From NCBI RefSeq assembly GCF_010681825.2, contig NZ_CP066776.1, positions 2,294,001 to 2,358,000 of the forward strand: a stretch of 64,000 bases of DNA, given 5' to 3'. The notes beneath the pieces were generated by a model. That model was not told the DNA's origin, did no database searches, and saw nothing but the letters and a program-made list of their open reading frames with translations. Positions 1 through 64,000 of the stretch are shown in pieces. The position numbers and the translations under genes were made by a program. Origin of the DNA: Sulfuriroseicoccus oceanibius (GTDB lineage: Bacteria > Verrucomicrobiota > Verrucomicrobiia > Verrucomicrobiales > SLCJ01). Every line of letters begins with the position of its first letter. The first letter of the stretch is position 1.

Positions 1-1
1 A

Positions 2-220
2 ATTCTGGTGGAGAAAGGAGGGCTAAACTATTTGGATCTCGCTCATGCAAGTCTAGCACTGCTGACCTACTGCGAGAGTCTAGACTTGGAACCGAACGAT
101 CGAATGGGAGTAGAAATTGAGCTGGGGCGATTGCGCCATTCACTGCGATCACACGAAATGAGAGAACAAGTCGGCGCAGCCAACCGCGATAACGCTGGTG
201 ATTGTTCGCAGGATCTGTAG
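2..220 (+). CDS. Cassette 1 protein, 5'-partial, with attC-encoded tail
   Basis: The reading frame is open from the first bases of the window, so the start lies to the left; a GTG at 8 is a possible but unsupported start. The visible protein is mostly helical (LAHASLALLTYCESLDLEPN) and shows no domain I recognise. The last 18 residues, EQVGAANRDNAGDCSQDL, are translated from the left arm of attC1, and the TAG stop lies inside that attC. The same tail recurs on several other cassette proteins in this array. Confidence 0.55.
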   Translation: MLVEKGGLNYLDLAHASLALLTYCESLDLEPNDRMGVEIELGRLRHSLRSHEMREQVGAANRDNAGDCSQDL

Positions 221-267
221 CCTATCCACAGTTTCCAAGCGCGGTTGTCTGGCCTTTAACGTTCGGC
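161..267 (+). repeat. attC1 integron recombination site (type A)
   Basis: Opens with inverse core AGAGAAC and closes with core GTTCGGC; crossover is expected between G261 and T262. Arms GCAGCCAACCGCG and CGCGGTTGTCTGG pair with the small bulges typical of attC. The first type A copy of about 106 nt. Confidence 0.9.
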
Positions 268-272
268 AAAAA

Positions 273-623
273 ATGAAACTTACCCTTCCCCTTCCACTGG
301 CAATTTGTTGCGTAGCATTGGGATGGATCGGAGGTTGCCTCTTCAACCCCTACGAGACTACTCGAGAACGGCTGATCGAATCGTGGAGACTAATTGAGCC
401 AGGAATGCCGGTCGATGAAGTTGACTCGATTCTAGGTCTCCCAATGTATGATTTCAGCGCCGGTAGTGGTCGGCCTGGTTGGGTTGCGGAGGTGCTGCCC
501 GAGGAGATCATGAAGGGCCACAGAATTCGCGCTTACTACATTGATGGATTTGGCCCACAATATCTGTTGGTGGCGTTTGATGCTAGCGACCATGTTGCCT
601 TTGTGGGCAGCACCCACACATGA
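273..623 (+). CDS. Cassette 2: lipoprotein with BamE/SmpA-like segment
   Basis: Start chosen at ATG 273, six bases after the attC1 core; an upstream in-frame ATG at 198 lies inside attC1. Residues 1-22 form a lipoprotein signal ending in lipobox WIGGC. The segment RLIEPGMPVDEVDSILGLP resembles the start of BamE/SmpA-like domains (a helix followed by G-M-x-x-x-E-V-x-x-x-L-G-x-P), so a small envelope lipoprotein is likely; the family link is an inference from one motif. The stop is 10 bases before attC2, so this protein has no attC tail. Confidence 0.75.
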   Translation: MKLTLPLPLAICCVALGWIGGCLFNPYETTRERLIESWRLIEPGMPVDEVDSILGLPMYDFSAGSGRPGWVAEVLPEEIMKGHRIRAYYIDGFGPQYLLVAFDASDHVAFVGSTHT

Positions 624-633
624 AAACTTACAA

Positions 634-739
634 GCCGAACAAGTCGGCGCAGCCAACCGCGATAACGCTGGATGTTGTCCGCAAGATCTGTAGGCTTTCA
701 TCGTTGCCAGGCGCGGTTGTCTGGCCTTTAACGATCTCC
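634..739 (+). repeat. attC2 (type A, unusual GATCTCC core)
   Basis: Opens with GCCGAAC, the exact reverse complement of the core at the start of cassette 2. Ends with GATCTCC instead of a GTT core. Internal arms are of the GCAGCCAACCGCG / CGCGGTTGTCTGG type. Confidence 0.88.
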
Positions 740-744
740 ATAGA

Positions 745-1152
745 ATGAAATCTCGAATCTTCCAGCTGCTTCTCTATATGATTGCCTTGATCGGAATCTC
801 TTTTGCAGAAGATGAAGTTTTAACGACAAAGAATAAATTTTCTGAGGTACATAAAGAGCTACTGAGTAGCAGACTTGCTTTCTCTACAAAGCAAAACCTA
901 ATCTACCTCTCGGTAAAGGAGAAGGCAAACCTTCCACTTGAATACATCGACGGTAAAGGCTTCGAAGCTTCTGATGGAATTCTAACTCTGAACAGTAACT
1001 TTATTTGGCCAGGTTGCGGCTATGACCGATCAAGCTACACTATTAGCAAGATAACAGCTGAGTTTATCGTAATTGATTACGTCCAAGGAACGCCAGAGCA
1101 AGATGGATACAGAGATTCTGGACAATTCAAAATCCGCTATAACGACCAATGA
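745..1152 (+). CDS. Cassette 3: small secreted protein of unknown function
   Basis: 135 residues. Residues 1-21 (MKSRIFQLLLYMIALIGISFA) are a Sec signal peptide with likely cleavage after FA. The mature part is charged and beta-rich (LEYIDGKGFEASDGILTLN, SYTISKITAEFIVIDYVQG) with one Cys; no family recognised. The ATG is five bases after the GATCTCC core. The stop TGA precedes attC3 by three bases, so no attC tail is added. Its A/T-rich codon use differs clearly from the GC-rich chromosomal genes right of 11.4 kb. Confidence 0.7.
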   Translation: MKSRIFQLLLYMIALIGISFAEDEVLTTKNKFSEVHKELLSSRLAFSTKQNLIYLSVKEKANLPLEYIDGKGFEASDGILTLNSNFIWPGCGYDRSSYTISKITAEFIVIDYVQGTPEQDGYRDSGQFKIRYNDQ

Positions 1153-1155
1153 AAC

Positions 1156-1226
1156 GGAGATCAAGACAGTGGTGGCAATGTCTACTACGCTGCGCTGCGT
1201 AGCCATGCCACACTTCGACGTTCGGC
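1156..1226 (+). repeat. attC3 (short type, 71 nt)
   Basis: Opens with GGAGATC, the exact complement of the odd GATCTCC core at the cassette start, and ends with GTTCGGC. The arms GTGGTGGCAATG and GCCATGCCACAC pair imperfectly. It differs in sequence and length from the other sites in the array. Confidence 0.82.
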
Positions 1227-1230
1227 AAAT

Positions 1231-1644
1231 ATGAGCACCATCCGAATCGCTTGTTTCCTTTGCGTCATCTCCGTTTGCTCATGTTCTCGTAAAGACGGGC
1301 GTTCGTCGGACATTGAGTTGCTCACTAGCCAGGAGATTTCTTCAACTAGTTTCGTCAGCAGCAGTCGCGAGGCCGGCTGGACACTCTACGGAAGCGATAT
1401 TGAAGATTGGTCAGTCTTCTATCACTCGAAGAAGATCCAATGCAACGAAGGCGACACGATAACCGCTAGCTTTAATCTTGATGGAAGGCGCTACGAGAAG
1501 GATCTGACTGATGAATCTTTTGCCATCTTGGGGCGGCTTATAGGCTCTGAGGAGCTATCCGTCGCAATCTTCCGAAGAGAGAGAGATCCTCAGCCGAATT
1601 CGAAATCCTCTGCGCCGAACAAGGCGCAGCACCCGACCGCCTGA
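1231..1644 (+). CDS. Cassette 4: putative lipoprotein with NKAQHPTA tail
   Basis: 137 residues. N-terminus MSTIRIACFLCVISVCSC is a short signal with several Cys; Cys16 or Cys18 could be lipidated. The mature region has no domain I recognise; a beta-rich part (WTLYGSDIEDWSVFYHSKKIQC) is followed by a helical stretch. The last eight residues, NKAQHPTA, and the TGA stop are encoded by attC4. The ATG lies four bases after the attC3 core. Confidence 0.7.
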   Translation: MSTIRIACFLCVISVCSCSRKDGRSSDIELLTSQEISSTSFVSSSREAGWTLYGSDIEDWSVFYHSKKIQCNEGDTITASFNLDGRRYEKDLTDESFAILGRLIGSEELSVAIFRRERDPQPNSKSSAPNKAQHPTA

Positions 1645-1740
1645 CATCACTGATGTTGGACTTCACATGACCACTACAACCTTTATCCCAAAGTCAACGC
1701 TGGGCTGCCATCAGGCGGCTCGTGTGCTATAACGTTCTCC
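1614..1740 (+). repeat. attC4 (type B, 127 nt)
   Basis: GCCGAAC to GTTCTCC. Arms GCAGCACCCGACCGCCTGAC and GTCAGGCGGCTCG are partly complementary. Encodes the NKAQHPTA tail and stop of cassette 4. Confidence 0.88.
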
Positions 1741-1745
1741 TAATA

Positions 1746-2243
1746 ATGAAGCGCACACGCTACGGTTTACTAAGCCTTGCTTTCATCGTCATCGTCGCTA
1801 GTGCCGCATTCTTAGTCTTCCGGACCGTAAGACAATCGGTTGCTAGCGAAGGTTACGATACAAACGAAGCAGCATGGAATTATCTCATCCGTCGCGGAGA
1901 GATTCGATTTCAATTGGCAGATGGATGCGTAATAAAAGGTATCCAGACAGGTAACACCCAAGGGACGATAGCCAACTCCAATGAAGCATACTTGCGATTA
2001 GGATACGGCGCATTCACTACAACGATCGAGTATGCAGATGCTAGCGGGGCACCTCAGTTGATCACCATCCGAACAGATAAATTTAACAATTGGAACCGCG
2101 TGCTCTATGTGCAAGATAACCACGGAAACTTCACAAGAATTGACAACGGCGTTGTCCAAGATCCTGACTCGATCAACATAAAACAAGGAGAACAAGTCGG
2201 CGCACGCCAACCCGCTACCCGCTCCGAGTCGAAATCTGAATGA
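1746..2243 (+). CDS. Cassette 5: membrane-anchored protein with attC tail
   Basis: Start placed at ATG 1746, five bases after the core; an in-frame ATG at 1722 would lie in attC4. One N-terminal membrane segment (YGLLSLAFIVIVASAAFLVF, residues 5-24) anchors a periplasmic beta-rich domain (GEIRFQLADGCVIKGIQTG, YGAFTTTIEYADASGAPQL) with no family recognised. The C-terminus EQVGARQPATRSESKSE is attC-encoded. Confidence 0.7.
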   Translation: MKRTRYGLLSLAFIVIVASAAFLVFRTVRQSVASEGYDTNEAAWNYLIRRGEIRFQLADGCVIKGIQTGNTQGTIANSNEAYLRLGYGAFTTTIEYADASGAPQLITIRTDKFNNWNRVLYVQDNHGNFTRIDNGVVQDPDSINIKQGEQVGARQPATRSESKSE

Positions 2244-2313
2244 CAATTACAACTTTTAACCCTGAAGTCATAGTGCGCCCTCGGTAGCGGGTGGGCGGCC
2301 TATGACGTTCTGC
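2187..2313 (+). repeat. attC5 (type C, 127 nt)
   Basis: GGAGAAC to GTTCTGC. Arms carry CAACCCGCTACCCGC and GGTAGCGGGTGGGCG. The left arm encodes the C-terminus of the cassette 5 protein. Confidence 0.87.
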
Positions 2314-2322
2314 CAAATATTA

Positions 2323-2736
2323 ATGAAGGCGCTGGTTGTTACAACTTTTATCCTGCTGGGCGGGGTATGGATATTCTATGCAACGATCGTGCCATCTGTG
2401 ATGCGAGTGCGAGCCATGAGCGATGCTATGGCTTTCCAAGCAGCTTTGCATCGATGGGCCTCTGAGAAGGTCGTGGACGGTAGGCTCAACGAAGATGATG
2501 TGAAGCAGATCTTTCCAGAGAGCTATTCACTAGGAATTGGCGGGGAGAACTCTGACCATGACTTCCTCGCAATGATCGAGCACATTGCAGAGTCCAGCGC
2601 CCCTCCCGTCTGGCCTGGAGCCATCATGTGTGCTGTTGGCATAGCCGCGGCATTTCGCCTCCCATCAACAGCAATCGCAGAACAAGTCGGCGCAGCCAAC
2701 CGCGATAAGGCTGGTGGTTGTTCGCAAGATCACTAG
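2323..2736 (+). CDS. Cassette 6: small membrane protein with attC tail
   Basis: Start at ATG 2323, nine bases after the core (the in-frame ATG at 2302 falls in attC5). Residues 1-27 hold one membrane helix, and a second hydrophobic segment (WPGAIMCAVGIAAAF) lies near the C-terminus, with a charged helical domain between (VKQIFPESYSLGIGG). Function unknown. The last 18 residues (EQVGAANRDKAGGCSQDH) and the stop come from attC6. Confidence 0.7.
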   Translation: MKALVVTTFILLGGVWIFYATIVPSVMRVRAMSDAMAFQAALHRWASEKVVDGRLNEDDVKQIFPESYSLGIGGENSDHDFLAMIEHIAESSAPPVWPGAIMCAVGIAAAFRLPSTAIAEQVGAANRDKAGGCSQDH

Positions 2737-2782
2737 ACTTTCACTGTTGTCAGGCGCGGTTGTCTGGCCTTTTACGTTAGCC
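2677..2782 (+). repeat. attC6 (type A, 106 nt)
   Basis: GCAGAAC to GTTAGCC with the GCAGCCAACCGCG / GCGCGGTTGTCTGG arm pair. Its left core matches the GTTCTGC start of cassette 6. Confidence 0.9.
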
Positions 2783-2787
2783 TAAAA

Positions 2788-3240
2788 ATGGAGCGCGATA
2801 CAATCATCCGAAAGCCGAATGGCGGTGGCGTTGCTATTCTTCATATGCGTGAGATGAACTCTCCTTCGTGGGCTCACATCAGGCAAGACTACTGGATTCC
2901 CGCAAACGACCTCAGTATCTTGGGGTTTGATGACCGCATCGAAGGGCGCTTCTTTACCGACCGATACATAACCTCTGCAGACGGGCGATATCTACTGATT
3001 GAGGAGATGGAGTTCGATGGAACCCAAGAGTCCGTGGATAGTCATTCAAGCCGCATTATCATCATCGATACACAGACGGCAAGCGAGGCTGTTGTGGGAC
3101 GCATTGATGACGGTTTCTGCTTCCCGAAGAGAATCGATGGCGATACCATCTTTTACAGCAAGAGGCGGAGAGCTGAGAACGGTGTATACCATGAGTTTGA
3201 GCGTGATATCGAAAGCCTAACATGGACAAAACAAGGCTAA
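2788..3240 (+). CDS. Cassette 7: cytosolic protein of unknown function
   Basis: 150 residues without signal peptide or membrane segment. Repeated short beta patterns (SADGRYLLIEEMEF, SRIIIIDTQTASEAVVGRI, DGDTIFYSKRR) suggest an all-beta, propeller-blade-like fold; this is a guess from pattern only. ATG five bases after the GTTAGCC core. The TAA stop is formed by the attC7 core GGCTAAC itself, so the gene ends exactly at its attC. Confidence 0.7.
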   Translation: MERDTIIRKPNGGGVAILHMREMNSPSWAHIRQDYWIPANDLSILGFDDRIEGRFFTDRYITSADGRYLLIEEMEFDGTQESVDSHSSRIIIIDTQTASEAVVGRIDDGFCFPKRIDGDTIFYSKRRRAENGVYHEFERDIESLTWTKQG

Positions 3241-3359
3241 CAAGTCGCGGCACCCAACCCCTGACCCGCCGAGAGTCGCAGTTTTCAGATGAATATAAAC
3301 CTCAACCCACAGTCTACGCACGCCCCATGGTCAGGGGTTGGTGCGCTATGACGTTAGCG
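3235..3359 (+). repeat. attC7 (type B-like, 125 nt)
   Basis: GGCTAAC to GTTAGCG. Arms GGCACCCAACCCCTGACC and GGTCAGGGGTTGGTGC pair well. The left core supplies the stop codon of cassette 7. Confidence 0.9.
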
Positions 3360-3365
3360 CAAAGA

Positions 3366-3875
3366 ATGGAACGGAAAATCACGGTTAAGCCGACTACCTT
3401 TCGCGGCGTGCAAATGCGCTCAAAGACAGAGGCGACGGTCGCTGCATGGTTTGAGCAGCAGGGTTGGGAGTGGATTTACGAGCCTGAATCCCTTCTCGAT
3501 GGTATTCAATACACGCCAGACTTCTATCTTCCCCAGATCGATACTCTTGTGGAGGTGAAGCCAGTTCTCTTCATGAAAGAAGTTGAGCGTGCTATCCCAA
3601 TCGTTGAGAAACTCAAAAAGACATTTGCCGTGATTTCAGTTGGCCACGCGAACACTGTGGTTGTGGTCGATCTTTTTGGTCTCTTGGATCCATGCGATCC
3701 CTTCAACCACGGAGAAAAAGAATTTTGGGGATGGCATTCCGAAGCGCCAGATGAAGATCAGCGCACCATTTACGTGGACGACAATCAACAGAGATTTCCG
3801 ATGAACTATATCTACATGGGTGCTGGATGCAATCTTCGGTGGAAGTTTGGAAGAGAGTGCCCATGCACGAACTGA
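3366..3875 (+). CDS. Cassette 8: PD-(D/E)XK nuclease-like protein
   Basis: Start at ATG 3366, six bases after the core; in-frame upstream ATGs lie in the previous cassette. 169 residues with the order expected of a restriction-endonuclease-like core: Glu22 in RSKTEATVAAWFE, Asp52 in YTPDFYLP, and Glu63-x-Lys65 in LVEVKP. This spacing is typical of small PD-(D/E)XK nucleases such as TnsA-like or phage-type enzymes. The C-terminal 60 residues contain Cys-rich GAGCNLRWKFGRECPC. The stop is 14 bases before attC8. A metal-dependent DNA nuclease is likely; target and role are unknown. Confidence 0.75.
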   Translation: MERKITVKPTTFRGVQMRSKTEATVAAWFEQQGWEWIYEPESLLDGIQYTPDFYLPQIDTLVEVKPVLFMKEVERAIPIVEKLKKTFAVISVGHANTVVVVDLFGLLDPCDPFNHGEKEFWGWHSEAPDEDQRTIYVDDNQQRFPMNYIYMGAGCNLRWKFGRECPCTN

Positions 3876-3889
3876 CATGCCGAACGAAG

Positions 3890-4015
3890 CGCTAACAAGG
3901 CATCGCAGATCAACGCCCTGCCCGCCGCGAGTCGAAAGCCTCATGAACTATCCAACCTTCAATCCGAATTCAAGGCTCGCCCCCGGCAGGGCGTGACTGG
4001 ACTTCGACGTTAGCT
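3890..4015 (+). repeat. attC8 (type B-like, 126 nt)
   Basis: CGCTAAC to GTTAGCT. Left arm ACGCCCTGCCCGCC pairs with right arm GGCAGGGCGT. Left core is the exact complement of the cassette 8 start. Confidence 0.88.
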
Positions 4016-4024
4016 CAAAGAATC

Positions 4025-4432
4025 ATGCCGTTCCCCGTCGATCCAAAGTTCATCGATCAGGCCGAAGCGAAGCTGGGCGTGAAGTTCCCTGATTCGTTCC
4101 GCGCAGGAATGGCTGAATTGAACGGCGGCGAAATTGAGACGAATGAAGACTTGTGGCAGCTCCATCCGTTTTTCGACACGTCAGACAAGAAGCGACTGAA
4201 GAGAACCGCCAATGACATCGTTCGCGAGACGGCATCTGCAAAGGGTTGGACTGGATTTCCTGAGGGAGCGGTGGCGATTGCCTCAGGCCAGTGCGGAGAC
4301 ATTGCTATCCTCATCCGCGAGGAGCGCGAACCCACGCGATTGAGAGACACTGTTTTGCACTGGGATCATGAGACGGGAGCGACCAAGATTCTGGCACCCA
4401 CAACCGAAATCTGGCTAAACACAAGGAGCTAA
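4025..4432 (+). CDS. Cassette 9: SUKH (SMI1/KNR4) family protein
   Basis: 135 residues, cytosolic. The opening FIDQAEAKLGVKFPDSFRAGMAELNGGEI fits the SMI1/KNR4 (SUKH) signature, in which a helix with (E)xxLGxxLPxxFRxxLxxxNGG precedes a beta-sheet; later LWQLHPFFD and VLHWDHETGA fit as well. SUKH proteins are often immunity proteins against toxic nucleases or deaminases in contact-dependent systems, but no toxin gene sits in this cassette. ATG nine bases after the core. The TAA stop is part of the attC9 core AGCTAAC. Confidence 0.8.
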   Translation: MPFPVDPKFIDQAEAKLGVKFPDSFRAGMAELNGGEIETNEDLWQLHPFFDTSDKKRLKRTANDIVRETASAKGWTGFPEGAVAIASGQCGDIAILIREEREPTRLRDTVLHWDHETGATKILAPTTEIWLNTRS

Positions 4433-4551
4433 CAAGGTGTCGCTCTCAACACCTGCCCCGCTGCGAGTTCAATCCGTCATGACCATTTCACCCTCAACCC
4501 ACAGTCGAAGCCTCGCTCCCGGGCAGGTGTGAGAGGACTTCGACGTTGGGC
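4427..4551 (+). repeat. attC9 (type B-like, 125 nt)
   Basis: AGCTAAC to GTTGGGC. Arms CAACACCTGCCCCG and CGGGCAGGTGTGAG. Left core matches the GTTAGCT start of cassette 9. Confidence 0.88.
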
Positions 4552-4559
4552 CAAGTAAT

Positions 4560-5171
4560 ATGAACTCCATCAAGTGCCTTATCATCTGCCTTTCGGTGAT
4601 CCATCAGGACTACGCTCAAGCCGTAGAGACTAGTCGCCCACCTGCCACAACTTACTTGGAAATAACAGTTCCTTCGCTGACAGGTGAGGAAATAATCGAT
4701 GCGGTTCGCGAGGACAATGACCCGAAGCTTCTGTCCTCGATAGGACGAGGTGCCGCCAGGGATGGGCAAATGCGGTTCCCGCTGGTCTGGCACGAACAAG
4801 TCACACTCGGCAACCAAAGTCATACCGTCTGCTTATTCGATAGCCCTTTCCGCGTGATGCCCGGCCACAATCCAAGAGTTCTAGTTCTCATAGATCACAA
4901 CCAAAAAATCGTCACGTGGAACCAATTCACATGTGAACCAGCATTTAGATACGGCTTAATTACACAAGTAGCTTCAGACACCGCCCCTTATTTGATCACG
5001 ATAAACCCTTCCTCGAGATTCGGCGGCGAACCTTGGTTTGAACGCTATAAGTTGGAGACCGCAAAGATCACAAAAGTCAGTGAAGGCTACGACCCTCGCA
5101 TAATAAATCAGGCCCAACAAGACGGCGCAGCCAACCGCGATAACGCTGGATGTTGTTCGCAAGATCTGTAG
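4560..5171 (+). CDS. Cassette 10: probable exported protein with attC tail
   Basis: 203 residues. N-terminus MNSIKCLIICLSVIHQDYAQA reads as a weak Sec signal with possible cleavage after AQA. The mature part is beta-rich (VTLGNQSHTVCLFDSPFRVM, NPRVLVLIDHNQKIVTWNQF) with no family recognised. The end, QQDGAANRDNAGCCSQDL, comes from attC10. ATG eight bases after the GTTGGGC core. Confidence 0.68.
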   Translation: MNSIKCLIICLSVIHQDYAQAVETSRPPATTYLEITVPSLTGEEIIDAVREDNDPKLLSSIGRGAARDGQMRFPLVWHEQVTLGNQSHTVCLFDSPFRVMPGHNPRVLVLIDHNQKIVTWNQFTCEPAFRYGLITQVASDTAPYLITINPSSRFGGEPWFERYKLETAKITKVSEGYDPRIINQAQQDGAANRDNAGCCSQDL

Positions 5172-5217
5172 GCTTTCATCGTTGCCAGTCGCGGTTGTCT
5201 GGCCTTTTACGTTCTGC
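5112..5217 (+). repeat. attC10 (type A, 106 nt)
   Basis: GCCCAAC to GTTCTGC with the type A arm pair. Left core is the exact complement of the cassette 10 start. Confidence 0.9.
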
Positions 5218-5222
5218 AAAAA

Positions 5223-5843
5223 ATGAAATGCCTCGCACTACTTTTGGTTATCGCAAGCTCATCTGCTGGACAGCAGTTCGGCGATGACAATCAGTCGGGC
5301 GATTGGCTGCCGATACCCGATGGATACGTTTGGCCATCCTCAGTCGACAATCCACCAGAGTTCGAAACGGTGGTGAGGAAGTTCGCGGAGCTGCCGAAGG
5401 TATTGCGCGAAAGCATCAGAAGATATTGGCCCGAGGACGAAGATCCAGTGCAAGTGGGCATCGCTGAGATCGACCTGAACGGAGACGGGAAGCCCGAACT
5501 TTTTGTCGAAGTCCCAGCGTATAGTGGCACCGGGGGAAGCTTTTACGAGATGCTCTCCATGATCGACGGCAAGACGTATAAGGGCATCGGTGGGATTCAG
5601 GGCTGGGGATTCCAGTTCGTAACGCGGAAGAACGGATGGCTCCAGATCGAGGGAATGAGCCGCGGCGGGGGAGGGAATTACACTCGGTATTTGATGACCT
5701 TTGCCGATCAGGGCTATGAGATCAGTCGGAACGAAGGACACGATTTCAACTCCAGTAAGGTCACCATTCGCGAAACCAAGGCAGAACAATCCGGCGCTGC
5801 ACAACCCGCTACCGCTCCGGAGTCAAGGTCACCCGACAACTAG
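5223..5843 (+). CDS. Cassette 11: secreted protein with a DxNxDG loop
   Basis: 206 residues. Signal peptide MKCLALLLVIASSSAG. Around residues 80-95, IAEIDLNGDGKPELFVEV is a DxNxDG calcium-binding-type loop as in FG-GAP/VCBS or dockerin-like repeats, here present once. A Gly-rich stretch (MSRGGGGNYTRYLMTF) follows. The C-terminus (EQSGAAQPATAPESRSPDN) is attC-encoded. Probably a periplasmic or surface protein; function unknown. Confidence 0.7.
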   Translation: MKCLALLLVIASSSAGQQFGDDNQSGDWLPIPDGYVWPSSVDNPPEFETVVRKFAELPKVLRESIRRYWPEDEDPVQVGIAEIDLNGDGKPELFVEVPAYSGTGGSFYEMLSMIDGKTYKGIGGIQGWGFQFVTRKNGWLQIEGMSRGGGGNYTRYLMTFADQGYEISRNEGHDFNSSKVTIRETKAEQSGAAQPATAPESRSPDN

Positions 5844-5906
5844 AGACTTAAACCTTAGCCGAAGCCTCGCCCCCAGTAGCGGGTTGGCAGGCCTTAGGCG
5901 TTCAGA
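5781..5906 (+). repeat. attC11 (type C, 126 nt)
   Basis: GCAGAAC to GTTCAGA. Arms CAACCCGCTACCGC and GTAGCGGGTTGGC. Left core complements the GTTCTGC start of cassette 11. Confidence 0.88.
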
Positions 5907-5911
5907 TAAAA

Positions 5912-6253
5912 ATGAGATTTCTCCTCCCAATCCTAGCCCCATTGGCTCTCGTCGCGCTCCTATCTAGTTGCACCTCGATAAACGAAAATTTAGGGGCAAT
6001 AACGACCAAAGACCTCAACGAAGCGGATTTCGTTAGAGACGTTCTCAAGCAGAATCCAGATTCCAAGGGAAAGTTTAGAGTGGAGCCAGGAAGTGAGATT
6101 ACCACTGTGTTCATCTCGAGCCCCGCACGACCGGTCGACGAGAGTGCACTACGAGCGTCAATGAGGCAGATCAAAGGTGCAATCAGAGACACTTACGGAA
6201 CAACTCCGAACACGCTGCGGTTCGTCTTTAGTGAAACGACTATCGAAGAATAG
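5912..6253 (+). CDS. Cassette 12: lipoprotein of unknown function
   Basis: 113 residues. Lipoprotein signal MRFLLPILAPLALVALLSSC with Cys20 as the lipidated residue. The mature part has helix-rich segments (DESALRASMRQIKGAIRDTYG) and no domain I recognise. It stops with TAG three bases before attC12, so no attC tail. ATG five bases after the core. Confidence 0.72.
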   Translation: MRFLLPILAPLALVALLSSCTSINENLGAITTKDLNEADFVRDVLKQNPDSKGKFRVEPGSEITTVFISSPARPVDESALRASMRQIKGAIRDTYGTTPNTLRFVFSETTIEE

Positions 6254-6256
6254 GAT

Positions 6257-6362
6257 TCTGAACAAGTCGGCGCAGCCAACCGCGATAACGCTGGTGATTG
6301 TTCGCAAGATCTGTAGGCTTTCACAGTTGCCAGGCGCGGTTGTCTGGCCTTTTACGTTCTGT
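6257..6362 (+). repeat. attC12 (type A, 106 nt)
   Basis: TCTGAAC to GTTCTGT. Left core complements the unusual GTTCAGA start of cassette 12. Confidence 0.9.
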
Positions 6363-6640
6363 CTGAAAATAGATACTGAGGGCAGACGAGCACAGTAATC
6401 GAAAGAGGATCCGGCTGTCGGCTCCGCACCACGCTCTTCCCTTCAGTTTTGGAGGATAGTCGTGATAGAAGATCGCTCTACGTTTGCACCACCCGCCTGC
6501 GCCTGAGCAACGCCCCACTCGATGAGGATCGCCACCCGCATTCGGACCAGATCAAGTCGGGGTCACTGACGAGATCGCGCACCGAAGCTTTGCTGAGCAG
6601 ATGGGCGGCGGTTGGAGGCGGGCACGGAGCAAGCCTCAGG
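6363..6640 (+). other. Cassette 13: cassette body without a convincing gene
   Basis: This is the shortest complete cassette (385 bp with its attC). No ATG-started ORF of useful length exists on either strand. The only long plus-strand frame begins at TTG 6449, has a low-complexity Arg/Ser-rich composition, and runs into attC13 to give EQVGTANRDNAGCCPQDL. A GGAGG at 6451 precedes a GTG that opens only 14 codons. It may be a non-coding, promoter-bearing or decayed cassette. Confidence 0.5.
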
Positions 6641-6747
6641 ACAGAACAAGTCGGCACAGCCAACCGCGATAACGCTGGATGTTGTCCGCAAGATCTGTAG
6701 GATCTCCCCTATTGTCAGGCGCGGTTGTCTAGCCTTTAACGTTCTGC
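6641..6747 (+). repeat. attC13 (type A, 107 nt)
   Basis: ACAGAAC to GTTCTGC, with the normal type A arm pair apart from single changes. Left core complements the GTTCTGT start of cassette 13, so the cassette boundary is intact although its gene is not evident. Confidence 0.88.
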
Positions 6748-6760
6748 AAATAATTAGAAG

Positions 6761-7291
6761 ATGAAACGAACGTTGCATCACTTACTAGCCGGAATCCTCT
6801 CGGTGAGCGTGGCACACGCTGCGGAGCTCAAAGAGATTGCAGAGAAGTTTGTTAGCGCCTGGGTTGCTGGTGATTACGCCAAGCTCGACGAAGTCTATCT
6901 TGAGAGCCCTACCAGAGAACGAGCTGATGAGGCATTCGCTGAGGCATTACCACAGATCAAAGCGGGCAAGCTTACAGTTGCCCATGTAGACAAGGAGCTC
7001 GTGATCGGTGATTTAGGCGTAACCTTGATGCGAATTGATTTCGAAGGTCATCCCGTAGCCAACTTCAAGCCGATCATCTGTGTTCGAACCGAAGCAGGGT
7101 GGCGCCTATTTCCATGGGCATCTCAATCCGACTTAAAAGTTCTTATGGATCAGCGAACGCCAGACGAGCAGATTCACCTAAGATTGTTCAATACTTGGGC
7201 AAACCTTGTCGAAGAACAGATCGAAAAAGAAGCAGAACAAGCCGGCGCAGCCAACCGCGATAACACTGGTGGTTGTTCGCAAGATCACTAG
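6761..7291 (+). CDS. Cassette 14: secreted NTF2/SnoaL-like protein
   Basis: 176 residues. Signal peptide MKRTLHHLLAGILSVSVAHA. The mature start AELKEIAEKFVSAWVAGDYAKLDEVY is typical of NTF2-like folds (first helices of SnoaL/DUF4878-type domains), and the later VRTEAGWRLFPWAS would be the last strands. The assignment rests on pattern. The tail EQAGAANRDNTGGCSQDH comes from attC14. ATG 13 bases after the core. Confidence 0.7.
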   Translation: MKRTLHHLLAGILSVSVAHAAELKEIAEKFVSAWVAGDYAKLDEVYLESPTRERADEAFAEALPQIKAGKLTVAHVDKELVIGDLGVTLMRIDFEGHPVANFKPIICVRTEAGWRLFPWASQSDLKVLMDQRTPDEQIHLRLFNTWANLVEEQIEKEAEQAGAANRDNTGGCSQDH

Positions 7292-7337
7292 ACTTTCACA
7301 GTTGCCAGGCGCGGTTGTCTGGCCTTTTACGTTCTGT
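7232..7337 (+). repeat. attC14 (type A, 106 nt)
   Basis: GCAGAAC to GTTCTGT; left core complements the GTTCTGC start of cassette 14. Confidence 0.9.
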
Positions 7338-7351
7338 AGAAGATCCCCCCG

Positions 7352-7921
7352 ATGAAACGACTCTTTGTCCTAGCGGTCAGCCTTTCTGCTATTGTTAGCT
7401 GTAGCGCCCAAGAGGAGCGCCTAGTAGTTGCGGAAATCCCTAACTTCACCGAGCTTGAGAGCTGGGTAAATTTCGTGAAGAGAGATGATTTCACTCTTCT
7501 CAAGTCGTTTGATCGAAAGGGGTACTTTGTCGGTGTATTCAAAGACTCTCGCGGAGATCTCGCTATTTGCACATATTGGAAAGACAATAGCAACCCTAAG
7601 CCTCATGACGGTTCTTGCTATGATGTGCAAGACTTGTATGGAAACAGCCTACACGACACCGACTCTGATCGTAATCCTAGCATATACCGCGTGCTGGTCA
7701 TCGAGGATCCTCAACAGGAGATTAACTGGATAGACGGCACCCTCTTCCCTCTGACCAAAGACGCTCCTGATCGCGCGCGGTTGATCTTCAGAGTAAGCAA
7801 ATCCGGAGGAACTTGGTCCAACATCCTCGACGAAGTCATCGAGCTAACTCAGGAAAAATCTTCAGAACAAGTCGGCGCAGCCAACCGCGATAACGCTGGT
7901 GATTGTTCGCAAGATCTGTAG
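7352..7921 (+). CDS. Cassette 15: probable lipoprotein with attC tail
   Basis: 189 residues. Signal MKRLFVLAVSLSAIVSC with Cys17 in a lipobox-like AIVSC. The mature protein is acidic with mixed alpha/beta pattern and three more Cys; no family recognised. Its last 18 residues (EQVGAANRDNAGDCSQDL) are identical to the tail of cassette 1 although the bodies are unrelated. Confidence 0.7.
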   Translation: MKRLFVLAVSLSAIVSCSAQEERLVVAEIPNFTELESWVNFVKRDDFTLLKSFDRKGYFVGVFKDSRGDLAICTYWKDNSNPKPHDGSCYDVQDLYGNSLHDTDSDRNPSIYRVLVIEDPQQEINWIDGTLFPLTKDAPDRARLIFRVSKSGGTWSNILDEVIELTQEKSSEQVGAANRDNAGDCSQDL

Positions 7922-7967
7922 GCTTTCACAGTTGCCAGGCGCGGTTGTCTGGCCTTTTACGTTCGCT
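7862..7967 (+). repeat. attC15 (type A, 106 nt)
   Basis: TCAGAAC to GTTCGCT. Its left core has one mismatch with the complement (ACAGAAC) of the GTTCTGT cassette start; it is the only cassette in the window with an imperfect core pair. Confidence 0.88.
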
Positions 7968-7972
7968 AGAGA

Positions 7973-8323
7973 ATGAAGATATACTCGTTCCTCAATTCTA
8001 TCCCAGGGATGGAAGATCTAAACAAACAGGAGAGGATGTCAGTATGGCGGTCATCTTACTTCTCGCTGTTTAAGACGTGGCGAACGTATCTCGTGATATG
8101 CACAGGCGTTTTGTTCGGGCTACTCTTGACGCTTCTCCTGCCCAGTTCATTAGCTCCATTCAGTGCAGGTTTAGGAGCAGGGTTGCCAATATTTATTCTT
8201 GAGCAGCTAGCATGCAGAAAATGTGTATTTGAGGTGCAAGAATATAAGAAGCGGAAAAAGGACTGGTCTCCCTTACCTAATTCAAACAGAAGCGAACAAG
8301 ACGCTGGTGGCAAGGGCGACTAG
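7973..8323 (+). CDS. Cassette 16: small membrane protein
   Basis: 116 residues with two adjacent membrane segments (TYLVICTGVLFGLLLTLLL and LAPFSAGLGAGLPIFILEQL) between a charged N-terminal and a basic C-terminal cytosolic part (EVQEYKKRKKDW). Unknown function. The last residues, EQDAGGKGD, are attC-encoded. ATG five bases after the core. Confidence 0.68.
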   Translation: MKIYSFLNSIPGMEDLNKQERMSVWRSSYFSLFKTWRTYLVICTGVLFGLLLTLLLPSSLAPFSAGLGAGLPIFILEQLACRKCVFEVQEYKKRKKDWSPLPNSNRSEQDAGGKGD

Positions 8324-8386
8324 CGTCTCTTCCTCGCTTCGCTCTGGAAAGATTGACCCCGCCCTGCCACCGCTTTAACGTTGTGT
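8291..8386 (+). repeat. attC16 (96 nt)
   Basis: AGCGAAC to GTTGTGT. Arms CGCTGGTGGCAAGGGCG and CGCCCTGCCACCGC pair well. A distinct attC subtype. Confidence 0.87.
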
Positions 8387-8392
8387 AGAACA

Positions 8393-8746
8393 ATGAAATC
8401 TTTTGCGAAGTTCATTGGTGCCTCCTTCATCGTGATGGTTTGCGCTTCCTTAGGATTTGGAGTAGCCCAGTGGCTCGCTACTCCAACACTCTTCACCCCT
8501 CTATGCCTAATGCCAGCCGCTTTTGTTTTCTCTTGGTTCAACCAATCGAAGTTTGATTGGGTTAAGACGACCCTGTTCCTTCTTTTACTGGGCGCGTCGA
8601 TCTGGAGTGTTCGTGCTCTTGTCCCTGCTCCGGAAGGGGTGAACTTTGCCTTCATAGGCCCGGTTGTTTTGATCGTGTTCTTGCCGCGACTTGAACGAAT
8701 ATACGATCGCCTACGAGAGAGGAAGTTGCACAACGAGACTGTGTAG
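8393..8746 (+). CDS. Cassette 17: small polytopic membrane protein
   Basis: Start at ATG 8393, six bases after the core. 117 residues with three or four membrane helices (IGASFIVMVCASLGFGVAQW, FTPLCLMPAAFVFSWF, TTLFLLLLGASIWSVRALV, FAFIGPVVLIVFLPRL) and a basic C-terminus. No family recognised. It stops about 95 bases before attC17, leaving an untranslated 3' stretch with no visible gene. Confidence 0.68.
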   Translation: MKSFAKFIGASFIVMVCASLGFGVAQWLATPTLFTPLCLMPAAFVFSWFNQSKFDWVKTTLFLLLLGASIWSVRALVPAPEGVNFAFIGPVVLIVFLPRLERIYDRLRERKLHNETV

Positions 8747-8840
8747 GCAGGTCCGACTCAGCAACAACCATTGACATCGAACCGAGAAGTCGAAGCACGT
8801 TCTTCAGGGTTTGGTCGAACATGGCAATGGAACTTCAATT

Positions 8841-8946
8841 ACACAACAAGTCGGCGCAGCCAACCGCGATAACGCTGGATGTTGTCCGCAAGATCACTAG
8901 ACTTTCACAGTTGCCAGGCGCGGTTGTCTGGCCTTTTACGTTCGCT
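8841..8946 (+). repeat. attC17 (type A, 106 nt)
   Basis: ACACAAC to GTTCGCT. Left core is the exact complement of the uncommon GTTGTGT start of cassette 17. Confidence 0.9.
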
Positions 8947-8960
8947 AAGAAATAGACTCC

Positions 8961-9296
8961 ATGAAAAGCTCACAGATTCTCGCAGCCACAGGGCTAATTC
9001 TGTGCCTTATGTTCACGGGTTGCCACGGGGACATCAAGGAAGTGTGGGCAGGCGGATCAGGTCGAGTTCCAGAATCGGTGCCCGCGCTTACAGGATTTTC
9101 CATCACTCCGAGCGAAGCGCAATCTATCGCGGAGAAGGAGTTCGGAATGAGGAAGACGGTGCAGCACATCTATGCTGATTCACGCTTCTACTACATTGTT
9201 GACGGGCTCTTTGGATCTAGCCGCTCCAAGGCTGCAAAGACTGGAGTTCGGATCGATGGGAAGACCGGCGAATGCGTTCGGTTCGATCGCTCCTGA
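8961..9296 (+). CDS. Cassette 18: lipoprotein, possibly PepSY-like
   Basis: 111 residues. Lipoprotein signal ends at LMFTGC (Cys21). The mature segment SITPSEAQSIAEKEFG, followed by YYIVDGLFG and GVRIDGKTGECVRF, follows the helix-strand-strand order of PepSY-like domains; a weak inference. Stop lies 24 bases before attC18. Confidence 0.7.
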   Translation: MKSSQILAATGLILCLMFTGCHGDIKEVWAGGSGRVPESVPALTGFSITPSEAQSIAEKEFGMRKTVQHIYADSRFYYIVDGLFGSSRSKAAKTGVRIDGKTGECVRFDRS

Positions 9297-9320
9297 CACT
9301 ACCTCCGAGACAAAAACCAA

Positions 9321-9446
9321 AGCGAACAAGCCGCAGCACCCAACCGCCTGACCCGCCCCGAGTCGAATTCTTCCCGTGATTAGAACCTTTAACCCACAGT
9401 CAACGCGCGGCTGCCGTCAGGCGGTTGGTGTGCTTTGACGTTCGGC
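9321..9446 (+). repeat. attC18 (type B, 126 nt)
   Basis: AGCGAAC to GTTCGGC; arms GCAGCACCCAACCGCCTGAC and GTCAGGCGGTTGGTGTGC. Here the gene stops before the site, so the NKPQHPTA-type tail is not used. Confidence 0.9.
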
Positions 9447-9455
9447 AGAAATGAC

Positions 9456-9827
9456 ATGACCACCGAGAAGATCATCATGGTTCGCGGAGCGCGCGTCGTG
9501 CCGGTTGCTCTTCTGATCGCGGCAATATTGTTGAGTGCTTCGCGTTCGCCGTGGTGGCTTCTTTCGATTCCGTTCATATGGATCGGATGGATTTGCGCGG
9601 CTCCAAACCTGAATCTCGCAAACGGACTTCTCGCCTACTTGTCGATGATTTGCGGATTCGTTCTGATGCTGTTCCACGAGCCTTCGGGTGCAGCAATCGC
9701 AGGTGGGGCAGCAGCCAGCTTCTACCTCTGTGCCCTTGAGATGCGGGTCACTGCGAAGCCCTACAATCCCACCGATTTCCCCGAAACAAAAGACAAGCCG
9801 AACAAGCCGCAGCACCCAACCGCCTGA
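9456..9827 (+). CDS. Cassette 19: small membrane protein with NKPQHPTA tail
   Basis: Start at ATG 9456; the ATG at 9451 is in another frame and stops at once. 123 residues with about three to four membrane helices (VVPVALLIAAILLSA, WWLLSIPFIWIGWICAA, GLLAYLSMICGFVLMLF, AIAGGAAASFYLCAL). Unknown function. NKPQHPTA and the stop are encoded by attC19. Confidence 0.68.
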   Translation: MTTEKIIMVRGARVVPVALLIAAILLSASRSPWWLLSIPFIWIGWICAAPNLNLANGLLAYLSMICGFVLMLFHEPSGAAIAGGAAASFYLCALEMRVTAKPYNPTDFPETKDKPNKPQHPTA

Positions 9828-9922
9828 CCCGCTTCGAGTCGAATTTTCACCGTGATTACCAACCCTCACCCACAGTCAATCCGCGGCTGCCGTCAGGCGG
9901 TTGGTGTGCTATGACGTTGGGT
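9797..9922 (+). repeat. attC19 (type B, 126 nt)
   Basis: GCCGAAC to GTTGGGT. Nearly identical to attC18 in both arms; left core complements the cassette 19 start. Confidence 0.9.
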
Positions 9923-9935
9923 GAAAAATTAAGAA

Positions 9936-10325
9936 ATGCTTTTCCGTGCAATCATACTATTAACTGCGTTCGCTGCCGGGTGCACTGATCAGAAATTTGA
10001 CGATTGGCGAGGTAGTTGCAATTTCAATGGGGTCGAAATTGTTCTGCCGGACAATGGCCTTGGAAGTACGGGGGTTAGCCCAAAGCATTTTGAATATCGT
10101 TGGCACGATAAAACACTAACGGTCAAAGATCTTGGTGATGGAACCGTATCAGTTTCCACCCCATTGGTGAACGATGAGATAGTTAGTAAAGAGCTTGTTA
10201 TTGTGATTGATGCTGAAGGCGAAATTTCAACACAGAAGCCAAAGCTCAAGAACGAGAACCTGAAAACCCAACAAGTCGGCGCAGCCAACAGCGATAAGGC
10301 TGGTGACTGTTCGGAAGATCTGTAG
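9936..10325 (+). CDS. Cassette 20: lipoprotein with attC tail
   Basis: 129 residues. Signal MLFRAIILLTAFAAGC with Cys16 lipobox. The mature domain is beta-rich (GVEIVLPDNGLGSTG, FEYRWHDKTLTVKDLGDGTVSV) and unrecognised. The C-terminus QQVGAANSDKAGDCSEDL is a mutated version of the common tail, from the degenerate attC20. Confidence 0.7.
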   Translation: MLFRAIILLTAFAAGCTDQKFDDWRGSCNFNGVEIVLPDNGLGSTGVSPKHFEYRWHDKTLTVKDLGDGTVSVSTPLVNDEIVSKELVIVIDAEGEISTQKPKLKNENLKTQQVGAANSDKAGDCSEDL

Positions 10326-10372
10326 ACTCTCCCCTATTGCCTGGCCTAGTTGTCAGGTCTTTGATGTTCGAC
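10266..10372 (+). repeat. attC20, last and degenerate (107 nt)
   Basis: ACCCAAC to GTTCGAC. Left arm has CAACAGCG instead of CAACCGCG, and the right arm reads GGCCTAGTTGTCAGGTC instead of the usual GCGCGGTTGTCTGGCC, so stem pairing is weakened. No attC is visible to its right. Confidence 0.82.
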
Positions 10373-10376
10373 GGAA

Positions 10377-11012
10377 ATGAAGATCCTCTCCCTCCTGCTC
10401 CTGTTTGTAATTGGCTCGTTGCACAGTTTGGCGAACCAAGCAGACCGTGTGCGAGATATCTCTAAAGCGCTGCACTCAAGTAAGGTTCCTGAATTGGTGC
10501 TGGAGAAGTCGACATTCGAGGATGCTCTCGCTTTAGTTCGTGCTGAATGGAATAGACAGCACCCAACCCTGGATTTTCCAGTGGCACTTGCCGAATACGA
10601 GAGAGACCGCGGGCATCCTGATTTGATCACGGTGTCGCTTCGTGATGTGCTATTCATCGATGCATTGAGATCCCTGGGAGTTGTGGCTAACCGTCGCCTC
10701 ACAGAGAAAAGCGAACTACTGACGTTTAGCGACTACGGTCTGATTGTTGAGCATTGGATCACAAAGAGTTACCGCGTAACCGAATCTCTACTGAGGAAGC
10801 TAAAGTTGGGAAGGAATCCAACTGGAGAAGAGCTCGTTGCGGCGTATCGACGCTATGGCGTGATTCTGGAGGACTGGATGTCAATCAGCCACCAGGCAGA
10901 TGAGGGTTTGATCGTCACTGCTCTGGAAAAGCAGCAAGATCAGATTGCCGGCATTAATCACTTGCTGGCTCAAGGCTTTACGATACACAAGGCAGATCCG
11001 GCTCAAGAGTGA
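10377..11012 (+). CDS. Terminal integron gene, secreted, without attC
   Basis: 211 residues. Signal peptide MKILSLLLLFVIGSLHSLA. Residues about 35-115 (LEKSTFEDALALVRAEWNRQ, LDFPVAL, ITVSLRDVLFIDALRSLGV) resemble STN-like modules seen in verrucomicrobial and planctomycete proteins; the rest is helical. It directly follows the attC20 core, as a cassette gene would. The expected closing core GTCGAAC is absent downstream, so it is either a fixed terminal cassette that lost its attC or host DNA joined at the array end. Confidence 0.7.
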   Translation: MKILSLLLLFVIGSLHSLANQADRVRDISKALHSSKVPELVLEKSTFEDALALVRAEWNRQHPTLDFPVALAEYERDRGHPDLITVSLRDVLFIDALRSLGVVANRRLTEKSELLTFSDYGLIVEHWITKSYRVTESLLRKLKLGRNPTGEELVAAYRRYGVILEDWMSISHQADEGLIVTALEKQQDQIAGINHLLAQGFTIHKADPAQE

Positions 11013-11032
11013 AGCCCCCCTTTTAGCCCGTG

Positions 11033-11311
11033 ATGTTCCGTCGTGACCAGTTCGAGAAAAAGGCCCGCCGCATGAGACGTCTGGTAAATGCATTCATGAG
11101 CTTGATGGTGATGCTTCCGCTGGCTGGTATAGCGGCCCTGCTCTTGGGCTTCGCTGAGCCAGGCGATGGCGAGGGCGAGGGCAGCATGACCAAAGCCGAT
11201 GCATGTCTAATTCTTGGCGGAGCCGCTTTGGGGTTTCTTTTGTTCTGGAAGCTCTTGCTAATGGCACTGGACCAGCTCAGTCACCGACTGACCTCGCTCC
11301 GCCGCCGCTAG
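11033..11311 (+). CDS. Small membrane protein, hypothetical
   Basis: 92 residues from ATG 11033 (a GTG lies one codon upstream). Basic N-terminus (RRDQFEKKARRMRRL), then two membrane segments (AFMSLMVMLPLAGIAALLLGF and ACLILGGAALGFLLFWKLLLMAL) flanking an acidic Gly/Glu loop (EPGDGEGEG). No clear Shine-Dalgarno. It starts 20 bases after the terminal integron gene and may be co-transcribed with it. Confidence 0.5.
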   Translation: MFRRDQFEKKARRMRRLVNAFMSLMVMLPLAGIAALLLGFAEPGDGEGEGSMTKADACLILGGAALGFLLFWKLLLMALDQLSHRLTSLRRR

Positions 11312-11386
11312 CCGGGCAACTGCGCCGCTCCCCGCTGCGCCGCTGCGCCGCTGGGACACCTCTCAAACAGTTGCTCGAAGCGAGCA

Positions 11387-11428
11387 TAAAAAGAGCCGCC
11401 ACCCGACGATGGGTGGCGGCTCAAATTT
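11387..11428. terminator. Rho-independent terminator, bidirectional
   Basis: Perfect 12-bp stem GAGCCGCCACCC / GGGTGGCGGCTC (11393-11404, 11411-11422) with a 6-nt loop. A-run on the left gives a U-tract for the minus-strand permease gene; TTTTG on the right may serve plus-strand transcripts. Confidence 0.85.
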
Positions 11429-11452
11429 TGTCCTTTGAACGGCTCGCTAAAC

Positions 11453-12949
11453 TTACATCAGCTTATCGAGGAAAGCTGGAATGCCAGGCAGAATGCCAAC
11501 AGCAGCCATGATGAATGTGCAGACAGCAAACGCAGCACCTGGAATGACGACGCTGTCGGCAAACTTGAGCTCCTTGCCGCGATGCTTGTCTCCGATGAGG
11601 CCCATGTTGTCGAGCAGCATGGTCAGCGACCAGCCGAACACAGGGTTCACCAAGGCCGAAGCGAAGATACAGACACCAGCGGCCTGTGCGCTCTTCTCGT
11701 CGCGGATCATCTGCATACCGGCTTCGAGCAGTGGAAGGAAAACACCCACAAGGAGAGCGACCACGACCACAGGCTTCCAGCCTGCGAGGTCCATCGGGTA
11801 ACCGATGATAGCTGCGCCGATGCAGAAGATACCGGTGAGCACCGCGCCCGCAGGGATCGGGCGCTTGGCGATGGCCGCAGGAATCATGTAAGTTCCCCAC
11901 GAGCTGGCGAGGTTACCCCCACCGAGCAGTGTGCCCACTGCCTGACGAATCGAGGCAATGCTCATGGTATCGTCCACGTTCATCAGCGCCTTGGTGTTCT
12001 TAGGATAGTTCATTTCCTGGAACACGCGGTGGCCGAGGAAGTCTGGTGGCCACATGGCAACAGCCAAAAGCGCCCATGGGATCACAGCGAGCCACTCGGC
12101 TCCGGTTGGCAAGCCCATGCACCAGCCGGTGCTCTCACCCCACCAATATGCAGGGTTCATGTTTGGCAAGCCTGGTTCGGTCTTGAATGCGAACGGAGCC
12201 CCGAGGGCGTATGCCAGACCAAAGGCGATCGCAGAGCAGAGGGGAATCGAGAGCCAGCGCATCTTGAAGCGTGCGAGCACCGCATAGACAATGATGGTGA
12301 CGCCGATGAGGACGGTCGCCAAGTGTGGCACTCCGACTTCAGCGCTTGCGCCCCACGCCTTGAGTTGACCGACATACTTGATGGCGCCGGTCAGACCCAG
12401 GAAGATCAACAAGCCTCCCCTCACCCCCTTGCCGGTGAGAGTGATCAACTTTGAGCCTCCCTTACTCAAGCTGAGTGCAAGTCCCATCACAGCGACCGAC
12501 ACGCCGAGTGCCAGTGGGTGACCACCAGAGGCGACCACGCTGCCGATGACGGCGACCATCATTCCGTGGGTTCCCGCCAGGTTGGCGTTCGGATTGAGGA
12601 AGCCGGAGAACAGGAAGGCAAAGATCAAGCCCACGATGATCATTTCATAGCGGGTATTTTCCAGAACGAAGCCTGGGCTCAGCTCCACGCCCTGCACTTG
12701 CAGCGCAGTCGCCCAAACGCCGACGATTGCAGCCACCATCACCACCTTACCGATGGTTCCGGCGAGAGCAGGCACGACGTCTTCCGGCTCAAAATTGTAG
12801 TCACGGAACGGAAGATTGATCCCCCAACGTTTGGGGTTCATGATCGACAATTCGTGTTCGAGGTACTCGGCGCGGGTTTTGAACTCCCGCGACTTTTTCC
12901 GTCTTTGCTTGTAACTTAGTTCTTCCGATTCGTGATGCGTGTCGTGCAT
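11453..12949 (-). CDS. Polytopic permease, DUF3360-like (NCS2/SulP-type fold)
   Basis: 498 residues. A charged cytosolic N-terminus with EYLEHELSIMNPKRWGINLPFRDYNFEPEDVVP is followed by about 12-13 hydrophobic segments. SGFLNPNANLAGTHGMMVAVI and GSKLITLTGKGVRGGLLIFLG are conserved-looking re-entrant regions. From memory the N-terminal signature matches the DUF3360 family, thought to share the fold of NCS2 and SulP carriers; the substrate is unknown. The gene is alone between a terminator and a long upstream region with three dyad elements. Confidence 0.72.
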   Translation of the reverse strand: MHDTHHESEELSYKQRRKKSREFKTRAEYLEHELSIMNPKRWGINLPFRDYNFEPEDVVPALAGTIGKVVMVAAIVGVWATALQVQGVELSPGFVLENTRYEMIIVGLIFAFLFSGFLNPNANLAGTHGMMVAVIGSVVASGGHPLALGVSVAVMGLALSLSKGGSKLITLTGKGVRGGLLIFLGLTGAIKYVGQLKAWGASAEVGVPHLATVLIGVTIIVYAVLARFKMRWLSIPLCSAIAFGLAYALGAPFAFKTEPGLPNMNPAYWWGESTGWCMGLPTGAEWLAVIPWALLAVAMWPPDFLGHRVFQEMNYPKNTKALMNVDDTMSIASIRQAVGTLLGGGNLASSWGTYMIPAAIAKRPIPAGAVLTGIFCIGAAIIGYPMDLAGWKPVVVVALLVGVFLPLLEAGMQMIRDEKSAQAAGVCIFASALVNPVFGWSLTMLLDNMGLIGDKHRGKELKFADSVVIPGAAFAVCTFIMAAVGILPGIPAFLDKLM

Positions 12950-13102
12950 ACCATGTTTGGGTTGGAGCTAGTTTCGGCTCCGCCGGATGAGCCGCGGGCG
13001 GAGTCGGCCACCACGGGTGGCCGGCCCATCGGACAATCCTGTGGAGCCGATCGATAGTGGCGCGTGCCGGGCAACGCCGCCACCTCCTACCCCAGAATCG
13101 AC

Positions 13103-13117
13103 TCAATTGCCAATTGA
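13103..13117. promoter_or_regulatory. Perfect dyad upstream of permease gene
   Basis: TCAATTG-C-CAATTGA, 7-bp arms around one base. With the dyad 40 bp away it may be an operator; no regulator is assigned. Confidence 0.4.
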
Positions 13118-13139
13118 CACCCCACCTAACGCACCATTT

Positions 13140-13161
13140 GTCTAATTTGCGCAAATTTGAC
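13140..13161. promoter_or_regulatory. Palindrome with AATTTGCGCAAATT core
   Basis: A perfect 14-bp palindrome (13144-13157), extended by GTC/GAC ends with one T-T mismatch at each flank position. Located about 190 bp upstream of the permease start; a plausible transcription-factor site. Confidence 0.4.
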
Positions 13162-13171
13162 CACGGTTAGG

Positions 13172-13192
13172 CTGGTCGAATCTCCCGACCAG
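13172..13192. promoter_or_regulatory. Inverted repeat CTGGTCG-N7-CGACCAG
   Basis: 7-bp arms with a 7-base loop; could be a third protein site or an RNA hairpin. There is no U-tract, so a terminator is unlikely. Confidence 0.3.
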
Positions 13193-13302
13193 AGCAGATC
13201 ACAACTCCCTCTCCAGCGCGCTCATCCGGCCCAACCCTGCGTGAGCTCAGACTGATTTAATCCATTGACGCAGAATGGTTAGCAGACTCAGTGCAACCAC
13301 GC

Positions 13303-13518
13303 CTAATTCAGGAGCGGCAATACCGTACCGTCCATCAAAACCATGGTCACGAGTTGGCCGTTGTGGATCGGCTTTCCGCTCGTCGTATCGACCACGTCAT
13401 AGGCCACATCTGCCATTCACACGAACGCACCGCGGTAGGATGTGACTTCGATGCTATCAATGCACACAAAGCGGTAGCTTCGTCGGGCCACCAATGCGCC
13501 CTGTCCGCGTTTGCTCAT
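13303..13518 (-). pseudogene. Small gene interrupted by one in-frame TGA
   Basis: Reading from ATG at 13518, 33 codons (MSKRGQGALVARRSYRF...YRGAFV) end at TGA 13417-13419. The very next codon, in the same frame, is ATG and opens 37 more codons (MADVAYDVVDTTSGKPIHNG...) to a TAG. Codon bias continues unchanged across the TGA, so this looks like one 71-residue gene with a single nonsense change (perhaps TGG to TGA). It begins 14 bases after the DUF502 stop and is probably in that transcript. No family recognised. Sequencing error, pseudogene, recoding or translational restart are all possible. Confidence 0.5.
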
Positions 13519-13532
13519 CACGAGCTCCACCG

Positions 13533-14363
13533 TCAAGCCTGATCGCTCTTTGGTGCGTTAGGCTCATCATTGAGCTTGGCCTCGGCTGCGATTTCCTCGG
13601 GAGTCTTGCCCATTTTCGCAGGGGTCACGAGGCCGGCGGTAAAGACGAGTTTCAGAGCTGCCTCGAGTCCGATGTTGCATTCGGTGACTTTGTCCGTATC
13701 GACTACGAGCGTAAAGCCGGTCAATGGATTGGGCGATGTGGGAAGGAACACGACTGTCTTCGGCTCGTCGGTGACGGGATCCGCGAAATCGCCGGTGACA
13801 AATGCCAGCAAGCGGCAGCCAGGGGCCGGATAGTCGATGTAGACCACGCGTTTGAAATTGCGCTGGCTGCTCAGCCCGCGGAAGCTTTCCATCAATTGCT
13901 TCACGCTCTTGTAGATCAGGCCGAGCACCGGCAGTGTTTGCACCCAAACTTCCAATTTGGCGAACCAATGGCGTGCGACCCCGCGCATCGCGGCCGCGCC
14001 GATGAGCCCGATGATACTCAGCGGCAGCAGGATGCGCACCAGGCCGCCTCCCGGCCACGAGAAGAACAACTCACGCAGCTGGTCGGCGAGCTCGAGTTTC
14101 CCCGTGCCCTCCAGCGCGGCGTTGATGTCGGTATCCACCGCGCCGAACTTCTCCAGCCATTGGATCGTCCCGACGACCAGGCGAGCGCCTTGGATCAGGA
14201 TCCAGTCCCCCGCCTTCCAAACCTGGACGAGCAGGAAACTGATCACCCAGATCGTGGCGAGCAGAGGCAGGACGACCGCCGCACCGCTGAGCAGTGCTTT
14301 GCGCACGATGCAGATCCACGTCTTGTGCTCGTGTGAGCCTGCGGGGTCAGTCGGATCGCTCAT
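13533..14363 (-). CDS. DUF502 family membrane protein
   Basis: 276 residues. First membrane segment about residues 22-47 (LLSGAAVVLPLLATIWVISFLLV), second about 109-128 (LVRILLPLSIIGLIGAAAM), then a soluble C-terminal domain with VQTLPVLGLIYKSVKQLMESF, RVVYIDYPAPGCRLLAFVTGDF and VVFLPTSPNPLTGFTLVV. These three blocks are the DUF502 signature. DUF502 proteins are inner-membrane proteins of unknown role. The gene lies 26 bases downstream of the DUF368 gene on the same strand, so the two are likely co-transcribed. Confidence 0.88.
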   Translation of the reverse strand: MSDPTDPAGSHEHKTWICIVRKALLSGAAVVLPLLATIWVISFLLVQVWKAGDWILIQGARLVVGTIQWLEKFGAVDTDINAALEGTGKLELADQLRELFFSWPGGGLVRILLPLSIIGLIGAAAMRGVARHWFAKLEVWVQTLPVLGLIYKSVKQLMESFRGLSSQRNFKRVVYIDYPAPGCRLLAFVTGDFADPVTDEPKTVVFLPTSPNPLTGFTLVVDTDKVTECNIGLEAALKLVFTAGLVTPAKMGKTPEEIAAEAKLNDEPNAPKSDQA

Positions 14364-14389
14364 GATGTCGGGCTTTCGGTTGGGCGGCG

Positions 14390-15310
14390 CTAGCCTTGAC
14401 GCTTGGTCAGGTTTTTACCCAACCATTCAATACCGAATACGAGTCCGGCACCAGCCGCAATCAATCCAACACCAAGCCAAGTGGCCCCAGCCGACCAATC
14501 CGGAAGGAACCACTCGTAGCCGGTGACCTTCTCCTTCACCTTGTCGCCCAGCTCGAAGGTGGTGACGATTTCGTTCTTCCATGGCCAGATGACAACCAGG
14601 GAGCCCGCGACAAAGCCGGTCAAAAGCGAGACGGCGAAATCATGGAAATCGCGGAAGATCCAGCGCAACACACGGGCAAACAAGAGCAAGCCGGCCACCG
14701 CGCCGATACCGATAGGCACCAGCATTTTGAGCCGGAAGTTCGGCACGGCATCGAGCATGACCAGCTGGTAGTTCCCCATCAGAAGCAACACATAAGAACC
14801 GGAAACACCCGGCAGGATCATGCTGCACATCGCCACCGCGCCACACAGCATCAGGTAGAGGAAGTTGTCGCTCTGCTCGGCCGGAGGCAACATGGCCACG
14901 CCGCCAGCGATCGCGATCCCAATCACCAAAGCCACCGCAGCGCCAACCGACCACTTCTTGACCATTTTGCCGACGAAGTAGATCGACGCCAGGATGAGGC
15001 CGAAGAAGAATGCCCAGGTGAGCTGTGGGTAGTGCTCGAAAAGCGGCTTCAAGATCTTGCCGAGCCCGACAATACCGACACCCGCGCCACCGAAGATCAA
15101 TGCGAGGAATCCAAAGTCCAACTGCTTGGCGAGCCCTTTAATATCGCCCGCTTTGAGCAAGCGCACGGATTCGTTGTTGAACCCACTGAGGGCGCGGATG
15201 ATACGCTCGTAGACGCCGGTGATAAACGCCATGGTTCCTCCGGAGACCCCCGGGATGACGTTGGCAGCACCGATGGCGATTCCTTTGAGAATAAGAAGCA
15301 GTGGGTTCAT
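14390..15310 (-). CDS. DUF368 (PopT-type) undecaprenyl-phosphate translocase candidate
   Basis: 306 residues, eight to nine membrane helices. The two inverted repeats each carry the DUF368 hallmark: GAANVIPGVSGGTMAFITGVYE near residue 20 and MILPGVSGSYVLLLMGNYQ near residue 165. DUF368 proteins have been linked to recycling of undecaprenyl phosphate across the inner membrane, which would supply lipid carrier for wall and polysaccharide synthesis. Upstream 15311-15592 is a divergent promoter region shared with pgi; no motif stands out there. Confidence 0.87.
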   Translation of the reverse strand: MNPLLLILKGIAIGAANVIPGVSGGTMAFITGVYERIIRALSGFNNESVRLLKAGDIKGLAKQLDFGFLALIFGGAGVGIVGLGKILKPLFEHYPQLTWAFFFGLILASIYFVGKMVKKWSVGAAVALVIGIAIAGGVAMLPPAEQSDNFLYLMLCGAVAMCSMILPGVSGSYVLLLMGNYQLVMLDAVPNFRLKMLVPIGIGAVAGLLLFARVLRWIFRDFHDFAVSLLTGFVAGSLVVIWPWKNEIVTTFELGDKVKEKVTGYEWFLPDWSAGATWLGVGLIAAGAGLVFGIEWLGKNLTKRQG

Positions 15311-15592
15311 AACAGAATGGATGGGGACGATCGACGGGAACAGATGCCACGGATTGCGCGAACTCCAACCGGATTCTTGCCGCGAGACAAGGCAAATCCG
15401 CTCGTGAGTGGACGGTCCATTCAGCTTACCTCGGCGCTGAAGGTCTGATCAGAAGTTGTAGTCGGCTTCCTGCCCTAACCGACGCCTCAGCGCACGAGCC
15501 CCCTGCCGGATGCGCTCGCAGTTGTTTGGAAACCGCATATCCCCCGCACTCGCGGCTTGCCAGCGCGCGATCCCTGCCCAACATTTCACCCC

Positions 15593-17176
15593 ATGAGCAC
15601 CTCCAACTGGACCCGATTCAACCAACACATTACCCGCTACCGCGAACTGGGCATCTCGCTCGACATTTCGCGGATGCAATTTGAGACCAGCTTCTTCGGC
15701 GACATGGAGTCGAAGATCGCGCGTGCCTACGCCGACATGGACGCACTGGAAGGCGGAGCCATCGCCAACCCGGACGAGGGACGCATGGTCGGCCACTACT
15801 GGCTGCGCAACGCGGAGCTGGCACCAGCAGAGCAGAAGGCCGAGATCGAGCGCGACCTGGCCGACATCAAAGCATTCGCCGCAGACATCCACAATGGAAC
15901 CATCACCGCGGCAAATGGTGAGAAGTTCACCCGCGTGCTTTTGATCGGCATCGGCGGATCGGCGCTGGGCCCACAGTTGGTCTCAGACGCCCTCACCGAC
16001 CACGAGGCACCAATGGCACTCTCGTTCCTCGACAACACCGACCCATCCGGTATCGACAAAGTGCTCGCAGGTCTTGGCGACGAACTCGCCACCACCCTCG
16101 CCCTCGTGATCTCGAAGTCGGGAGGCACCGCCGAAACCCGCAACGGCATGGTGGAAGCCAAGCGCGCCTACGAGGCCGCTGGTCTGGACTTCGCCAAACA
16201 CGCCACCGCCATCACCGGCATCGATTCGAAGCTCGACAATCTCGCCAAACAAGAAGGCTGGATCAAGCGCTTCCCAATGGGCGACTGGGTCGGCGGCCGC
16301 ACGTCGGTCATGAGCGTGGTCGGTCTCGTGCCTGCCATCCTCCAGGGCGTGGACATCGATCAATTCCTCGCAGGTGCCCGCGACGTCGATGAAAAGACGC
16401 GCCAGAAGAACACCAGCGAAAACCTCGCCATGAAGCTCGCCCTGATGTGGTACCACGCCGGCAACGGCAAAGGCGAAAAGGACATGGTCGTGCTGCCATA
16501 CAAGGACAGCCTCGTGCTTTTCTCGAAGTACCTTCAGCAGCTCGTCATGGAGAGCCTCGGCAAGGAGCACGATCTCGACGGCAAGGTCGTCAATCAAGGC
16601 GTCGCGGTCTACGGCAACAAAGGCTCGACCGACCAGCACGCCTACGTCCAGCAGTTGCGCGACGGCGTGAACAACTTCTTCGTTACCTTCATCGAAGTGC
16701 ACGAGGCGCGTCAGAACCTGGGAGCAAACGACGAAGTCGAGCCAGGCGCGACCACGGGAGACTTCCTTCAGGGCTTCCTGCGCGGCACCCGCAGCGCACT
16801 CAGCGAGTCCGGCCGCGAGAACATGACCATCAGCATCCCGACAGTGAACGCCTACTACCTCGGCTCGCTGATCGCTTTGTTTGAGCGTGCGGTTTCGTTC
16901 TACGCAAGCCTCGTCAACATCAACGCCTACCACCAGCCGGGCGTTGAAGCCGGCAAGAAGGCAGCTGGCAGCTTCCTCGAGGTGCTCAAGGCCGCCCGCG
17001 GGTTCCTCGCCGACAACGCAGGCACCGACCTCACTGCAACCGATGTTGCCAAGGGGATCGATGCTGATGTGGAAAGCACCTACCACGCGCTGGTCCACGC
17101 CGCAGCGAATGCGTCGGGTATCAACCACACGCTGGCGAGCACGCCTGAAGAAGACACCTTCTCGGTTGAAGCCTAA
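15593..17176 (+). CDS. pgi: Glucose-6-phosphate isomerase
   Basis: 527 residues from ATG 15593; a longer frame from TTG 15557 adds residues without homologous look. Catalyses interconversion of glucose 6-phosphate and fructose 6-phosphate in the cytosol. Landmarks: [18 protein letters not shown] (phosphate-binding region), [49 protein letters not shown] and a C-terminal helical part. Length is normal for the family. A strong stem-loop follows the gene. Confidence 0.95.
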
Positions 17177-17206
17177 TCGGGACTAACAACCCGTAATTGA
17201 TCTACC

Positions 17207-17242
17207 ATGAGCCCCACTGGTCCCACGACCGGTGGGGCTCAT
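17207..17242 (+). terminator. Stem-loop after pgi
   Basis: ATGAGCCCCACTGGTC pairs with GACCGGTGGGGCTCAT (one mismatch, 4-nt loop). No U-tract follows, so it may be a weak terminator or an mRNA-stabilising hairpin. Confidence 0.5.
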
Positions 17243-17429
17243 GTCGTTCTCACACGGCGCCACCCGAACCAAGGTCGGGCAGATTCTTTGCAACATCAGC
17301 AGCAACAGCGCAGTACTTGAGCCCGCATCCGACCTACCGGCACGGAACCAAGCACTTGCGCCCAATACACTTCAGGTTGCACCTGCAAGCGCCCGGACCC
17401 TCGCAATGACAGCGCCCCCCCCACCGCCC

Positions 17430-19955
17430 ATGAAACCTATATTGCAGCTAGTCATTCCCATTCTTGCGCTCACGGCCACAGGCCTGGCTGACGACACCAG
17501 CCTGCTGGAGATGGTCAAAAGGGTGCATCCGGATCATGCGGAGAGCATCGAGTTTCGATCCATCCCTGCTACTGATGGCAAGTCAGGCTTCACCATCAGC
17601 GCAGCAGACGGAAAGATTCAGCTGGCAGGATCGGACACATCGGCAAAGGCGGCCGCCTACGGCTGGTATCTGAAACACGTCAGTCGGTCTCACCTCTCGT
17701 GGAGCGGCGATCACCTGCGGGCCGGCGCACCGCTCCCAGACGAACCCATTAGCCAGAGCTCACCGTACCGCCACCGCTTTGCTTTCAACTACTGCACGCT
17801 CTCATACACCATGGCATTTTGGGACTGGGAGCGATGGGAACGCGAAATCGATTATCTTGCGATCAACGGCTACACCCATGCACTTGTCACAGCGGGCCTC
17901 GAAAAAGTATGGCAACAAACCCTGCACGAGCTTGGCTACCCGGAAGAAAAGACCCGTGACTGCATCGCCAACCCGGCGTTCGCCGCGTGGTGGCACATGG
18001 GCAATCTGGAGGGACATGGCGGACCGCTGAGCCAAGGGCTGATCGACCGCGAGGCCGAACTCGGGCGCAAGATCGTCAAGCGCATGAGGGAGCTCGGGAT
18101 TACGCCGGTGCACCAGGGTTTTGTTGGTCTTCTTCCCAATGGAATCGACGAACACGTGGAAGGACTTACGTTAGTCCCGCAAGGCCATTGGGTTGGCGGG
18201 TTCCGCCGCCCGACCGTGCTTGACCCTACGACCGACGCATTCCAAAAGATCGCCGAGGTATGGTACCGGAACCTGGAGGATGTCTACGGCGCTCGCGGCG
18301 AGGCATTTGGCGGGGACCTCTTCCACGAGGGAGGCAGCCACGGCAACATCAACGTCAAGGCTGCGGCCAAATCCGTTCAGCATGCAATGCAAACCGCGTC
18401 CCCGGACAGCACGTGGGTCCTCCAATGTTGGCACCACAACCCAAGCGACCAACTCATCAGCGGCACCAACCCGCAACACACCGTCGTTCTCCAGTTGAGC
18501 CGCAACATGCGCGACGGTAACAACGGCGCTCCATTGCGCACATTCCAGGGGCGACCGTGGCTGTGGGCAGAGCTCGCTAATTTCGGCGGCAATCACAACC
18601 TCTATGGCGGCAACCCACTGGTCGCGTCGCTGCCCTCGTTGCTATTGAATGAGAATCGCCCGCTTGGAGACATGGCCGGGCTGGCGCTGCTCTCAGAGGG
18701 TGTTGAGACCAACCCGTTCTACTATTCGCTGTTCTTTGATGCCGGCTGGCGGGCACAAGACATCGATCTTCAGCGTTGGATCCCGGCCTACGCCGAGCGT
18801 CGTTACGGCTCGGCGCATCCCTCGGCGGTAGCTGCACTCGAACTTCTAAACCGATCAGTGTACTCGCCCGAGGGGATTCAGGAAGGATGCACGGAGTCGA
18901 TTCTCTGCGCCAAACCGCGGCGCGACGCGAACAAAGCATCGACGTGGGCAACCGGCAGGATTTCCTACGATCCAATGGATGTCGTGCATGCGGCGCAGCA
19001 ATTACTCGATGCCGCGCCCGAACTCAGCGACCAAGCCACCTATCGCTACGATCTGGTAGACACCACCCGTCAGGTATTGGCCGATCTGGCCCGCCCGATC
19101 CTCGCCCAAACAATGGAAGCATACGATCGCGAGGACATTGCCTCATTTGACCTCTATTCACAGCGGTTTCTTGATCTAATCCGCGACACGGATTCACTCC
19201 TCGCCAGCGACCACCATTGGCTGCTGGGAACCTGGCTTGAAAGAGCGAAGGCAAAGGGCCACACCCTCGAGGAAAAGCGCCTGATGGAGTCGGCAGCGAG
19301 AAAGTTGATCACCACCTGGAGCAACCAAAGCGACGCGCTTGACGACTATTCACACCGTCAGTGGTCTGGCTTGATGAAAGATTACTATCTGGTGCGATGG
19401 CAGACGTTTTTCGATGTCCATGGCGAAGTGCTCGCCGGCCACAGAAGCCCAGACTCGCTGGTAGGATGGTATCCGGAATTACAGCAGGCCACCGACCTCA
19501 AGTTCGCGCATTTGACGAAAACCTACCCAACACACGCCACCGGCGATCCGGTCCAAGTTGCCACGCGTTTGATGGAGAAGTACGGCCCGCTTGCCGAATT
19601 CCTCTGGACCGCACACCAGCATCGCGACGGGCTCCCATGGAAACTAGACCACACCGGGATTCTGAGTTGGGATGTCTCGGACGCGATCACCGAGGCCGGA
19701 ACCCACACCGTCACGCTTGAGTGGACGTCCGGTGCGCATGCGCTCGAGATCGAGTCGGTCGAACTCTACGAAGGCGATCGACTCGTCGCCCAGGATAGGC
19801 ACACGGGACAAACCGGCTGGCAACACAAAGACAACCGCTACACCCTCGACCTCAAGAAGCTTCGAACCAACCTCGACGCCTACACTTTGAAAGCCAAAGT
19901 TCGCGGTGTCGGGGGGGGCGACTCGGCCGGAACACTCAAGATCTGTAGAGACTAA
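17430..19955 (+). CDS. Alpha-N-acetylglucosaminidase, GH89 (NAGLU-like)
   Basis: 841 residues from ATG 17430, which opens a good Sec signal (MKPILQLVIPILALTATGLA); upstream in-frame ATGs at 17232 and 17406 give non-signal extensions. NAGLU/GH89 landmarks: YRHRFAFNYCTLSYTMAFWD (about 113-132), WEREIDYLAINGYTHAL, NPAFAAWWHMGNLEGHGGPL (about 181-200), FGGDLFHEGG with Glu300, LANFGGNHNLYGG (about 382-394) and LSEGVETN with Glu423. By comparison with GH89 enzymes Glu300 and Glu423 are the likely catalytic pair (inference). It would release terminal alpha-linked GlcNAc in the periplasm or outside. It converges with the GH16 gene 30 bases away. Confidence 0.88.
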   Translation: MKPILQLVIPILALTATGLADDTSLLEMVKRVHPDHAESIEFRSIPATDGKSGFTISAADGKIQLAGSDTSAKAAAYGWYLKHVSRSHLSWSGDHLRAGAPLPDEPISQSSPYRHRFAFNYCTLSYTMAFWDWERWEREIDYLAINGYTHALVTAGLEKVWQQTLHELGYPEEKTRDCIANPAFAAWWHMGNLEGHGGPLSQGLIDREAELGRKIVKRMRELGITPVHQGFVGLLPNGIDEHVEGLTLVPQGHWVGGFRRPTVLDPTTDAFQKIAEVWYRNLEDVYGARGEAFGGDLFHEGGSHGNINVKAAAKSVQHAMQTASPDSTWVLQCWHHNPSDQLISGTNPQHTVVLQLSRNMRDGNNGAPLRTFQGRPWLWAELANFGGNHNLYGGNPLVASLPSLLLNENRPLGDMAGLALLSEGVETNPFYYSLFFDAGWRAQDIDLQRWIPAYAERRYGSAHPSAVAALELLNRSVYSPEGIQEGCTESILCAKPRRDANKASTWATGRISYDPMDVVHAAQQLLDAAPELSDQATYRYDLVDTTRQVLADLARPILAQTMEAYDREDIASFDLYSQRFLDLIRDTDSLLASDHHWLLGTWLERAKAKGHTLEEKRLMESAARKLITTWSNQSDALDDYSHRQWSGLMKDYYLVRWQTFFDVHGEVLAGHRSPDSLVGWYPELQQATDLKFAHLTKTYPTHATGDPVQVATRLMEKYGPLAEFLWTAHQHRDGLPWKLDHTGILSWDVSDAITEAGTHTVTLEWTSGAHALEIESVELYEGDRLVAQDRHTGQTGWQHKDNRYTLDLKKLRTNLDAYTLKAKVRGVGGGDSAGTLKICRD

Positions 19956-19984
19956 CAGCCCGAAGCAACATCAAGAGTAGCCCG

Positions 19985-20833
19985 CTATTCGGCGGCTTCT
20001 TTATCCACGCCCTGGGTTTCCGGCGCCTCTCCTGCCGGCTCCGTGCGCTGGTAAACCCGCACGTAGTCCACCCGCATCAAGGCCGGGAATGGCGTTGTCG
20101 CATTCGGGACACCCGGCCAATTCCCACCCACCGCAAGGTTGATGATCAGGTGGAACGGCTGGTCGAACGGAGCGGGGTACGGGGCCGCGGTACTGTCCCA
20201 TTTGTTAATGGTCTGATACAGCTCGCCGTCGACATACCAGCGCATCTCGGTGGGCTCCCACTCCAGGGAGAACACATGGAATTGCTTGGAGAAATCCCCA
20301 TTGGGAACGCTGAAATGGCTACCTGAGTGGCGGTTGTTGGGCCATTTGTCGCCGAAATGCAGCGTGCCGTGCACTTTGTCCGGCTGGTGCCCGACGGTTT
20401 CGACGATATCGATTTCACCGGAGGCCGCCCAGCCACCGTAGCGCTCGTCTTCCGGCAGCATCCAGATAGCCGGCCAGATCCCCTGCCCCTTGGGTAGTCG
20501 CGCCCGAACTTCAAAGCGCCCGTACTGCCAGGCGGCGCGGCGTTTGGTGCGGATGCGCCCGCTGGTGAAGTCGCGCTGCACCCCGGCGACATTCACCTTT
20601 TCCCGGTTCGCCTGAATGACGAGGTATCCGTTCTCAGTCCGGACGTTTTTCTTGCGGTCGAGGTAGTACTGTAACTCCTGATTGCCGCCACCGTGGCCGT
20701 TCTCCTCAACGGCCCACTTGCTGAAGTCCAACTCGGGGCCGTCGAACTCATCGCTCCAAACGAGGCGCCACTGGGACGCCTCGTTTGCTAAAACGAAATT
20801 TGCTACCGAAAGAAATAAGACAAGAGCTCTCAT
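19985..20833 (-). CDS. Secreted GH16 endo-beta-glucanase (laminarinase-like)
   Basis: 282 residues. Signal peptide MRALVLFLSVANFVLA. The catalytic GH16 motif GEIDIVETVGHQ is intact, with WSDEFDGPELDFSKW near the start, QYGRFEVRARLPKGQGIWPAIWMLP and the C-terminal INLAVGGNWPG and MRVDYVRVYQ. This fits beta-1,3 or mixed-linkage glucan hydrolases. It is the last gene of a four-gene unit (GT2, HlyD-like, TolC-like, GH16), 30 bases after the TolC-like gene, suggesting it trims or releases the exported glucan. Confidence 0.9.
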   Translation of the reverse strand: MRALVLFLSVANFVLANEASQWRLVWSDEFDGPELDFSKWAVEENGHGGGNQELQYYLDRKKNVRTENGYLVIQANREKVNVAGVQRDFTSGRIRTKRRAAWQYGRFEVRARLPKGQGIWPAIWMLPEDERYGGWAASGEIDIVETVGHQPDKVHGTLHFGDKWPNNRHSGSHFSVPNGDFSKQFHVFSLEWEPTEMRWYVDGELYQTINKWDSTAAPYPAPFDQPFHLIINLAVGGNWPGVPNATTPFPALMRVDYVRVYQRTEPAGEAPETQGVDKEAAE

Positions 20834-20863
20834 GAATCCGGCAGCAGTCTACGCAGGAATGGC

Positions 20864-22192
20864 TTACTTGCCAAACACGCGGTCGATCTGCGCGACCAAC
20901 TCACGGCTCCAACCGCCCTTGGCAGCATAGAGATCCGCTTGGGTCTTCAAGAAATTGAAGCGGCCGTTGATCTGCTGACGGACCTGCGATTCGTAGATAA
21001 GGAAGGCATTGACCATCTGGATGTAGTCCTTCTCGCCACCTTCGCGGTAAGCGGTCTCGGTAGCCTTGTGAATGGTAGCCTGATGGGCGACCAACTCGTC
21101 GAGGCTGCGCAGGTTGACGCGAGCCAACTGAAGGCTCTGCTCACTGAAGCTGGACTGACGGCTGTTACGCTCCACCAAGGCGGCGAGCACAGCTTCCTTC
21201 GCCTTCTTCATGTAGCTCAAGCGCTTCGCTTCGGAGCGGTTGATTCCGCGGTCGAAGCAGTCCCACTTGAGCATCACTCCAGCCTCGTAACCATTGAGTG
21301 TACGACCAGTACCGAAAAGGGAGCCATCCGAGTCATCGTGCAATGCGAGACCGTACAAGCTCAAGCGCGGCACATCCTTGCGGCTGACGCTCTTGATCTG
21401 GCTCTCCAATGCGTCGATCTCCGCCTGCAGTGCCTGCAGTTGTGGATCCGCGTTCACCTCACCCTTTGCCGTGGCAGGCATGGTCAACTCACGGCTACCA
21501 CCGAGGGTCAGTCCCGCCGTGGCCTTCTGATCCAAGCCAAGGCTCATCAACAAACGCTGACGCTGCTGGCCGAGGAGGCGCTGCTCCTGCTTCATGGCAA
21601 CAAGCGCGGACTTGATATTCTCCACGTCTTCAACGGTCGCAACACGCTCCTTGAGTCCTTCGGAGACGCGGCCGAGCTCGGCTTCCAAATAACGAACCAC
21701 ACGCTGATGCGACGCTTCCAAGTTGGCAAGGCGCACCGCTTCGAGGAACGACTCAACGAATTGCTCGGTCAGCTCTTCCTCTTTGCTCTCGAGCAATGCC
21801 GACTGATAGCGCTGCTTGGCTTTTGCCTGATCCACCTTGTGCTTGAGGGTGAAGTCCAACAACGGCTGGTCGATCTCCAACTTGGCGCGTGTATTGTTAT
21901 AGTTGGTGCTCCCCTCTTGGAAAACCCCTTCACCGTCCTGATCAATGTCTTGACCGATGGCAAGCTGTCGCAGCTCAAGCTCCATCTTAGGAAGGTAGCC
22001 GCGCTTCTCGCTAACCACCTCCTGGCCGGCTGCCTTCACCAGATAGTTCTGGCTAACCAAATCCGGGTTCCCAGCCAAAAAGCTTTCGTAGGCGTTGTTC
22101 AGTTTTCCGGCTTCCGCCTGAGTCAGGGCCGCGCTGGCGACCATCAAACCTGCAACCACAGGTCGCAGTAAATGCTTGGTATTCGTCATCAT
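20864..22192 (-). CDS. TolC-family outer-membrane channel
   Basis: 442 residues. Signal peptide ending near LTQAEA. Two repeats of long amphipathic helices (QAKAKQRYQSALLESKEEELTEQF..., NLRSLDELVAHQATIHKATETAYREGGEKDYIQ) with intervening beta segments (YLPKMELELRQLAIG, VPRLSLYGLALHDDSD), the architecture of OEP/TolC channel proteins. It lies 151 bases downstream of the HlyD-like gene. It would form the outer-membrane duct of the polysaccharide exporter encoded with the GT2 synthase. Confidence 0.88.
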   Translation of the reverse strand: MMTNTKHLLRPVVAGLMVASAALTQAEAGKLNNAYESFLAGNPDLVSQNYLVKAAGQEVVSEKRGYLPKMELELRQLAIGQDIDQDGEGVFQEGSTNYNNTRAKLEIDQPLLDFTLKHKVDQAKAKQRYQSALLESKEEELTEQFVESFLEAVRLANLEASHQRVVRYLEAELGRVSEGLKERVATVEDVENIKSALVAMKQEQRLLGQQRQRLLMSLGLDQKATAGLTLGGSRELTMPATAKGEVNADPQLQALQAEIDALESQIKSVSRKDVPRLSLYGLALHDDSDGSLFGTGRTLNGYEAGVMLKWDCFDRGINRSEAKRLSYMKKAKEAVLAALVERNSRQSSFSEQSLQLARVNLRSLDELVAHQATIHKATETAYREGGEKDYIQMVNAFLIYESQVRQQINGRFNFLKTQADLYAAKGGWSRELVAQIDRVFGK

Positions 22193-22343
22193 CTTACTAG
22201 AGCCCCCGGGGGCGAGCGTCTGTTTTTATCTCGTAGGGATTATTCCGCTTTTGTGCAGAACCGCCGAGAGATCACTAGCTTATCAATCAAGCGTGTCTAG
22301 CTCTTTTTGACAAAACAACGTTTTGCAAGCTACAGCGACGCCC

Positions 22344-23567
22344 TCACTGCTGGTTGCGCAGCATCAAGGTCAGGCGCACAAGACTGCGGTTCACCACTCC
22401 GGGACTACTACTGGTGACAACCACCTTACCCAACTTACCCACTTCATCGACGGACAACTCATCCCCGTTGATTTCAACCACCACCCTCAGCATCGAACTG
22501 CTAGGAGCCACCGAGTTCACCACATACAGGTCGTTGGATCCGTGCTCCTGCGGCTTCACCTCGACCACCTTGCCCGAAATCAACCGCCCGTCTCCGCGCA
22601 ACTGAACGAAGGCATGATCTCCAGGGAAAACGGTATCCTGATAGTAGCGGTGGAAGAACGACTCAACGAAGACTCCATCGCGATCCGCCAGCTGGACAAG
22701 CGACTGGCCGGTGGAGACATTCTGACCATCGACCGCCTGGCGCATCCACACCATCCCGTCAGACGGACTGGTGATCTCCACACTCTCAAGGCTACTGAGG
22801 TACTCCGAGTTGGTCTTGATGAGTGACTGGGCCTCGGTGAGCTGCAACTGCAAGTCGCCTCGCTGTGTCTTGAGCTCGCGGATCTCATGTTGGAGCGAAG
22901 CGATCTCACTGGTCAGCGCGTCGTTGCTCTCGGTTTGGGCAACGTGCAGCCCGGCCTTGGCGAGATCCAAGCTATCAGCCACCCTCAGGCTCTCGCTCTC
23001 AAATGCCTGCAGCCGCTTCTCCGCCTCCAGCGCCAGCTTGCTTCTTTCAAGCCGCTTCGAGCGCGTGACAATCCCCTTCTCAACCAAGCTCTCCATGCGG
23101 TCTTCTTCCTCGCGCATCAGCTCAAGCTCGCGACGTGCCAGATCTTTCTTTTGGGTTAATGCGGACAATTCCGCGCTCAGTGTCGCGACTGTCTTGGCTG
23201 TGCGCTGAGCGTATTCGAGGTTGTCTTTCTCGAGCTCCGCGTTGCGCTGCGAAAGTGCCAGCTCGGTATTCGCAAGCTGGGTTTGCAGACGCTTTTCCAA
23301 GAAGCGCAACTGCTCGACCTCGCGCTTCAACGCCGACTGATCCTGCTCCACGTTTGCAACCACCTGCCCTTTGGTAACGGCAGCACGCGCCCCCACAGCA
23401 ATGGACTGCACGATGCCGTCGGTCTGGCTGTTAATCTGCACCTTGCGCGTGTTCACCACCGCGTGGCTACTCGACGGGAAATACGGCGGCAGCAAGATCG
23501 ACCACAGCGACAACGCCACCAACACAAGCGCGATGGCAATTTTGAGGATTCGAAAAACTCGTGACAT
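22344..23567 (-). CDS. HlyD/EmrA-type membrane fusion protein
   Basis: 407 residues. One N-terminal membrane helix (IAIALVLVALSLWSILLPPYF), a biotinyl-lipoyl-like half (VQINSQTDGIVQSIAVGARAAVTKGQVVANVEQD), a long coiled coil about residues 75-255 rich in Glu/Leu/Arg, the second lipoyl half (VEITSPSDGMVWMRQAVDGQNVSTGQSLVQLAD) and a beta-barrel end. It begins 17 bases after the GT2 stop, so the two are transcribed together. It is the periplasmic bridge between the synthase and the TolC-like channel, comparable in position to BgsB-type subunits of glucan synthases. Confidence 0.9.
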   Translation of the reverse strand: MSRVFRILKIAIALVLVALSLWSILLPPYFPSSSHAVVNTRKVQINSQTDGIVQSIAVGARAAVTKGQVVANVEQDQSALKREVEQLRFLEKRLQTQLANTELALSQRNAELEKDNLEYAQRTAKTVATLSAELSALTQKKDLARRELELMREEEDRMESLVEKGIVTRSKRLERSKLALEAEKRLQAFESESLRVADSLDLAKAGLHVAQTESNDALTSEIASLQHEIRELKTQRGDLQLQLTEAQSLIKTNSEYLSSLESVEITSPSDGMVWMRQAVDGQNVSTGQSLVQLADRDGVFVESFFHRYYQDTVFPGDHAFVQLRGDGRLISGKVVEVKPQEHGSNDLYVVNSVAPSSSMLRVVVEINGDELSVDEVGKLGKVVVTSSSPGVVNRSLVRLTLMLRNQQ

Positions 23568-23584
23568 AAGCGATGAGGGATTGG

Positions 23585-25297
23585 TTACTGGGCGACTTTG
23601 CGCGCCAGGGAAAAGAATGATTTACGGAAACTGCCGGTGGTCGCCGGCAAGGACGAGCGGCTGCCATCCGCAGCGAATGGAGGCTCCACGCAGGCCAGCA
23701 AGGCCAGGAATGTCATCCACAAGTAGAAGGTGGTAAGAGCAAGAATCAGACCGAGGTTCTCGTTGGCAAAATTCGTGGCAGGCAGACCAAACAAGAAGGT
23801 CTTCGCCATTCCGCCAAGCGTTACCGCGAGCAGCACCAGATGCGGTGTGGCGACCTGCCAGTTGATCGTGGCCCGGTCACGACTCAGGTTCTTATCCGTC
23901 ACTTTGAACACACCTCCACGCGGGTTGATTAATGTGACAAAGATCGCGCGCAGAATGTGGAAGACGCTGACGAATCGCCCCAGCTCTGAGATCACCGGCA
24001 TCACCTTTCGCTCGGTAAGCCAATAGAGAACCAGAGTCGAAACCAGCACCCGCGGCGCGAACATCATCAGCAGGTGACCGTTGTCGGAGTCAAATGGCGC
24101 GCGCCCGGTCCACCAGAAAACGGCCGGAGCAATCAGCACGAAAAAGAACCAGATCGAACTCAGGTAATACCCCATCGTGTCGAAAAAGAACACGCGGTCC
24201 AAAAGCGACAACCCGCGTGAGCGGATCGGCCCGGATTTCAAAAACAAACATTGCAAGGTCCCCGTACACCAACGCACCCGCTGGGTGATGAAGGTACTGA
24301 GTGTGTCCGCCGCCTTGCCGAGCGCCAACGGAGCCAGATGGAAACGCGTGATCCATCCGTGCTCCTTGAGCTTGTAGGTGAGCAGGAGATCCTCACAAAT
24401 CGACTCGACCGGGAACCCACCAATGCGGTCGATGCACTCGCGACGAACCACAAAGTTCGTGCCGTAGCAGAATGCATTGTCCCAGTTGTCGCGGCACGGC
24501 TGCATCACGTCGGTGAAGATGCGTTGTTCCTCAGGCCACGACTGTCCGCCGTTCAAGTTGAGCTGAATGGCGTCTGGATTGTCGAAGTGTTGAGGCGTTT
24601 GCACGATACCGACGGCGTCATCATCGAAGTAGCCCAACGTCTCCAATAGAATGTCCGGATCAACCACAAAATCCGCGTCGAGACACATGATGAAGTCACC
24701 CTTGGCCTGCTTGAGTGCGTTGTTCAAATTGCCCGACTTGAACCCACTCCGGTCCTGACGCGTCACGTAGTGGACACCGGCATCGGCGCACAATTCTTCC
24801 AGCCAACCGCGCTCGCCATCATCGAGCACGTACACGTTAACGTTTGGATAATTGATCGCACTCGCGCCCAGAATCGTGGGACGCAAAATCTCCAACTCCT
24901 CGTTGTAGGTGGCGATGAATACATCCACGGACGGGCAATCTCCATCCGGGTCCAGACGGCGGTATCCTTTTTCCTCCGGCTTGCGCGGGCGCTGAATGAA
25001 AACAATCAAGTGCCACGAGAGCGAGCACAACGCGACCAACTCCGCCACAAAGAAGCCCCACTGCCACACAGATTCCGCGCTGGAAAGGAACGGATCCATT
25101 GTCGTGCCAAGCCGCCAGTTGAAGTAGCGAACGTTTAAGAAGATCGCCAGACCAGCCAGAGCGAACCGCAACCAGCCCTTCTGCGGGTCGAGATTACGGA
25201 CCAGTAAAAACAGCCCCACGAAAAGCAAAAGGTTCGAAAGCAATCCTGGAAAGTCACTAAACATACTGGTGATCACGTCGGGGGCTCGTTTCTCCAT
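23585..25297 (-). CDS. Membrane GT2 glycosyltransferase, cellulose/beta-glucan synthase type
   Basis: 570 residues from ATG 25297; a GTG at 25306 is an alternative. Two N-terminal helices plus one at about 80-103, a cytosolic GT-A domain, then four to five helices. Processive synthase motifs are all present: VLDDGERGW, CLDADF (about 207-209), ICEDLLLT, and QRVRW (about 339-343). No C-terminal PilZ domain is visible, unlike BcsA. The combination with HlyD-like, TolC-like and GH16 genes points to a beta-1,3 or mixed-linkage glucan rather than cellulose, but the product cannot be read from sequence alone. Confidence 0.9.
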   Translation of the reverse strand: MEKRAPDVITSMFSDFPGLLSNLLLFVGLFLLVRNLDPQKGWLRFALAGLAIFLNVRYFNWRLGTTMDPFLSSAESVWQWGFFVAELVALCSLSWHLIVFIQRPRKPEEKGYRRLDPDGDCPSVDVFIATYNEELEILRPTILGASAINYPNVNVYVLDDGERGWLEELCADAGVHYVTRQDRSGFKSGNLNNALKQAKGDFIMCLDADFVVDPDILLETLGYFDDDAVGIVQTPQHFDNPDAIQLNLNGGQSWPEEQRIFTDVMQPCRDNWDNAFCYGTNFVVRRECIDRIGGFPVESICEDLLLTYKLKEHGWITRFHLAPLALGKAADTLSTFITQRVRWCTGTLQCLFLKSGPIRSRGLSLLDRVFFFDTMGYYLSSIWFFFVLIAPAVFWWTGRAPFDSDNGHLLMMFAPRVLVSTLVLYWLTERKVMPVISELGRFVSVFHILRAIFVTLINPRGGVFKVTDKNLSRDRATINWQVATPHLVLLAVTLGGMAKTFLFGLPATNFANENLGLILALTTFYLWMTFLALLACVEPPFAADGSRSSLPATTGSFRKSFFSLARKVAQ

Positions 25298-25608
25298 TGT
25301 GTGCACGCATCTTCAGTGGCGATGGTTGCGCGGCACATCCGGCTCCTCATGGAAGGCGCAGAAACTACGCGCATTAGGCCAATTCGACAAGCCCAACCCA
25401 CGATAATAACCAAAATCCAACGGGCGCGGCGCAGAATGGAGAAACGCGAAGCTACACCCAAACAAACAGCGCCCACCTCACCGCCCGAGGCGCCGTCGAC
25501 CTGGCTTAGGATCAGAGAGTTGCTGCCACGCCACCAGAGCCGACGAAATCATAGATGGCGGGAATCGACACTCGCCCGCTGCGCGTATAACCACTAAGCT
25601 CCACTCCA
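25298..25608. other. Divergent intergenic region, no gene seen
   Basis: About 310 bases between the glucan operon (minus) and tamB (plus). A 98-codon plus-strand frame here has no protein-like character. No terminator or clear operator was found; it presumably holds two divergent promoters. Confidence 0.5.
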
Positions 25609-28600
25609 ATGCCATCAGATCCACCATCCGACCGAGATCGCCGGGTGCCGACCGATCCCCCCGCGGAACCGTCGCCGCCCCAGCCCAAGAAGAGGCGGCG
25701 TTGGCTCAAACGACTGGCCGTATTGGCAATACTCATCCTCGTCGCGGTCTGGGCTATCAACGGACCGATCTTCCGCTGGGCACTAGGCTCCATCGTTCCC
25801 GACCAATTGGAAAAACGCGGCATCACACTCCAGTGGGAGGCAGGTGGGAGCTTGTGGTCCGGCATCAATTGCCGCGAAATCTCAGTCGAGACCAACGAGA
25901 GCACCGGCGTGGTTTCCTCAACCACCGCTGGCTCACTTGAGGTGGACCTCGACTGGTGGCGGTGGCTACGAGGCAATCTGGCGCAGCCGGTCACTAGACT
26001 GGACTTACTCGGCGTTTCTACCGATGCCAGACTACTCGAACAAGAGAAGGTAGCTGAGCCACCAAAACCGAAAAAAAACGAACGCCCTGCGGGAGAACAA
26101 GCCGGCGACCTCTTTCAAACCATTCAACGCTTCACCGCCGGCACCCGCGCCCGGATAGAGATCGAGACCCTCCGCCTGACGACGCCATCAACTCAAACCT
26201 TCGAGGTCGAGAACGCTGAGCTGACCGTCGACCGAGCCGAAGCCATCTCACTCAGTCTGGCTGAGACTTCAGTGGCTGGTTTCGATCCGATGCTTGGGTT
26301 CCAACTCGAGCTTAAGCCCAAGGATCGGAGGGTTCGCCTGCAAAACTTCGCGCTCGGTGATGCTGTCCAAGTGAAGCTGGCCGCCCTGACACTAGCCGAC
26401 GACGAGCAGCTCAGGATCACCCTCGACAGCCACCTCTTTGGCGGGGACCTGAGTGGTGAGATCTCCGAGGACCGCACATTCGCCTTCGAGATCACCAACG
26501 GGGAAATCGACTTCGATGCGCTCGATCAATTTCTTGAGTCGCTGTTCGACAAGCGCCTGTTCCTACCCTCCGGCCGCATCACCAAACTGAGCCTCGCAGG
26601 TAAACTGGGAGCCGGCAAGGTGCTCGAAACCTTGGAGGCGGACACCCGCTTGAATGTGGTGGACTTCGCACTTGGGAAACGGCGCTTAGGTGACATTTCG
26701 CTTCATGCCGGCGCCGAAAACGCGACCCTGAGATCCTACGTTTTAAGCGTAAAAGCACCTCATAAGCACCTCGAGTTAAAGAACGCGACCCTCCCTGTAT
26801 CGAAACTTACTCACAAACGCCCGTGGACGCAGATCACCACCGAGTCCTTGCGCCTCGAAGTTGCAGATCTTCACGAAGCGCTGTCTGAGTACCACGTCCG
26901 CCCGGGCGATGCGATGCCCGCGTTGGCTGTCGTCCTCGAAGGCACCACAGCCCCCTCTCCTCATTCAGATGCGTGGTACCCACATGCCACGCTCAACGCG
27001 CTCGGCCGCCCGCTGGCTGATGCTTTGGATCTCGACATAGAGGTCGATGTCGACAGCGATGGCGCGTTCCATTCCCCCATCGACTGGCAGGTTAGAGTCC
27101 GCGATAACGTCAGCGCCCCAGCCATCGGCAATCCCGAAATTGCCGGCAGCGGAACATTCACAATCAAATCACTTGGACTCACCGGTGACCTGGCGCTGCA
27201 GATCACACCTGAGTTCCCGCTGGCAAAAACGGTCGCCTGGAGCGGAGCACAGTTACCCATCGACGGTGACGTCACTCTCGATGCCACCAGTAACTTCGAT
27301 ATGCGCTTCGGGAAAAACGCGCACTACACCGGCACGTGCCGGGTCAACACGGTGAAGCTCATCGGCGCCTCGTCATTCCCCGACCTCACCGCATCGCTCG
27401 AAGCCGGGTTAGCCAAAAATCACGCCTACGCCCGTAACCTTGAGGCCGAAGTCAACGAACTCAACATAGCCGGCGGAGTGGACTGGAAGAACAAGCGTCT
27501 CGGGATCCCGCGCCTCACCGTGACCCATGACAACAGTGGGGCAAAACTCGACCTTACTGCGGACCTTCCCTTCCCTCTGAAATCGATCGCTTCTCCTGAA
27601 GTGCTGCTCGAATCAGCCGATCCAATCGAACTAAAGCTGTCGCTAAAAGCTGCGAGTCTGGCCGACTTCGACCCGCTGCTCGAATTGGGCGGACTATCCA
27701 GCGATTCGTTAGGCATCTCCTCCGGGGAAATCGATGTGGAAGTCGACGTCACCCGGACCAAGCGTGCCGACCACGCGCCGGCAGTGGATCTCGCCGCACA
27801 GATCGATCAATTACGTATCGCCAGCGACCCAATCGGCGAGCCGATCTCGATTCAAATCGACCTCAGCGCAGACCAATCGACCCAACTCGATGCCGCCGTA
27901 AAATACGGGGATCTGACGAGCTTGAAGATGACCGGCCGCATGCCTTGGGAGCCTCTGGCATGGGTAAAGAAAGAGCGTGAAATCAGCAGTGAAAACCTTG
28001 AGGTTGATGCGCTTGTTGAGTCCATCCCGCTGGAGCCCTTCGCACCGCTGGCGCCGGTTATCGAAGAATTGAAAGGCTCGCTCACCGTGCGAGCGAGAAT
28101 GACCGGATCCGTGGGCAACCCGATGTTATCAGGCTCCACCAACCTGCAGGTGGCAGTCGCCCGCTTTGACCTACCGGTATTCCCAGGACTGCGAGACCTT
28201 AGCCTGAAGACCTCCACTGAGAACAACCAACTCACGATCACCGACGGCTCCTTCGAGTCGGCCGGAGGAAAGTACGAACTCGGCGGCACAGTCGACTTGA
28301 GCACGATGACCCAGCCCGCGTTCGACCTTCGGCTCGCAACCGACGAAGCCCTGGTCTACCGAGACGACGCCATGACCATCCGCGCCGATGCCAACCTCAC
28401 GTACACCGGCACACTAGCAGAGTCGACACTCGCCGGAGACGTCGGACTGGTGCGCCCGCTTTATTACAAAGAGTTCAACATTCTCTCCACCGATTCCACC
28501 GGTGGCGCAGGAACACCCCATCAACTCCCCACCTTCAGCACCACGCCGACCGGACCTGCCACAGACTCCGATGAGGGTAACACCGAGCCTCCCGCCCCCT

Positions 28601-29268
28601 CGTTTCTGGATACCTGCAAACTGGACGTCCATGTCACCACGGCGGACAAGGCCCGGGTTCGCACCGACATCGCGACAGCAGATGCGGTGGCTGCGGTGCA
28701 CGTGGGCGGATCGCTGAAGAAGCCTGAGTTGTTTGGTGAAGCAAAGGTATTGCGGGGTTCTGCCCAACTACCATTCACCCGCATCGACGTGACACAGGCC
28801 ACAGCCGTCTTCCGGCCAGCCTACGGGCTGACCCCTAGGATCAATGTTCAAGCCCAGAGCCAGGCGGCGCGTCACACAATCCAGATTTTCGTGAGCGGGA
28901 GCGCAACCGCTCCCCAAGTCATCTTCACCTCCACCCCCTACCTCCCGCGGCAGGATGTGCTTACCCTTCTTGCCACAGGCTCCACTCGCAGCAACCTGGA
29001 AGGCGGTGGCTCCGCAGCACTCAAAGCGGTGATGTTGTTATCCCAAAAAGTAGCAGCTGACCAGGACCGCTCGCGCATCATGCGCTGGATTGCGGGCAGT
29101 TTGAGGTTCATCAGCAACATCGAAGTGGGAATCGGCGAAACCAACCGGCTCACCGGCAAGCGATCGAACTCAGCAGAGGCAGAACTCACCGACCGCCTGC
29201 GCTTCCGTGTTGAGTACGATGAGAGCGACTCACGTGCGGCCTTGATCTATAACTATCCGCTTGATTAA
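25609..29268 (+). CDS. tamB: TamB-like translocation/lipid-transport protein (DUF490)
   Basis: 1219 residues. Pro-rich basic N-terminus (PKKRRRWLKRL), one membrane helix (AVLAILILVAVWAI, about residues 35-50), then a very long beta-helical repeat region, and a C-terminal DUF490-type end (RGSAQLPFTRIDVTQATAVF, TPYLPRQDVLTLLATG, ...LRFRVEYDESDSRAALIYNY). TamB spans the periplasm and works with an Omp85 protein in outer-membrane biogenesis and phospholipid transport. The Omp85 partner starts 30 bases downstream on the same strand. Confidence 0.9.
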   Translation: MPSDPPSDRDRRVPTDPPAEPSPPQPKKRRRWLKRLAVLAILILVAVWAINGPIFRWALGSIVPDQLEKRGITLQWEAGGSLWSGINCREISVETNESTGVVSSTTAGSLEVDLDWWRWLRGNLAQPVTRLDLLGVSTDARLLEQEKVAEPPKPKKNERPAGEQAGDLFQTIQRFTAGTRARIEIETLRLTTPSTQTFEVENAELTVDRAEAISLSLAETSVAGFDPMLGFQLELKPKDRRVRLQNFALGDAVQVKLAALTLADDEQLRITLDSHLFGGDLSGEISEDRTFAFEITNGEIDFDALDQFLESLFDKRLFLPSGRITKLSLAGKLGAGKVLETLEADTRLNVVDFALGKRRLGDISLHAGAENATLRSYVLSVKAPHKHLELKNATLPVSKLTHKRPWTQITTESLRLEVADLHEALSEYHVRPGDAMPALAVVLEGTTAPSPHSDAWYPHATLNALGRPLADALDLDIEVDVDSDGAFHSPIDWQVRVRDNVSAPAIGNPEIAGSGTFTIKSLGLTGDLALQITPEFPLAKTVAWSGAQLPIDGDVTLDATSNFDMRFGKNAHYTGTCRVNTVKLIGASSFPDLTASLEAGLAKNHAYARNLEAEVNELNIAGGVDWKNKRLGIPRLTVTHDNSGAKLDLTADLPFPLKSIASPEVLLESADPIELKLSLKAASLADFDPLLELGGLSSDSLGISSGEIDVEVDVTRTKRADHAPAVDLAAQIDQLRIASDPIGEPISIQIDLSADQSTQLDAAVKYGDLTSLKMTGRMPWEPLAWVKKEREISSENLEVDALVESIPLEPFAPLAPVIEELKGSLTVRARMTGSVGNPMLSGSTNLQVAVARFDLPVFPGLRDLSLKTSTENNQLTITDGSFESAGGKYELGGTVDLSTMTQPAFDLRLATDEALVYRDDAMTIRADANLTYTGTLAESTLAGDVGLVRPLYYKEFNILSTDSTGGAGTPHQLPTFSTTPTGPATDSDEGNTEPPAPSFLDTCKLDVHVTTADKARVRTDIATADAVAAVHVGGSLKKPELFGEAKVLRGSAQLPFTRIDVTQATAVFRPAYGLTPRINVQAQSQAARHTIQIFVSGSATAPQVIFTSTPYLPRQDVLTLLATGSTRSNLEGGGSAALKAVMLLSQKVAADQDRSRIMRWIAGSLRFISNIEVGIGETNRLTGKRSNSAEAELTDRLRFRVEYDESDSRAALIYNYPLD

Positions 29269-29297
29269 CCTTCCGTGTCGCGAGCCCTCCATCCCGC

Positions 29298-31409
29298 ATG
29301 ACCACTCCCCTCCGATTGTCACTTCCTCTTGTTGCCGTACTGGCGCCTTGGCTTGCCATTGCTACCGCCACGGCTCAGGACGACGATCTTCCCGCGCGCA
29401 ACTTTGAAGGTGAGATCAAGCAATGGATCAACCGCGCATCCCTCAGCTCAGAGGCGCAAACCAGCCAGGTTCAACTCAACATCGAAGGGATAGATGCCAA
29501 GTTAGAGGAGGATATGAGAGCGCTCGCGGGCCGGCGCATTGACTACTTGTTGGAGCCACCTGCAACGCGGGCGGTTGCCGACGACCTCGCTTTCATTTTC
29601 GAGCGCTTGTTCCACGAGCATGGGTACCCCGAAGCCCGGATCGATTGGGAGCTGGTCAACTCGATGAGCGTCCGGCTCAATGTGGATACCGGACCGGCTG
29701 CGGCAGTGGGCGAGGTCACTATTACCACTACTGGAGGGGCCTCCCTCGATGAAGAGTTGATGCGGGAGATCCTGCTGGCGCCAAGTATCACCAGCGATGA
29801 CATCCAGCGCGATTTCATCCCGTTTGTAGAGAGGCTGATCCAGCGGGGAACGAAAAACGTCGAAGCGTGGCTGGATTCCCAAGGGTACTGGCTGGCCACG
29901 GTTGAGCTTAAGATCCCCGAGGCCGCCGACGCACAAAACCGTTATCCACTCGAGCTATCAGTCGATACAGGCCCTCTGATTCAATTCGGCAAGGTCACTC
30001 TGGTCGATCTGGAGACGGGAGAGAGCCGGTTGATTCAGCCCGCGATTGAGAAGATCAAAGGAGAGACAGCAACTGCCGAGCGGTTGATTCAGTTTGAGCA
30101 GGAGATTGCCGCAGCTTTTGACAAAGAAGGCTACTACAACACACAAACCCGCTTCACCCAAGAGATCGAGGGCAACCGCATGAACCTCACTGTGGCGGTG
30201 CTCCCCGGCCGACTTTTGAATGTCGGGGAAATCAACTTCCTCGGATACGAGCGCACCAAGCGAAGCGCACTCGACAGACGTTTCCGCAGCCTCAAGGGCA
30301 CGCTGTACAGTGCCGATCGCTTCCAGGCCAAGCTCGAGACGCTGTATCGAACCGGGATATTCAGCCGCATCGACGTGGAAGAAATCGTCGAGCCGGACAA
30401 CACAATCGACTACACATTGACCATCCACGAGGGCACCTCCAAGCGCATCGGCGTCTCCGGTGGAGTTAGCAGCGAAAGTGGTGGCTACTCCGGGATCCAG
30501 TACCGCGACCACAACGTACTGGGCAAGATGCATCGGTTTGATGTGGAGTTCGAGTACTCGGCGCTGGGGCTCAGAGGCGACCTGGCTTATGGCGTTCCTT
30601 GGATCTTCGGTGACCGCACGATGTATCAGGCGCGGTTGTTTGCGATTGCGCGGGATTACGCGGCCTACGACAAGTTCGAATACGGCTGGCAGAGTGTGCT
30701 CGAGTTCCGCCCGAACGAGCACTACAAGCTCTCACTCGGGCTCGACGGTGCATTCACCGACATCAGCGGACTGGAAATCGCCGAGACACTCACAGGGCCA
30801 ACCGATTACTATTTCTCAAAAGTCAGCATCAACCAAAGCTATGACAAGCGGGACGACGCTGTGAACCCACGCAAGGGATGGATAGCGGCGCTCAATGTGG
30901 ATGCGGCCGGAGGGTTCCTCGGCAGCGATGTGAACCTGATCCGCACCGACGCCCGGCTCGCGTGGTATCTTCCGCTGGGAGATAGCAGCCACATCCGACT
31001 GGTAGGTGCCGGCGGTGCCCTCTACGAACCAGACGGCGAACGCACCGTTCCCATCGACCAACGGTTCTTCCAAGGCGGAGCGTCGGGCATTCGCAGCTTC
31101 CGCGAACGTCGGGGCCCGCCCTACTCCCCAAGCGGAAAACCCATCGGCGGCAATTCTTACAAACTCGCCAGTGCGGAATTGGTAGGCCCGATCAAAGGCC
31201 CGGTGAAGTTCGTCTTGTTTGCCGATGCCGGAAATGTCACCGAATCTACTGATCCACTGAATTTCTCTAACAGCGAGGTCGCGGTAGGCGCCGGCCTCCG
31301 GGTGAACCTCCCGACAGGACCGATTCGACTTGAATACGGCCACAATATGACGCACGACGATGGGGAAACCGAAGGCACCCTCCACTTTGTGATCGGCATC
31401 TCATTCTAA
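29298..31409 (+). CDS. tamA: TamA/BamA-type Omp85 outer-membrane protein
   Basis: 703 residues. Signal peptide ending near ATATAQ. Residues about 60-390 hold POTRA-like repeats (VNVDTGPAAAVGEVTITTTGG, VDTGPLIQFGKVTLVD, GRLLNVGEINFLGYERTKRSALDRRFRSLKGTLYSADRF, FSRIDVEEIVEPDNTIDYTLTIHEG) and the rest is a beta-barrel with GGASGIRSFRERRGPP, the conserved Omp85 loop motif, and terminal HFVIGISF. Pairing with tamB favours the TamA role over BamA. Confidence 0.9.
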   Translation: MTTPLRLSLPLVAVLAPWLAIATATAQDDDLPARNFEGEIKQWINRASLSSEAQTSQVQLNIEGIDAKLEEDMRALAGRRIDYLLEPPATRAVADDLAFIFERLFHEHGYPEARIDWELVNSMSVRLNVDTGPAAAVGEVTITTTGGASLDEELMREILLAPSITSDDIQRDFIPFVERLIQRGTKNVEAWLDSQGYWLATVELKIPEAADAQNRYPLELSVDTGPLIQFGKVTLVDLETGESRLIQPAIEKIKGETATAERLIQFEQEIAAAFDKEGYYNTQTRFTQEIEGNRMNLTVAVLPGRLLNVGEINFLGYERTKRSALDRRFRSLKGTLYSADRFQAKLETLYRTGIFSRIDVEEIVEPDNTIDYTLTIHEGTSKRIGVSGGVSSESGGYSGIQYRDHNVLGKMHRFDVEFEYSALGLRGDLAYGVPWIFGDRTMYQARLFAIARDYAAYDKFEYGWQSVLEFRPNEHYKLSLGLDGAFTDISGLEIAETLTGPTDYYFSKVSINQSYDKRDDAVNPRKGWIAALNVDAAGGFLGSDVNLIRTDARLAWYLPLGDSSHIRLVGAGGALYEPDGERTVPIDQRFFQGGASGIRSFRERRGPPYSPSGKPIGGNSYKLASAELVGPIKGPVKFVLFADAGNVTESTDPLNFSNSEVAVGAGLRVNLPTGPIRLEYGHNMTHDDGETEGTLHFVIGISF

Positions 31410-31411
31410 CC

Positions 31412-32131
31412 GTGAAGCAATTCAAATCCCCCTCAACACACGCCCACGCCCAGCTGCAGAAGCGCCTGCTCGAATGGGCGAATGCCTCCGGCTTCACCGC
31501 TGCGGCTCTGAACGTAGCCACCATGCTGCGTGACGTCACTGTCGATTGCGCGGCTTATGCCGTCTCATCGGATCCTGGCGGCGACCCGATCGGCAGTACC
31601 TTCATCTTCACCTGTGTGGCCACGCGCGACGAGTTCCTTGAGTTCGCCGGACGCCCCCGCACCGCGGACGTGAACAGACTCTCCGCCATGCAGGATGAGT
31701 TGAATCAACTTCAGGGCGGGTTGGCCGCCAGCCCGTCCACTTCCAGCTCCTCCGGTGATGATCTGTTTGCCATGGCCAGCGACGCCAACTCGCGTGCCGC
31801 CAGCGAACAAGCCATTGAGCGCCTGCAGGAAAAGATCCACGCCATGCGGGAGAAATGGTACGGCAAATCCATCGTGAGCCGCATGTTCACAGCGAACTGC
31901 GCCAACCAAATGATCCTCGTGGCCCCACCGGGTGTCTGTGCCAATTATGAGCTTCCCGATGGCTGGGGCTTGTTGGTTCCCCGGCAGGCGGTGGAGGCCA
32001 CCGAGTCCAGTGAATCCACCCCGGCGAGCTGGTTTGCCCAAACCATCAACGGCCGCCGTTTCGAGGTCCCCCCCAACCGCAGGCTCGACCTCCTCCAGCG
32101 CATCGCCCGCGCCCAATCGGTTGCCAAATAG
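31412..32131 (+). CDS. MmcB-like protein with apparently lost catalytic motif
   Basis: 239 residues from GTG 31412, two bases after the tamA stop, so translationally coupled. The layout WANASGFTAAALNVATMLRD...VDCAAYAV...STFIFTCVATRDEFLEF...ANCANQMILVAPPGV...LPDGWGLLV follows MmcB-type PD-(D/E)XK proteins, where one expects RxDV, (I/V)E(I/V)K-SR-DFL and a CDxxYFAVP-like block. The E-x-K is replaced here (FTCVATRDEFL), and a Ser-rich insert of about 60 residues interrupts the fold. Likely a non-catalytic relative; the family link is an inference. Confidence 0.55.
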   Translation: MKQFKSPSTHAHAQLQKRLLEWANASGFTAAALNVATMLRDVTVDCAAYAVSSDPGGDPIGSTFIFTCVATRDEFLEFAGRPRTADVNRLSAMQDELNQLQGGLAASPSTSSSSGDDLFAMASDANSRAASEQAIERLQEKIHAMREKWYGKSIVSRMFTANCANQMILVAPPGVCANYELPDGWGLLVPRQAVEATESSESTPASWFAQTINGRRFEVPPNRRLDLLQRIARAQSVAK

Positions 32132-32303
32132 CTCCGACTCACGATCCCTAATCCGCAGCAATCTTGCCACGGGAGTGCGGACACGTCGCGGCCGACCATT
32201 GATGTAGCGAGCCTGATCGCCAAACTCCGCACTGGAGAACCGTGCAATCGTGTGCTTGGTTCTCGCGCAACCGCACGCGCGCGAAAAACCATCTTTACGA
32301 CCA

Positions 32304-33917
32304 ATGCTTACGATCAAGAATCTCACCAAAACCATGGGCGGACGGACTCTGTTCCAGAACGCCGAAATGACCATCAACTGGGGCGAGCGCATGGCCTTGG
32401 TCGGACCAAACGGCGCAGGTAAGTCGACTCTCTTTAACATTATCCTCGGCAAGGAAGACGCCGATGAAGGCACCGTCGACCGCGACGAATACGCCATCGT
32501 GGGCTTCCTCGCCCAGGAAGCAGGAGACCCTACCGACGAGACCGTGTTGGAAATCGCCATCGGCATCAATCCGGAGATGGTGGAAGCTCTGCGCGTGTTG
32601 CGTGAAGGTGAAGCCAAGGGCGAGCACGGCACCGAAGCCTTTGCCAAAGCCCAGGACGTCTTCGACGCGAACAACGGCTACCAGTTGGAACCCAAGGCCA
32701 AGAAGATTCTCGGCGGCCTCGGATATGCCGAAGAGGAAATGAACCGCCCTGCCCGCGAGTTCTCCGGCGGATGGGTGATGCGCGCCCACTTGGCACGCCT
32801 TCTGGTGATGGAGCCTGACTTGCTCATGCTCGACGAACCTACCAACCACCTCGACCTGCTTTCGTTGCTGTGGCTTGAGCGCTACCTGCACAGCTATCCC
32901 GGCGCAATTTTCATGATCTCGCACGACCGCGACTTCATGGACTCGTTGGCGGAAACCGTCGTTGAGATCGATGCCGAAAAGTTCATCACTTACACCGGCA
33001 ACTATTCGAACTACCTCGAAGAGCGCGGCAAGCGCTATGAGCAGGCGCTTCAGACCTACCGCAACAAACAAAAGGAAATCGAGCGTGTGGAAGAGTTCAT
33101 CGACCGCTTCCGCTCGGTCGCCTCGAAGGCATCGCAGGTTCAAAGCCGCATCAAGCAGGTGGAGAAAATGCGTGCCGAGGTGGTGAAGCCGAACCCACCG
33201 CGCAAGCTCTTCAAGTTCAACTTCCCTGAGCCACCTCGCTCGAACCAGAAGGTCGTGGAGCTGACCAACATCCACCAGGCCTACGGCGACAAGAAGATCT
33301 ACAAAGGTCTGGACCTCACCATCGAGCGCGATGACCGCATTGTACTGGTCGGACCAAACGGTGCCGGTAAGTCGACCTTGCTCAAGATTATCGCTGGAAT
33401 CGTCCCGATCGATCAAGGCGACATCAAAATGGGCTACCTCACCAAAATGGGCTACTACTCGCAGCACCGCGCCGACTCACTCAACGAGAACAACACGGTG
33501 CTCGAAGAAGTGCTCGAAGCGAACCCTGAGTTCAACGAAGACGACGCCCGCTCGGTGCTCGGCTCGTTCCTCTTCCGCCGCACCGACGTCCACAAACGCG
33601 TCAAGGTGCTCTCCGGTGGTGAAAAGTCGCGCTTGAACCTGGTGAAGTTCCTCGTCGATCCACCGAACCTCCTGTTGATGGACGAACCGACCACCCACCT
33701 CGACCTCCTCTCGATTGAGTCGCTGGTGAAGTCGCTCAAGAACTACAAGGGCACGCTCGTCTTCATCTCGCACGATGTCCACTTCATCCGCAACCTCGCC
33801 ACCACCACACTCCACGTGAACAACGGCGAAGTGACCCGCTACACTGGCGGCTACGATTACTACTTGGAGAAGTCCGGCCTCGGCGATGACGCACGCGGCG
33901 GTGTCACCGCGAAGTAA
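32304..33917 (+). CDS. ABC-F family ATPase (Uup/EttA type)
   Basis: 537 residues from ATG 32304. Two ABC domains without membrane segments: Walker A GPNGAGKST twice, signature FSGGWVMRAHLARLL and LSGGEKSRLNLVKFL, Walker B LLMLDEPTNHLDL and LLLMDEPTTHLDL. A helical linker (YEQALQTYRNKQKEIERVEEFIDRFR...) joins them. ABC-F proteins act on the ribosome in translation control or antibiotic protection; no arm or C-terminal extension allows a finer name. A classic terminator follows. Confidence 0.93.
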   Translation: MLTIKNLTKTMGGRTLFQNAEMTINWGERMALVGPNGAGKSTLFNIILGKEDADEGTVDRDEYAIVGFLAQEAGDPTDETVLEIAIGINPEMVEALRVLREGEAKGEHGTEAFAKAQDVFDANNGYQLEPKAKKILGGLGYAEEEMNRPAREFSGGWVMRAHLARLLVMEPDLLMLDEPTNHLDLLSLLWLERYLHSYPGAIFMISHDRDFMDSLAETVVEIDAEKFITYTGNYSNYLEERGKRYEQALQTYRNKQKEIERVEEFIDRFRSVASKASQVQSRIKQVEKMRAEVVKPNPPRKLFKFNFPEPPRSNQKVVELTNIHQAYGDKKIYKGLDLTIERDDRIVLVGPNGAGKSTLLKIIAGIVPIDQGDIKMGYLTKMGYYSQHRADSLNENNTVLEEVLEANPEFNEDDARSVLGSFLFRRTDVHKRVKVLSGGEKSRLNLVKFLVDPPNLLLMDEPTTHLDLLSIESLVKSLKNYKGTLVFISHDVHFIRNLATTTLHVNNGEVTRYTGGYDYYLEKSGLGDDARGGVTAK

Positions 33918-33939
33918 TCCCATTTGACGATTCATTTCA

Positions 33940-33983
33940 CTCCCCGCACCGGCAATGCGCCCGGTGCGGGGAGTTTTTGTTTT
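33940..33983 (+). terminator. Rho-independent terminator of the ABC-F gene
   Basis: Perfect 13-bp stem CTCCCCGCACCGG / CCGGTGCGGGGAG (33940-33952, 33961-33973) followed by TTTTTGTTTT. Confidence 0.93.
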
Positions 33984-34091
33984 CCACCAACACGTGAACT
34001 GCTAGGCTCCCACGCAAATCGCGACGCCGCATGATTTTGTACCAAGGTTTGGTCGATCCCCGGCGTAGAAACGCGCCGCTACTCCCAGATT

Positions 34092-35414
34092 ATGAAGATC
34101 ACGACTACGCTTGTTACATCAACTGTTTGCTGTGCCACGGCAATGGCCTCTCCACTCTCCGATTGGTTTGCCAGCCCTGCCGCAGAGCGCGGCCAACTGC
34201 CGGAATCCTTCGCCAGCCAGGAGCTCAACTCCCGTGACAAGGTCGAGCTAGCCAAACAACAAGTGTGGCAAGAGTACAAAGCGGCGGCTACAAAGCTCGG
34301 GTGGGATAAAAACATCCCCACGGACGCCCGCAAAATGGACGACTGGATCAACGGCAACCAAATCAAACCACTGGTCGCCAAGCTCGGTGAGAAGACCATG
34401 CCATATGTCGTCATTACCAATGGCGAAAAACCTGCAGACGGCTGGCCGGTCTATTTCTGCTTCCACGGAGGCGGACGCAACCCACACGCAACCGAAGCCC
34501 AAACGTGGCCGGTGAACACAAAGGAATGGTTGGCGCAAATGCACCTCGCTACCACCAAGTGGGATGCGCCGGGGCTCTATATCATCCCGCGCATGGCGGA
34601 CGACCGCGATGGCCGCTGGTACTACGGGTACAATCAGGAGTTTATCGACCGCATGATCCACTCCGCGATCCTTTTCAACGATGCGGATCCGAACAAATTC
34701 TTCATCATGGGGATTTCGGAGGGGGGCTACGCCGCCTTCCGCCTCGGCTCGATGATGGCAGACCGCTGGGCCGGCGCCTGCGGTATGGCCGCCTCCGAAC
34801 CTCTCAACACATCGCCTCCGGAAAACCTGCGCCATGTCGCCTTCCGCTGCGGCATTGGCGAGAACGACACCATGTTCAACCGCCACATTCTGGCGCGCGA
34901 TTACTTCAAAGAGTTGGCAAAAATGGCGGAGGCAAACCCTGGGCAGTACATCAATTTCCACGACGAACAAAAAGGCATGGGCCACGGCATCGACTACGAA
35001 CACGGCCCGCGCTGGATCTCAAAATACGAGCGCACCCCAACCCCGAAGACCATCACGTGGACGGTGATCAAACAGCACGACCGTCACCGCAACCGCCTTT
35101 ACTGGCTCGTACTCGATGACTACCAGGGCGACCTCCCGCTGAAACTCACTGCCGAAGCCACGAAGGGCAACGTGATCAACCTCACCGCCCACACAGAGAA
35201 GGACGGAAAGCTAAGCGAGCCACAAAACCTCAAGCTGCGCGTCTATCTCGACGAGTCACTCGCAGATCTCGCCAAGCCAGTGACCATCCGCATCAACGGC
35301 GACGAGGTATTCAAGGGACAGGTTGAGGCCAGCATGGAGGCCATCGTACGCAGCACGGCCGAGCGCGGCGACCCTGAGCAGGTCTATCCAGTACAGGTTC
35401 CGGTTGCGCTGTAG
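34092..35414 (+). CDS. Secreted alpha/beta hydrolase (esterase-like)
   Basis: 440 residues. Signal peptide MKITTTLVTSTVCCATAMA. Central hydrolase part: YFCFHGGGRNPH (oxyanion-type HGGG, about residue 118), FIMGISEGGYAAF with nucleophile Ser in G-x-S-x-G, and later HGIDYEH as the likely catalytic His. A C-terminal beta domain of about 120 residues (TPKTITWTVIKQHDRHRNRLYWLVLDDYQG...) follows. Similar to secreted carbohydrate-active esterases or peptidases; substrate unknown. Confidence 0.82.
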   Translation: MKITTTLVTSTVCCATAMASPLSDWFASPAAERGQLPESFASQELNSRDKVELAKQQVWQEYKAAATKLGWDKNIPTDARKMDDWINGNQIKPLVAKLGEKTMPYVVITNGEKPADGWPVYFCFHGGGRNPHATEAQTWPVNTKEWLAQMHLATTKWDAPGLYIIPRMADDRDGRWYYGYNQEFIDRMIHSAILFNDADPNKFFIMGISEGGYAAFRLGSMMADRWAGACGMAASEPLNTSPPENLRHVAFRCGIGENDTMFNRHILARDYFKELAKMAEANPGQYINFHDEQKGMGHGIDYEHGPRWISKYERTPTPKTITWTVIKQHDRHRNRLYWLVLDDYQGDLPLKLTAEATKGNVINLTAHTEKDGKLSEPQNLKLRVYLDESLADLAKPVTIRINGDEVFKGQVEASMEAIVRSTAERGDPEQVYPVQVPVAL

Positions 35415-35426
35415 TCCGGCGGGCGC

Positions 35427-36275
35427 CTAGTGCGCCACCCGCACCCTCAAAAAGCGGGCGAATCGGGGAATGCCGTTCGCGGTGCGCCCCGAATATTGGA
35501 ATGTTACTATCTCCCCGATGGCGGGCGGATTACGCCGCTCGTCATCGGAGAAGCCGGTACCGATCTTGAAGCGCTCTCCATTGGGCAACTGGACCTCGAG
35601 CGCACCCAGCATTCCCTCGAACTTCCCCTTCCCCGGGACGTACCCGACGACCACCGCTTCGGCATCTTCAAGCGGCTTCAGCTTGATCAAATCATCAGTG
35701 CGCTTGTGTTGATAGCGCGCACCACCCCGGTGAAGCATCAGCCCTTCGCCTCCCGCTTGCACCACCGCATCCATCTTGGCGTGCAGCATATCCACGCTCT
35801 GCACCCGAAATTGCTCGACCGCCACCAGCCACGGAGTGCCCTCGTTTTCCACCAGGCGGCGCATGGCGACGACGCGTTCATCAAAGATCCCACCGTGCTC
35901 GGGCAAATCGAAGATGCAGTAACGAACCGCTCGCCACGCCTCATCCTCCGGCACCTCCCGCCGGACCGTCCCGCTCACAAGCTCGAACTTTCCCCGCCCG
36001 GCCCACAATTCACCGTCCATTACAACATTCTCAGGCAAACCTTCGATGAACCACTGCGGCGCATGGATCACATTGCCCTGCCGGCTGCGCAACTTCGTCC
36101 CGTCCCAGAAGGCCCGCACCCCATCGAGCTTCTCACTCACCCAATACTCCGCCAACTCGAGGCGCCCACCTTTCACCACCTCGGCATAGGTTTTGGCATG
36201 CTGTAGCGCCGGAGCCTCTCCAGCCGCGCCCACCATCACTGCTAAAACCGACACCGCAATCACTCTAACAAACAT
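35427..36275 (-). CDS. Periplasmic ATP-dependent DNA ligase, Lig E type
   Basis: 282 residues. A Sec signal (MFVRVIAVSVLAVMVGAAG) precedes a minimal ligase core: adenylation Lys49 in SEKLDGVRAFWDG, SRQGN, VMDGELW (motif III), GGEGLMLHRG (motif IV), DLIKLKP (motif V), and a short C-terminal OB domain (GYVPGKGKFEGMLGALEV, YSGRTANGIPRFARFLRV). Small signal-bearing ligases of this kind, Lig E, are found in Gram-negative bacteria and thought to act on DNA outside the cytosol, often in competent species. Convergent with the esterase gene, divergent from the nuclease pair. Confidence 0.9.
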   Translation of the reverse strand: MFVRVIAVSVLAVMVGAAGEAPALQHAKTYAEVVKGGRLELAEYWVSEKLDGVRAFWDGTKLRSRQGNVIHAPQWFIEGLPENVVMDGELWAGRGKFELVSGTVRREVPEDEAWRAVRYCIFDLPEHGGIFDERVVAMRRLVENEGTPWLVAVEQFRVQSVDMLHAKMDAVVQAGGEGLMLHRGGARYQHKRTDDLIKLKPLEDAEAVVVGYVPGKGKFEGMLGALEVQLPNGERFKIGTGFSDDERRNPPAIGEIVTFQYSGRTANGIPRFARFLRVRVAH

Positions 36276-36443
36276 GTAAACCTTTTACTGATCAGCGCTG
36301 CAATCTGTCAATCCATCCCCCTGAAAATGTCCGCCCCTCTTGGTTAATGTCACTCTGATCTGATAAAAGCCATCATCACCGCTGCATTTGAGTCGCGCAT
36401 CCGGCCATTCTTGCCATCATAGCCAGCCCAAGCCACCGCACCT

Positions 36444-37610
36444 ATGAGTCTCACATTTCTGCACACCGCCGATTGGCAAATCGGCAAACCTTTCCAATCC
36501 ATCGCCAGCACCGAAAAGCGCGAACACCTGCGCCGTCAACGCATTGATACGGTCGCGTCTTTGAAGGATTTGGTGGACCAACACGGAGCAAGCTTTGTCG
36601 TCGTGGCCGGTGATTTGTTTGACTCGTTCACACCGGACAAATCGACGGTCTCCGCGTTCTGCAAAGCGGTGGGCAAACTAGGCGTGCCGGTGATCGCCAT
36701 TCCCGGCAACCACGACCACGGCGGCCCCGGCACGATCTGGACCCAGCCGTTCTTCCTCAAAGAACGAGACGCACTTGCGCCTAACTTCAAGGTTCTCCTC
36801 AAGCCGGAGCCCTACATTCTCGAAGATGCGGTAATCCTTCCCTGCCCGCTGCTTCATCGCCACAACGCGGGCGACTCGACGGCGTGGCTCCACGTGGAGC
36901 AGGACGACCTGCCGTCGGACCGCCCCCGCATTGTGCTCGCGCACGGCAGCACCCAGGGGTTTTCGTCCAACGCGGACGACGACACGACGGATGTGACCAA
37001 TCAGATGGAGCTCAGCCGGATCGCCGGCGCGAACTACGATTACATTGCTCTGGGAGATTGGCACGGAACCAAACAAATCACCCCACAGGCCTGGTATTCC
37101 GGCACTCCCGAACAGGACCGTCACGCAAAAGGAGGAGACAACCAACCGGGCAATGCACTCGTCGTCACACTGGATGAGAGCCCCCCCCCTGCAGTCCAGG
37201 TCGAGTCGACGGGCCGCATGGGATGGCACGAACTTTCGATGGAGCTTCCGAATGATGCCGCATTGGACCATCTAAAGCGGGAGCTCGAAGCCATCTTGGA
37301 GAACGATAGCGCCAACCACCTGCTCAAACTCAACCTCAGCGGCACGCTGTCCCTCACAGGCGCGAACGATCTCGAGGCTCTGGTAGAGTCGTTGGAGTCC
37401 CGCTTGATCGACTTGCGGCTCACCCGTGAGTTCACCGTGGAGCCGTCGGCTGATGAGCTCGCCGCCCTGGTTGAACGCGAAGATCCACTGATTGCCGGCG
37501 TTGCCCAGTCACTCCACGGTCTTGCCAGCAACCCCGACCACCCCGAGCACGAGGTCGCCAAACGCGCGCTGCGTGAACTTCACATCCAACTTCAAGCCGT
37601 TAGCCACTAA
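36444..37610 (+). CDS. SbcD/YhaO-like DNA repair phosphoesterase
   Basis: 388 residues. Calcineurin-like metal motifs in order: FLHTADWQIG (D, H), VVVAGDLFDS (GD), IPGNHDHGG (GNHD), and IVLAHGS and ALGDWHG (H). This is the Mre11/SbcD/YhaO group of nucleases. The C-terminal part (SLESRLIDLRLTREFTVEPSADEL) would contact the partner ATPase, whose gene starts 14 bases downstream. Confidence 0.88.
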   Translation: MSLTFLHTADWQIGKPFQSIASTEKREHLRRQRIDTVASLKDLVDQHGASFVVVAGDLFDSFTPDKSTVSAFCKAVGKLGVPVIAIPGNHDHGGPGTIWTQPFFLKERDALAPNFKVLLKPEPYILEDAVILPCPLLHRHNAGDSTAWLHVEQDDLPSDRPRIVLAHGSTQGFSSNADDDTTDVTNQMELSRIAGANYDYIALGDWHGTKQITPQAWYSGTPEQDRHAKGGDNQPGNALVVTLDESPPPAVQVESTGRMGWHELSMELPNDAALDHLKRELEAILENDSANHLLKLNLSGTLSLTGANDLEALVESLESRLIDLRLTREFTVEPSADELAALVEREDPLIAGVAQSLHGLASNPDHPEHEVAKRALRELHIQLQAVSH

Positions 37611-37624
37611 CCCGCTACCAAGTC

Positions 37625-40333
37625 ATGCGTATCCTCAACGTCCGGTTGGAAAACTACCGCACCCACGAGCAACTCGATGTCTCATTGGATCAAGGGATCT
37701 CGTTGGTCCACGGCCCGAACGAATCGGGTAAGAGTACCGTGGCGGAAGCGGTTCACCATTGCCTCTTCCTCAAGCCCAGGGGCACCAGTGCAGTGCACAC
37801 TTCAATGCAACGCACGGGCAGCAGCGACCTGCCTGTGGTGGAACTACAACTCGAGATCGGCGGCGAACACTACACTCTGACCAAGAAGTTCGGCTCAAGT
37901 GGTGCCACCACCCTGACCAAACAAGGCGAAGCTCCACTCACGAGCGATGCTGCGGACACCACGCTCGCCGAGTTGCTGCACGTCGACGGCGCGCTCGGCG
38001 GAAGAGGCGCTGAGAAGCAACTCCAGAACCGATGGGCCCACTTGTGGGTCTGGCAAGGATCGAGCAATGGATCGCCAGCAGGAGCTGTAAGCGAGCAACA
38101 GAAGACCCTGCAAAAGAAGCTGCGATCCCTCAGCGGTGACGACTTGATGATCAGCGACACCGACAACGCAGTGATCAACAGGCTGCAACAGGTTTACGAT
38201 GAGTCCTACACCCCGACCGGACGACTCAGAACCGGCTCAAAGTTGGACAAACTCCAGCAAAGCGAGCAACAACTGACCGCTCTGGTTGCCGAGCGTCAGG
38301 ACGCATTGGACCAGCTCAGCCGTGCCGCGAACTCACTGACCAACGCGACGCACGATCTCACACGCCACACAGCCAGGGCTGAGGAGGTGCGCAAGGAACT
38401 TGGCCAAATCACCACCAAACTACAGCAAGCCCAGGCAGTGAGCGCTGCGCTGAAGGAAAAGCAGGAGCAGCGCGAGACCATAGAGAGCCAGCTCAAGGAC
38501 TTGCAGAAGAGCGACCAGACAATTCGCGCGTTGGAGAAACAGCAAAGCGCTGCCGACTCACAAGTGGCCCCATTGAAAGAGACGCTGGCCGGGCATCAAT
38601 CAGACCTCGAATCAGCCAGAGCTGCCCTGCAACATGCGGAGGATGCGGTGCGCTCGCGAAGCGCGGCTGGCGAAAATACCAAACTGTTGGCCGAGGCTCT
38701 GGATGCACACGTCAACCTGCTGCGCTGCAGCGCGGAGGTCGCATCACTGGAAAAGAAACAGCAACGCATCCAAGAGCTTGAGAAGGATCGCAAGGCTGCA
38801 TCTGATACCGCAGCGAAGCTCGCCATCTTTAGCGCGACTGCGATCAAGGCACTTCGCGACGCCGAGCGCGAGGCGGACGCTGCCCAATCCCGGCTGGAAG
38901 CAACGTCTCTCAAGATCGATGTACTCACCGCCAGCGACGCGGTGGCAATCGACGGCGACGCGTTGGCTGCAGGTGCAAGCGCGACACTGGACCAACCAGC
39001 GACGCTCACAGTCGGTGACGGCACCAGCATTCGGTTGACTCCAGGCGGCGCGGACGACCTGAATCAGGCCAAAACACATGCCCGCCACACTCAGGAGCAG
39101 TTGGCAACGATGCTCAAGAAGCTGGGCGTGGAATCGGTTGGCGACGCCGAGGAGCAACAGGAGCAGCGCGCACGGGCGGAGAGTTCCCGCAATGCCCTCG
39201 CCGCAGAGCTGCACGCCCTCGACGCCGAGACCGTCGGCAGACGCATGGCCGAACTTGAAGAAGAGATCACCCGCTTGAAATCCATCCGTGACCGTCTCAC
39301 GGAATCCCTCGGCGAAATCAAATTCGAAGACTCTCTCGACGCCGCACGATCCGCCCTGGACACCGCGAAGGACACGCTTCAAAAACAACTCGCCGAGACC
39401 AAAGAAGCCACAATCGCGCGGGAACAACAGCAACAGCAGATCAACCGCTTGAGCGAGAGGATCGACGCGGCGCGCAAGGACTTCCAACAGGCTGAATACG
39501 CCGCGCGCGACCTAAAGACCAAACTCAGTGTGCTGGTCGAGCAATTCGGAGCCGGTGACTCACGAACCCAGCGCATTCTGGAGCTCGAGGGGAAGCTCGA
39601 CATTGCCCGCAAAGCAGAGCGAACCCAGCAAGAAGCTCTCGCCGAGCTCGCTCCCGCTCAGTTGGAAACCGACCATCGTCGCCTCACCCAGGCTCAGGAG
39701 AATACCGGCCATGCCATTGACGACGCCAACCGCCGCGCGATTGAGGCACGCACGCGGTTGGAGACCTCCGGATCGTCAGACCCACAACGCGAACTGGCGG
39801 AAGCCAAAGCCGAACTCGAACGCGTCACCGCACAGGTCGAAGCGGAAACTGAGAACCACGCAGCCAAAAGCTTCCTGCTCGAGCACTTGAAGGAAGCTCA
39901 GCGAAAAACATCCGAGGCGCTCGCCAAGCCGCTTGAAGATGCCACGTCCGAGTTTCTGGAACACCTCTACGGAGTCGGATCAAAAGTCCGTATTCAATGG
40001 AACGATGACGCCACCGCGATCGACTCCATCCGCATCGACCGATCCTCTCAAGGACTCGGCATCTATCCATTCGAAGAGCTGAGCCACGGTACCCGCGAAC
40101 AAGTCGCGCTCGCGCTCCGACTGGCTATGGCGAAAGTGCTGGCGGCAGATCATGACGGCTCATTACCAATCGTGCTCGACGATGCCTTCACTCACGCCGA
40201 CCGCGAGCGGATCAAAAAGCTTCAAGGAGTGCTCTACCGAGGCGCTGAGAGCGGCTTGCAGATCATCCTTCTGAGCTGCCACCCGGAAAACTACACCGGA
40301 CTGGCTCAACGCGAAGTCGGCCTCGGAACATGA
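37625..40333 (+). CDS. YhaN/SbcC-like SMC-type ATPase
   Basis: 902 residues. N-terminal ATPase half with Walker A HGPNESGKST (about residue 33), long coiled coils between about 190 and 800 rich in Ala/Glu/Gln/Lys, and C-terminal signature LSHGTREQVALALRLAMAKVLA with Walker B LPIVLDDAFTHADRER. There is no CxxC zinc hook in the coil apex, which favours YhaN over canonical SbcC/Rad50. It would open or bridge DNA ends while the adjacent phosphoesterase cuts. Confidence 0.87.
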   Translation: MRILNVRLENYRTHEQLDVSLDQGISLVHGPNESGKSTVAEAVHHCLFLKPRGTSAVHTSMQRTGSSDLPVVELQLEIGGEHYTLTKKFGSSGATTLTKQGEAPLTSDAADTTLAELLHVDGALGGRGAEKQLQNRWAHLWVWQGSSNGSPAGAVSEQQKTLQKKLRSLSGDDLMISDTDNAVINRLQQVYDESYTPTGRLRTGSKLDKLQQSEQQLTALVAERQDALDQLSRAANSLTNATHDLTRHTARAEEVRKELGQITTKLQQAQAVSAALKEKQEQRETIESQLKDLQKSDQTIRALEKQQSAADSQVAPLKETLAGHQSDLESARAALQHAEDAVRSRSAAGENTKLLAEALDAHVNLLRCSAEVASLEKKQQRIQELEKDRKAASDTAAKLAIFSATAIKALRDAEREADAAQSRLEATSLKIDVLTASDAVAIDGDALAAGASATLDQPATLTVGDGTSIRLTPGGADDLNQAKTHARHTQEQLATMLKKLGVESVGDAEEQQEQRARAESSRNALAAELHALDAETVGRRMAELEEEITRLKSIRDRLTESLGEIKFEDSLDAARSALDTAKDTLQKQLAETKEATIAREQQQQQINRLSERIDAARKDFQQAEYAARDLKTKLSVLVEQFGAGDSRTQRILELEGKLDIARKAERTQQEALAELAPAQLETDHRRLTQAQENTGHAIDDANRRAIEARTRLETSGSSDPQRELAEAKAELERVTAQVEAETENHAAKSFLLEHLKEAQRKTSEALAKPLEDATSEFLEHLYGVGSKVRIQWNDDATAIDSIRIDRSSQGLGIYPFEELSHGTREQVALALRLAMAKVLAADHDGSLPIVLDDAFTHADRERIKKLQGVLYRGAESGLQIILLSCHPENYTGLAQREVGLGT

Positions 40334-40392
40334 CGAACCCACAAATCCGAAAGACTCCCTAACACAACAAAAACACCACCCGTTCGGACTAT

Positions 40393-41268
40393 ATGAAAAC
40401 AACATACATTGCCCGGACGGGCGCGGTCATGACCGCGCTTATTTTTGGAATCTCCTCCCTCGTCGTGCTACCTCATAACGCCACGGCAGCCAACCCGACG
40501 CCAGAAGGAGTCGCCAAGAGCATCAGCGAATCAAAGAAAGATGGTGAGAAGGCTCTGGAAGAACTCGCCGCCGCATTAGAGGAACAAAACGTTCCAGAAG
40601 ATCAGCGTAAAAACATCCTGCAAGCCACTGAGGCTCTAATGGCAGCCCGCAACGCGGAGGTAAAGGCAACCTGTCGTCTGGTGGCGTTATGGAGAGGCCA
40701 CGAAAATGATCCCACGAAGGTGCCGGAAGACCTGGATTTCTTCGTGCAGTGGCTTACCACCTATGGTGGGAGATACCGGGCGTCCCTTGATCACGCACCA
40801 GCCGCAACGCGCAACCTCGCGCGGTTTGTTGGAGACAGAGAAGAGATCGAGAAAGCTCTGAAAGAACGGAGCGAAGATGAGTTCCGAATGGTGACCAAGG
40901 ATGATTTCGATGCCTATCAGGAGACCACGAAACGCCGCCAACGGGTGCTCGAGGAAATGCCCCAAGCTCTGGCAGACATGGAAAATGAGGAGTTCAAAAA
41001 ACTCCTCGTCGAAGCCACCGTAGACTGGGACATCAAAACCAAGGAGCTCGAGAAAGCGGTGCGGCCACTTTTCAACGCCTGCTTCTCTCACGTCGAGGTC
41101 GCTCCGGATCGACTCAAGCTTGTGTTAGAACGCTGCATAGCGAAAGCGGTGGTCCGTCCGGAGGACCCGGCGGAATCCATCCTTTCCTACTTCGCGACCC
41201 TCCGCCTGCGCGCACTCGATCAGGAAGCCCTGCGCAAGGAACAAGAGGAAGCCACAACGCCTAAATAA
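40393..41268 (+). CDS. Exported helical protein, hypothetical
   Basis: 291 residues. Signal peptide MKTTYIARTGAVMTALIFGISSLVVLPHNATA. The mature protein is charged and almost wholly helical (KKDGEKALEELAAALEEQNVPEDQRKNILQ, EKALKERSEDEFRMVTKDDFDAYQETTKRRQ), suggesting a coiled-coil periplasmic protein. No domain recognised. It starts 60 bases after the YhaN-like gene and may have its own promoter. Confidence 0.7.
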   Translation: MKTTYIARTGAVMTALIFGISSLVVLPHNATAANPTPEGVAKSISESKKDGEKALEELAAALEEQNVPEDQRKNILQATEALMAARNAEVKATCRLVALWRGHENDPTKVPEDLDFFVQWLTTYGGRYRASLDHAPAATRNLARFVGDREEIEKALKERSEDEFRMVTKDDFDAYQETTKRRQRVLEEMPQALADMENEEFKKLLVEATVDWDIKTKELEKAVRPLFNACFSHVEVAPDRLKLVLERCIAKAVVRPEDPAESILSYFATLRLRALDQEALRKEQEEATTPK

Positions 41269-41290
41269 CGGCATCCATCACCGCTGTATG

Positions 41291-42013
41291 TCACCTGCCG
41301 CCGCTCGCAGCATCGGGCGGCGGCACCTCCACCGGCTCTCCGAGAAACCGCGGTTCGGTGCGCAACACGTACAAATCAAGCAGCAGCTTCACCCGCGCCA
41401 GGCGCTCGCGCAGCCACACCTTCACTCCCCCCACTCCGTGAACTGCTGAGGCATTCACGCCAACCGCATCAATTCCATGATGCCGCGCAATTGTGATCGC
41501 GCGCTGGTTGTGAAAACGCTGGCTCACAATGACCAGTTCGCATTGCCCAAAAACCTCGGACGAGCGGACCACTGAGTCCAGTGTCCGGAACCCGGCGAAA
41601 TCACGGACCAGCGATTCTTTCGGCACGCCCCGCTCCAGCAAGGCTGCTCGCATCGCAGCGGGCTCGTTGTAATAACGTTCGCTGTTGTCGCCTGAGAGAA
41701 TCAGCGCCCGCACTTTCCCCGAGTGCCAAAGCTCGGCCGCGCGGTCCATGCGTGTTTCAAAAAACAAATTCGGCCGCCCATCGACGGTGAGAGGAGAACA
41801 CCCTAACACCAGTGCCACCCTGCCCTCATCCGGCAAAGCACTGGCCGAATCGTACAGACGTCCGCGTGCCGCAAGTCGAACCCGGACGTCGGCCACCACG
41901 ATCACCAGCACAAGAGCCAACAACAGACGGAGCCCCCACCGAAACCACCAACGGCGACGCCAGGGAGTGGTCAGTGAGGGCTCCGATTGAAGCTCATTTG
42001 GGTCGGGCTCCAC
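41291..42013 (-). CDS. SanA/DUF218-type inner-membrane protein
   Basis: 240 residues. One N-terminal membrane helix (LRLLLALVLVIVVADVRV) after a basic WRRRWWFRW, then the DUF218 domain: VALVLGCSPLTVDGRPN, FETRMDRAAELWHSGKVRALILSGDN, NEPAAMRAALLERGVP, GFRTLDSVVRSSEVFG, VIVSQRFHNQRA. This is the SanA/YdcF group, linked to envelope integrity in E. coli. It ends with a Pro-rich tail. It sits 9 bases after the outer-membrane protein gene on the same strand. Confidence 0.88.
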   Translation of the reverse strand: MEPDPNELQSEPSLTTPWRRRWWFRWGLRLLLALVLVIVVADVRVRLAARGRLYDSASALPDEGRVALVLGCSPLTVDGRPNLFFETRMDRAAELWHSGKVRALILSGDNSERYYNEPAAMRAALLERGVPKESLVRDFAGFRTLDSVVRSSEVFGQCELVIVSQRFHNQRAITIARHHGIDAVGVNASAVHGVGGVKVWLRERLARVKLLLDLYVLRTEPRFLGEPVEVPPPDAASGGR

Positions 42014-42022
42014 TGTCAGGAA

Positions 42023-42910
42023 TTAGAAGCGCACCTTGATCCCGACATTGGCGTAGGCCGTGGTGTCCAGATCGTGATCAAAGGAAGGCTTTGCCCCCTC
42101 GAGTTCCACATTCTGGGCAAACCGTACACCGCCCTCGACATAACCCCAGAAGCGGCCGCTCAAGCGACGGTCCACCCCGATACCGGCTTTCACCGAGGCG
42201 TAGTTGAAGTCACGGTCCTTGTCACCTGGTGTCGACACGTTCCAACCACCACCGGATGGATAAGCACGCACGGCAATAAGCCAGTCACGTGTTGGAGCGT
42301 AGGCGATCTCCCCACGAGGGACGGTCAACGCCAGCATCCAGTTCTTGTTCGGACGGTAGATTGCACCAATAGCGGGCAACAAACGTGCTTCACCCAGATC
42401 GTGCGAGTAGTAACCACCAAACGCCACCTTCAACGTATCGCTCACTTTGTACGATGCGAGGGCGAGCGCAGTCACTGTCATGTCGTCGAAGTCGATCGAT
42501 TCAAAGTCAGAGGCAAGCCCAGGCTGGACGCTGAACCACCACTTCCAGCGCTCGCTTTGATCGACCCACACATTAAATGGCAGCTCGATGCGGTGCAGAT
42601 CCAAGGTCTCATTTCCAAATGGGACCGGAGCCTGACCAAAGTCCACTTGGTTGTAGCGGTAGCGGACGCCACCGGTGAACTTGACCTGGTCGTTCATCAG
42701 AATCGGGAAGTTTCCGCTCACCGAGGCCTCTTGGTACTTCATCGAGGCGCCTTCCACATCGGAAAAGGAGGCGGTGTCGTTCCAATCGTACCCGATCCGG
42801 CCAACGGCAAAGTTCGGAATGAACGATTCTTCTGTGGCTTGCTCGGATTCCTGCGCTACCGCGGAAGCAGCCAGTCCGACCATCAATGAAATCACGGGAG
42901 TCATTCGCAT
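42023..42910 (-). CDS. Outer-membrane beta-barrel protein (DUF6268-like)
   Basis: 295 residues. Signal peptide ending near AASAVA. The rest alternates aromatic/hydrophobic beta strands (VKFTGGVRYRYNQVDF, WKWWFSVQPGLASDFES, KVAFGGYYSHDLGEARL, NWMLALTVPRGEIAY) and ends in a Phe (ANVGIKVRF), as outer-membrane barrels do. It resembles the DUF6268 group; function unknown. Confidence 0.75.
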   Translation of the reverse strand: MRMTPVISLMVGLAASAVAQESEQATEESFIPNFAVGRIGYDWNDTASFSDVEGASMKYQEASVSGNFPILMNDQVKFTGGVRYRYNQVDFGQAPVPFGNETLDLHRIELPFNVWVDQSERWKWWFSVQPGLASDFESIDFDDMTVTALALASYKVSDTLKVAFGGYYSHDLGEARLLPAIGAIYRPNKNWMLALTVPRGEIAYAPTRDWLIAVRAYPSGGGWNVSTPGDKDRDFNYASVKAGIGVDRRLSGRFWGYVEGGVRFAQNVELEGAKPSFDHDLDTTAYANVGIKVRF

Positions 42911-43020
42911 GCGCCCACGTTAGACATCTCTTAGACAGTTGGTCAAATAACGACTTCAAGAATCGACACAAGTCTTACGGGACCGTTGACAAGGCGCGCA
43001 ACAACCGTCCACCGCCCCGT

Positions 43021-43050
43021 TTATTCTTTATTCGAAAAATAAAATAAACC
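43021..43050. promoter_or_regulatory. Candidate ArsR-type operator before the regulator gene
   Basis: A/T-rich inverted repeat TTTATT-CGAAA-AATAAA at 43027-43043, 35 bases upstream of the regulator ATG. A related A/T-rich dyad precedes the next gene. Confidence 0.5.
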
Positions 43051-43077
43051 ACTTGCACACGCCGCGATCTATTCTAC

Positions 43078-43407
43078 ATGTCGAATATGGCATTCGCTAA
43101 GATTGATGACTTTGACCGCGAGACGATCGAGATGGCCGAGTTCGCTGGTGCGCTCTCGCATCCCGCCCGCATCGCGCTACTGACCTACTTGATCGACCAC
43201 CCCGGTGCGCCATGCCGTGACTTGGTCGACCACCTGCCTCTCTCGCAGCCGTCCTGTTCACGCCACCTGTCGGAACTACGCAAGGCCGATCTGGTCAGCG
43301 CAACACCTCACGGCAACGAAGTGCGCTACGAACTCAACATCGAACGCATCAAATTGTTCTGCGACGCGTTCCGCAACTCACTCAACCGCCCAAGCTGCGG
43401 TAACTAA
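43078..43407 (+). CDS. ArsR-family transcriptional repressor
   Basis: 109 residues. Winged helix with LSHPARIALLTYLIDHPGAPCRDLVDHLPLSQPSCSRHLSELRKADLVSATPHGNEVRYEL cut here by domain: recognition helix SQPSCSRHLSELRKADLV about residues 57-73, wing about 76-86. Four Cys (46, 60, 95, 107) could sense thiols or sulfane sulfur; the BigR/SqrR group uses a Cys pair for that. It sits just upstream of a sulfane-sulfur enzyme gene, between two A/T-rich dyads, so it likely represses both genes. Confidence 0.87.
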   Translation: MSNMAFAKIDDFDRETIEMAEFAGALSHPARIALLTYLIDHPGAPCRDLVDHLPLSQPSCSRHLSELRKADLVSATPHGNEVRYELNIERIKLFCDAFRNSLNRPSCGN

Positions 43408-43443
43408 GCACACTCCCCCCACCGAAAGCACAGGATCACTGTG

Positions 43444-43468
43444 CCCATTTATTCTAAATTTCAAATAT
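43444..43468. promoter_or_regulatory. Candidate operator before the CoA-disulfide reductase gene
   Basis: TATTCTAAATTTCAAATA is an imperfect dyad around AAATTT and shares the TTTATTC half with the site upstream of the regulator. It overlaps the GTG 43441 frame, which supports the ATG 43486 start. Confidence 0.45.
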
Positions 43469-43485
43469 CGACTGACACGATCCCT

Positions 43486-45936
43486 ATGAACAACAACCCA
43501 ACCATCCTGATCATTGGCGGTGTCGCCGGTGGCGCATCCGCAGCCGCCCGCGCCCGCCGACTGAATGAATCCGCCCGCATTATCATGCTTGAGCGTGGAC
43601 CGGACGTCTCGTTCGCCAACTGCGGCCTTCCTTACCACATCGGCGGTGAGATCGCCGATCGTGAGCGCCTCGCCGTGCAGACCCCGGAGTCGCTGCGCGA
43701 GCTTCTCGCTATCGAAGTGGAAACCCTCACCGAGGCCACCGCGATCGACCGCGCGAAGAAGGAAGTCTCTGTCCGCCGCCTTGCCGATGGATCGACCGAC
43801 ACCATCGCTTATGACAAGTTGATCCTCGCACCTGGTGCCAGCCCGATCGTGCCACCGCTCGAGGGCATCCAGGACGACAAGATCGTCACCCTGCGCAACC
43901 TGCAGGACATGGACCGCATCAAAGCGGCAGCTGCCGAAGTCGACAGCGTGCTCGTGATCGGTGCCGGCTTCATTGGTCTGGAAATGGCCGAGCAGCTCAA
44001 GCACATCGGCAAACAAGTCAGTGTGGTGGAACTGCAGGAGCAGGTGTTGCCACAAGTCGACCCTGAAATCGCCGCGCCAATCGCAGCCGAATTGCGCTCG
44101 AATGGCATCGAACTCGTACTGCAGGACGGCGTGGCCGGCTTCAAGCGCGAGGGCAATCAGATCACCGCGACCCTGAACTCGGGCCAGTCGCTGACTGCCG
44201 GGTTGGTCATCCTTTCAATCGGCGTGAAGCCTGAGAGCGGTTTGGCCAAGGACGCAGGACTCGAGCTCGGTGCCCGCGGCCACATCAGCGTCAACCCATT
44301 CCAGCAAACCAGCGATCCGGACATCTACGCCGTGGGCGACGTCTGCGAAACCGCCGACCCAATCCTCGGCGAGCGTGCCGCGATTCCACTCGGTGGCCCG
44401 GCCAACCGCCAGGGCCGCACGGCAGCCGACCACATCTTCCAAGGCGACAAAGCATTGGAATACCCGGGCAGCCTCGGCACCGCGATTGTCCGTGTGTTCG
44501 ACTTGGCGCTGGGCAGCACTGGTCACAACGAGCGCCGTCTCCAAGCCGCAGGCGTTGACTACGGTCATGTCACCATCAACGCCCACCAGCACGCAGGATA
44601 CTTCCCTGGCGCCCAGAACCTGACGCTCAAGTTGCTCTGGGACAAGAAGGACGGCCGCGTGCTCGGCGCATCCGCTGTGGGTGCCGACGGTGTGGACAAG
44701 CGACTCGATGTCATTGCGACCGCGATCGTGGGTAAATTGACCATCGACGACCTGTGCCACGTCGAGCTCTCGTACGCTCCGCCATTTGGCAGCGCCAAGG
44801 ACCCGGTGAACCTGGCCGCCTTCGCCGCCTGCAACATTCGCGACGGATTGACCGACGTGGTTTACGAATTCCCGACCGACGAAGACACTCAGTTGATCGA
44901 CGTTCGCCCGGCAGATCTGGCGCAAATCCGCCCGATCCCAGGTGCGGTGAGCATTCCACTTGAGCAGATCCGCAGCCGTCTCGGCGAAATCGACAAATCG
45001 CGTCCGGTAGTGACCGTCTGTGCTCTCGGCAAGATGAGCTATTTCGCCACCCGCATCCTCAAACAAAACGGCTTCAACGCAGCCAGCGTGGTTGGAGGTC
45101 TGGCATTGGTGCCAGCTCCAGGCAAAGACGCCACCCCAACCCCACAACCAACTACTTCCACACCTGCCCCACAAACCATGACCACCCCGACATCCGCCCC
45201 AACCAAACTCGACTGCACCGGCCTCGCCTGCCCTGGCCCGATCATGCGAGTCAAGGAAGCCGCATCAAAGCTCGCCCCAGGTGATTCGCTCGAAATCAGC
45301 GCAAGCGACGGCGGCTTCGCCAACGACCTGCCTGCTTTCTGCGAAGCCAACCAGTACGAGTTCCTCGGTGCCCGCAAGGAAGGCGGAGTCATCATCGGCG
45401 GTCTGCGCAAGCCGGAAGCCGGAAGCGCCTTGGCTACCGCAACCCCAACTGGCGGCGCCATCAACAACGACGCGACCTTGGTTGTCTTCTCGCAGGAGAT
45501 GGACAAAGCACTCGCTGCCTTGGTGATCGCGAACGGCGCGCTCGCCATGGGCGGCAAGGCCACCTTGTTCTTCACCTTCTGGGGCTTGAACGCACTGCGT
45601 AAGCACGAAGCTCCACCGATCAAGGACAAGACCTTCATGGACAAGATGTTCGGCACCATGCTGCCACAGGGCATCCACCGCTTGCCGCTGAGCAACATGA
45701 ACTACATGGGCATGGGCGCGAAAATGATGAAGGACCGCATGGCCTCGAAAGACCTGCCTAACCTCGAAGGTCTCCTCGCTGACGCCAAGAAGGGCGGCGC
45801 CCGCCTCGTCGCTTGCGCCATGTCGATGGAAGCCATGGGTATCCGTCAGGAAGAGCTCATCGACGGTGTCGAGATCGGTGGCGTGGCCGAGTTCCTCGGA
45901 GCCTCCGGCAAAGCCGGCACCAACCTCTTCATCTAA
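43486..45936 (+). CDS. CoA-disulfide reductase-rhodanese-TusA-DsrE fusion
   Basis: 816 residues from ATG 43486. Domain 1 (about 1-445): FAD/NAD(P)H reductase with IIGGVAGGASAAARARRL, catalytic Cys46 in SFANCGLPY, VLVIGAGFIGLEMAEQL and YAVGDVCET, followed by the dimerisation domain. Domain 2 (about 455-545): rhodanese with Cys512 in VTVCALGKMSYF. A Pro/Thr linker follows. Domain 3 (about 573-640): TusA with Cys577 and Cys582 in LDCTGLACPGPIMRVKEAA. Domain 4 (about 655-816): DsrE/F-like with FTFWGLNALRK and GARLVACAMSMEAMGI. It probably moves and reduces persulfide sulfur in the cytosol. A terminator follows. Confidence 0.93.
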   Translation: MNNNPTILIIGGVAGGASAAARARRLNESARIIMLERGPDVSFANCGLPYHIGGEIADRERLAVQTPESLRELLAIEVETLTEATAIDRAKKEVSVRRLADGSTDTIAYDKLILAPGASPIVPPLEGIQDDKIVTLRNLQDMDRIKAAAAEVDSVLVIGAGFIGLEMAEQLKHIGKQVSVVELQEQVLPQVDPEIAAPIAAELRSNGIELVLQDGVAGFKREGNQITATLNSGQSLTAGLVILSIGVKPESGLAKDAGLELGARGHISVNPFQQTSDPDIYAVGDVCETADPILGERAAIPLGGPANRQGRTAADHIFQGDKALEYPGSLGTAIVRVFDLALGSTGHNERRLQAAGVDYGHVTINAHQHAGYFPGAQNLTLKLLWDKKDGRVLGASAVGADGVDKRLDVIATAIVGKLTIDDLCHVELSYAPPFGSAKDPVNLAAFAACNIRDGLTDVVYEFPTDEDTQLIDVRPADLAQIRPIPGAVSIPLEQIRSRLGEIDKSRPVVTVCALGKMSYFATRILKQNGFNAASVVGGLALVPAPGKDATPTPQPTTSTPAPQTMTTPTSAPTKLDCTGLACPGPIMRVKEAASKLAPGDSLEISASDGGFANDLPAFCEANQYEFLGARKEGGVIIGGLRKPEAGSALATATPTGGAINNDATLVVFSQEMDKALAALVIANGALAMGGKATLFFTFWGLNALRKHEAPPIKDKTFMDKMFGTMLPQGIHRLPLSNMNYMGMGAKMMKDRMASKDLPNLEGLLADAKKGGARLVACAMSMEAMGIRQEELIDGVEIGGVAEFLGASGKAGTNLFI

Positions 45937-45995
45937 TCGGATGAACCAGGCGGGCTTGGTTTTGAACGAGCCCGCCTCCATCTGATCGAAAACGC

Positions 45996-46040
45996 AATCC
46001 ACCCGCTGGAGGATCTCCCTCCGGCGGGTGGATTTTTTGC
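45996..46040 (+). terminator. Terminator after the sulfur-fusion gene
   Basis: AATCCACCCGC (45996-46006) pairs with GCGGGTGGATT (46024-46034), followed by a run of six Ts. A second hairpin without T-run (AGGCGGGCT / AGCCCGCCT, 45948-45977) lies just before it. Confidence 0.9.
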
Positions 46041-46675
46041 GGCACAGAGATCGCCAAACTCAAACTGAACCAACAGGTCGTGTGACCGGGAACGCGGCAG
46101 CAATCGAGCACGACCCTTAATTGCCGATTGGAGCCGCGCGGTCGTGCCCAGCCGCCATGGTGCGGAACGCACCTCTCATACCACTTGAAAGGTCACCTCA
46201 TTGCAGTCGATGAGGGAAGCTCCCGTAACAGCAACCATAGTCGCTGGACGATATTTGCGAGCAATCAAGGCCGTCGCGAAGCGACAGATTACCGGTTAGC
46301 CGGAGGTTTCAACCTCCGGAGGTAGGCTCAAGGATGAGGCGTCCCGTAGGGACGGTTTACAGGGGCGACGGGGTCAACGATGTGCGCCGCACCAGCAGAT
46401 GAGTCCGCTGGCTCACCGGAAAATCGTCGCGTTATGAACCAAGGCACAAGATCCCCTCGCTGAAAGCGAGACGCAAACCAGCCTAGGGTGACGGAAGCCT
46501 CAGGCGACCACACCCTGGGATATCCCGAGCAGACACGGTTCAGGCCAAGGCTGCGACACCGTCGAAGCGCATCATCCACCCGCCGGCCGCTCCCGACAAG
46601 ACGACGCACCCCAAGTTAATATCATTCGGGCGTGCCTCGCCTTCGACTGCCGATCCCGACAAACGGAGCAACGCC
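46041..46675. other. Long intergenic region with hairpin repeats
   Basis: About 635 bases without a convincing gene. It contains repeat copy A (46273-46360). Further right, a stretch rich in short dyads (CTCGCTGAAAGCGAG, CCAGCCTAGGGTG, CACACCCTGGG) looks like more of the same family. A minus-strand frame at 46328-46609 follows repeat structure and is not taken as a gene. Confidence 0.6.
46273..46360 (+). repeat. Dispersed hairpin repeat, copy A
   Basis: Three hairpins in a row: GTCGCGAAGCGAC, CCGGAGGTTTCAACCTCCGG (46300-46319), and CGTCCC-GTA-GGGACG (46340-46354), with GATTACCGGTTAG between the first two. Copy B at 52031-52119 has the same parts in reverse orientation. Confidence 0.75.
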
Positions 46676-47530
46676 CTAGCGGAACATCAACACAGGCACG
46701 CAGCATGTGCGCACCATCGCGGTCGTGGTGCTCCCCACAAACAACTGGCGGATCTTCGAATGACCGTATGCGCCCATCACCAAGAGGTCGATGTTGCGTT
46801 GCTTCACCTCGCGGCTGATCACCTCATCGGCATCACCGTCGACGATCTCGGCGGTCACCTTGAACCCGGCGGCACTCAATCGCTCGCGGGCTGCGGCCAA
46901 CTTCGCGTCAGCTGATGGTTTGTCGCGCCCGACCGTCAGCAAGTGGCATTCGAGCCCTTGGAGCAATGGGTTGTTCACCACGAACTCAATGGCCTTCTCA
47001 GCACTTGGACCGCCATCAAAGGCGATCAAAAATTTCTCAACCGGCTCGAACTTCCGCGCTGCCACCAACACAGGGATCTTGCTCGCACGGATCACGCGCT
47101 CCAAGTTCGCCCCGAGGTGCATGGTATCAAAGTCCGCAGCCTCGCCTCGCTTGCCGATCACCACCAGGTCCGCACCCTTTTCATACTCTTCAACGGTCGC
47201 AACCAGCGAACCATGACGCTGGATCACGTTCACGTTTTCGATTCCGTCCTCGGTGAAGCGCTTCTTGGCGTCCGCCAAGATCACTTTCGCTTTTTCAATG
47301 GCGAGCTTCCCCTTGGCTTCTTCGACATCAGCAATCTGCTGCATCAACTCGGCACTGGCGTCAAAGCCCAGATTGCCACTCAAATCGCTCACCGCCGGTG
47401 CCTCGCGATGCTGGTCCAGCACGTGCAGCACATCCACCGAGGCCTCCATCTTCTGAGCCGCCCAAGCAGCGTGGTCATAGGTGCTCAGGGCGTAAACCGA
47501 TCCATCAGTGCAGGCAAGAATCTTCGACAT
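46676..47530 (-). CDS. Tandem universal stress protein
   Basis: 284 residues, two UspA domains. The first begins MSKILACTDGSVYALSTYDHA and ends near VIRASKIPVLVA; the second begins KFLIAFDGGPSAEKAIEF and carries the ATP-binding loop GAYGHSKIRQLFVGSTT (G-x-x-G-x9-G-S). Soluble cytosolic. Its gene lies about 110 bases downstream of a SulP transporter on the same strand; SulP-Usp neighbours suggest a link between anion uptake and stress signalling. Confidence 0.92.
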   Translation of the reverse strand: MSKILACTDGSVYALSTYDHAAWAAQKMEASVDVLHVLDQHREAPAVSDLSGNLGFDASAELMQQIADVEEAKGKLAIEKAKVILADAKKRFTEDGIENVNVIQRHGSLVATVEEYEKGADLVVIGKRGEAADFDTMHLGANLERVIRASKIPVLVAARKFEPVEKFLIAFDGGPSAEKAIEFVVNNPLLQGLECHLLTVGRDKPSADAKLAAARERLSAAGFKVTAEIVDGDADEVISREVKQRNIDLLVMGAYGHSKIRQLFVGSTTTAMVRTCCVPVLMFR

Positions 47531-47642
47531 AGGGAATTATTGGTAAAAAGAACAAAGGGGCGCGCCAAGCGCGGAATCCACATCAGGTAAAATCAGCGAG
47601 GTTTCCGAGCGAAAAGTCCGCAACCTCGCCAGATACGATGGC

Positions 47643-49142
47643 TTAGTGCCCACCCATCAGGTCGTCCGCGCCCTCTTTATCGTGCACGGCGTGTTGGTCG
47701 ACGAGGTTGGAGTTCGCCTCGTTGAGCCCGATCAAGTCAACTTCGGTACCCTCGCGACGGAACTTGAGCACGACCTTGTCCAGCGCGCCCACACCCGAGA
47801 TATCCCAGAAGTGCGCACGGCTCATGTCGATGGTCACTTTGCTCAGTACTTCACGGAAATCGAACGACTCCACAAATGCATTGGCCGAGGCGAAGAAGAT
47901 CTGGCCCGACACCAAATAGGTTCGATGTTCTCCCCCCTTTTCCAGACGCGACGACACTTTGAACAACTTTGCCACCTTACCAGCAAAGAACACCGCGCTC
48001 AGCAACACACCTGCACCCACACCCCAAGCCAGGTTGTGTGTGAAAACCGTGGTACCAACCGTCACCAACATCACTGCGCTCGAACTGCGTGGAAAGTGCT
48101 TCATGTTGCGGATCGACGCCCAGCTGAAGGTGCCGATCGACACCATGATCATCACGGCCACCAATGCGGCCATCGGGATACGCTCAACCCACTGACCAAA
48201 GAACACCAACAAGATCAGCAGGAAGACACCCGCCCACAATGTGGACAAACGCGAACGACCACCTGCCTTCACGTTGATCACTGACTGACCGATCATCGCG
48301 CAACCAGCCATGCCGCCGAAGCAACCCGCGACGATGTTCGCAATCCCCTGACCACGGCATTCGCGGTTCTTGTCACTATCGGTGTCGGTGAAGTCATCGA
48401 CAATCGACGCGGTCATCAAGGACTCGAGCAGACCGACGATCGCCAGCGGCAGCGAGTACGGGAGGATGATTTTCAGAGTTTCCAGGTTCCACGGCACATC
48501 CGGGAAGAAGAACTGAGGCAGCCCGCTAGGCAGGCCTCCGGATTCTCCGCAAAGATTCTTCACCGTACGCAGGTCGAACTTGAAAAAGTAAGCGACCAAA
48601 CTCAGCACGACAATCGCCACCAGTGGTGATGGCACCTTCTTGGTCAGGTACGGAAAAAGGTAAATGATCCCCAATCCCGCGGCGACCATGGCGTACATCG
48701 TGATCCCCTGACCCTCAAATTCCGGCAACTGGGCCATGAAGATCAGAATCGCCAGCGCATTGACGAAGCCCGTCATCACCGATCGCGACACGAATCGCAT
48801 GTAGTTCCCCAGTTTCAACACCCCTGCAATGATCTGGAATACCCCCGTCAGCAAAGTCGCCGCAAACAGGTACTGCAGCCCGTGCTCTTTCACCAACGTT
48901 ACCATCAACAGCGCCATCGCACCGGTCGCTGCCGAAATCATTCCGCGGCGCCCACCGGTGAACGCAATCACCACCGCGATGCAGAACGAGGCGTACAATC
49001 CGACCGCTGGGTCAACGCCAGCGATCGCCGAGAAAGCGATCGCTTCTGGGATCAATGCCAGTGCCACCACAGTCCCCGCAAGCAGGTCGCGGTAGATATT
49101 CGAGAACCATTCGTCGCGGGAAAATGTTGAGGCAAAAGACAT
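47643..49142 (-). CDS. SulP-family anion transporter with STAS domain
   Basis: 499 residues from ATG 49142; a longer frame starting at 49217 adds a basic segment without family look. Transport domain with [33 protein letters not shown] (the SulP signature), [17 protein letters not shown], and about 12 helices to residue 390. C-terminal STAS domain ([49 protein letters not shown]). SulP proteins carry bicarbonate, sulfate or other anions; the substrate is not predictable here. Confidence 0.92.
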
Positions 49143-49690
49143 GGGAATGTGAGCAAATCGTAGAATCCGAGCGCGCGGCGCGCCATGCGAACGGCGTAAA
49201 AAGCGAACGCAAATCACTGGAAATCAGCGCGAGATGCAAGGAACGCACCGCGCGGAACGTGAGCCAGCACCTGTGCCCCGATCCCCCTACCGGATCAACC
49301 GAAAAGAATGGGAACTTCGGGCACTCAGGATCTCCAATGCCAATGCTAATGCCTAATACCAATGGAACGTTCAAATTGGCGGAATGGCGGAGATCTTTTT
49401 CGAGTGAGGCAAGGGCGAACGGCGATGCCAGCGGGCTCGCCTGAGCTGTAAGCAACACAGCATCACTCAAAAGGATCCCGCCAAGATCACTTTCTTCACA
49501 CTATCTCCCACCATTCGAACTTCGATCGGTTCCGACAAGGTGACCGTTCATTTGGTATCACCTCAGATTCGGTCAACCTGTGCCCTGTAGTCCGCCCACC
49601 AATTGACAGCCGACCAATCACATACCACCCTTTCACCGATTAGCCGGTGGTATCGATCCCCGCATCGCCATCGCCCATCTCATTCCGCTT
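49143..49690. other. Intergenic region upstream of SulP and PDZ-toroid genes
   Basis: About 550 bases between divergent genes. A plus-strand frame running to 49444 has poor composition and begins inside the SulP gene. Near 49335 are short tandem CAATGC/TAATGC units. A hairpin ATACCACC / GGTGGTAT (49622-49653) lies 37 bases before the next start; its loop has GATTAGCCGG, reminiscent of the dispersed repeats. Confidence 0.5.
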
Positions 49691-51871
49691 ATGATCCCCT
49701 CATCCCCTTCTACAAAGCGTGCGGCTCGCGCCGGAAATGCGGCTCTGCCCGTGGTCTTGTTCCTGACCCTCTGTGTCGCGTTGTTCGTGGCCTACAAGTT
49801 AGTACTCGAGAAAGAGGATCCCAAGCCGGAACCGGTTGAGGAAGTCGCGCCGGAGCCTGAGGTGAAACCCGAACCAAAGCCGGAACCGGAGCCCGTTGTC
49901 GAGCCTGAACCGGAACCAGAGCCCGAGCCAGAGCCAGAGCCAATCATCGAACCTGAGCCGGAACCAGAGCCTGAGCCGGAACCAGAGCCGGTCGTCAAAG
50001 AAAAGACCGAGGTGGACCTCTATCTTGAGGAAAAATTCCCACTCCGTGAGTTCACCCCACTGGAGAAAATCGTCGACAACTGGAAGAACGTGCCCGAGCG
50101 CGCATTCCCTGCCGAGGTCGAAGTCAACGTATCCCTCAGCTACCGCGACAAAGAAGGCACCCAGAACGTCACAGCCGAAGCCGGACACAAGGCGAAGCCT
50201 GTTTCCTACCGTGGCTCTCGCCTGATCGTCGAATCCCTCGATACCCCGGGTCTGCGCGCTGCCGTGGAAACCGACCAAACCGACTTCAAGGACGGCGTTC
50301 GCGCCCTCTATGCTGACAAGATCGCCGAAGCAGAAAAGCAGGTCATCGCGCAACGCGAAGCCTACCGCCCACAGGCCGAACGCGAACTCGCCCAACTGAG
50401 TGAAGACGCCAAGCGCCAAGCCCAGGCTCGCCGCGTCGATTTCGGCGACTTCGACCCTCGCAAGTACGGTCGTAAGTTCCGCGACGATTATTGGCCGGAG
50501 ACCAAGAACAACAAAAACGAGAAGGTTGAACACGAGATCCCTCTCGGACCAATCGCTGCCGTCGGCGCAGCACTTTTCAACCAGCGCGACCTCAAGATCA
50601 TCTCGGTTTGGGACGATGGCCCGGGCGGGAAAGCCGGACTGCAGCCGGGCGACTTGGTTACCCACGCATCGGGCAAGCGGTTCAAAGAATACAGCCAGCA
50701 CAGTGAAGGCGGCGGCGAAGGCGCACCGATGGCGATTGGAGAAGCCATTATCCACGCACAATCCGAAGCCCGCCCGTTGGTGCTCACCGTTCAGCGTGGT
50801 GGCGAAGAACTCGAGTTGTCGATCGACCTTCCAGCGCTGCCTGACTTTGGCAAGGACTTCCCAGCCGGCTGCGTGCGCTCACAGGCGCTCAGCGATGCTG
50901 CTGCAGAGTATCTGATCGAGATGCAGCGCGACGCCGGAGATTGGCCGGTCAATGATTACACCAAAGCATGGGCTGGACTGGCCTTGCTCTCCACCGGTGA
51001 GCAGAAGTACCGCCGCGAGATCAAAGACGCCGCCCGTTACCTCGCCGAGCGCTATGACCTGGGCAAAAATCCATCCAACGAGGACCTGACCTCTCCGGAG
51101 GGCATGGGCTCGGGAAGCAACTGGCACGTCCCAACCGTCGGTATGTTCCTCGCCGAGTACCACCTCGCCACCGGCGACAAAAAGGTACTCCGCGCGCTCG
51201 ACCACTGCTGCCGCAGTATGGAAGCACGTCTTCAACCCGGCACCGGGCGCCTCGGCCACAATGGGACTGACCTCCCATACGATGGCAAAGGATTGGTCGT
51301 CACCAACACCCACGCGCACATCATGTGGGCGCTTGCCGCACACATACACGGCGAGGACGATTGGGATTGGACCGCGTGGGATCTCTCGTACAAGTCGATC
51401 GAAGCATCGTTCGGTGGCTCGGGCGAAGTGGGCTACAACTTCAGCGCCCGCGGTGGAAACCAAAGCGCCAGCCGCTCCGGCGCCACCCTCACCGCACTCA
51501 CACTGGCCGGCAAAAATAAGTCACACGCACGCGACATGGGCAACTGGCTCAAGGACAACCCCAACCTCTACCTCAATGTCCACGCCATGACGTTCATCGG
51601 GCCAATCTACAGCTTCATGGGCCTCAAAAACCGCTCGGAAAGCGCTTACCGCAAGAACATGGAGCAGTACAAGTGGTTCTTCGCCCTGCTCCAACCCGCC
51701 AACTACAAGCACGGCAGCTACTACTACGGCGGCCGCGGCAACACGGGCGGCGACGGCTACTGTAACAAACGCTACTGCGGTAACATCATGAGCATCCTCG
51801 TGCTCAACTCCCACCGCAACGACACCCTCTGGATGTACGGCAACCGAAAGAAGGAGTGGTTCAAGCGCTAA
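49691..51871 (+). CDS. Membrane-anchored PEP-spacer, PDZ and toroid protein (DUF6288-like)
   Basis: 726 residues. N-terminal membrane anchor ([22 protein letters not shown], about 18-39), then a Pro-Glu repeat spacer of about 60 residues ([11 protein letters not shown] with KPEP variants), as in TonB. A middle region is followed by a PDZ domain ([11 protein letters not shown]...[23 protein letters not shown], about 295-385) and a C-terminal alpha/alpha-toroid domain with repeated helices ([50 protein letters not shown]). Probably periplasm-spanning; substrate unknown. Strong terminator downstream. Confidence 0.82.
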
Positions 51872-51901
51872 CGCGCCCCCACTCCAAACTCACTCATCAC
51901 C

Positions 51902-51957
51902 GAGCCACGCCAGGCCAAGCGGGATCCACCATCCCGCAACCCGGCGTGGCTCTTTTG
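51902..51957 (+). terminator. Terminator after the PDZ-toroid gene
   Basis: GAGCCACGCC (51902-51911) pairs with GGCGTGGCTC (51943-51952), followed by TTTT; an inner hairpin GCGGGAT-CCACC-ATCCCGC sits in the loop. Confidence 0.85.
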
Positions 51958-52030
51958 CTATTACCAGCTCATGAATCCTATCGGGATTACGCCCATCCCG
52001 GACCTGACCGGGGTCGATCGGCAGCTCCTT

Positions 52031-52119
52031 GTAAACCGTCCCTGCGGGACGTGGTATGTTTCTACCCATGCACCGGAGGTTGAAACCTCCGGCTAACCGG
52101 TAATCCGTCGCTCCGCGAC
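52031..52119 (-). repeat. Dispersed hairpin repeat, copy B
   Basis: Reverse orientation relative to copy A: CGTCCC-TGC-GGGACG, CCGGAGGTTGAAACCTCCGG (52073-52092), CTAACCGGTAATC, and GTCGC-TCC-GCGAC (52107-52119). About 25 bases between the first and second hairpin differ from copy A. Confidence 0.75.
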
Positions 52120-52195
52120 ACGCCATCTCGAAGAGCTACATCCATCGACGCACATCCCGCACACCCAGCACTCACGTCAACGCGCCGTTTGGCTA

Positions 52196-52474
52196 TCAGC
52201 TATTACTTCCTTTCCGTCCTCCAGAAGACAAATACAGCAAGCCGCCACCTACCAACATCATCAAACCTGGAGCAATCACCAGTCTGTGGCGGTCTTTCAG
52301 CTCCAGAGCGAGCTCCCGCATCGCCCCAACAGCGGCCTTCCGCTCCACAACCTCTCCAGCGGGCAGGTTCTGCGACCGCCACGTCCAAATTGTATGCCGA
52401 TCTTTAGCAAAACCAGTTAACGTGTCGATCGCCAGCCATCCAAACCCGAAAAGCACCAAACTCTCATAGATCAC
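52196..52474 (-). CDS. Small membrane protein, hypothetical
   Basis: 92 residues with an N-terminal hydrophobic segment (LVLFGFGWLAIDTLTGFA) and a second near the C-terminus (LVIAPGLMMLVGGGLLYLSSGG), separated by a charged helix (RKAAVGAMRELALELKDRHR). No family recognised; no neighbour suggests a role. Confidence 0.55.
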   Translation of the reverse strand: MIYESLVLFGFGWLAIDTLTGFAKDRHTIWTWRSQNLPAGEVVERKAAVGAMRELALELKDRHRLVIAPGLMMLVGGGLLYLSSGGRKGSNS

Positions 52475-52543
52475 GGGAGACTACCCTCCGTTTGGAACAA
52501 TCATCAATCGTAATCGAGCCCAGCAAACTCCGGAAAAACCGAA

Positions 52544-52562
52544 ATCCGTCGCTCCACGACAC
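52544..52562 (-). repeat. Dispersed hairpin repeat, fragment C
   Basis: ATCCGTCGCTCCACGACAC matches the end of copy B except for one base in the GTCGC hairpin. Confidence 0.5.
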
Positions 52563-52580
52563 CCCGTTCCTTGCAACCCC

Positions 52581-52922
52581 CTAGCCGCCTACCAGCCAGC
52601 TGTGAATCCCCCTGAGCACAAGGATTGCGATGATCAGCGGCCCGAAGCTCAGATTCACAAAGAACACCCAGCGAGGTGCAGTCGCGCGCCCGTCGAAGGC
52701 AAGCTTGATCGAATAGTGGACCGAAGCAATTAGCGCGAGCACGAGTCCGACCTCAAAAAAGACATGCGTTGCCATGAACGCTCGCATGCCCCCAAAATGG
52801 ATTACCGCCCAGACACCCAAATAACACGCCCATCCAAGCGGCGCTGGCCACGCATACTTCACCCAACTCTTCTTTGGGTTCTCGGGTGTAGGATCGAAGG
52901 GAACCGTTGATCTTAACTTCAT
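52581..52922 (-). CDS. Small membrane protein, hypothetical
   Basis: 113 residues from ATG 52922; a longer frame overlaps the preceding gene. Three hydrophobic segments (PLGWACYLGVWAVIHFGG, THVFFEVGLVLALIASVHY, VFFVNLSFGPLIIAILVL) and a short polar N-terminus. It begins five bases after the stop of the next gene upstream, so the two are likely co-transcribed. Confidence 0.6.
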   Translation of the reverse strand: MKLRSTVPFDPTPENPKKSWVKYAWPAPLGWACYLGVWAVIHFGGMRAFMATHVFFEVGLVLALIASVHYSIKLAFDGRATAPRWVFFVNLSFGPLIIAILVLRGIHSWLVGG

Positions 52923-52926
52923 TGTC

Positions 52927-53265
52927 TCAATCTGAACGTTGCCTCTGGGACGGACTTCTACCAGCACCCCAGAACAACGCCGCCACATCGTCGATCTCCT
53001 GGGTCAGCTCCTCATCGATGTAAAACCGATCACCGGCATCGGTACGTGCCTTGAGGAAAACTGCCACGGAATTCAGCGCGGTGGTCATCGCCAGCATCGA
53101 GTTGATATTCACTGCGTGGTGTCCCTCCCGCGGCAGTAGTGCCCCCATAGACCACTCGCATTCCCACAGCTCACCATTTTGCCGAGGCATACCGACCGAG
53201 GCCACAAATGGAATCACCTGATCCCCTCGCCGACACCACAACGCAAACTCTGATATAGCACTCAT
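52927..53265 (-). CDS. Small cytosolic protein, hypothetical
   Basis: 112 residues, no signal. WCRRGDQVIPFVASVGMPRQNGELWECEWSMGALL followed by helix AVNINSMLAMTTALNSVAVFLKARTD suggests a small alpha/beta domain of the kind seen in orphan immunity-like proteins; no firm family. Confidence 0.6.
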   Translation of the reverse strand: MSAISEFALWCRRGDQVIPFVASVGMPRQNGELWECEWSMGALLPREGHHAVNINSMLAMTTALNSVAVFLKARTDAGDRFYIDEELTQEIDDVAALFWGAGRSPSQRQRSD

Positions 53266-53452
53266 TTAGCTGGAAATTCCTGAATGAATCGCCGCGCTCA
53301 CGGAGCGCCGATCGACGTACGAGCCTAACAGAGAATCCGCACAAGTCGCACACAAAGCCCAGCTAACAATGAATGACAACCAAAACCCACCATCCCACCT
53401 GATTCGCCGTCGCCCCCTCCCGATCTGCGGCCTATCCGAGCTCATCTGCGGC

Positions 53453-53492
53453 CAAAAAAGAACCCCGCGCCTGGCATTGCAGACGCGGGGTC
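53453..53492 (-). terminator. Terminator of purF
   Basis: On the minus strand ACCCCGCG (53484-53491) pairs with CGCGGGGT (53462-53469), followed by a U-tract from the AAAAAAG at 53454-53460. It lies about 20 bases after the purF stop. Confidence 0.85.
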
Positions 53493-53513
53493 AAATTCTT
53501 CACGAACACCCGG

Positions 53514-55439
53514 TTAGAAAACCAGATCGTATCCGCGGCCGTCCTTCTTCTCCATGTAGTTGACGAAGGCATTGTTGACCACAGCGTTGCCGCCGGATGT
53601 CGGGTAGTCGCCGGTGAAGTACCAATCACCGCACTCGACGTTGAGGCAGTTGTGGAGGTCATCCACCGAGAGGAAGACGACTTCCACTTCACCGTCCCAG
53701 TCGGTCCCTTCAGGGTACACCATGCGGCTGATCTCAGCGGCGATTTCCTCATCGCTGTACGCCTCGTAGACACGCTTCACTTGGTTGACCATCTGGTCGA
53801 CCGGCTTGTCCAGTTCCCGCTTACAAGCTTCGTAGACTTCGTCGAGCAGGGACTCACGGCCGTCACGCTTGAGCAAGCTGACCGTGGCGCGGAAGGCAAT
53901 GAACTTGCCGATCTCCGACATGTCGATGCCGTAGCAGTCCGGATAGCGGATCTGCGGAGCGGTCGATGCGATCACGATCTTCTTCGGCTGGGTGCGAGAC
54001 AAGATCTTCAAGATCGACTTCTGCAACGTGGTTCCTCGAACAATCGAGTCATCAATGACGACCAGGTTGTCGTTCTTTTGCACCACACCGTAACTGATGT
54101 CGTAAACGTGGGACACGAGTTGGTTACGCCCGGACTCTTGCGAGATGAACGTACGCATCTTGATGTCCTTGTGGGCGATCTTCTCACCACGCGGCCAGTT
54201 ACGCAGAATCAGATCATCGATCAACTCATCGCTAACACCGCCTTCTGCCACGGCCTTGTGCAGAGTTTCCGCGACTTCTTTACGGCGGTGCAGGCGCAGA
54301 CCATCCATCAGTCCCTGGTAGGCGATCTCCGCGGTGTTTGGAATGAACGACACCACGGTCTTGTCGATCTCGTTACCGATTGATTTCACCACCTGAGGCA
54401 CCAACGCAGCGCCCATGGCCTTGCGTTCGCTGTAGATCTCAGGGTCGTTACCACGCGAGAAGTAGATGCGCTCGAACGAGCAGTGGCTCATTGGCTGCGG
54501 CTCGGCATAGCGGTCGAAGGTGAACTCACCATCCTTCTTGATGGTAGCCACGTGACCTGGCGCAAGCTCGCTCACCTGCTCGGCATCGGCATCAAAGACA
54601 GTCATCAATGGCGCGCGCTCGGAAGCAAAGGCAATCAGCTCCTCGTCTTCGTAGTAGAAGCAAGGACGGATACCGCGTGGGTCACGCATGACGAAGGCAT
54701 CGCCATTACCGATGGCACCGACGATCGAGAATCCACCGTCCCAGCCATCGGCCGACGTGCGGATCAAATCAGGCACATTGATGGCGTCGTTGATGCGCTC
54801 CTGAATTTCCTGACCGGTCAGCCCGGCATCGCGCAGCTGGTGGTAAAGGTTCTGGTGCTGCTCGTCGAGATGGAAGCCGATCTCCTCCAGCACGGTCTGG
54901 GTATCCGTTCCAAAAACCGGATGCTGACCACGCTCGATCAGGCGCTGGTTGAGCGCACCTGCGTTTGTCATGTTGAAGTTACCCAACACCATCAGCGTGC
55001 GGGTAAGCCAGTTCGTACGGCGCAAGTACGGGTGGCACGAGCCCTGACTGAAAACGCCGGACGTTCCGTAGCGAAGGTGCCCCATGAGCAACTCGCCACC
55101 GAAGTCGAACTTCTGCTTCACGCTGTCCGGATCGGATGGATCGATGATCCCCTTGCGCGTCATCTTGGCAAAGCGCTTCGACTGCTCGGCGAACACACGC
55201 GACAATCCGTTCTGCTTGGCGGAACGCTCGCGGAAAATGTAAGGCTGGCCGAGTGGCATATCGAGCTTCACCGAGCCGATACCGATACCGTCCTGGCCGC
55301 GGTTGTGCTGCTTCTCCATCAAAAGGAAAAGCTTCTGGAAGCCGTAAAGCGATGTGCCGTACTTCTCCTGGAAATACGAGTGAGGCTTGCGCAATCGGAT
55401 GAAAGCAAGACCGCATTCGTGTTTGAGTGAATCGCTCAT
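53514..55439 (-). CDS. purF: Amidophosphoribosyltransferase
   Basis: 641 residues from ATG 55439; a longer frame would begin inside the upstream terminator. First step of purine synthesis: PRPP plus glutamine to phosphoribosylamine. The glutaminase Cys is residue 9 in KHECGLAF, implying an 8-residue leader to be removed, as in leader-bearing PurF proteins. LLMGHLRYGTSG, RDPRGIRPCFYY and the PRPP loop LVVIDDSIVRGTT are present. It is longer than the approximately 500-residue E. coli type, with insertions and a C-terminal extension. Confidence 0.93.
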   Translation of the reverse strand: MSDSLKHECGLAFIRLRKPHSYFQEKYGTSLYGFQKLFLLMEKQHNRGQDGIGIGSVKLDMPLGQPYIFRERSAKQNGLSRVFAEQSKRFAKMTRKGIIDPSDPDSVKQKFDFGGELLMGHLRYGTSGVFSQGSCHPYLRRTNWLTRTLMVLGNFNMTNAGALNQRLIERGQHPVFGTDTQTVLEEIGFHLDEQHQNLYHQLRDAGLTGQEIQERINDAINVPDLIRTSADGWDGGFSIVGAIGNGDAFVMRDPRGIRPCFYYEDEELIAFASERAPLMTVFDADAEQVSELAPGHVATIKKDGEFTFDRYAEPQPMSHCSFERIYFSRGNDPEIYSERKAMGAALVPQVVKSIGNEIDKTVVSFIPNTAEIAYQGLMDGLRLHRRKEVAETLHKAVAEGGVSDELIDDLILRNWPRGEKIAHKDIKMRTFISQESGRNQLVSHVYDISYGVVQKNDNLVVIDDSIVRGTTLQKSILKILSRTQPKKIVIASTAPQIRYPDCYGIDMSEIGKFIAFRATVSLLKRDGRESLLDEVYEACKRELDKPVDQMVNQVKRVYEAYSDEEIAAEISRMVYPEGTDWDGEVEVVFLSVDDLHNCLNVECGDWYFTGDYPTSGGNAVVNNAFVNYMEKKDGRGYDLVF

Positions 55440-55460
55440 GATCGGATGCTGGATTTCAGA

Positions 55461-55508
55461 AAATAAAAAACGGTGACTACCATGGCACATGCGCCACGAT
55501 AGTCACCG
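55461..55508 (-). terminator. Terminator between purM and purF
   Basis: On the minus strand CGGTGACTA (55500-55508) pairs with TAGTCACCG (55471-55479), with further pairing inside, followed by U-rich TTTTTTATTT. It separates purM from purF, which must then have its own promoter or depend on readthrough. Confidence 0.82.
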
Positions 55509-55517
55509 GACATTGGA

Positions 55518-56510
55518 TTACCCTTTCACGCGGACCTTCACTCCTTTGGTGTCGGTGATCCGGCCGATCACGGTGCCACCAGGTCCAGCCGCGCAGACGG
55601 CTTCGGCGTCGGCTTCCGGCACGATGACGGTCCAACCGATACCCATGTTGAAGGTATTGAAGCGGTCTTCGTCGTCGGTATGGGCGAGTACCTTTTGCAC
55701 CGCGTCGTTGTCCCAGTATGGGATTTCGAGCTCGGCACCCATGTCGCCGAGGAAGCGCTCATGGTTCTCGATCAATCCGCCACCGGTGATGTGAGCCATC
55801 GCGTGTGGCTTCACACCTGCGGCGCGCACGCCGGCCACCACGTCGTGGTACAAGCGGGTCGGAGCGAGCAAGGAGACGATTTCTTCGTCGGTGAACTCGG
55901 AGCGGTTGGCTTCGATCACGCGGCGCACGAGGCTCCAGCCGTTGGCATGGAAGCCATCCGAAGCGAATCCGACCACGACGTCACCCGGAGTGACTGCCTT
56001 TGGATCCAAAAGATCCGGCTTTTCCACCGCACCGATGCAGAAGCCCGAAAGCTCGATCATACCGTCTGGCACGATGCCTGGCATCTCCGCGGTCTCACCA
56101 CCGGCGAGCACGCAGTTGCACGACTCGAGGTACTCGACCATGCCACCGATCAGGCGCTGGATCTTGCTCTTGTCGATCTTGCCCACGCCAATGTAGTCGA
56201 GGAACATCAACGCATCGCCACCGGTGGTGATGATGTCGTTCACGCTCATTGCCACGAGGTCTTTACCTGCGGACTCAAGCGCATCGTACTTGAGCTGCAC
56301 CTCGAGCTTGGTGCCCACACCGTCACAGCCGGTCACAATCACCGGCTCCTTGTAGTCACTCAGATCATACGAGGCGGCAAACATACCGAAGGCTTGCAGC
56401 AACTTGCGGCTCGACTCGGTGCGTGCGCGGAGATCGTTGATATCTCCGACGAGTTCGGCGGCTTCGTGGATGTCCACGCCAGCCTGCTTGTAGGTCATTT
56501 TGTCAGCCAT
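55518..56510 (-). CDS. purM: Phosphoribosylformylglycinamidine cyclo-ligase
   Basis: 330 residues from ATG 56510. AIR synthetase, fifth step of purine synthesis. MTYKQAGVDIHEAAELVGDI is the usual start, then VIVTGCDGVGTKLEV, ALMFLDYIGVGKID, CVLAGGETAEMPG, VGFASDGFHANGWSLVRRV, AMAHITGGGLIENHERFL. Length matches the family. Confidence 0.95.
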   Translation of the reverse strand: MADKMTYKQAGVDIHEAAELVGDINDLRARTESSRKLLQAFGMFAASYDLSDYKEPVIVTGCDGVGTKLEVQLKYDALESAGKDLVAMSVNDIITTGGDALMFLDYIGVGKIDKSKIQRLIGGMVEYLESCNCVLAGGETAEMPGIVPDGMIELSGFCIGAVEKPDLLDPKAVTPGDVVVGFASDGFHANGWSLVRRVIEANRSEFTDEEIVSLLAPTRLYHDVVAGVRAAGVKPHAMAHITGGGLIENHERFLGDMGAELEIPYWDNDAVQKVLAHTDDEDRFNTFNMGIGWTVIVPEADAEAVCAAGPGGTVIGRITDTKGVKVRVKG

Positions 56511-56571
56511 GATGGGATGGTGGTATCGGGTGCGTTGGCTAGTGAAAGCCAAAAATCAAATCTGTCTGATG

Positions 56572-56614
56572 GTAAGAAAAAAAATTGGCAGCGGGTCCGC
56601 GTGAACCCGCTGCC
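56572..56614 (-). terminator. Terminator between purQ and purM
   Basis: Perfect 10-bp stem GGCAGCGGGT / ACCCGCTGCC (56587-56596, 56605-56614), followed on the minus strand by AATTTTTTTTCTT. It ends the purC-S-L-Q transcript. Confidence 0.92.
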
Positions 56615-56623
56615 CTCCGGATG

Positions 56624-57343
56624 TTATCCGGCAACAATTGCGTCGTGAAGACCTTTGAAGAAATAGTATCCCCAGCCCCACTCGGCGTCGTTCCAATCCT
56701 GGTCGTAGTGATGACGCTGGTAAAGGAAACGCTCAGGGTGCGGCATGAGACCGAACACGCGACCGGATTCGTCGCGCACACCGGCGATCAGCTCGGACGA
56801 GCCGTTGATGTCGTCGGTGTAGGTCAATGCGGCGTACCCCTTCTCAAGATACTCGGCAGCTTTGCCTTCCGGTGCTACGAAGCGACCTTCGGCGTGAGCC
56901 ACTGGCAGTTCGAATACGTCCGGCAACTGGCTGAGAACCGGAGCGGTCTTGTCCTGCACGGCAAGACCAGCCCAACGGCAGATGAAGCGCCCGTTGTCGT
57001 TGTGGATCAAACTTCCCTCTGGCAGCAAGCTAAGCTTGGTCAGAATCTGGAAGCCGTTGCACACACCGAGCACGTAGCCGCCGTTCTCGACGAACGACTT
57101 CAGTGCATCGCCAAGCGCGGCTTCGGTGCGCAACTGGGCAATACGGCCCGCCATGACGTAGTCGCCATAGCTGAAGCCACCGGAAAGCATCACCAGTTTG
57201 GCGCCTGCCAACGAGTCCGGGGTCACCCGGCTGATCGGCAGCGTCTCGGTGGAGAAGCCAACGGTTTCCAGTGCGCGTGCGGTTTCCTCGTCGCAGTTGG
57301 TGCCCGGGAACTTTAATAGAATGGCGTGAGGCCGGTTTTCCAT
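56624..57343 (-). CDS. purQ: FGAM synthase glutaminase subunit
   Basis: 239 residues. Supplies ammonia to PurL in FGAM synthesis. Class I glutaminase with Cys in YVLGVCNGFQIL, MLSGGFSYGDY near the start, and the His/Glu pair in GLMPHPERFLYQ. Starts inside the 3' end of purL (31-base overlap), so its translation is probably coupled. Confidence 0.94.
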   Translation of the reverse strand: MENRPHAILLKFPGTNCDEETARALETVGFSTETLPISRVTPDSLAGAKLVMLSGGFSYGDYVMAGRIAQLRTEAALGDALKSFVENGGYVLGVCNGFQILTKLSLLPEGSLIHNDNGRFICRWAGLAVQDKTAPVLSQLPDVFELPVAHAEGRFVAPEGKAAEYLEKGYAALTYTDDINGSSELIAGVRDESGRVFGLMPHPERFLYQRHHYDQDWNDAEWGWGYYFFKGLHDAIVAG

Positions 57344-59733
57344 AGTGATTTGAGTGAGTCGATGTCTTCGTCAATCAACACGCGCTGCTCGGAGCCGTTG
57401 CCACGTGTCACGATAAGGTTCTTGTGCTGACCAGTCGTCTGACCGATCACCGCAAATGGCAGTCCGTCGAATGCCTGCGCCACTTCGTCCACTTTCGCTG
57501 GATCCAGCTCAAGCACGATGCGCGATGGTCCTTCGTTGAACAATGCCACAGCATCCACGTCGTCGGCCGAGCCTGGCAGCTCGTTGAGGCTGACCTCAAG
57601 ACCAGCCTTCTCAGAGAAGGTCATCTCAGCCAGTGTCACGGCGAGACCACCTTCGGATACGTCGTGAGCGCTGAGAATGCCACCACCCTTGCGGGCCTTG
57701 GCAAGCGCCTTGTAAAGCTTCACAGCCAAGTCCAGATCGGTGTCCGGCACTTCGGCGTCGGTCACGCACTGGCGGCGGGCGTAAACGCTGCCCCCCATGG
57801 AGCTGCTGCCGTTACCTATGATGGCGACCACGCTGTCGTCACGGCGGATCGACGAGCCGAGCACGTTCTCCTTCTCTTCCACCACACCCATGCCACTGAC
57901 AAGGATGGTGGTTGGGATCGAGACAGGACCATCTTCGGTTTCGAAGTAGTTGTAGAACGAGTCTTTACCGGAAACGAATGGCGCGCCGAATGCGTCAGCT
58001 GCCTTGGCAATCCCCTTCACGGTTTCCACCAATGCGCCGAGTTCCTCTTCGTCGTCCGGGTTACCAACGCAGAAGTTGTCGAGGATCGCGATGCGGTCCG
58101 GCTCTGATCCGGTGAGCACGAGCGAGCGCACGCACTCATCCACACATGCGAGACCCATGCGGTACGGATCGTACTTACCCCACTCAGGGAGCAACGACAG
58201 ACCAAGCGACATTGCCTGCTCGGATCCATCGATTTCGATCACGCTGCCGTCCTGTGGAGCGTCGCCCTTGGCGCCTGCGAGCGGCTTGAGCAATGTGTTG
58301 CCCTGCACCTCGTGGTCGTATTCGCGGATGATCGGCGAACGCGAGCAGATGGTGAAGCCATTGAGCAAGGTCTTGAGGCCCATACCGAAGTCGCCTTCCG
58401 GCCACTGGTGGTCGTTGCGGGTCTCAGCCGGCACCCAACGGGCTTTCATCTGGCGCTGTGGAGCGTTGTGCAATTTGCTGTTATCCAGCTCACAAACCAT
58501 CTCACCGTGGTGAAGCACCTTGAGGATGCCCGAGTCATCGGAGTGCCCCAAGACGGTCAGCTCGGTCTCGTAGGTTGCGGCAAGCTCACGCAAGCGTGGC
58601 AGAGCTTCCTCTTCCACCGCGAGCACCATGCGCTCCTGGCTCTCGGAAAGGAACACTTCCCAGCTGAAGAGACCTGGCTCTTTCAATGGTGCGTTCTCGA
58701 GGAACAACTCACCACCGGTCTCGCTGAGCATTTCACCTGCAGCGGACGAGAAACCACCAGCACCGCAGTCGGTCACGAAGACGATCAGTTCCTCTTCGCG
58801 AGCCTTGAGAATGAAGTCACCGACTTTCTTCTCTTCGATAGGGTTACCGATCTGCACCGCGCTCTGGTCCTCGGCGTGCGAGTCACCAGTCAGCGAGGCC
58901 GACGAGAAGGTCGCGCCCTTGAGGCCGTCACGGCCCGTACGGCCACCAACAGCGATGATCTTCAATCCAGGGCGCATCTCTTTGTCGATGTCCTTGATTG
59001 GAATCACGCCAGCGGTTCCGCAGAAAACCAATGGGTTGTAGGTGTAGCTAGGGTCGAACTGAATCGCACCAGCCACAGTCGGGATGCCCATGCGGTTGCC
59101 GTAGTCACGCACACCGCGCACCACACCGCGCATCACACCCAGTGGGTGGATCACATCCTTGCCCTTGATCGATCCCTGTGGGGTGTCCGGAGCACCGAAG
59201 CAGAACACATCGAGCGATGCGATCGGCTTGGCGCCTTTACCCGCACCGAGAATGTCGCGCACCACGCCACCGATACCGGTGTTGGCACCAGCGTATGGCT
59301 CAAGTGCCGACGGGTGGTTGTGGGTCTCGACCTTGAGGCAGATCGCCTTGTCGTCGTCGAGACGGATGAAGCCCGCGTTGTCGTGGAACGCGGAAAGCAC
59401 GAAGCCCGGCTTGCGCTCCATGAGCTCAAGGCTCGGCTTCATGATGTAAGTCTTGAACAAACTGTCCACCGTCTCGGTTCCTTCGGCGGTGGTGTGTTCG
59501 ATATTGGCACTGAAGATACGGTGCTTGCAGTGCTCACTCCATGTCTGGGCGATCACTTCCAACTCGACGTCGGTTGGTTCGCGTCCGGCTTCGTTGTAGT
59601 AGGCCTGGACCGCAAGCATGTCCTCGCGCGAGAGCGACAGCTTCATCTCGCCGCTGAGTGCCACCAGGGCATCGGCGTCGAGATCGCGCACTGGAACGGA
59701 GCGGTAGTTCGCTTCGGTGGTGTGGATACTCAT
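57313..59733 (-). CDS. purL: FGAM synthase large subunit
   Basis: 806 residues, no fused glutaminase domain, so it needs the separate PurQ and PurS. QTWSEHCKHRIFSA, VKVETHNHPSALEPYAGANTGIGGVVRDI cut by block: VETHNHPSALEP and GANTGIGGVVRD, then DCGAGGFSSAAGEML, FVSGKDSFYN, ILSAHDVSEGGLAVTLAEM. It shares an ATGA overlap with purS upstream. Confidence 0.95.
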   Translation of the reverse strand: MSIHTTEANYRSVPVRDLDADALVALSGEMKLSLSREDMLAVQAYYNEAGREPTDVELEVIAQTWSEHCKHRIFSANIEHTTAEGTETVDSLFKTYIMKPSLELMERKPGFVLSAFHDNAGFIRLDDDKAICLKVETHNHPSALEPYAGANTGIGGVVRDILGAGKGAKPIASLDVFCFGAPDTPQGSIKGKDVIHPLGVMRGVVRGVRDYGNRMGIPTVAGAIQFDPSYTYNPLVFCGTAGVIPIKDIDKEMRPGLKIIAVGGRTGRDGLKGATFSSASLTGDSHAEDQSAVQIGNPIEEKKVGDFILKAREEELIVFVTDCGAGGFSSAAGEMLSETGGELFLENAPLKEPGLFSWEVFLSESQERMVLAVEEEALPRLRELAATYETELTVLGHSDDSGILKVLHHGEMVCELDNSKLHNAPQRQMKARWVPAETRNDHQWPEGDFGMGLKTLLNGFTICSRSPIIREYDHEVQGNTLLKPLAGAKGDAPQDGSVIEIDGSEQAMSLGLSLLPEWGKYDPYRMGLACVDECVRSLVLTGSEPDRIAILDNFCVGNPDDEEELGALVETVKGIAKAADAFGAPFVSGKDSFYNYFETEDGPVSIPTTILVSGMGVVEEKENVLGSSIRRDDSVVAIIGNGSSSMGGSVYARRQCVTDAEVPDTDLDLAVKLYKALAKARKGGGILSAHDVSEGGLAVTLAEMTFSEKAGLEVSLNELPGSADDVDAVALFNEGPSRIVLELDPAKVDEVAQAFDGLPFAVIGQTTGQHKNLIVTRGNGSEQRVLIDEDIDSLKSLWKTGLTPFY

Positions 59734-60194
59734 GAGAGGGAAATCAGTTCGTGGCTGTGGACTGCTGGGTTGACGACGTCACGCACGTACGGCGCGGTAT
59801 CAACGTCACCATCCTTGGCATAAAGGTAGATGCGGGAGCGAACGCGCACGTCGGTGATTTGGAATCCAAGCTCTTCGGCGTGCTCTTTGGCAAACTCGTC
59901 GAGCAGGATCTCACGTTCGTGGTCAAGCGCCCCTGGCTTCATTCCGTACTCAAGCACCACATCGGCGTCGCTCAACGCAACGCCATCGGCCTCAAGTACG
60001 TGGAGTTTCTGGCTGACCTGGTCGAGCACCACGCGCTCCATCCAAGTGGTCGCCGCGGCGGTGTCGCCTCCGACTTCCAAAACATACAGGCGGGTCCGGC
60101 GGAAAGTCACCCCGTCATTAGACGGAGCGTACAACAACGCCGCACCGGATTCGCGCCGGTCGAACTGGTCTTCAATCTCGATTTTCAATTGCAT
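59730..60194 (-). CDS. purS: PurS-like FGAM synthase subunit, double length
   Basis: 154 residues from ATG 60194; a GTG at 60203 is an alternative. Normal PurS is about 80 residues. The C-terminal half (VVLEYGMKPGALDHEREILLD and QITDVRVRSRIYLYAKD) has the PurS look, and the N-terminal half (LKIEIEDQFDRRESGAAL, RRTRLYVLEVGG, WMERVVLDQVSQKLHVLE) appears to be a second, diverged copy. It overlaps purC by 23 bases and purL by 4. It would bridge PurL and PurQ. Confidence 0.75.
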   Translation of the reverse strand: MQLKIEIEDQFDRRESGAALLYAPSNDGVTFRRTRLYVLEVGGDTAAATTWMERVVLDQVSQKLHVLEADGVALSDADVVLEYGMKPGALDHEREILLDEFAKEHAEELGFQITDVRVRSRIYLYAKDGDVDTAPYVRDVVNPAVHSHELISLS

Positions 60195-60894
60195 GAGTCG
60201 CACGCTTCAATACTTCAGCATAACTTTCCATCACACCACCCAGGTCGCGACGGAAACGATCTTTGTCCATTTTCTCACCGGTCTTCAGGTCCCACAGACG
60301 GCATCCGTCCGGGCTGATTTCATCGGCAAGAACGATCACGGATGGATCTTCAGCCAGTCGCCCGAACTCCAATTTGAAGTCGACCAGGCGAAGTCCGGCC
60401 TTCTGGAAAAACTCAATCAAGATGTCATTCACCTCGAGAGCTGCCTTTTTGAGGTGGGCCACCTCATCAGCAGTCGCAAGCTTGAGCTCGCGGATATAAG
60501 CCTCGTTGATCAGCGGGTCGCCCAGCTCGTCATCTTTGATGCTGAACTCCACGATCGGCTCAGAAAACTCCCATCCCTCATCGGTTCCGGTGCGGCGGCA
60601 GAAGCTGCCCGCTGCCACGTTGCGGATGATCACTTCAATCATCAGGATATCCACCTTCTTCACGATCACCTCGGTGTCGCTCAGCGCCTTGACGAAGTGG
60701 GTCGGAACCCCTCGCTCCTCAAGCATTCCGTAGATCAGGTTACTGATCGCCGCGTTGAGGCGCCCTTTGTCGTCGAAGCTCGCCTTCTTCTTGCCGTCGA
60801 ACGCGGTGGCATCGTTTTTGAACTCCATGCGAAGTTCATTCGGGTTGTCGGTCTCGAAGAGCCGCTTTGCTTTACCTTCGTAGATAGGTTCCAT
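60172..60894 (-). CDS. purC: SAICAR synthase
   Basis: 240 residues. Joins aspartate to CAIR in purine synthesis. Starts IYEGKAKRLFETDNPNELRMEFKNDATAFDG, then EVIIRNVAAGSFCRR, DDELGDPLINEAYI, LVDFKLEFGRLAED, VLADEISPDGCRLWD. First gene of the purC-S-L-Q unit; about 200 bases of non-coding DNA lie upstream. Confidence 0.95.
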   Translation of the reverse strand: MEPIYEGKAKRLFETDNPNELRMEFKNDATAFDGKKKASFDDKGRLNAAISNLIYGMLEERGVPTHFVKALSDTEVIVKKVDILMIEVIIRNVAAGSFCRRTGTDEGWEFSEPIVEFSIKDDELGDPLINEAYIRELKLATADEVAHLKKAALEVNDILIEFFQKAGLRLVDFKLEFGRLAEDPSVIVLADEISPDGCRLWDLKTGEKMDKDRFRRDLGGVMESYAEVLKRATHAIENRD

Positions 60895-61097
60895 GGTCTT
60901 GGATGGGAAGTCGGACAGTAGCCAAGGAATGGCGGATCCGAAAATGGAAATCCTTGAGAAATGCAGAATTTCCGATCATCCAACCCGCCCTACCTGAGAT
61001 CGGCCACACCGCGGCTCGGGTCAAGTGGGGAATCACGATCACGCAAACCCAAAGAACGACAGCAACTTACAACCCACACTCAGGCACACTCCCCTCA

Positions 61098-62732
61098 TCA
61101 CACCATTGCCGCCATAATCTCAAGTAGCAGGCCGACTCCCACCACCATCAACAACAACGCCGCAGGATAGGCCGCCGCATAACTCACCACCGGCGCCTGC
61201 GAGTCTGTCTTGCCCGACACAGCCCCAAGCCCCGGAGTCGACGTCATCGCGCCACACACCGTGCCCAATGCCGTGAGCAGGTCGAACTTGAAGATCTTGG
61301 TAGCCACCAAATGACCGATCACAATGGGCATCACCGTGGCCACCAGACCGACGATAAAGATCCCCGCCCCCTGCGATTGCAACGTTTCGACCACGCTGGC
61401 GCCACCTTTGATCCCAGCTCCAGCCAAAAACAAACACAAGCCCAGCTCGCGCAGCAACACACGGGTCGGACGCGGCACATAGCCGGCAATCGCGCCAACA
61501 CGCCCGAAGTGTCCGAGCACCAGTGCAACCAACAATGGACCACCCGCAAGCCCCAGCTTGAAGCTCCCCAATGGGATCATTCCCACCACCACACCAATCG
61601 CCACGCCCACGGCCAGCGACACCAAGTCGGTCGCATCCACCACCGATGCCCGGTGGCCGACCACTTTGGCAAACTTTTGCAGGTTCTCGGGACTACCCAC
61701 CACCACCAGCTGATCGCCCACGTTGAGCTCGGTGGAATCCGTTGGCACAAGTTCGTACTCGTAGCGCAAGATGCGCGCAATAGACACTCCATGGTCACGC
61801 AGCAGCCGCAGGTCGCCGATGCGACGGTTGGCCAGAGAGCGCTCTGTCAGCACGAAGGTCTGCTGTTCGGTGAATGTGTTGATCACAACAGGCACCGAGG
61901 CACGCTCACCCAGCACATCGAGCAGCGAGTCAATCTCATCGTCGCGCCCGATCACCCACAGCAATTGATCCAGCTCCAAGACATGCCCGTGCTCAATCGG
62001 CACCAGCACACCATTCTTCATCGTGCGGATCACGCGGCAGCGCAGCCGATCGAGAATGCTCAGCTCATCGATCCGACGCCCGACAAACTTCGGGTTCGTC
62101 ATCTTGACCAAGACCGGCAGGATCTTATGAGCCTGCTCTTGTTCTTCATCCAGCTTTCTCCCGATCTCCGCCAGGTCCGCCTTCCTCAATCGCGGCCACA
62201 GCTGGACAAACAGAACCACCCCAATCACCCCAAACGGATAGGCAATCGCATACCCTGCCGAAACCAACCCCTGATCAACCCCAGACGAGAAATGCTCCTG
62301 AGCCGCCGCCAAGCCCGGCGTACTGGTCAACGCACCCGCAAACACACCCGCCGCCACACTTGGCGACACCCCGAACGCTCCGGCCACCAAGGCCGTCGCC
62401 ACACCACCAACGGCCACCACCGCCAGCGCGATCACCGCAAACTGAACACCTCTTTCTTTCAAGGCCCCAAAGAAACGCGAGCCCGCACCAATCCCCACGC
62501 AATAAACGAACAACACCAACCCAAAGCTGGTCAGACTCTGGTTCAACGTCACCCCGTAGTGCCCGTACACCAACGCCACGAACATCACCGCCGCACTCCC
62601 CAAGCTCACTCCATACACGGAAAAGCGCCCGACAATCAGCCCGATCGCAATCACGCTGAACACCACAAACACCGGGTGGTGCATCAACGGCAAATCAAAC
62701 AGCCGGGTCATGAACGAGGCAAATATATCCAT
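61098..62732 (-). CDS. AspT/YidE-family transporter with TrkA-C domains
   Basis: 544 residues from ATG 62732; upstream in-frame codons lack protein look. Two transport halves of five to six helices each, with the repeated motif GALTSTPGLAAAQEH and GAMTSTPGLGAVSGK, flank two cytosolic TrkA-C domains (about 200-365: PKFVGRRIDELSIL, QQTFVLTERSLANRRIGDLRLL, DQLVVVGSPENLQKF). Members of the aspartate:alanine exchanger family have this layout. Substrate unknown. Confidence 0.88.
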   Translation of the reverse strand: MDIFASFMTRLFDLPLMHHPVFVVFSVIAIGLIVGRFSVYGVSLGSAAVMFVALVYGHYGVTLNQSLTSFGLVLFVYCVGIGAGSRFFGALKERGVQFAVIALAVVAVGGVATALVAGAFGVSPSVAAGVFAGALTSTPGLAAAQEHFSSGVDQGLVSAGYAIAYPFGVIGVVLFVQLWPRLRKADLAEIGRKLDEEQEQAHKILPVLVKMTNPKFVGRRIDELSILDRLRCRVIRTMKNGVLVPIEHGHVLELDQLLWVIGRDDEIDSLLDVLGERASVPVVINTFTEQQTFVLTERSLANRRIGDLRLLRDHGVSIARILRYEYELVPTDSTELNVGDQLVVVGSPENLQKFAKVVGHRASVVDATDLVSLAVGVAIGVVVGMIPLGSFKLGLAGGPLLVALVLGHFGRVGAIAGYVPRPTRVLLRELGLCLFLAGAGIKGGASVVETLQSQGAGIFIVGLVATVMPIVIGHLVATKIFKFDLLTALGTVCGAMTSTPGLGAVSGKTDSQAPVVSYAAAYPAALLLMVVGVGLLLEIMAAMV

Positions 62733-62966
62733 AGCCGGCAACATCCTACATGCTACGAGCGAAAAAACTGAAAAGTCACGTCCTGCCGAATCCGTAGAGG
62801 CCACCGCCTCATCCTGCACGGCAGGCGAAAATCTTTGGCGCATCCCCCCGGCCGCACCTACAGCTCCCAGCTTCACCGCGAAGCCAGCCCGGACGCACCA
62901 CTGCCTATCGCCCCTGTCATAAAGGATGTATAGCACCCACGGTCAGAAATTAGAGAGAAGGACACC

Positions 62967-64000
62967 ATGGACGAATTCCTCTTATCCCGCATTCAGTTCG
63001 CGGCAAACATTACGTTCCACATCCTCTTTCCGACGATCACCATCTCGTTGGGCTGGATCCTGCTTTTCTTCAAGCTCCGCTACCGCAAAACGCGCGACTA
63101 CAAGTGGATGGAGCTCTACTTCTTCTTCACCAAGGTCTTCGCCCTCACCTTCAGCCTGGGCGTGGTCACCGGCGTCACCATGTCGTTCCAGTTCGGCACC
63201 AACTGGCCCGGCTACATGAACACAGTCGGTAATATCGCCGGACCACTGCTCGCCTATGAAGTGCTCACTGCCTTCTTCCTCGAGGCCACATTCCTCGGCG
63301 TCATGCTCTACGGCTTCCGCCGCGTCCCCAGCTGGCTTCACACGCTCGCCACATTCCTTGTCGCCGCGGGCACCACACTCTCCGCATTCTGGATCATCAC
63401 ACTCGACAGCTGGATGCAAACGCCCACCGGTCACGTCATGATCGACGGCGTGGCCCACGCGGAGAACTGGTTGCGCATCATCTTCAACCCATCGATGCCC
63501 TACCGCGTCACCCACACGCTCATCGGCTCAGGACTCACTGCCGCATTCCTCGTCGCCGGTCTGCTCGCCTATCGCGCGCTCAAGGGCGACACCCGGCCGG
63601 CCGTGAAAGCCGGCATCGCCGCCAGCATCCTCATCGCCGCTGCCCTCGGACCACTCCAAGGTCTCGTGGGCGACCTCCACGGAGTCAACACACGCGACCA
63701 CCAACCCGCGAAGCTCGCCGCCATGGAAGCCCTGTGGGAAAGCGGCGACGGCGTGCACCTTTTGCTCTTTGCCGTGCCCGATGAGGAAAACCGCACCAAC
63801 AAGTTCGAGGTCGGCATCCCGAAACTCGGCAGCCTGATCATCACCCGCGATCCCGATGGCCACGTCCAAGGCCTCAATGAGTTCGAAGGCCTTCACCCGC
63901 GCGTCGGCCCGGTCTTCTGGAGTTTCCGCATCATGCTGGGAGTTGGCATGACGATGATCGCCGTTGCGCTTTTCGGCACATTCCTCCTCTGGCGCCGCAA
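62967..64000 (+). CDS. cydA: Cytochrome bd ubiquinol oxidase subunit I, 3'-partial
   Basis: The frame from ATG 62967 is open to the window edge, so only about the first 344 residues are seen. An AGAGAAGGA Shine-Dalgarno lies just upstream. RIQFAANITFHILFPTITISLG has heme-ligand His18; LGVVTGVTMSFQFGTNWPGY and FFLEATFLGVMLYGF hold conserved heme-pocket residues. The Q-loop region has KLAAMEALWES...FEVGIPKLGSLI. CydA reduces oxygen with quinol in the inner membrane; cydB is expected just to the right. Confidence 0.93.
   Translation, partial: MDEFLLSRIQFAANITFHILFPTITISLGWILLFFKLRYRKTRDYKWMELYFFFTKVFALTFSLGVVTGVTMSFQFGTNWPGYMNTVGNIAGPLLAYEVLTAFFLEATFLGVMLYGFRRVPSWLHTLATFLVAAGTTLSAFWIITLDSWMQTPTGHVMIDGVAHAENWLRIIFNPSMPYRVTHTLIGSGLTAAFLVAGLLAYRALKGDTRPAVKAGIAASILIAAALGPLQGLVGDLHGVNTRDHQPAKLAAMEALWESGDGVHLLLFAVPDEENRTNKFEVGIPKLGSLIITRDPDGHVQGLNEFEGLHPRVGPVFWSFRIMLGVGMTMIAVALFGTFLLWRR

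Follow-up and report, generated by a model that had tools for sequence, protein, structure and literature searches.

Within the window, by which we mean the whole stretch of 64,000 nucleotides analyzed here, a chain search identified 20 attC sites on the plus strand, spanning positions 161-10372. They are located at 161..267, 634..739, 1156..1226, 1614..1740, 2187..2313, 2677..2782, 3235..3359, 3890..4015, 4427..4551, 5112..5217, 5781..5906, 6257..6362, 6641..6747, 7232..7337, 7862..7967, 8291..8386, 8841..8946, 9321..9446, 9797..9922 and 10266..10372. The same 20 intervals were recovered with covariance model R1 at E values from 1e-5 to 2e-21 (105.7 bits for each of the first two sites, 109.6 bits for the tenth), and no further match was found in the 64 kb at E<=0.01. 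R1 had been trained on the attC sites of arrays B and C of the same chromosome with the window sites left out, and is largely a sequence profile because it contains only 8 pairs. The initial annotation had placed 20 attC sites in a single orientation here and had proposed a covariance-model scan as a check; the scan matched every coordinate. Several attC length classes that differ in sequence but share common cores and one orientation are present, with high sequence likeness among members of the dominant class and with the third and sixteenth sites belonging to a short class. Bottom-strand folding was calculated for seven sites, five of which had z-scores of -1.6 or lower, while the remaining two were a short attC (z -1.57) and the final, degenerate attC at 10266, whose fold is no better than that of shuffles (z -0.12). 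Searching the array against Rfam gave no match even at E 0.1. The sole Rfam match in the window, V_AS7 at 43517-43685, is antisense to a pyridine-nucleotide-disulphide oxidoreductase gene and was thus set aside as a probable coding resemblance.

The cassettes of the array carry plus-strand genes. About half of the cassette genes extend into the following attC. Genes ending inside an attC or carrying an attC tail are found at 1231..1644 (tail NKAQHPTA), 1746..2243, 2323..2736, 4560..5171, 5223..5843, 6761..7291, 7352..7921 (tail EQVGAANRDNAGDCSQDL), 7973..8323, 9456..9827 (tail NKPQHPTA) and 9936..10325, the last being the final cassette gene. In case of the genes at 2788..3240 and 4025..4432, the TAA of the opening attC core (sites at 3235 and 4427) serves as the stop codon. 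The remaining cassette genes lie at 273..623, 745..1152, 3366..3875, 5912..6253, 8393..8746 and 8961..9296, and the cassette at 6357..6741, which belongs to a set of seven related cassettes within array A, is without a gene. Structured RNA was considered for the seven gene-less cassettes and rejected, as double changes were seen in only 3 of 111 predicted pairs. Directly after the last core, a terminal ORF (10377..11012, plus strand) begins like a cassette gene without having an attC of its own. That the cargo would be largely unrecognizable was borne out, with only one of 18 scanned window cassette proteins exceeding the Pfam cut-off, an SMI1/KNR4 (SUKH) immunity-type protein (4025-4432, E 2.7e-16). 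The product of 3366-3875 has a weak PADLOC match to PDC-S68, and a nuclease reading of this gene was dropped for lack of a Pfam match. Recognizable cargo leans towards immunity proteins (Barstar, SUKH, WapI-like, Imm21, Imm32, Imm39) and also includes the anti-phage family PD-T4-7.

Leftward extension of the window revealed an integron-type intI gene (G000:C1:2266699-2268075), 26 kb away and contiguous with the array, as the initial annotation had anticipated. Between this gene and the window lie an attI-type core and a further 44 attC sites, which makes the 20 window sites the last of 64 in total. This unbroken 64-attC chain, ending at window position 10372, upholds the earlier assignment to the distal end of a large chromosomal integron; the label CALIN was ruled out for array A by the contiguous integrase. 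The chromosome additionally contains integron B (49 attC), array C (15 attC) and a one-cassette attI locus, D. Array C and locus D are without an integrase, as in CALIN, but each retains an attI-type region and should therefore be regarded as a platform without an integrase, not as a mere cluster of attC sites. Over 109 bp, the putative attI of array C shares 93% identity with attI-B, an upstream element is common to the attI-like regions of B, C and D, and attI-type cores occupy the expected place next to intI. Based on the 16S signature the host chromosome belongs to Verrucomicrobiota, since all five matches at the EUB338-III probe site read GCTGCCACCCGTAGGTGT, a variant which we take to be a mark of this phylum. 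GC skew, which locates the origin at about 0.5 Mb and the terminus at about 2.24 Mb, indicates that the attC bottom strand is the lagging-strand template in arrays A and B; dnaA was dropped as an origin marker. The preferred attC orientation in Vibrio is opposite to that of arrays A and B (PMC11023631).

IntI-A and IntI-B score 364 and 328 bits against TIGR02249 (cut-off 265), and both reading frames are intact. The catalytic residues R, K, H-x-x-R, H and Y are present, the best solved relative is 2a3v, the integron integrase from Vibrio (E 2e-67), and the alignment to it runs through the integron insertion. Both proteins carry at their N terminus an additional domain of four helices, which resembles a second core-binding domain. 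We infer that the two integrases are putatively active and jointly serve all four platforms. A tyrosine integrase with the integron insertion, a putative attI, a long one-orientation attC array and mostly unknown cargo are shared with the sedentary chromosomal integrons (superintegrons) of Vibrio and other bacteria, which differ from the present case in that here two complete integrons and two integrase-less attI platforms occupy one chromosome and several attC classes are mixed. IntI-A is codirectional with its cassettes while integron B is divergent, and codirectional intI was seen only in the IntI-A clade among the relatives. Transcription of intI towards attI and cassettes is also known from Treponema integrons, where intI is codirectional (PMC3607928); unlike there, codirectional and divergent integrons coexist here in one chromosome. 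A promoter scan of attI-A gave no sigma-70-type site, and a search after intI-A gave no plus-strand terminator-like site.

The 7-base core at the cassette start is fully complementary to the core opening the cassette's own attC in 18 of the 19 complete window cassettes, reproducing the pattern first noted by the initial annotation; the only exception (6/7) is the cassette ending in the attC at 7862. Variant cores follow suit, as the site at 634 ends in GATCTCC, the core of the next cassette, whose attC at 1156 opens with the complement GGAGATC. Across three arrays, 125 of 128 cassettes have complementary ends, compared with 10 on average and 22 at most among 2000 shuffles, and this complementarity reaches about 550 bp across each gene. 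When the two cores of a single attC are compared as they stand, they agree in only 9 of 128 cases. Further, eight families of near-identical cassettes are distributed over different arrays. Relatives of the gene at 273..623 occur in arrays B and C with 95-96% DNA identity, 97-98% copies of 8393..8746 occur in arrays A and C, and a 99% copy of 2323..2736 lies elsewhere in array A (L030:6237-6650). Identical cassettes shared in this way would be an indirect sign of insertion and excision by the integrases. The degenerate last attC and the lack of an integrase at array C and locus D could be taken to mean that the array is an integron relic with true attC sites, where neither integrase acts on this part any longer and shared cassettes stem from segmental duplications. 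We consider this unlikely, as both intI frames are intact, the copies consist of individual cassettes whose neighbours differ, some of them being 100% identical across arrays, and so many cassette ends still match.

The attC-encoded protein tails raise a separate question. Among independent families reading into attC, 42 of 49 use one frame (p 5e-14) and relatives share the tail frame in 8 of 11 cases, while ORFs stopping before attC showed no frame bias. This would fit a functional peptide such as a stability or sorting signal. However, silent changes were not in excess in tails compared with unused attC, no codon-position signal of selection was found, and the bias can be accounted for without function, either by a frame whose stop comes late and is safe or by descent from a stop that lay in the core ancestrally. 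A functional tail is therefore improbable in our assessment, to about the same degree as the relic.

Regarding regulation, exact TGTTC-N4-GAACA boxes occur at only four places in the genome, namely lexA (identified by TIGR00498), imuA-imuB-dnaE2, intI-A and intI-B. The lexA box is exactly that of both intI genes, where it lies over the start codon. By our own estimate, chance alone would give two to three exact boxes in a genome of 3.5 Mb, so the case for SOS boxes rests on their places. Across the order, a box deviating by no more than one mismatch lies close to the start in 12 of 36 intI genes, compared with 0.16 expected, and in six of these 12 it lies at exactly -7; in 30 intI from more distant Verrucomicrobiota no box was found. 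The expected number of exact matches and the box-free distant genes would agree with chance boxes and integrases outside SOS control, but all four matches fall at SOS-type genes or intI starts and the enrichment within the order often involves an identical position, making coincidence very unlikely. Both integrase genes look like targets of the host LexA/SOS switch. A LexA-type operator at intI is shared with class 1 and Vibrio integrases, although the operators there are of the E. coli type while here the box reads TGTTC-N4-GAACA and encloses the start codon. A survey of 1,103 intI with 15 motifs reported the E. coli type only (Cambray et al. 2011, PMC3108266), and SOS control of cassette shuffling has been described as bound to the E. 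coli-type LexA motif. The descriptions of an SOS-integrase link that we found in the literature concern Proteobacteria only.

A dispersed palindromic repeat family other than attC, suggested by the likeness within the dominant class, can practically be dismissed, given the common cores and single orientation of length classes differing in sequence, the integrase and attI-type core at one array end and the complementarity spanning each gene, a test that already refutes this reading. In the integron model, positions 1-10372 represent the distal third of the large sedentary chromosomal integron A. IntI-A would insert cassettes at attI-A via recombination of the folded attC bottom strand, and with the insertion point 26 kb to the left, the window would hold the array end farthest from it. 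LexA is predicted to repress both integrase genes at the start-codon box, and intI would therefore be expressed together with lexA and imuA-imuB-dnaE2 upon DNA damage, thereby coupling cassette shuffling to SOS mutagenesis. The codirectional intI-A transcript may also run on into the first cassettes because no terminator was found between them, which is the weakest step. On present sequence evidence, this explanation as a whole is very probably correct.

More tentatively, and with less than even confidence, these systems may represent an intI lineage outside Proteobacteria that combines SOS control, exerted by way of a lineage-specific LexA motif and an operator over the start codon, a second core-binding domain, a single SOS transcript for IntI-A and the first cassettes, and two integrases with four attI platforms. 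If true, the coupling of cassette shuffling to DNA damage would have arisen more than once, or would have travelled and been re-fitted. The extra integrase domain, the coexisting codirectional and divergent integrons and the integrase-less attI platforms provide concrete objects for testing.

A chain search for complementary 7-base cores and pairing arms identified 20 attC sites in the window, all on the plus strand (161-10372). A covariance model trained on 40 attC sites, all taken from two further arrays on the same chromosome and none from the window, so as to avoid circularity, recovered exactly the same 20 intervals, with E between 1e-5 and 2e-21, and no further attC in the 64 kb. In 18 of the 19 complete window cassettes, the core at the start complements, base for base, the one that opens the attC of that same cassette; genome-wide this held for 125 of 128 cassettes, where shuffling predicts 10. 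Within a single attC as it lies, the cores matched each other in just 9 of 128. The initial annotation, which had described 20 attC sites in one orientation with this core pattern and explained the pattern by cassette insertion, was correct both as observation and as interpretation. Complementary cassette ends are the signature of circular cassettes having been inserted singly and in succession. The cassette carrying the gene at 745-1152 has a variant core at both sides (GATCTCC/GGAGATC).

The window covers chromosome positions 2294001-2358000 (G000:C1). An intI/attI end had been predicted to the left of the window, and the IntI-A gene was located there at chromosome positions 2266699-2268075 on the plus strand (458 aa, 364 bits versus the TIGR02249 cut-off of 265). 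Among solved structures, IntI-A comes closest to 2a3v, a Vibrio integron integrase (E 2e-67). An attI-type core 345 bp after the gene is followed by a chain of 64 attC up to window position 10372, so that the window holds the final 20. The last attC is degenerate, and the ORF behind it (10377-11012) opens as a cassette gene would, yet has no attC to itself. Integron B ends similarly, its terminal ORF also beginning like a cassette gene and having no attC of its own, whereas the ORF beyond array C (500 aa) starts farther from the core. The IntI-A gene points in the same direction as its array, an arrangement shared by its same-genus relative, while intI is divergent in the remaining relatives with visible attC; in its codirectional intI, integron A resembles the integrons known from Treponema (PMC3607928).

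The same chromosome carries three further platforms. Integron B comprises a divergent IntI-B gene (2974275-2975528, minus strand, 417 aa) and 49 attC up to 3003036 on the plus strand. Array C (15 attC, 2734593-2725869, minus strand) has no integrase and is headed by a 109-bp attI copy (2735046-2735154, minus strand, in stretch L034) that is 93% identical to attI-B. Locus D (L115:855-1731, chromosome 1717354-1718230) is a minimal platform in which an attI-like match at 1717354 and a promoter-like element of the B/C type precede a single cassette; its attC matches and has a degenerate far core. The element, TTGAC-N17-CACACT, lies ca. 90-115 bp ahead of the core in B, C and D, is absent from A, and is likely a cassette promoter. 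Solitary attC sites occur near 1443183 and 1594677. Related copies account for 40 of 128 cassettes in 15 clusters, eight of which span arrays with some copies 100% identical, indicating that cassettes moved between platforms. Two other genomes of the order (G006 and G015) each have more than 20 attC-type matches and no strong integron integrase match.

GC skew indicates a replication origin near 0.5 Mb and a terminus near 2.24 Mb; dnaA lies at the contig start (G000:C1:1), ca. 0.5 Mb from the skew-indicated origin (about 500000). Deduced solely from skew, the recombinogenic bottom strand of the A and B attC sites would therefore be on the lagging-strand template, with array C in the opposite orientation. 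In Vibrio, the orientation seen in A and B is described as inverted and recombination-prone (PMC11023631).

Few of the 103 cassette proteins matched Pfam, in keeping with cargo earlier called largely unrecognisable. Immunity-type families were prominent among the matches (two Barstar, SUKH/SMI1_KNR4, WapI-like, Imm21, Imm32 and Imm39), recurring at window 4025-4432 (the SUKH/SMI1_KNR4 gene), in genome stretches L032:1641-2045 and L031:16011-16502, and elsewhere. PADLOC assigned the anti-phage family PD-T4-7 to two related cassettes outside the window, L030:4681-5532 (E 1.8e-30) and L034:11406-12272 (E 1.6e-41). A simple hydropathy rule assigns a signal- or membrane-like N-terminus to ca. 65 of 111 cassette products. 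A gene-less cassette of ca. 385 nt occurs in seven related copies, confined to array A (window 6357-6741 and six in stretches L029 and L030), and these showed no RNA covariation; in Vibrio, gene-less cassettes can carry promoters (PMC11014356). Outside the array, an Rfam V_AS7 match (43517-43685, minus strand) is antisense to a CoA-disulphide-reductase-like gene and thus probably reflects coding resemblance.

Cassette start codons mostly lie 11-15 nt past the core and follow an A-rich stretch; a Shine-Dalgarno motif occurs in only 1 of 116. Reading continued into attC in 49 of 97 independent families, 42 of them in one frame, most commonly up to an attC-internal stop, which gives a tail such as EQVGAANRDNAGDCSQDL; ten further families end in the same frame at a TAA within the core. 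ORFs stopping before attC showed no frame bias, and relatives used the one frame in 8 of 11 cases. Codon-position variation gave no sign of selection on the attC-encoded peptide, and a limited literature search found no description of such tails or frame bias.

An N-terminal extension of ca. 100 residues is present in IntI-A, IntI-B and most long relatives; across the phylum, a strong IntI was identified in 81 of 289 genomes, the majority of their frames being at least 400 aa. Folded alone, the extension is predicted to form a four-helix domain (pLDDT 90). Its best Foldseek matches in the PDB were chains of IntI, XerA and Cre (probability 0.98 to 0.57, E just 0.4 to 1.6). When profiles were compared, the extension aligned with the core-binding domain of the same proteins, collinearly over the domain (E 8e-4, probability 25%), and the extension's profile also matched the core-binding region of several IntI. 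On this evidence the extension is probably a duplicated core-binding domain.

In the search for regulatory boxes the Verrucomicrobia LexA motif served only as a lead. TGTTC-N4-GAACA has four exact matches in the genome, and the reversed control pattern none: one lies ca. 20 bp before lexA, one ahead of the operon formed by an imuA-like gene, imuB and dnaE2, and two spanning the intI-A and intI-B start codons. Because we estimate two to three chance matches, the evidence is the places of the boxes, not their number. Of 36 intI in the order, 12 carry a box with no more than a single mismatch not farther than 150 bp from the start, where 0.16 would be expected; in six of the 12 the box sits at exactly -7 and encloses the start codon. 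A tree assigns IntI-A and IntI-B to different clades, both well supported and both with frequent boxes (3 of 6 and 7 of 12); the 30 intI from remoter branches of the phylum had none. The box at the genome's own lexA makes the SOS argument independent of the published Verrucomicrobia motif. Cambray et al. tested 15 motifs against 1,103 intI, and only the E. coli type came up (PMC3108266), in contrast to both integrases here; the Verrucomicrobia motif appeared later, as cited in PMC8565304. We predict a lineage-specific, SOS-type operator at both integrases. Integrons in Verrucomicrobiota were already known, the phylum being listed in PMC8618304, and a large one is of a known kind, while the predicted operator, the extra integrase domain and the four-platform layout set this one apart as a variant.

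Follow-up and report, generated by a model that had tools for sequence, protein, structure and literature searches.

A putative four-gene unit for synthesis, TolC-type export, and trimming of a beta-glucan without c-di-GMP gating in Sulfuriroseicoccus oceanibius

INTRODUCTION

For cyanobacterial cellulose, export by XcsA-XcsB-TolC together with an endoglucanase was proposed in Thermosynechococcus vulcanus by Maeda et al. in 2018 (PMC12430437, PMC7582838). Cellulose-mediated aggregation of T. vulcanus requires xcsA, xcsB (HlyD-like), xcsC (endoglucanase), and a TolC (PMC7582838), and the cellulose synthase XcsA has a PilZ domain and responds to c-di-GMP. The genes are scattered, and the TolC route is described as being without experimental validation and its reach to operon-organized clusters is called open (PMC12430437).

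Three other systems invite comparison. In bgsBA of Sinorhizobium and Rhizobium, which serves a mixed-linkage beta-glucan, the HlyD-type BgsB adjoins a PilZ-less GT2 synthase, BgsA, which has a C-terminal c-di-GMP-binding tail (PMC5567048). In crdASC of Agrobacterium, the curdlan synthase CrdS (655 amino acids, with a C-terminal region) has CrdA and CrdC as partners, and no HlyD was found beside it. The cellulose operon bcsABC uses BcsB/BcsC and GH8. Here, we describe a locus in which the four functions of the cyanobacterial proposal, GT2 synthase, HlyD-like adaptor, TolC-like channel, and endoglucanase, are encoded by adjacent genes. In the literature, no account of such an operon with TolC was found for BgsA or a curdlan synthase.

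RESULTS AND DISCUSSION

Organization of the locus

The window is the whole 64,000-nucleotide stretch of S. oceanibius DNA that was analyzed. The initial annotation had placed a GT2 synthase, a HlyD-type protein, a TolC-type channel, and a secreted GH16 enzyme in one minus-strand unit. Open reading frames and Pfam matches, which exceeded the curated cutoff for each of the four products, confirmed this unit and its order of transcription (GT2, HlyD-type, TolC/OEP, GH16). The features, in window positions, are as follows.

23585..25306, minus strand: GT2 processive synthase without a regulatory domain, BgsA/CrdS supergroup (Pfam GT2 families, tree, motifs)
24269..24283, minus strand: QRVRW (QxxRW) catalytic motif of the GT2, residues 342-346
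23891..23908, minus strand: FKVTDK gating-loop motif (FxVTxK) of the GT2, residues 467-472
22344..23567, minus strand: HlyD-type periplasmic adaptor (membrane fusion protein; Pfam HlyD_3, AlphaFold2 and Foldseek)
23064..23099, minus strand: RMESLVEKGIVT, R-x3-L-x6-T TolC-docking (RLS/RLT) motif at the predicted hairpin tip of the adaptor, residues 157-168
20864..22192, minus strand: TolC/OEP-family outer-membrane channel (Pfam OEP, two repeats)
19985..20833, minus strand: GH16 of the laminarinase type, predicted to be secreted (Pfam GH16, PDB matches)
20399..20416, minus strand: EIDIVE (ExDxxE) catalytic motif of the GH16, residues 140-145
25609-29268, plus strand: TamB gene, divergent neighbor (Pfam)
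17232-19955, plus strand: NAGLU/GH89 gene, convergent neighbor (Pfam)

The divergent TamB gene on one side and the convergent NAGLU/GH89 gene on the other set the ends of the unit, and the four adjacent same-strand genes between them agree with the operon-like grouping first claimed. In order of transcription, the intergenic gaps are 17 bp (GT2-HlyD), 151 bp (HlyD-TolC), and 30 bp (TolC-GH16); the 151-bp gap could leave room for a separate promoter. The GT2 product is 573 amino acids long when read from the GTG start of the longest frame at 25306. Alternative starts are the next ATG at 25297, chosen initially, and 25264, suggested by homology to relatives.

Phylogeny of the synthase and conservation of its neighbors

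Verified CrdS, BgsA, and BcsA sequences served as references in a tree, which put the window GT2 in the BgsA/CrdS supergroup (support 100/100) and outside the BcsA clade (100/100). No firm grouping with BcsA was seen, and the suggestion that the enzyme is nearer to the curdlan and mixed-linkage synthases than to BcsA was upheld. Within the supergroup it belongs to its own clade of 10 members (100/100), drawn from Verrucomicrobiota, Acidobacteriota, and Gammaproteobacteria and separate from the clade that holds BgsA of S. meliloti and R. etli. CrdS, whose branch is long, is the sister of the 10-member clade with weak support only (80/58). Assignment to BgsA proper was rejected in view of the separate clade and the missing C-terminal tail; BgsA, approximately 37% identical to the window GT2, was kept together with CrdS as the nearest relative. 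No crdA- or crdC-like gene was noted beside the window GT2, no profile having been used for them.

A HlyD gene adjoins the GT2 gene in 9 of the 10 clade members, that is, in all with a visible flank (the contig of L032 begins inside the GT2 gene). TolC, whole or as a fragment, is encoded next to the GT2 gene in seven of the 10; the sequences of L034 and L035 stop before the TolC site, and in L049 the slot holds only a 181-amino-acid frame with no OEP match, perhaps a TolC remnant. Gene order differs among the units while the association holds. The grouping is not due to chance, since bacteria that are not related to one another also have GT2 and HlyD genes side by side, accompanied by TolC, a secreted hydrolase, or both, in differing gene orders.

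The synthase lacks the C-terminal regulatory domain

The DDG, DAD, ED, QRVRW, and FKVTDK motifs are all present in the window GT2, and the catalytic set is intact. The catalytic core and the FxVTxK loop are shared with BcsA, and the loop is retained although no regulatory domain comes after it. Approximately 100 residues follow this motif in the window GT2, compared with 190 to 210 in BgsA and CrdS and approximately 230 to 290 in full-length BcsA. In clade GT2s whose C terminus is intact, the entire C-terminal regulatory domain, and not PilZ alone, is missing; the c-di-GMP-binding tail of BgsA is without a counterpart in the window protein, which is approximately 100 residues shorter. The initial description of the synthase as PilZ-less thus stands, and domain searches gave no match to PilZ in the window GT2 or anywhere in its genome and no match to GGDEF in the S. 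oceanibius genome. With the whole domain missing from the protein and neither match in the genome, the question of whether c-di-GMP gates the window synthase is largely settled in the negative. Loss of c-di-GMP signaling as a general cause of the short synthase was rejected, because GGDEF was found in six of the nine other clade genomes (21 in Granulicella). The predicted structure of the GT2 was set aside (pLDDT of 61.9).

The hydrolase slot varies with lineage

The GH16 product has 282 amino acids and a signal-like N-terminal segment, and its top PDB matches are laminarinases/endo-beta-1,3-glucanases (E value of about 1e-65). Among the clade units, GH16 occupies the hydrolase slot only in the window; in relatives the hydrolase is a GH26 nearest to beta-1,3-xylanases (E value of 8e-30). 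The type of secreted hydrolase therefore varies with lineage, being GH16 or beta-1,3-xylanase-like GH26. For the gene at the end of the Granulicella unit (L033, 11609-12592), a GH17-like identity was rejected for want of a Pfam or PDB match, and the gene was left without an assignment.

From its family membership, the GH16 would act as a polymer trimmer. It might instead be a nutritional laminarinase that has hitch-hiked at the end of the unit with no part in synthesis, as could be argued from its position as the last gene, its occurrence in the window only, and the convergent GH89 glycosidase gene that comes next. However, relatives fill the same slot with a different secreted hydrolase whose gene sometimes overlaps the GT2 gene by 4 to 10 bp, and many polysaccharide synthases are accompanied by hydrolases. 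We therefore consider the hitch-hiking explanation unlikely, though it deserves to be weighed.

Nature of the polymer

The product is most likely a beta-glucan, and the laminarinase type of the GH16 suggests that it probably contains beta-1,3 bonds. The glucan-contacting positions of the synthase (PMC6821405; R. sphaeroides BcsA numbering) were compared among the classes. At the channel entrance the clade has S/T at 302 and H/Y at 417, where BcsA has Y and W or Y and where CrdS and BgsA have F and W. These residues fit none of the known classes and favor neither curdlan nor a mixed-linkage glucan.

Clade-specific residues at 302, 412, 417, and 480, together with the beta-1,3-xylanase-like GH26 of the relatives, could also mean that the polymer, beta-1,3-linked or other, lies outside the known glucan classes, with the hydrolase matched to it. 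This we regard as distinctly improbable, since the window partner is a glucan enzyme, the catalytic set is complete, Q at 298 is common to the clade, CrdS, and BgsA, and R at 309 is common to the clade and BgsA (K in CrdS).

The adaptor and its TolC-family channel

The adaptor (407 amino acids) gave an AlphaFold2 model with a pLDDT of 85.8, for which the top Foldseek matches were EmrA and MacA. In TolC-dependent periplasmic adaptors, the R-x3-L-x6-S/T motif at the hairpin tip mediates TolC docking (PMC3391258). In the model, R157, L161, and T168 lie at the predicted tip, where one helix ends at residue 163 and, after the tip loop, the next starts at 169. When 11 adaptors were aligned, every one had an RLT/RLS-like tip, although in three the R is replaced by K or Q, and the RLT tip is common to R. 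etli BgsB and the window adaptor. When the window HlyD was searched by tblastn against 72,556 plasmids, 14 records matched, every one from Rhizobium, and in the one opened, HlyD lies directly before a BgsA-type GT2, in keeping with the proposal that the HlyD partner is as in bgsBA-type synthases.

TolC families frequently serve many pumps. The genome encodes eight OEP-type proteins, the window TolC (442 amino acids) and seven paralogues. The window TolC matched the operon TolCs of L020, L032, and L050 (Gammaproteobacteria) with E values of 5e-78, 8e-68, and 2e-26, whereas its best E value against its own paralogues was 7e-6. Judged from these comparisons, the TolC lineage tracks the operon and not the host genome. 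The idea of a dedicated TolC duct is thereby strengthened; its novelty as a layout did not hold, the XcsA-XcsB-TolC model having preceded it. Since no TolC, and no hydrolase, was seen beside the BgsA/BgsB pairs examined, other supergroup members may manage without a dedicated TolC.

The common occurrence of HlyD/TolC pairs in pumps, the number of OEP-type proteins, and the 151-bp gap that parts GT2-HlyD from TolC-GH16 would suit a pump for efflux or type I secretion that has no connection with the neighboring synthase, the glucan then being released into the periplasm. Against this, no ABC, MFS, or RND transporter gene lies within the window unit and no transporter gene lies in any clade unit, HlyD adjoins GT2 across several gene orders (overlapping it in L020, L030, L031, and L049), and the TolC lineage and the Rhizobium plasmid matches both point to the synthase; we find an unrelated pump hard to sustain. 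The idea that this is a normal cellulose operon from which bcsB/bcsC have disappeared is scarcely credible and was rejected, for although cellulose synthase TIGR03030 was the best curated profile (375 bits against a 699-bit cutoff), the tree excludes the BcsA clade, the motif is DADF rather than DADH, position 298 is Q where BcsA has mostly N, and HlyD, TolC, and GH16 stand in place of BcsB/BcsC and GH8.

Proposed mechanism and significance

It is likely that the unit encodes a dedicated synthase-HlyD-TolC line that exports an extracellular beta-glucan, with a trimming enzyme and without c-di-GMP gating. Based on its family and motifs, the GT2 would build the polymer from a nucleotide sugar, of which UDP-glucose is the likeliest, and thread the growing chain through the inner membrane. 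The adaptor, anchored beside it, would dock through its hairpin tip onto its own TolC-family channel, forming a continuous duct to the outside, as the motif, the model, and co-inheritance suggest. The GH16 may cleave chains that have strayed or grown too long, either in the periplasm or on the cell surface. Because the regulatory domain is gone and no recognizable GGDEF or PilZ proteins are encoded, control of synthesis would have to be exerted through gene expression, through the supply of substrate, or through the HlyD and TolC partners.

More tentatively, the clade might represent a distinct, horizontally scattered secretion class comprising a c-di-GMP-independent GT2, always HlyD, normally a lineage-specific TolC, and an interchangeable beta-1,3-acting hydrolase, with a product specificity of its own suggested by a channel entrance unlike those of BcsA, CrdS, and BgsA.

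The locus appears to be a rare, c-di-GMP-free variation on an export arrangement for which the sole earlier proposal concerns cellulose in cyanobacteria. A TolC route for a processive synthase had thus already been proposed; in the present locus, all four functions are co-encoded without c-di-GMP control. The loci are compact, several have overlapping genes, and the window has no c-di-GMP control to reconstitute, so that the TolC-route hypothesis would be directly testable by transfer of the four genes to a laboratory host. The clade also provides a new natural comparison set for the determinants of beta-glucan linkage.

Gene content of the putative glucan unit

The initial annotation had described a minus-strand unit of four genes, and Pfam analysis confirmed them all:

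23585-25306, minus strand, GT2 synthase
22344-23567, minus strand, HlyD adaptor
20864-22192, minus strand, TolC/OEP channel
19985-20833, minus strand, GH16 hydrolase

The genes are separated by 17 bp (GT2-HlyD), 151 bp (HlyD-TolC) and 30 bp (TolC-GH16) and are probably co-transcribed. No further minus-strand gene belongs to the unit, since it is enclosed by a divergent TamB-like gene (25609-29268), itself followed by an Omp85/POTRA TamA-like gene (29298-31409) with which it makes up a TAM pair, and by a convergent, full-length NAGLU/GH89 (alpha-N-acetylglucosaminidase) gene (17232-19955).

Elsewhere in the window, positions 1-12000 have a G+C content of 0.49-0.54 (about 0.58-0.60 in the remainder). 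Small frames are numerous in this segment, which was possibly acquired recently, and several of them have a signal-like start. A full-length DUF3360 protein, of a family without assigned function, is encoded at 11453-12949, and a multidomain protein (NAD(P)-disulphide reductase, rhodanese, TusA, DsrE-like) at 43441-49217, near a sulphate-permease gene.

Descent of the synthase

The GT2 catalytic motifs were all preserved (DDG, DADF, ICED, QRVRW and FKVTDK). Among curated profiles the protein was nearest to cellulose synthase, yet far under the cut-off, and its closest named plasmid records were BgsA-type synthases (mixed-linkage beta-glucan) paired with HlyD, at 36-38% identity. A phylogeny, as proposed in the initial annotation, was built with S. 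meliloti 1021 BgsA, R. sphaeroides BcsA (cellulose synthase; core only, taken from a PDB alignment), other BcsAs and one CrdS (curdlan synthase). The identity of this CrdS, from plasmid pAspH13-3a, was established independently: it had the correct letter at 10/10 AtumCrdS residue numbers checked from PMC6821405, and AGGAGTTGATATCATG, which is close to the crdA site as published, precedes the start of the upstream gene. The crdASC-like curdlan cluster occupies positions 1818-6751 of this plasmid locus; in Agrobacterium, crdASC is located on the linear chromosome (PMC10819609).

The window GT2 fell within a 10-member clade (branch support 100/100) nested in a BgsA/CrdS supergroup (100/100) and lying outside BcsA (100/100), making bgsBA and crdASC its nearest systems by descent. 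It is not BgsA proper, given its separate clade and missing C-terminal domain. The clade adjoins CrdS at 80/58 only, an unreliable placement on which assignment to CrdS cannot be made. Four other synthases of the same phylum (L021-L024) grouped with BgsA (99/98), each with an adjoining HlyD gene; L021, the one tested, had a Pfam PilZ match at its C terminus.

Distribution and gene order of the clade

Gene orders in the synthase clade
Window: GT2-HlyD-TolC-GH16
L020 (Verrucomicrobiota, window's class), L030 (Verrucomicrobiota, Rariglobus MAG): HlyD-GT2-GH26-TolC
L032 (Verrucomicrobiota): GT2-GH26-TolC, upstream side cut off
L033/L054 (Acidobacteriota, Granulicella rosea): HlyD-GT2-TolC-unassigned lipoprotein-like gene
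L050 (Gammaproteobacteria, same bacterial order as L031): TolC-HlyD-GT2-GH26
L031 (Gammaproteobacteria, MAG): TolC-HlyD-GT2, cut by contig end
L034 (Gammaproteobacteria, MAG), L035 (Acidobacteriota, Terriglobus MAG): likewise cut by contig ends
L049 (Gammaproteobacteria, same bacterial order as L031): 181-aa frame without OEP match at the relatives' TolC position (11500-12045)

Neighbouring genes overlap or almost touch at several of these loci. An association that survives rearrangement is stronger evidence than a conserved order. The TolC profile found no match beside the BgsA, CrdS, PilZ-HlyD or BcsA comparison loci, some of which have short flanks.

The clade was rare, occurring in the window's class in this and one other genome of a 384-genome sample, in 4/109 genomes of the gammaproteobacterial order and in 1/250 of the acidobacterial class; it was not found among the 56 nearest relatives, congener included. 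This patchy distribution suggests horizontal transfer.

Absence of the regulatory domain

The reported lack of PilZ in the synthase extended to the whole C-terminal domain. The gating-loop motif is followed by 102-109 residues in those clade members whose ends are intact, by 190-210 in CrdS and BgsA-type proteins and by about 230-290 in full-length BcsAs. In BgsA the C-terminal tail binds c-di-GMP (PMC5567048). Neither GGDEF nor PilZ was matched in a search of the window's genome (single contig, 3.50 Mb, completeness 95.5%); of 14 control genomes, 8 and 5, respectively, were positive in the same searches. With both tail and domains missing, c-di-GMP control appears unlikely in this organism. 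This is not a clade rule, as GGDEF was found in 6/9 other clade genomes.

The proposed export duct

The adaptor model (pLDDT 85.8) showed a membrane helix at the N terminus, lipoyl halves, a barrel and a coiled-coil arm opening with an 86-residue helix. EmrA and MacA were the best Foldseek matches; bending of the long arm kept global TM-scores low, and the comparison therefore supports fold type only. Precisely at the predicted hairpin tip lie R157, L161 and T168, an R-x3-L-x6-T motif kept in 11/11 aligned adaptors (three with K or Q replacing R). The same RLT motif of E. coli HlyD contacts TolC, and its mutation abolishes secretion (PMC3391258).

The genome encodes eight OEP-type proteins by locus count. 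The window TolC scored much higher against the operon-encoded TolCs of other bacteria than against its own paralogues, direct evidence that its lineage is tied to this synthase, and adaptor and TolC would together form a duct. The dedicated TolC of the initial annotation is supported by lineage, but the layout is not new: it is matched in function by the proposed cellulose export line XcsA-XcsB-TolC of Thermosynechococcus vulcanus, with endoglucanase XcsC. A review (PMC12430437) describes that model as lacking validation and its genes as not within one operon, and calls open whether operon-organised clusters use the route.

Hydrolases and product

The GH16 protein bears EIDIVE, and the solved structures that match it best are those of laminarinases/endo-beta-1,3-glucanases. 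In the relatives the hydrolase slot holds a secreted GH26-family protein (best solved match a beta-1,3-xylanase, E value of 8e-30) with GYEFD and EASA, which we take to carry the two conserved glutamates of the family. Another family occurs near an HlyD-paired synthase on a Palleronia plasmid (L016, 4769-10140), where the GT2 gene of an HlyD-GT2 pair is followed, about 1.2 kb further downstream, by a GH8 gene.

Chain-contacting positions (R. sphaeroides numbering) were also compared. The clade shares Q298 with CrdS and BgsA and R309 with BgsA; position 302 is S/T (Y in BcsA, F in CrdS and BgsA) and position 417 is H/Y (W or Y in BcsA, W in CrdS and BgsA). Linkage cannot be read off these residues, and the product may be unlike all three known types. 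We infer that the polymer is a glucan, presumably trimmed by the secreted hydrolase. Since two unrelated hydrolase families both act on beta-1,3 bonds, a product containing such bonds is plausible on this circumstantial evidence.
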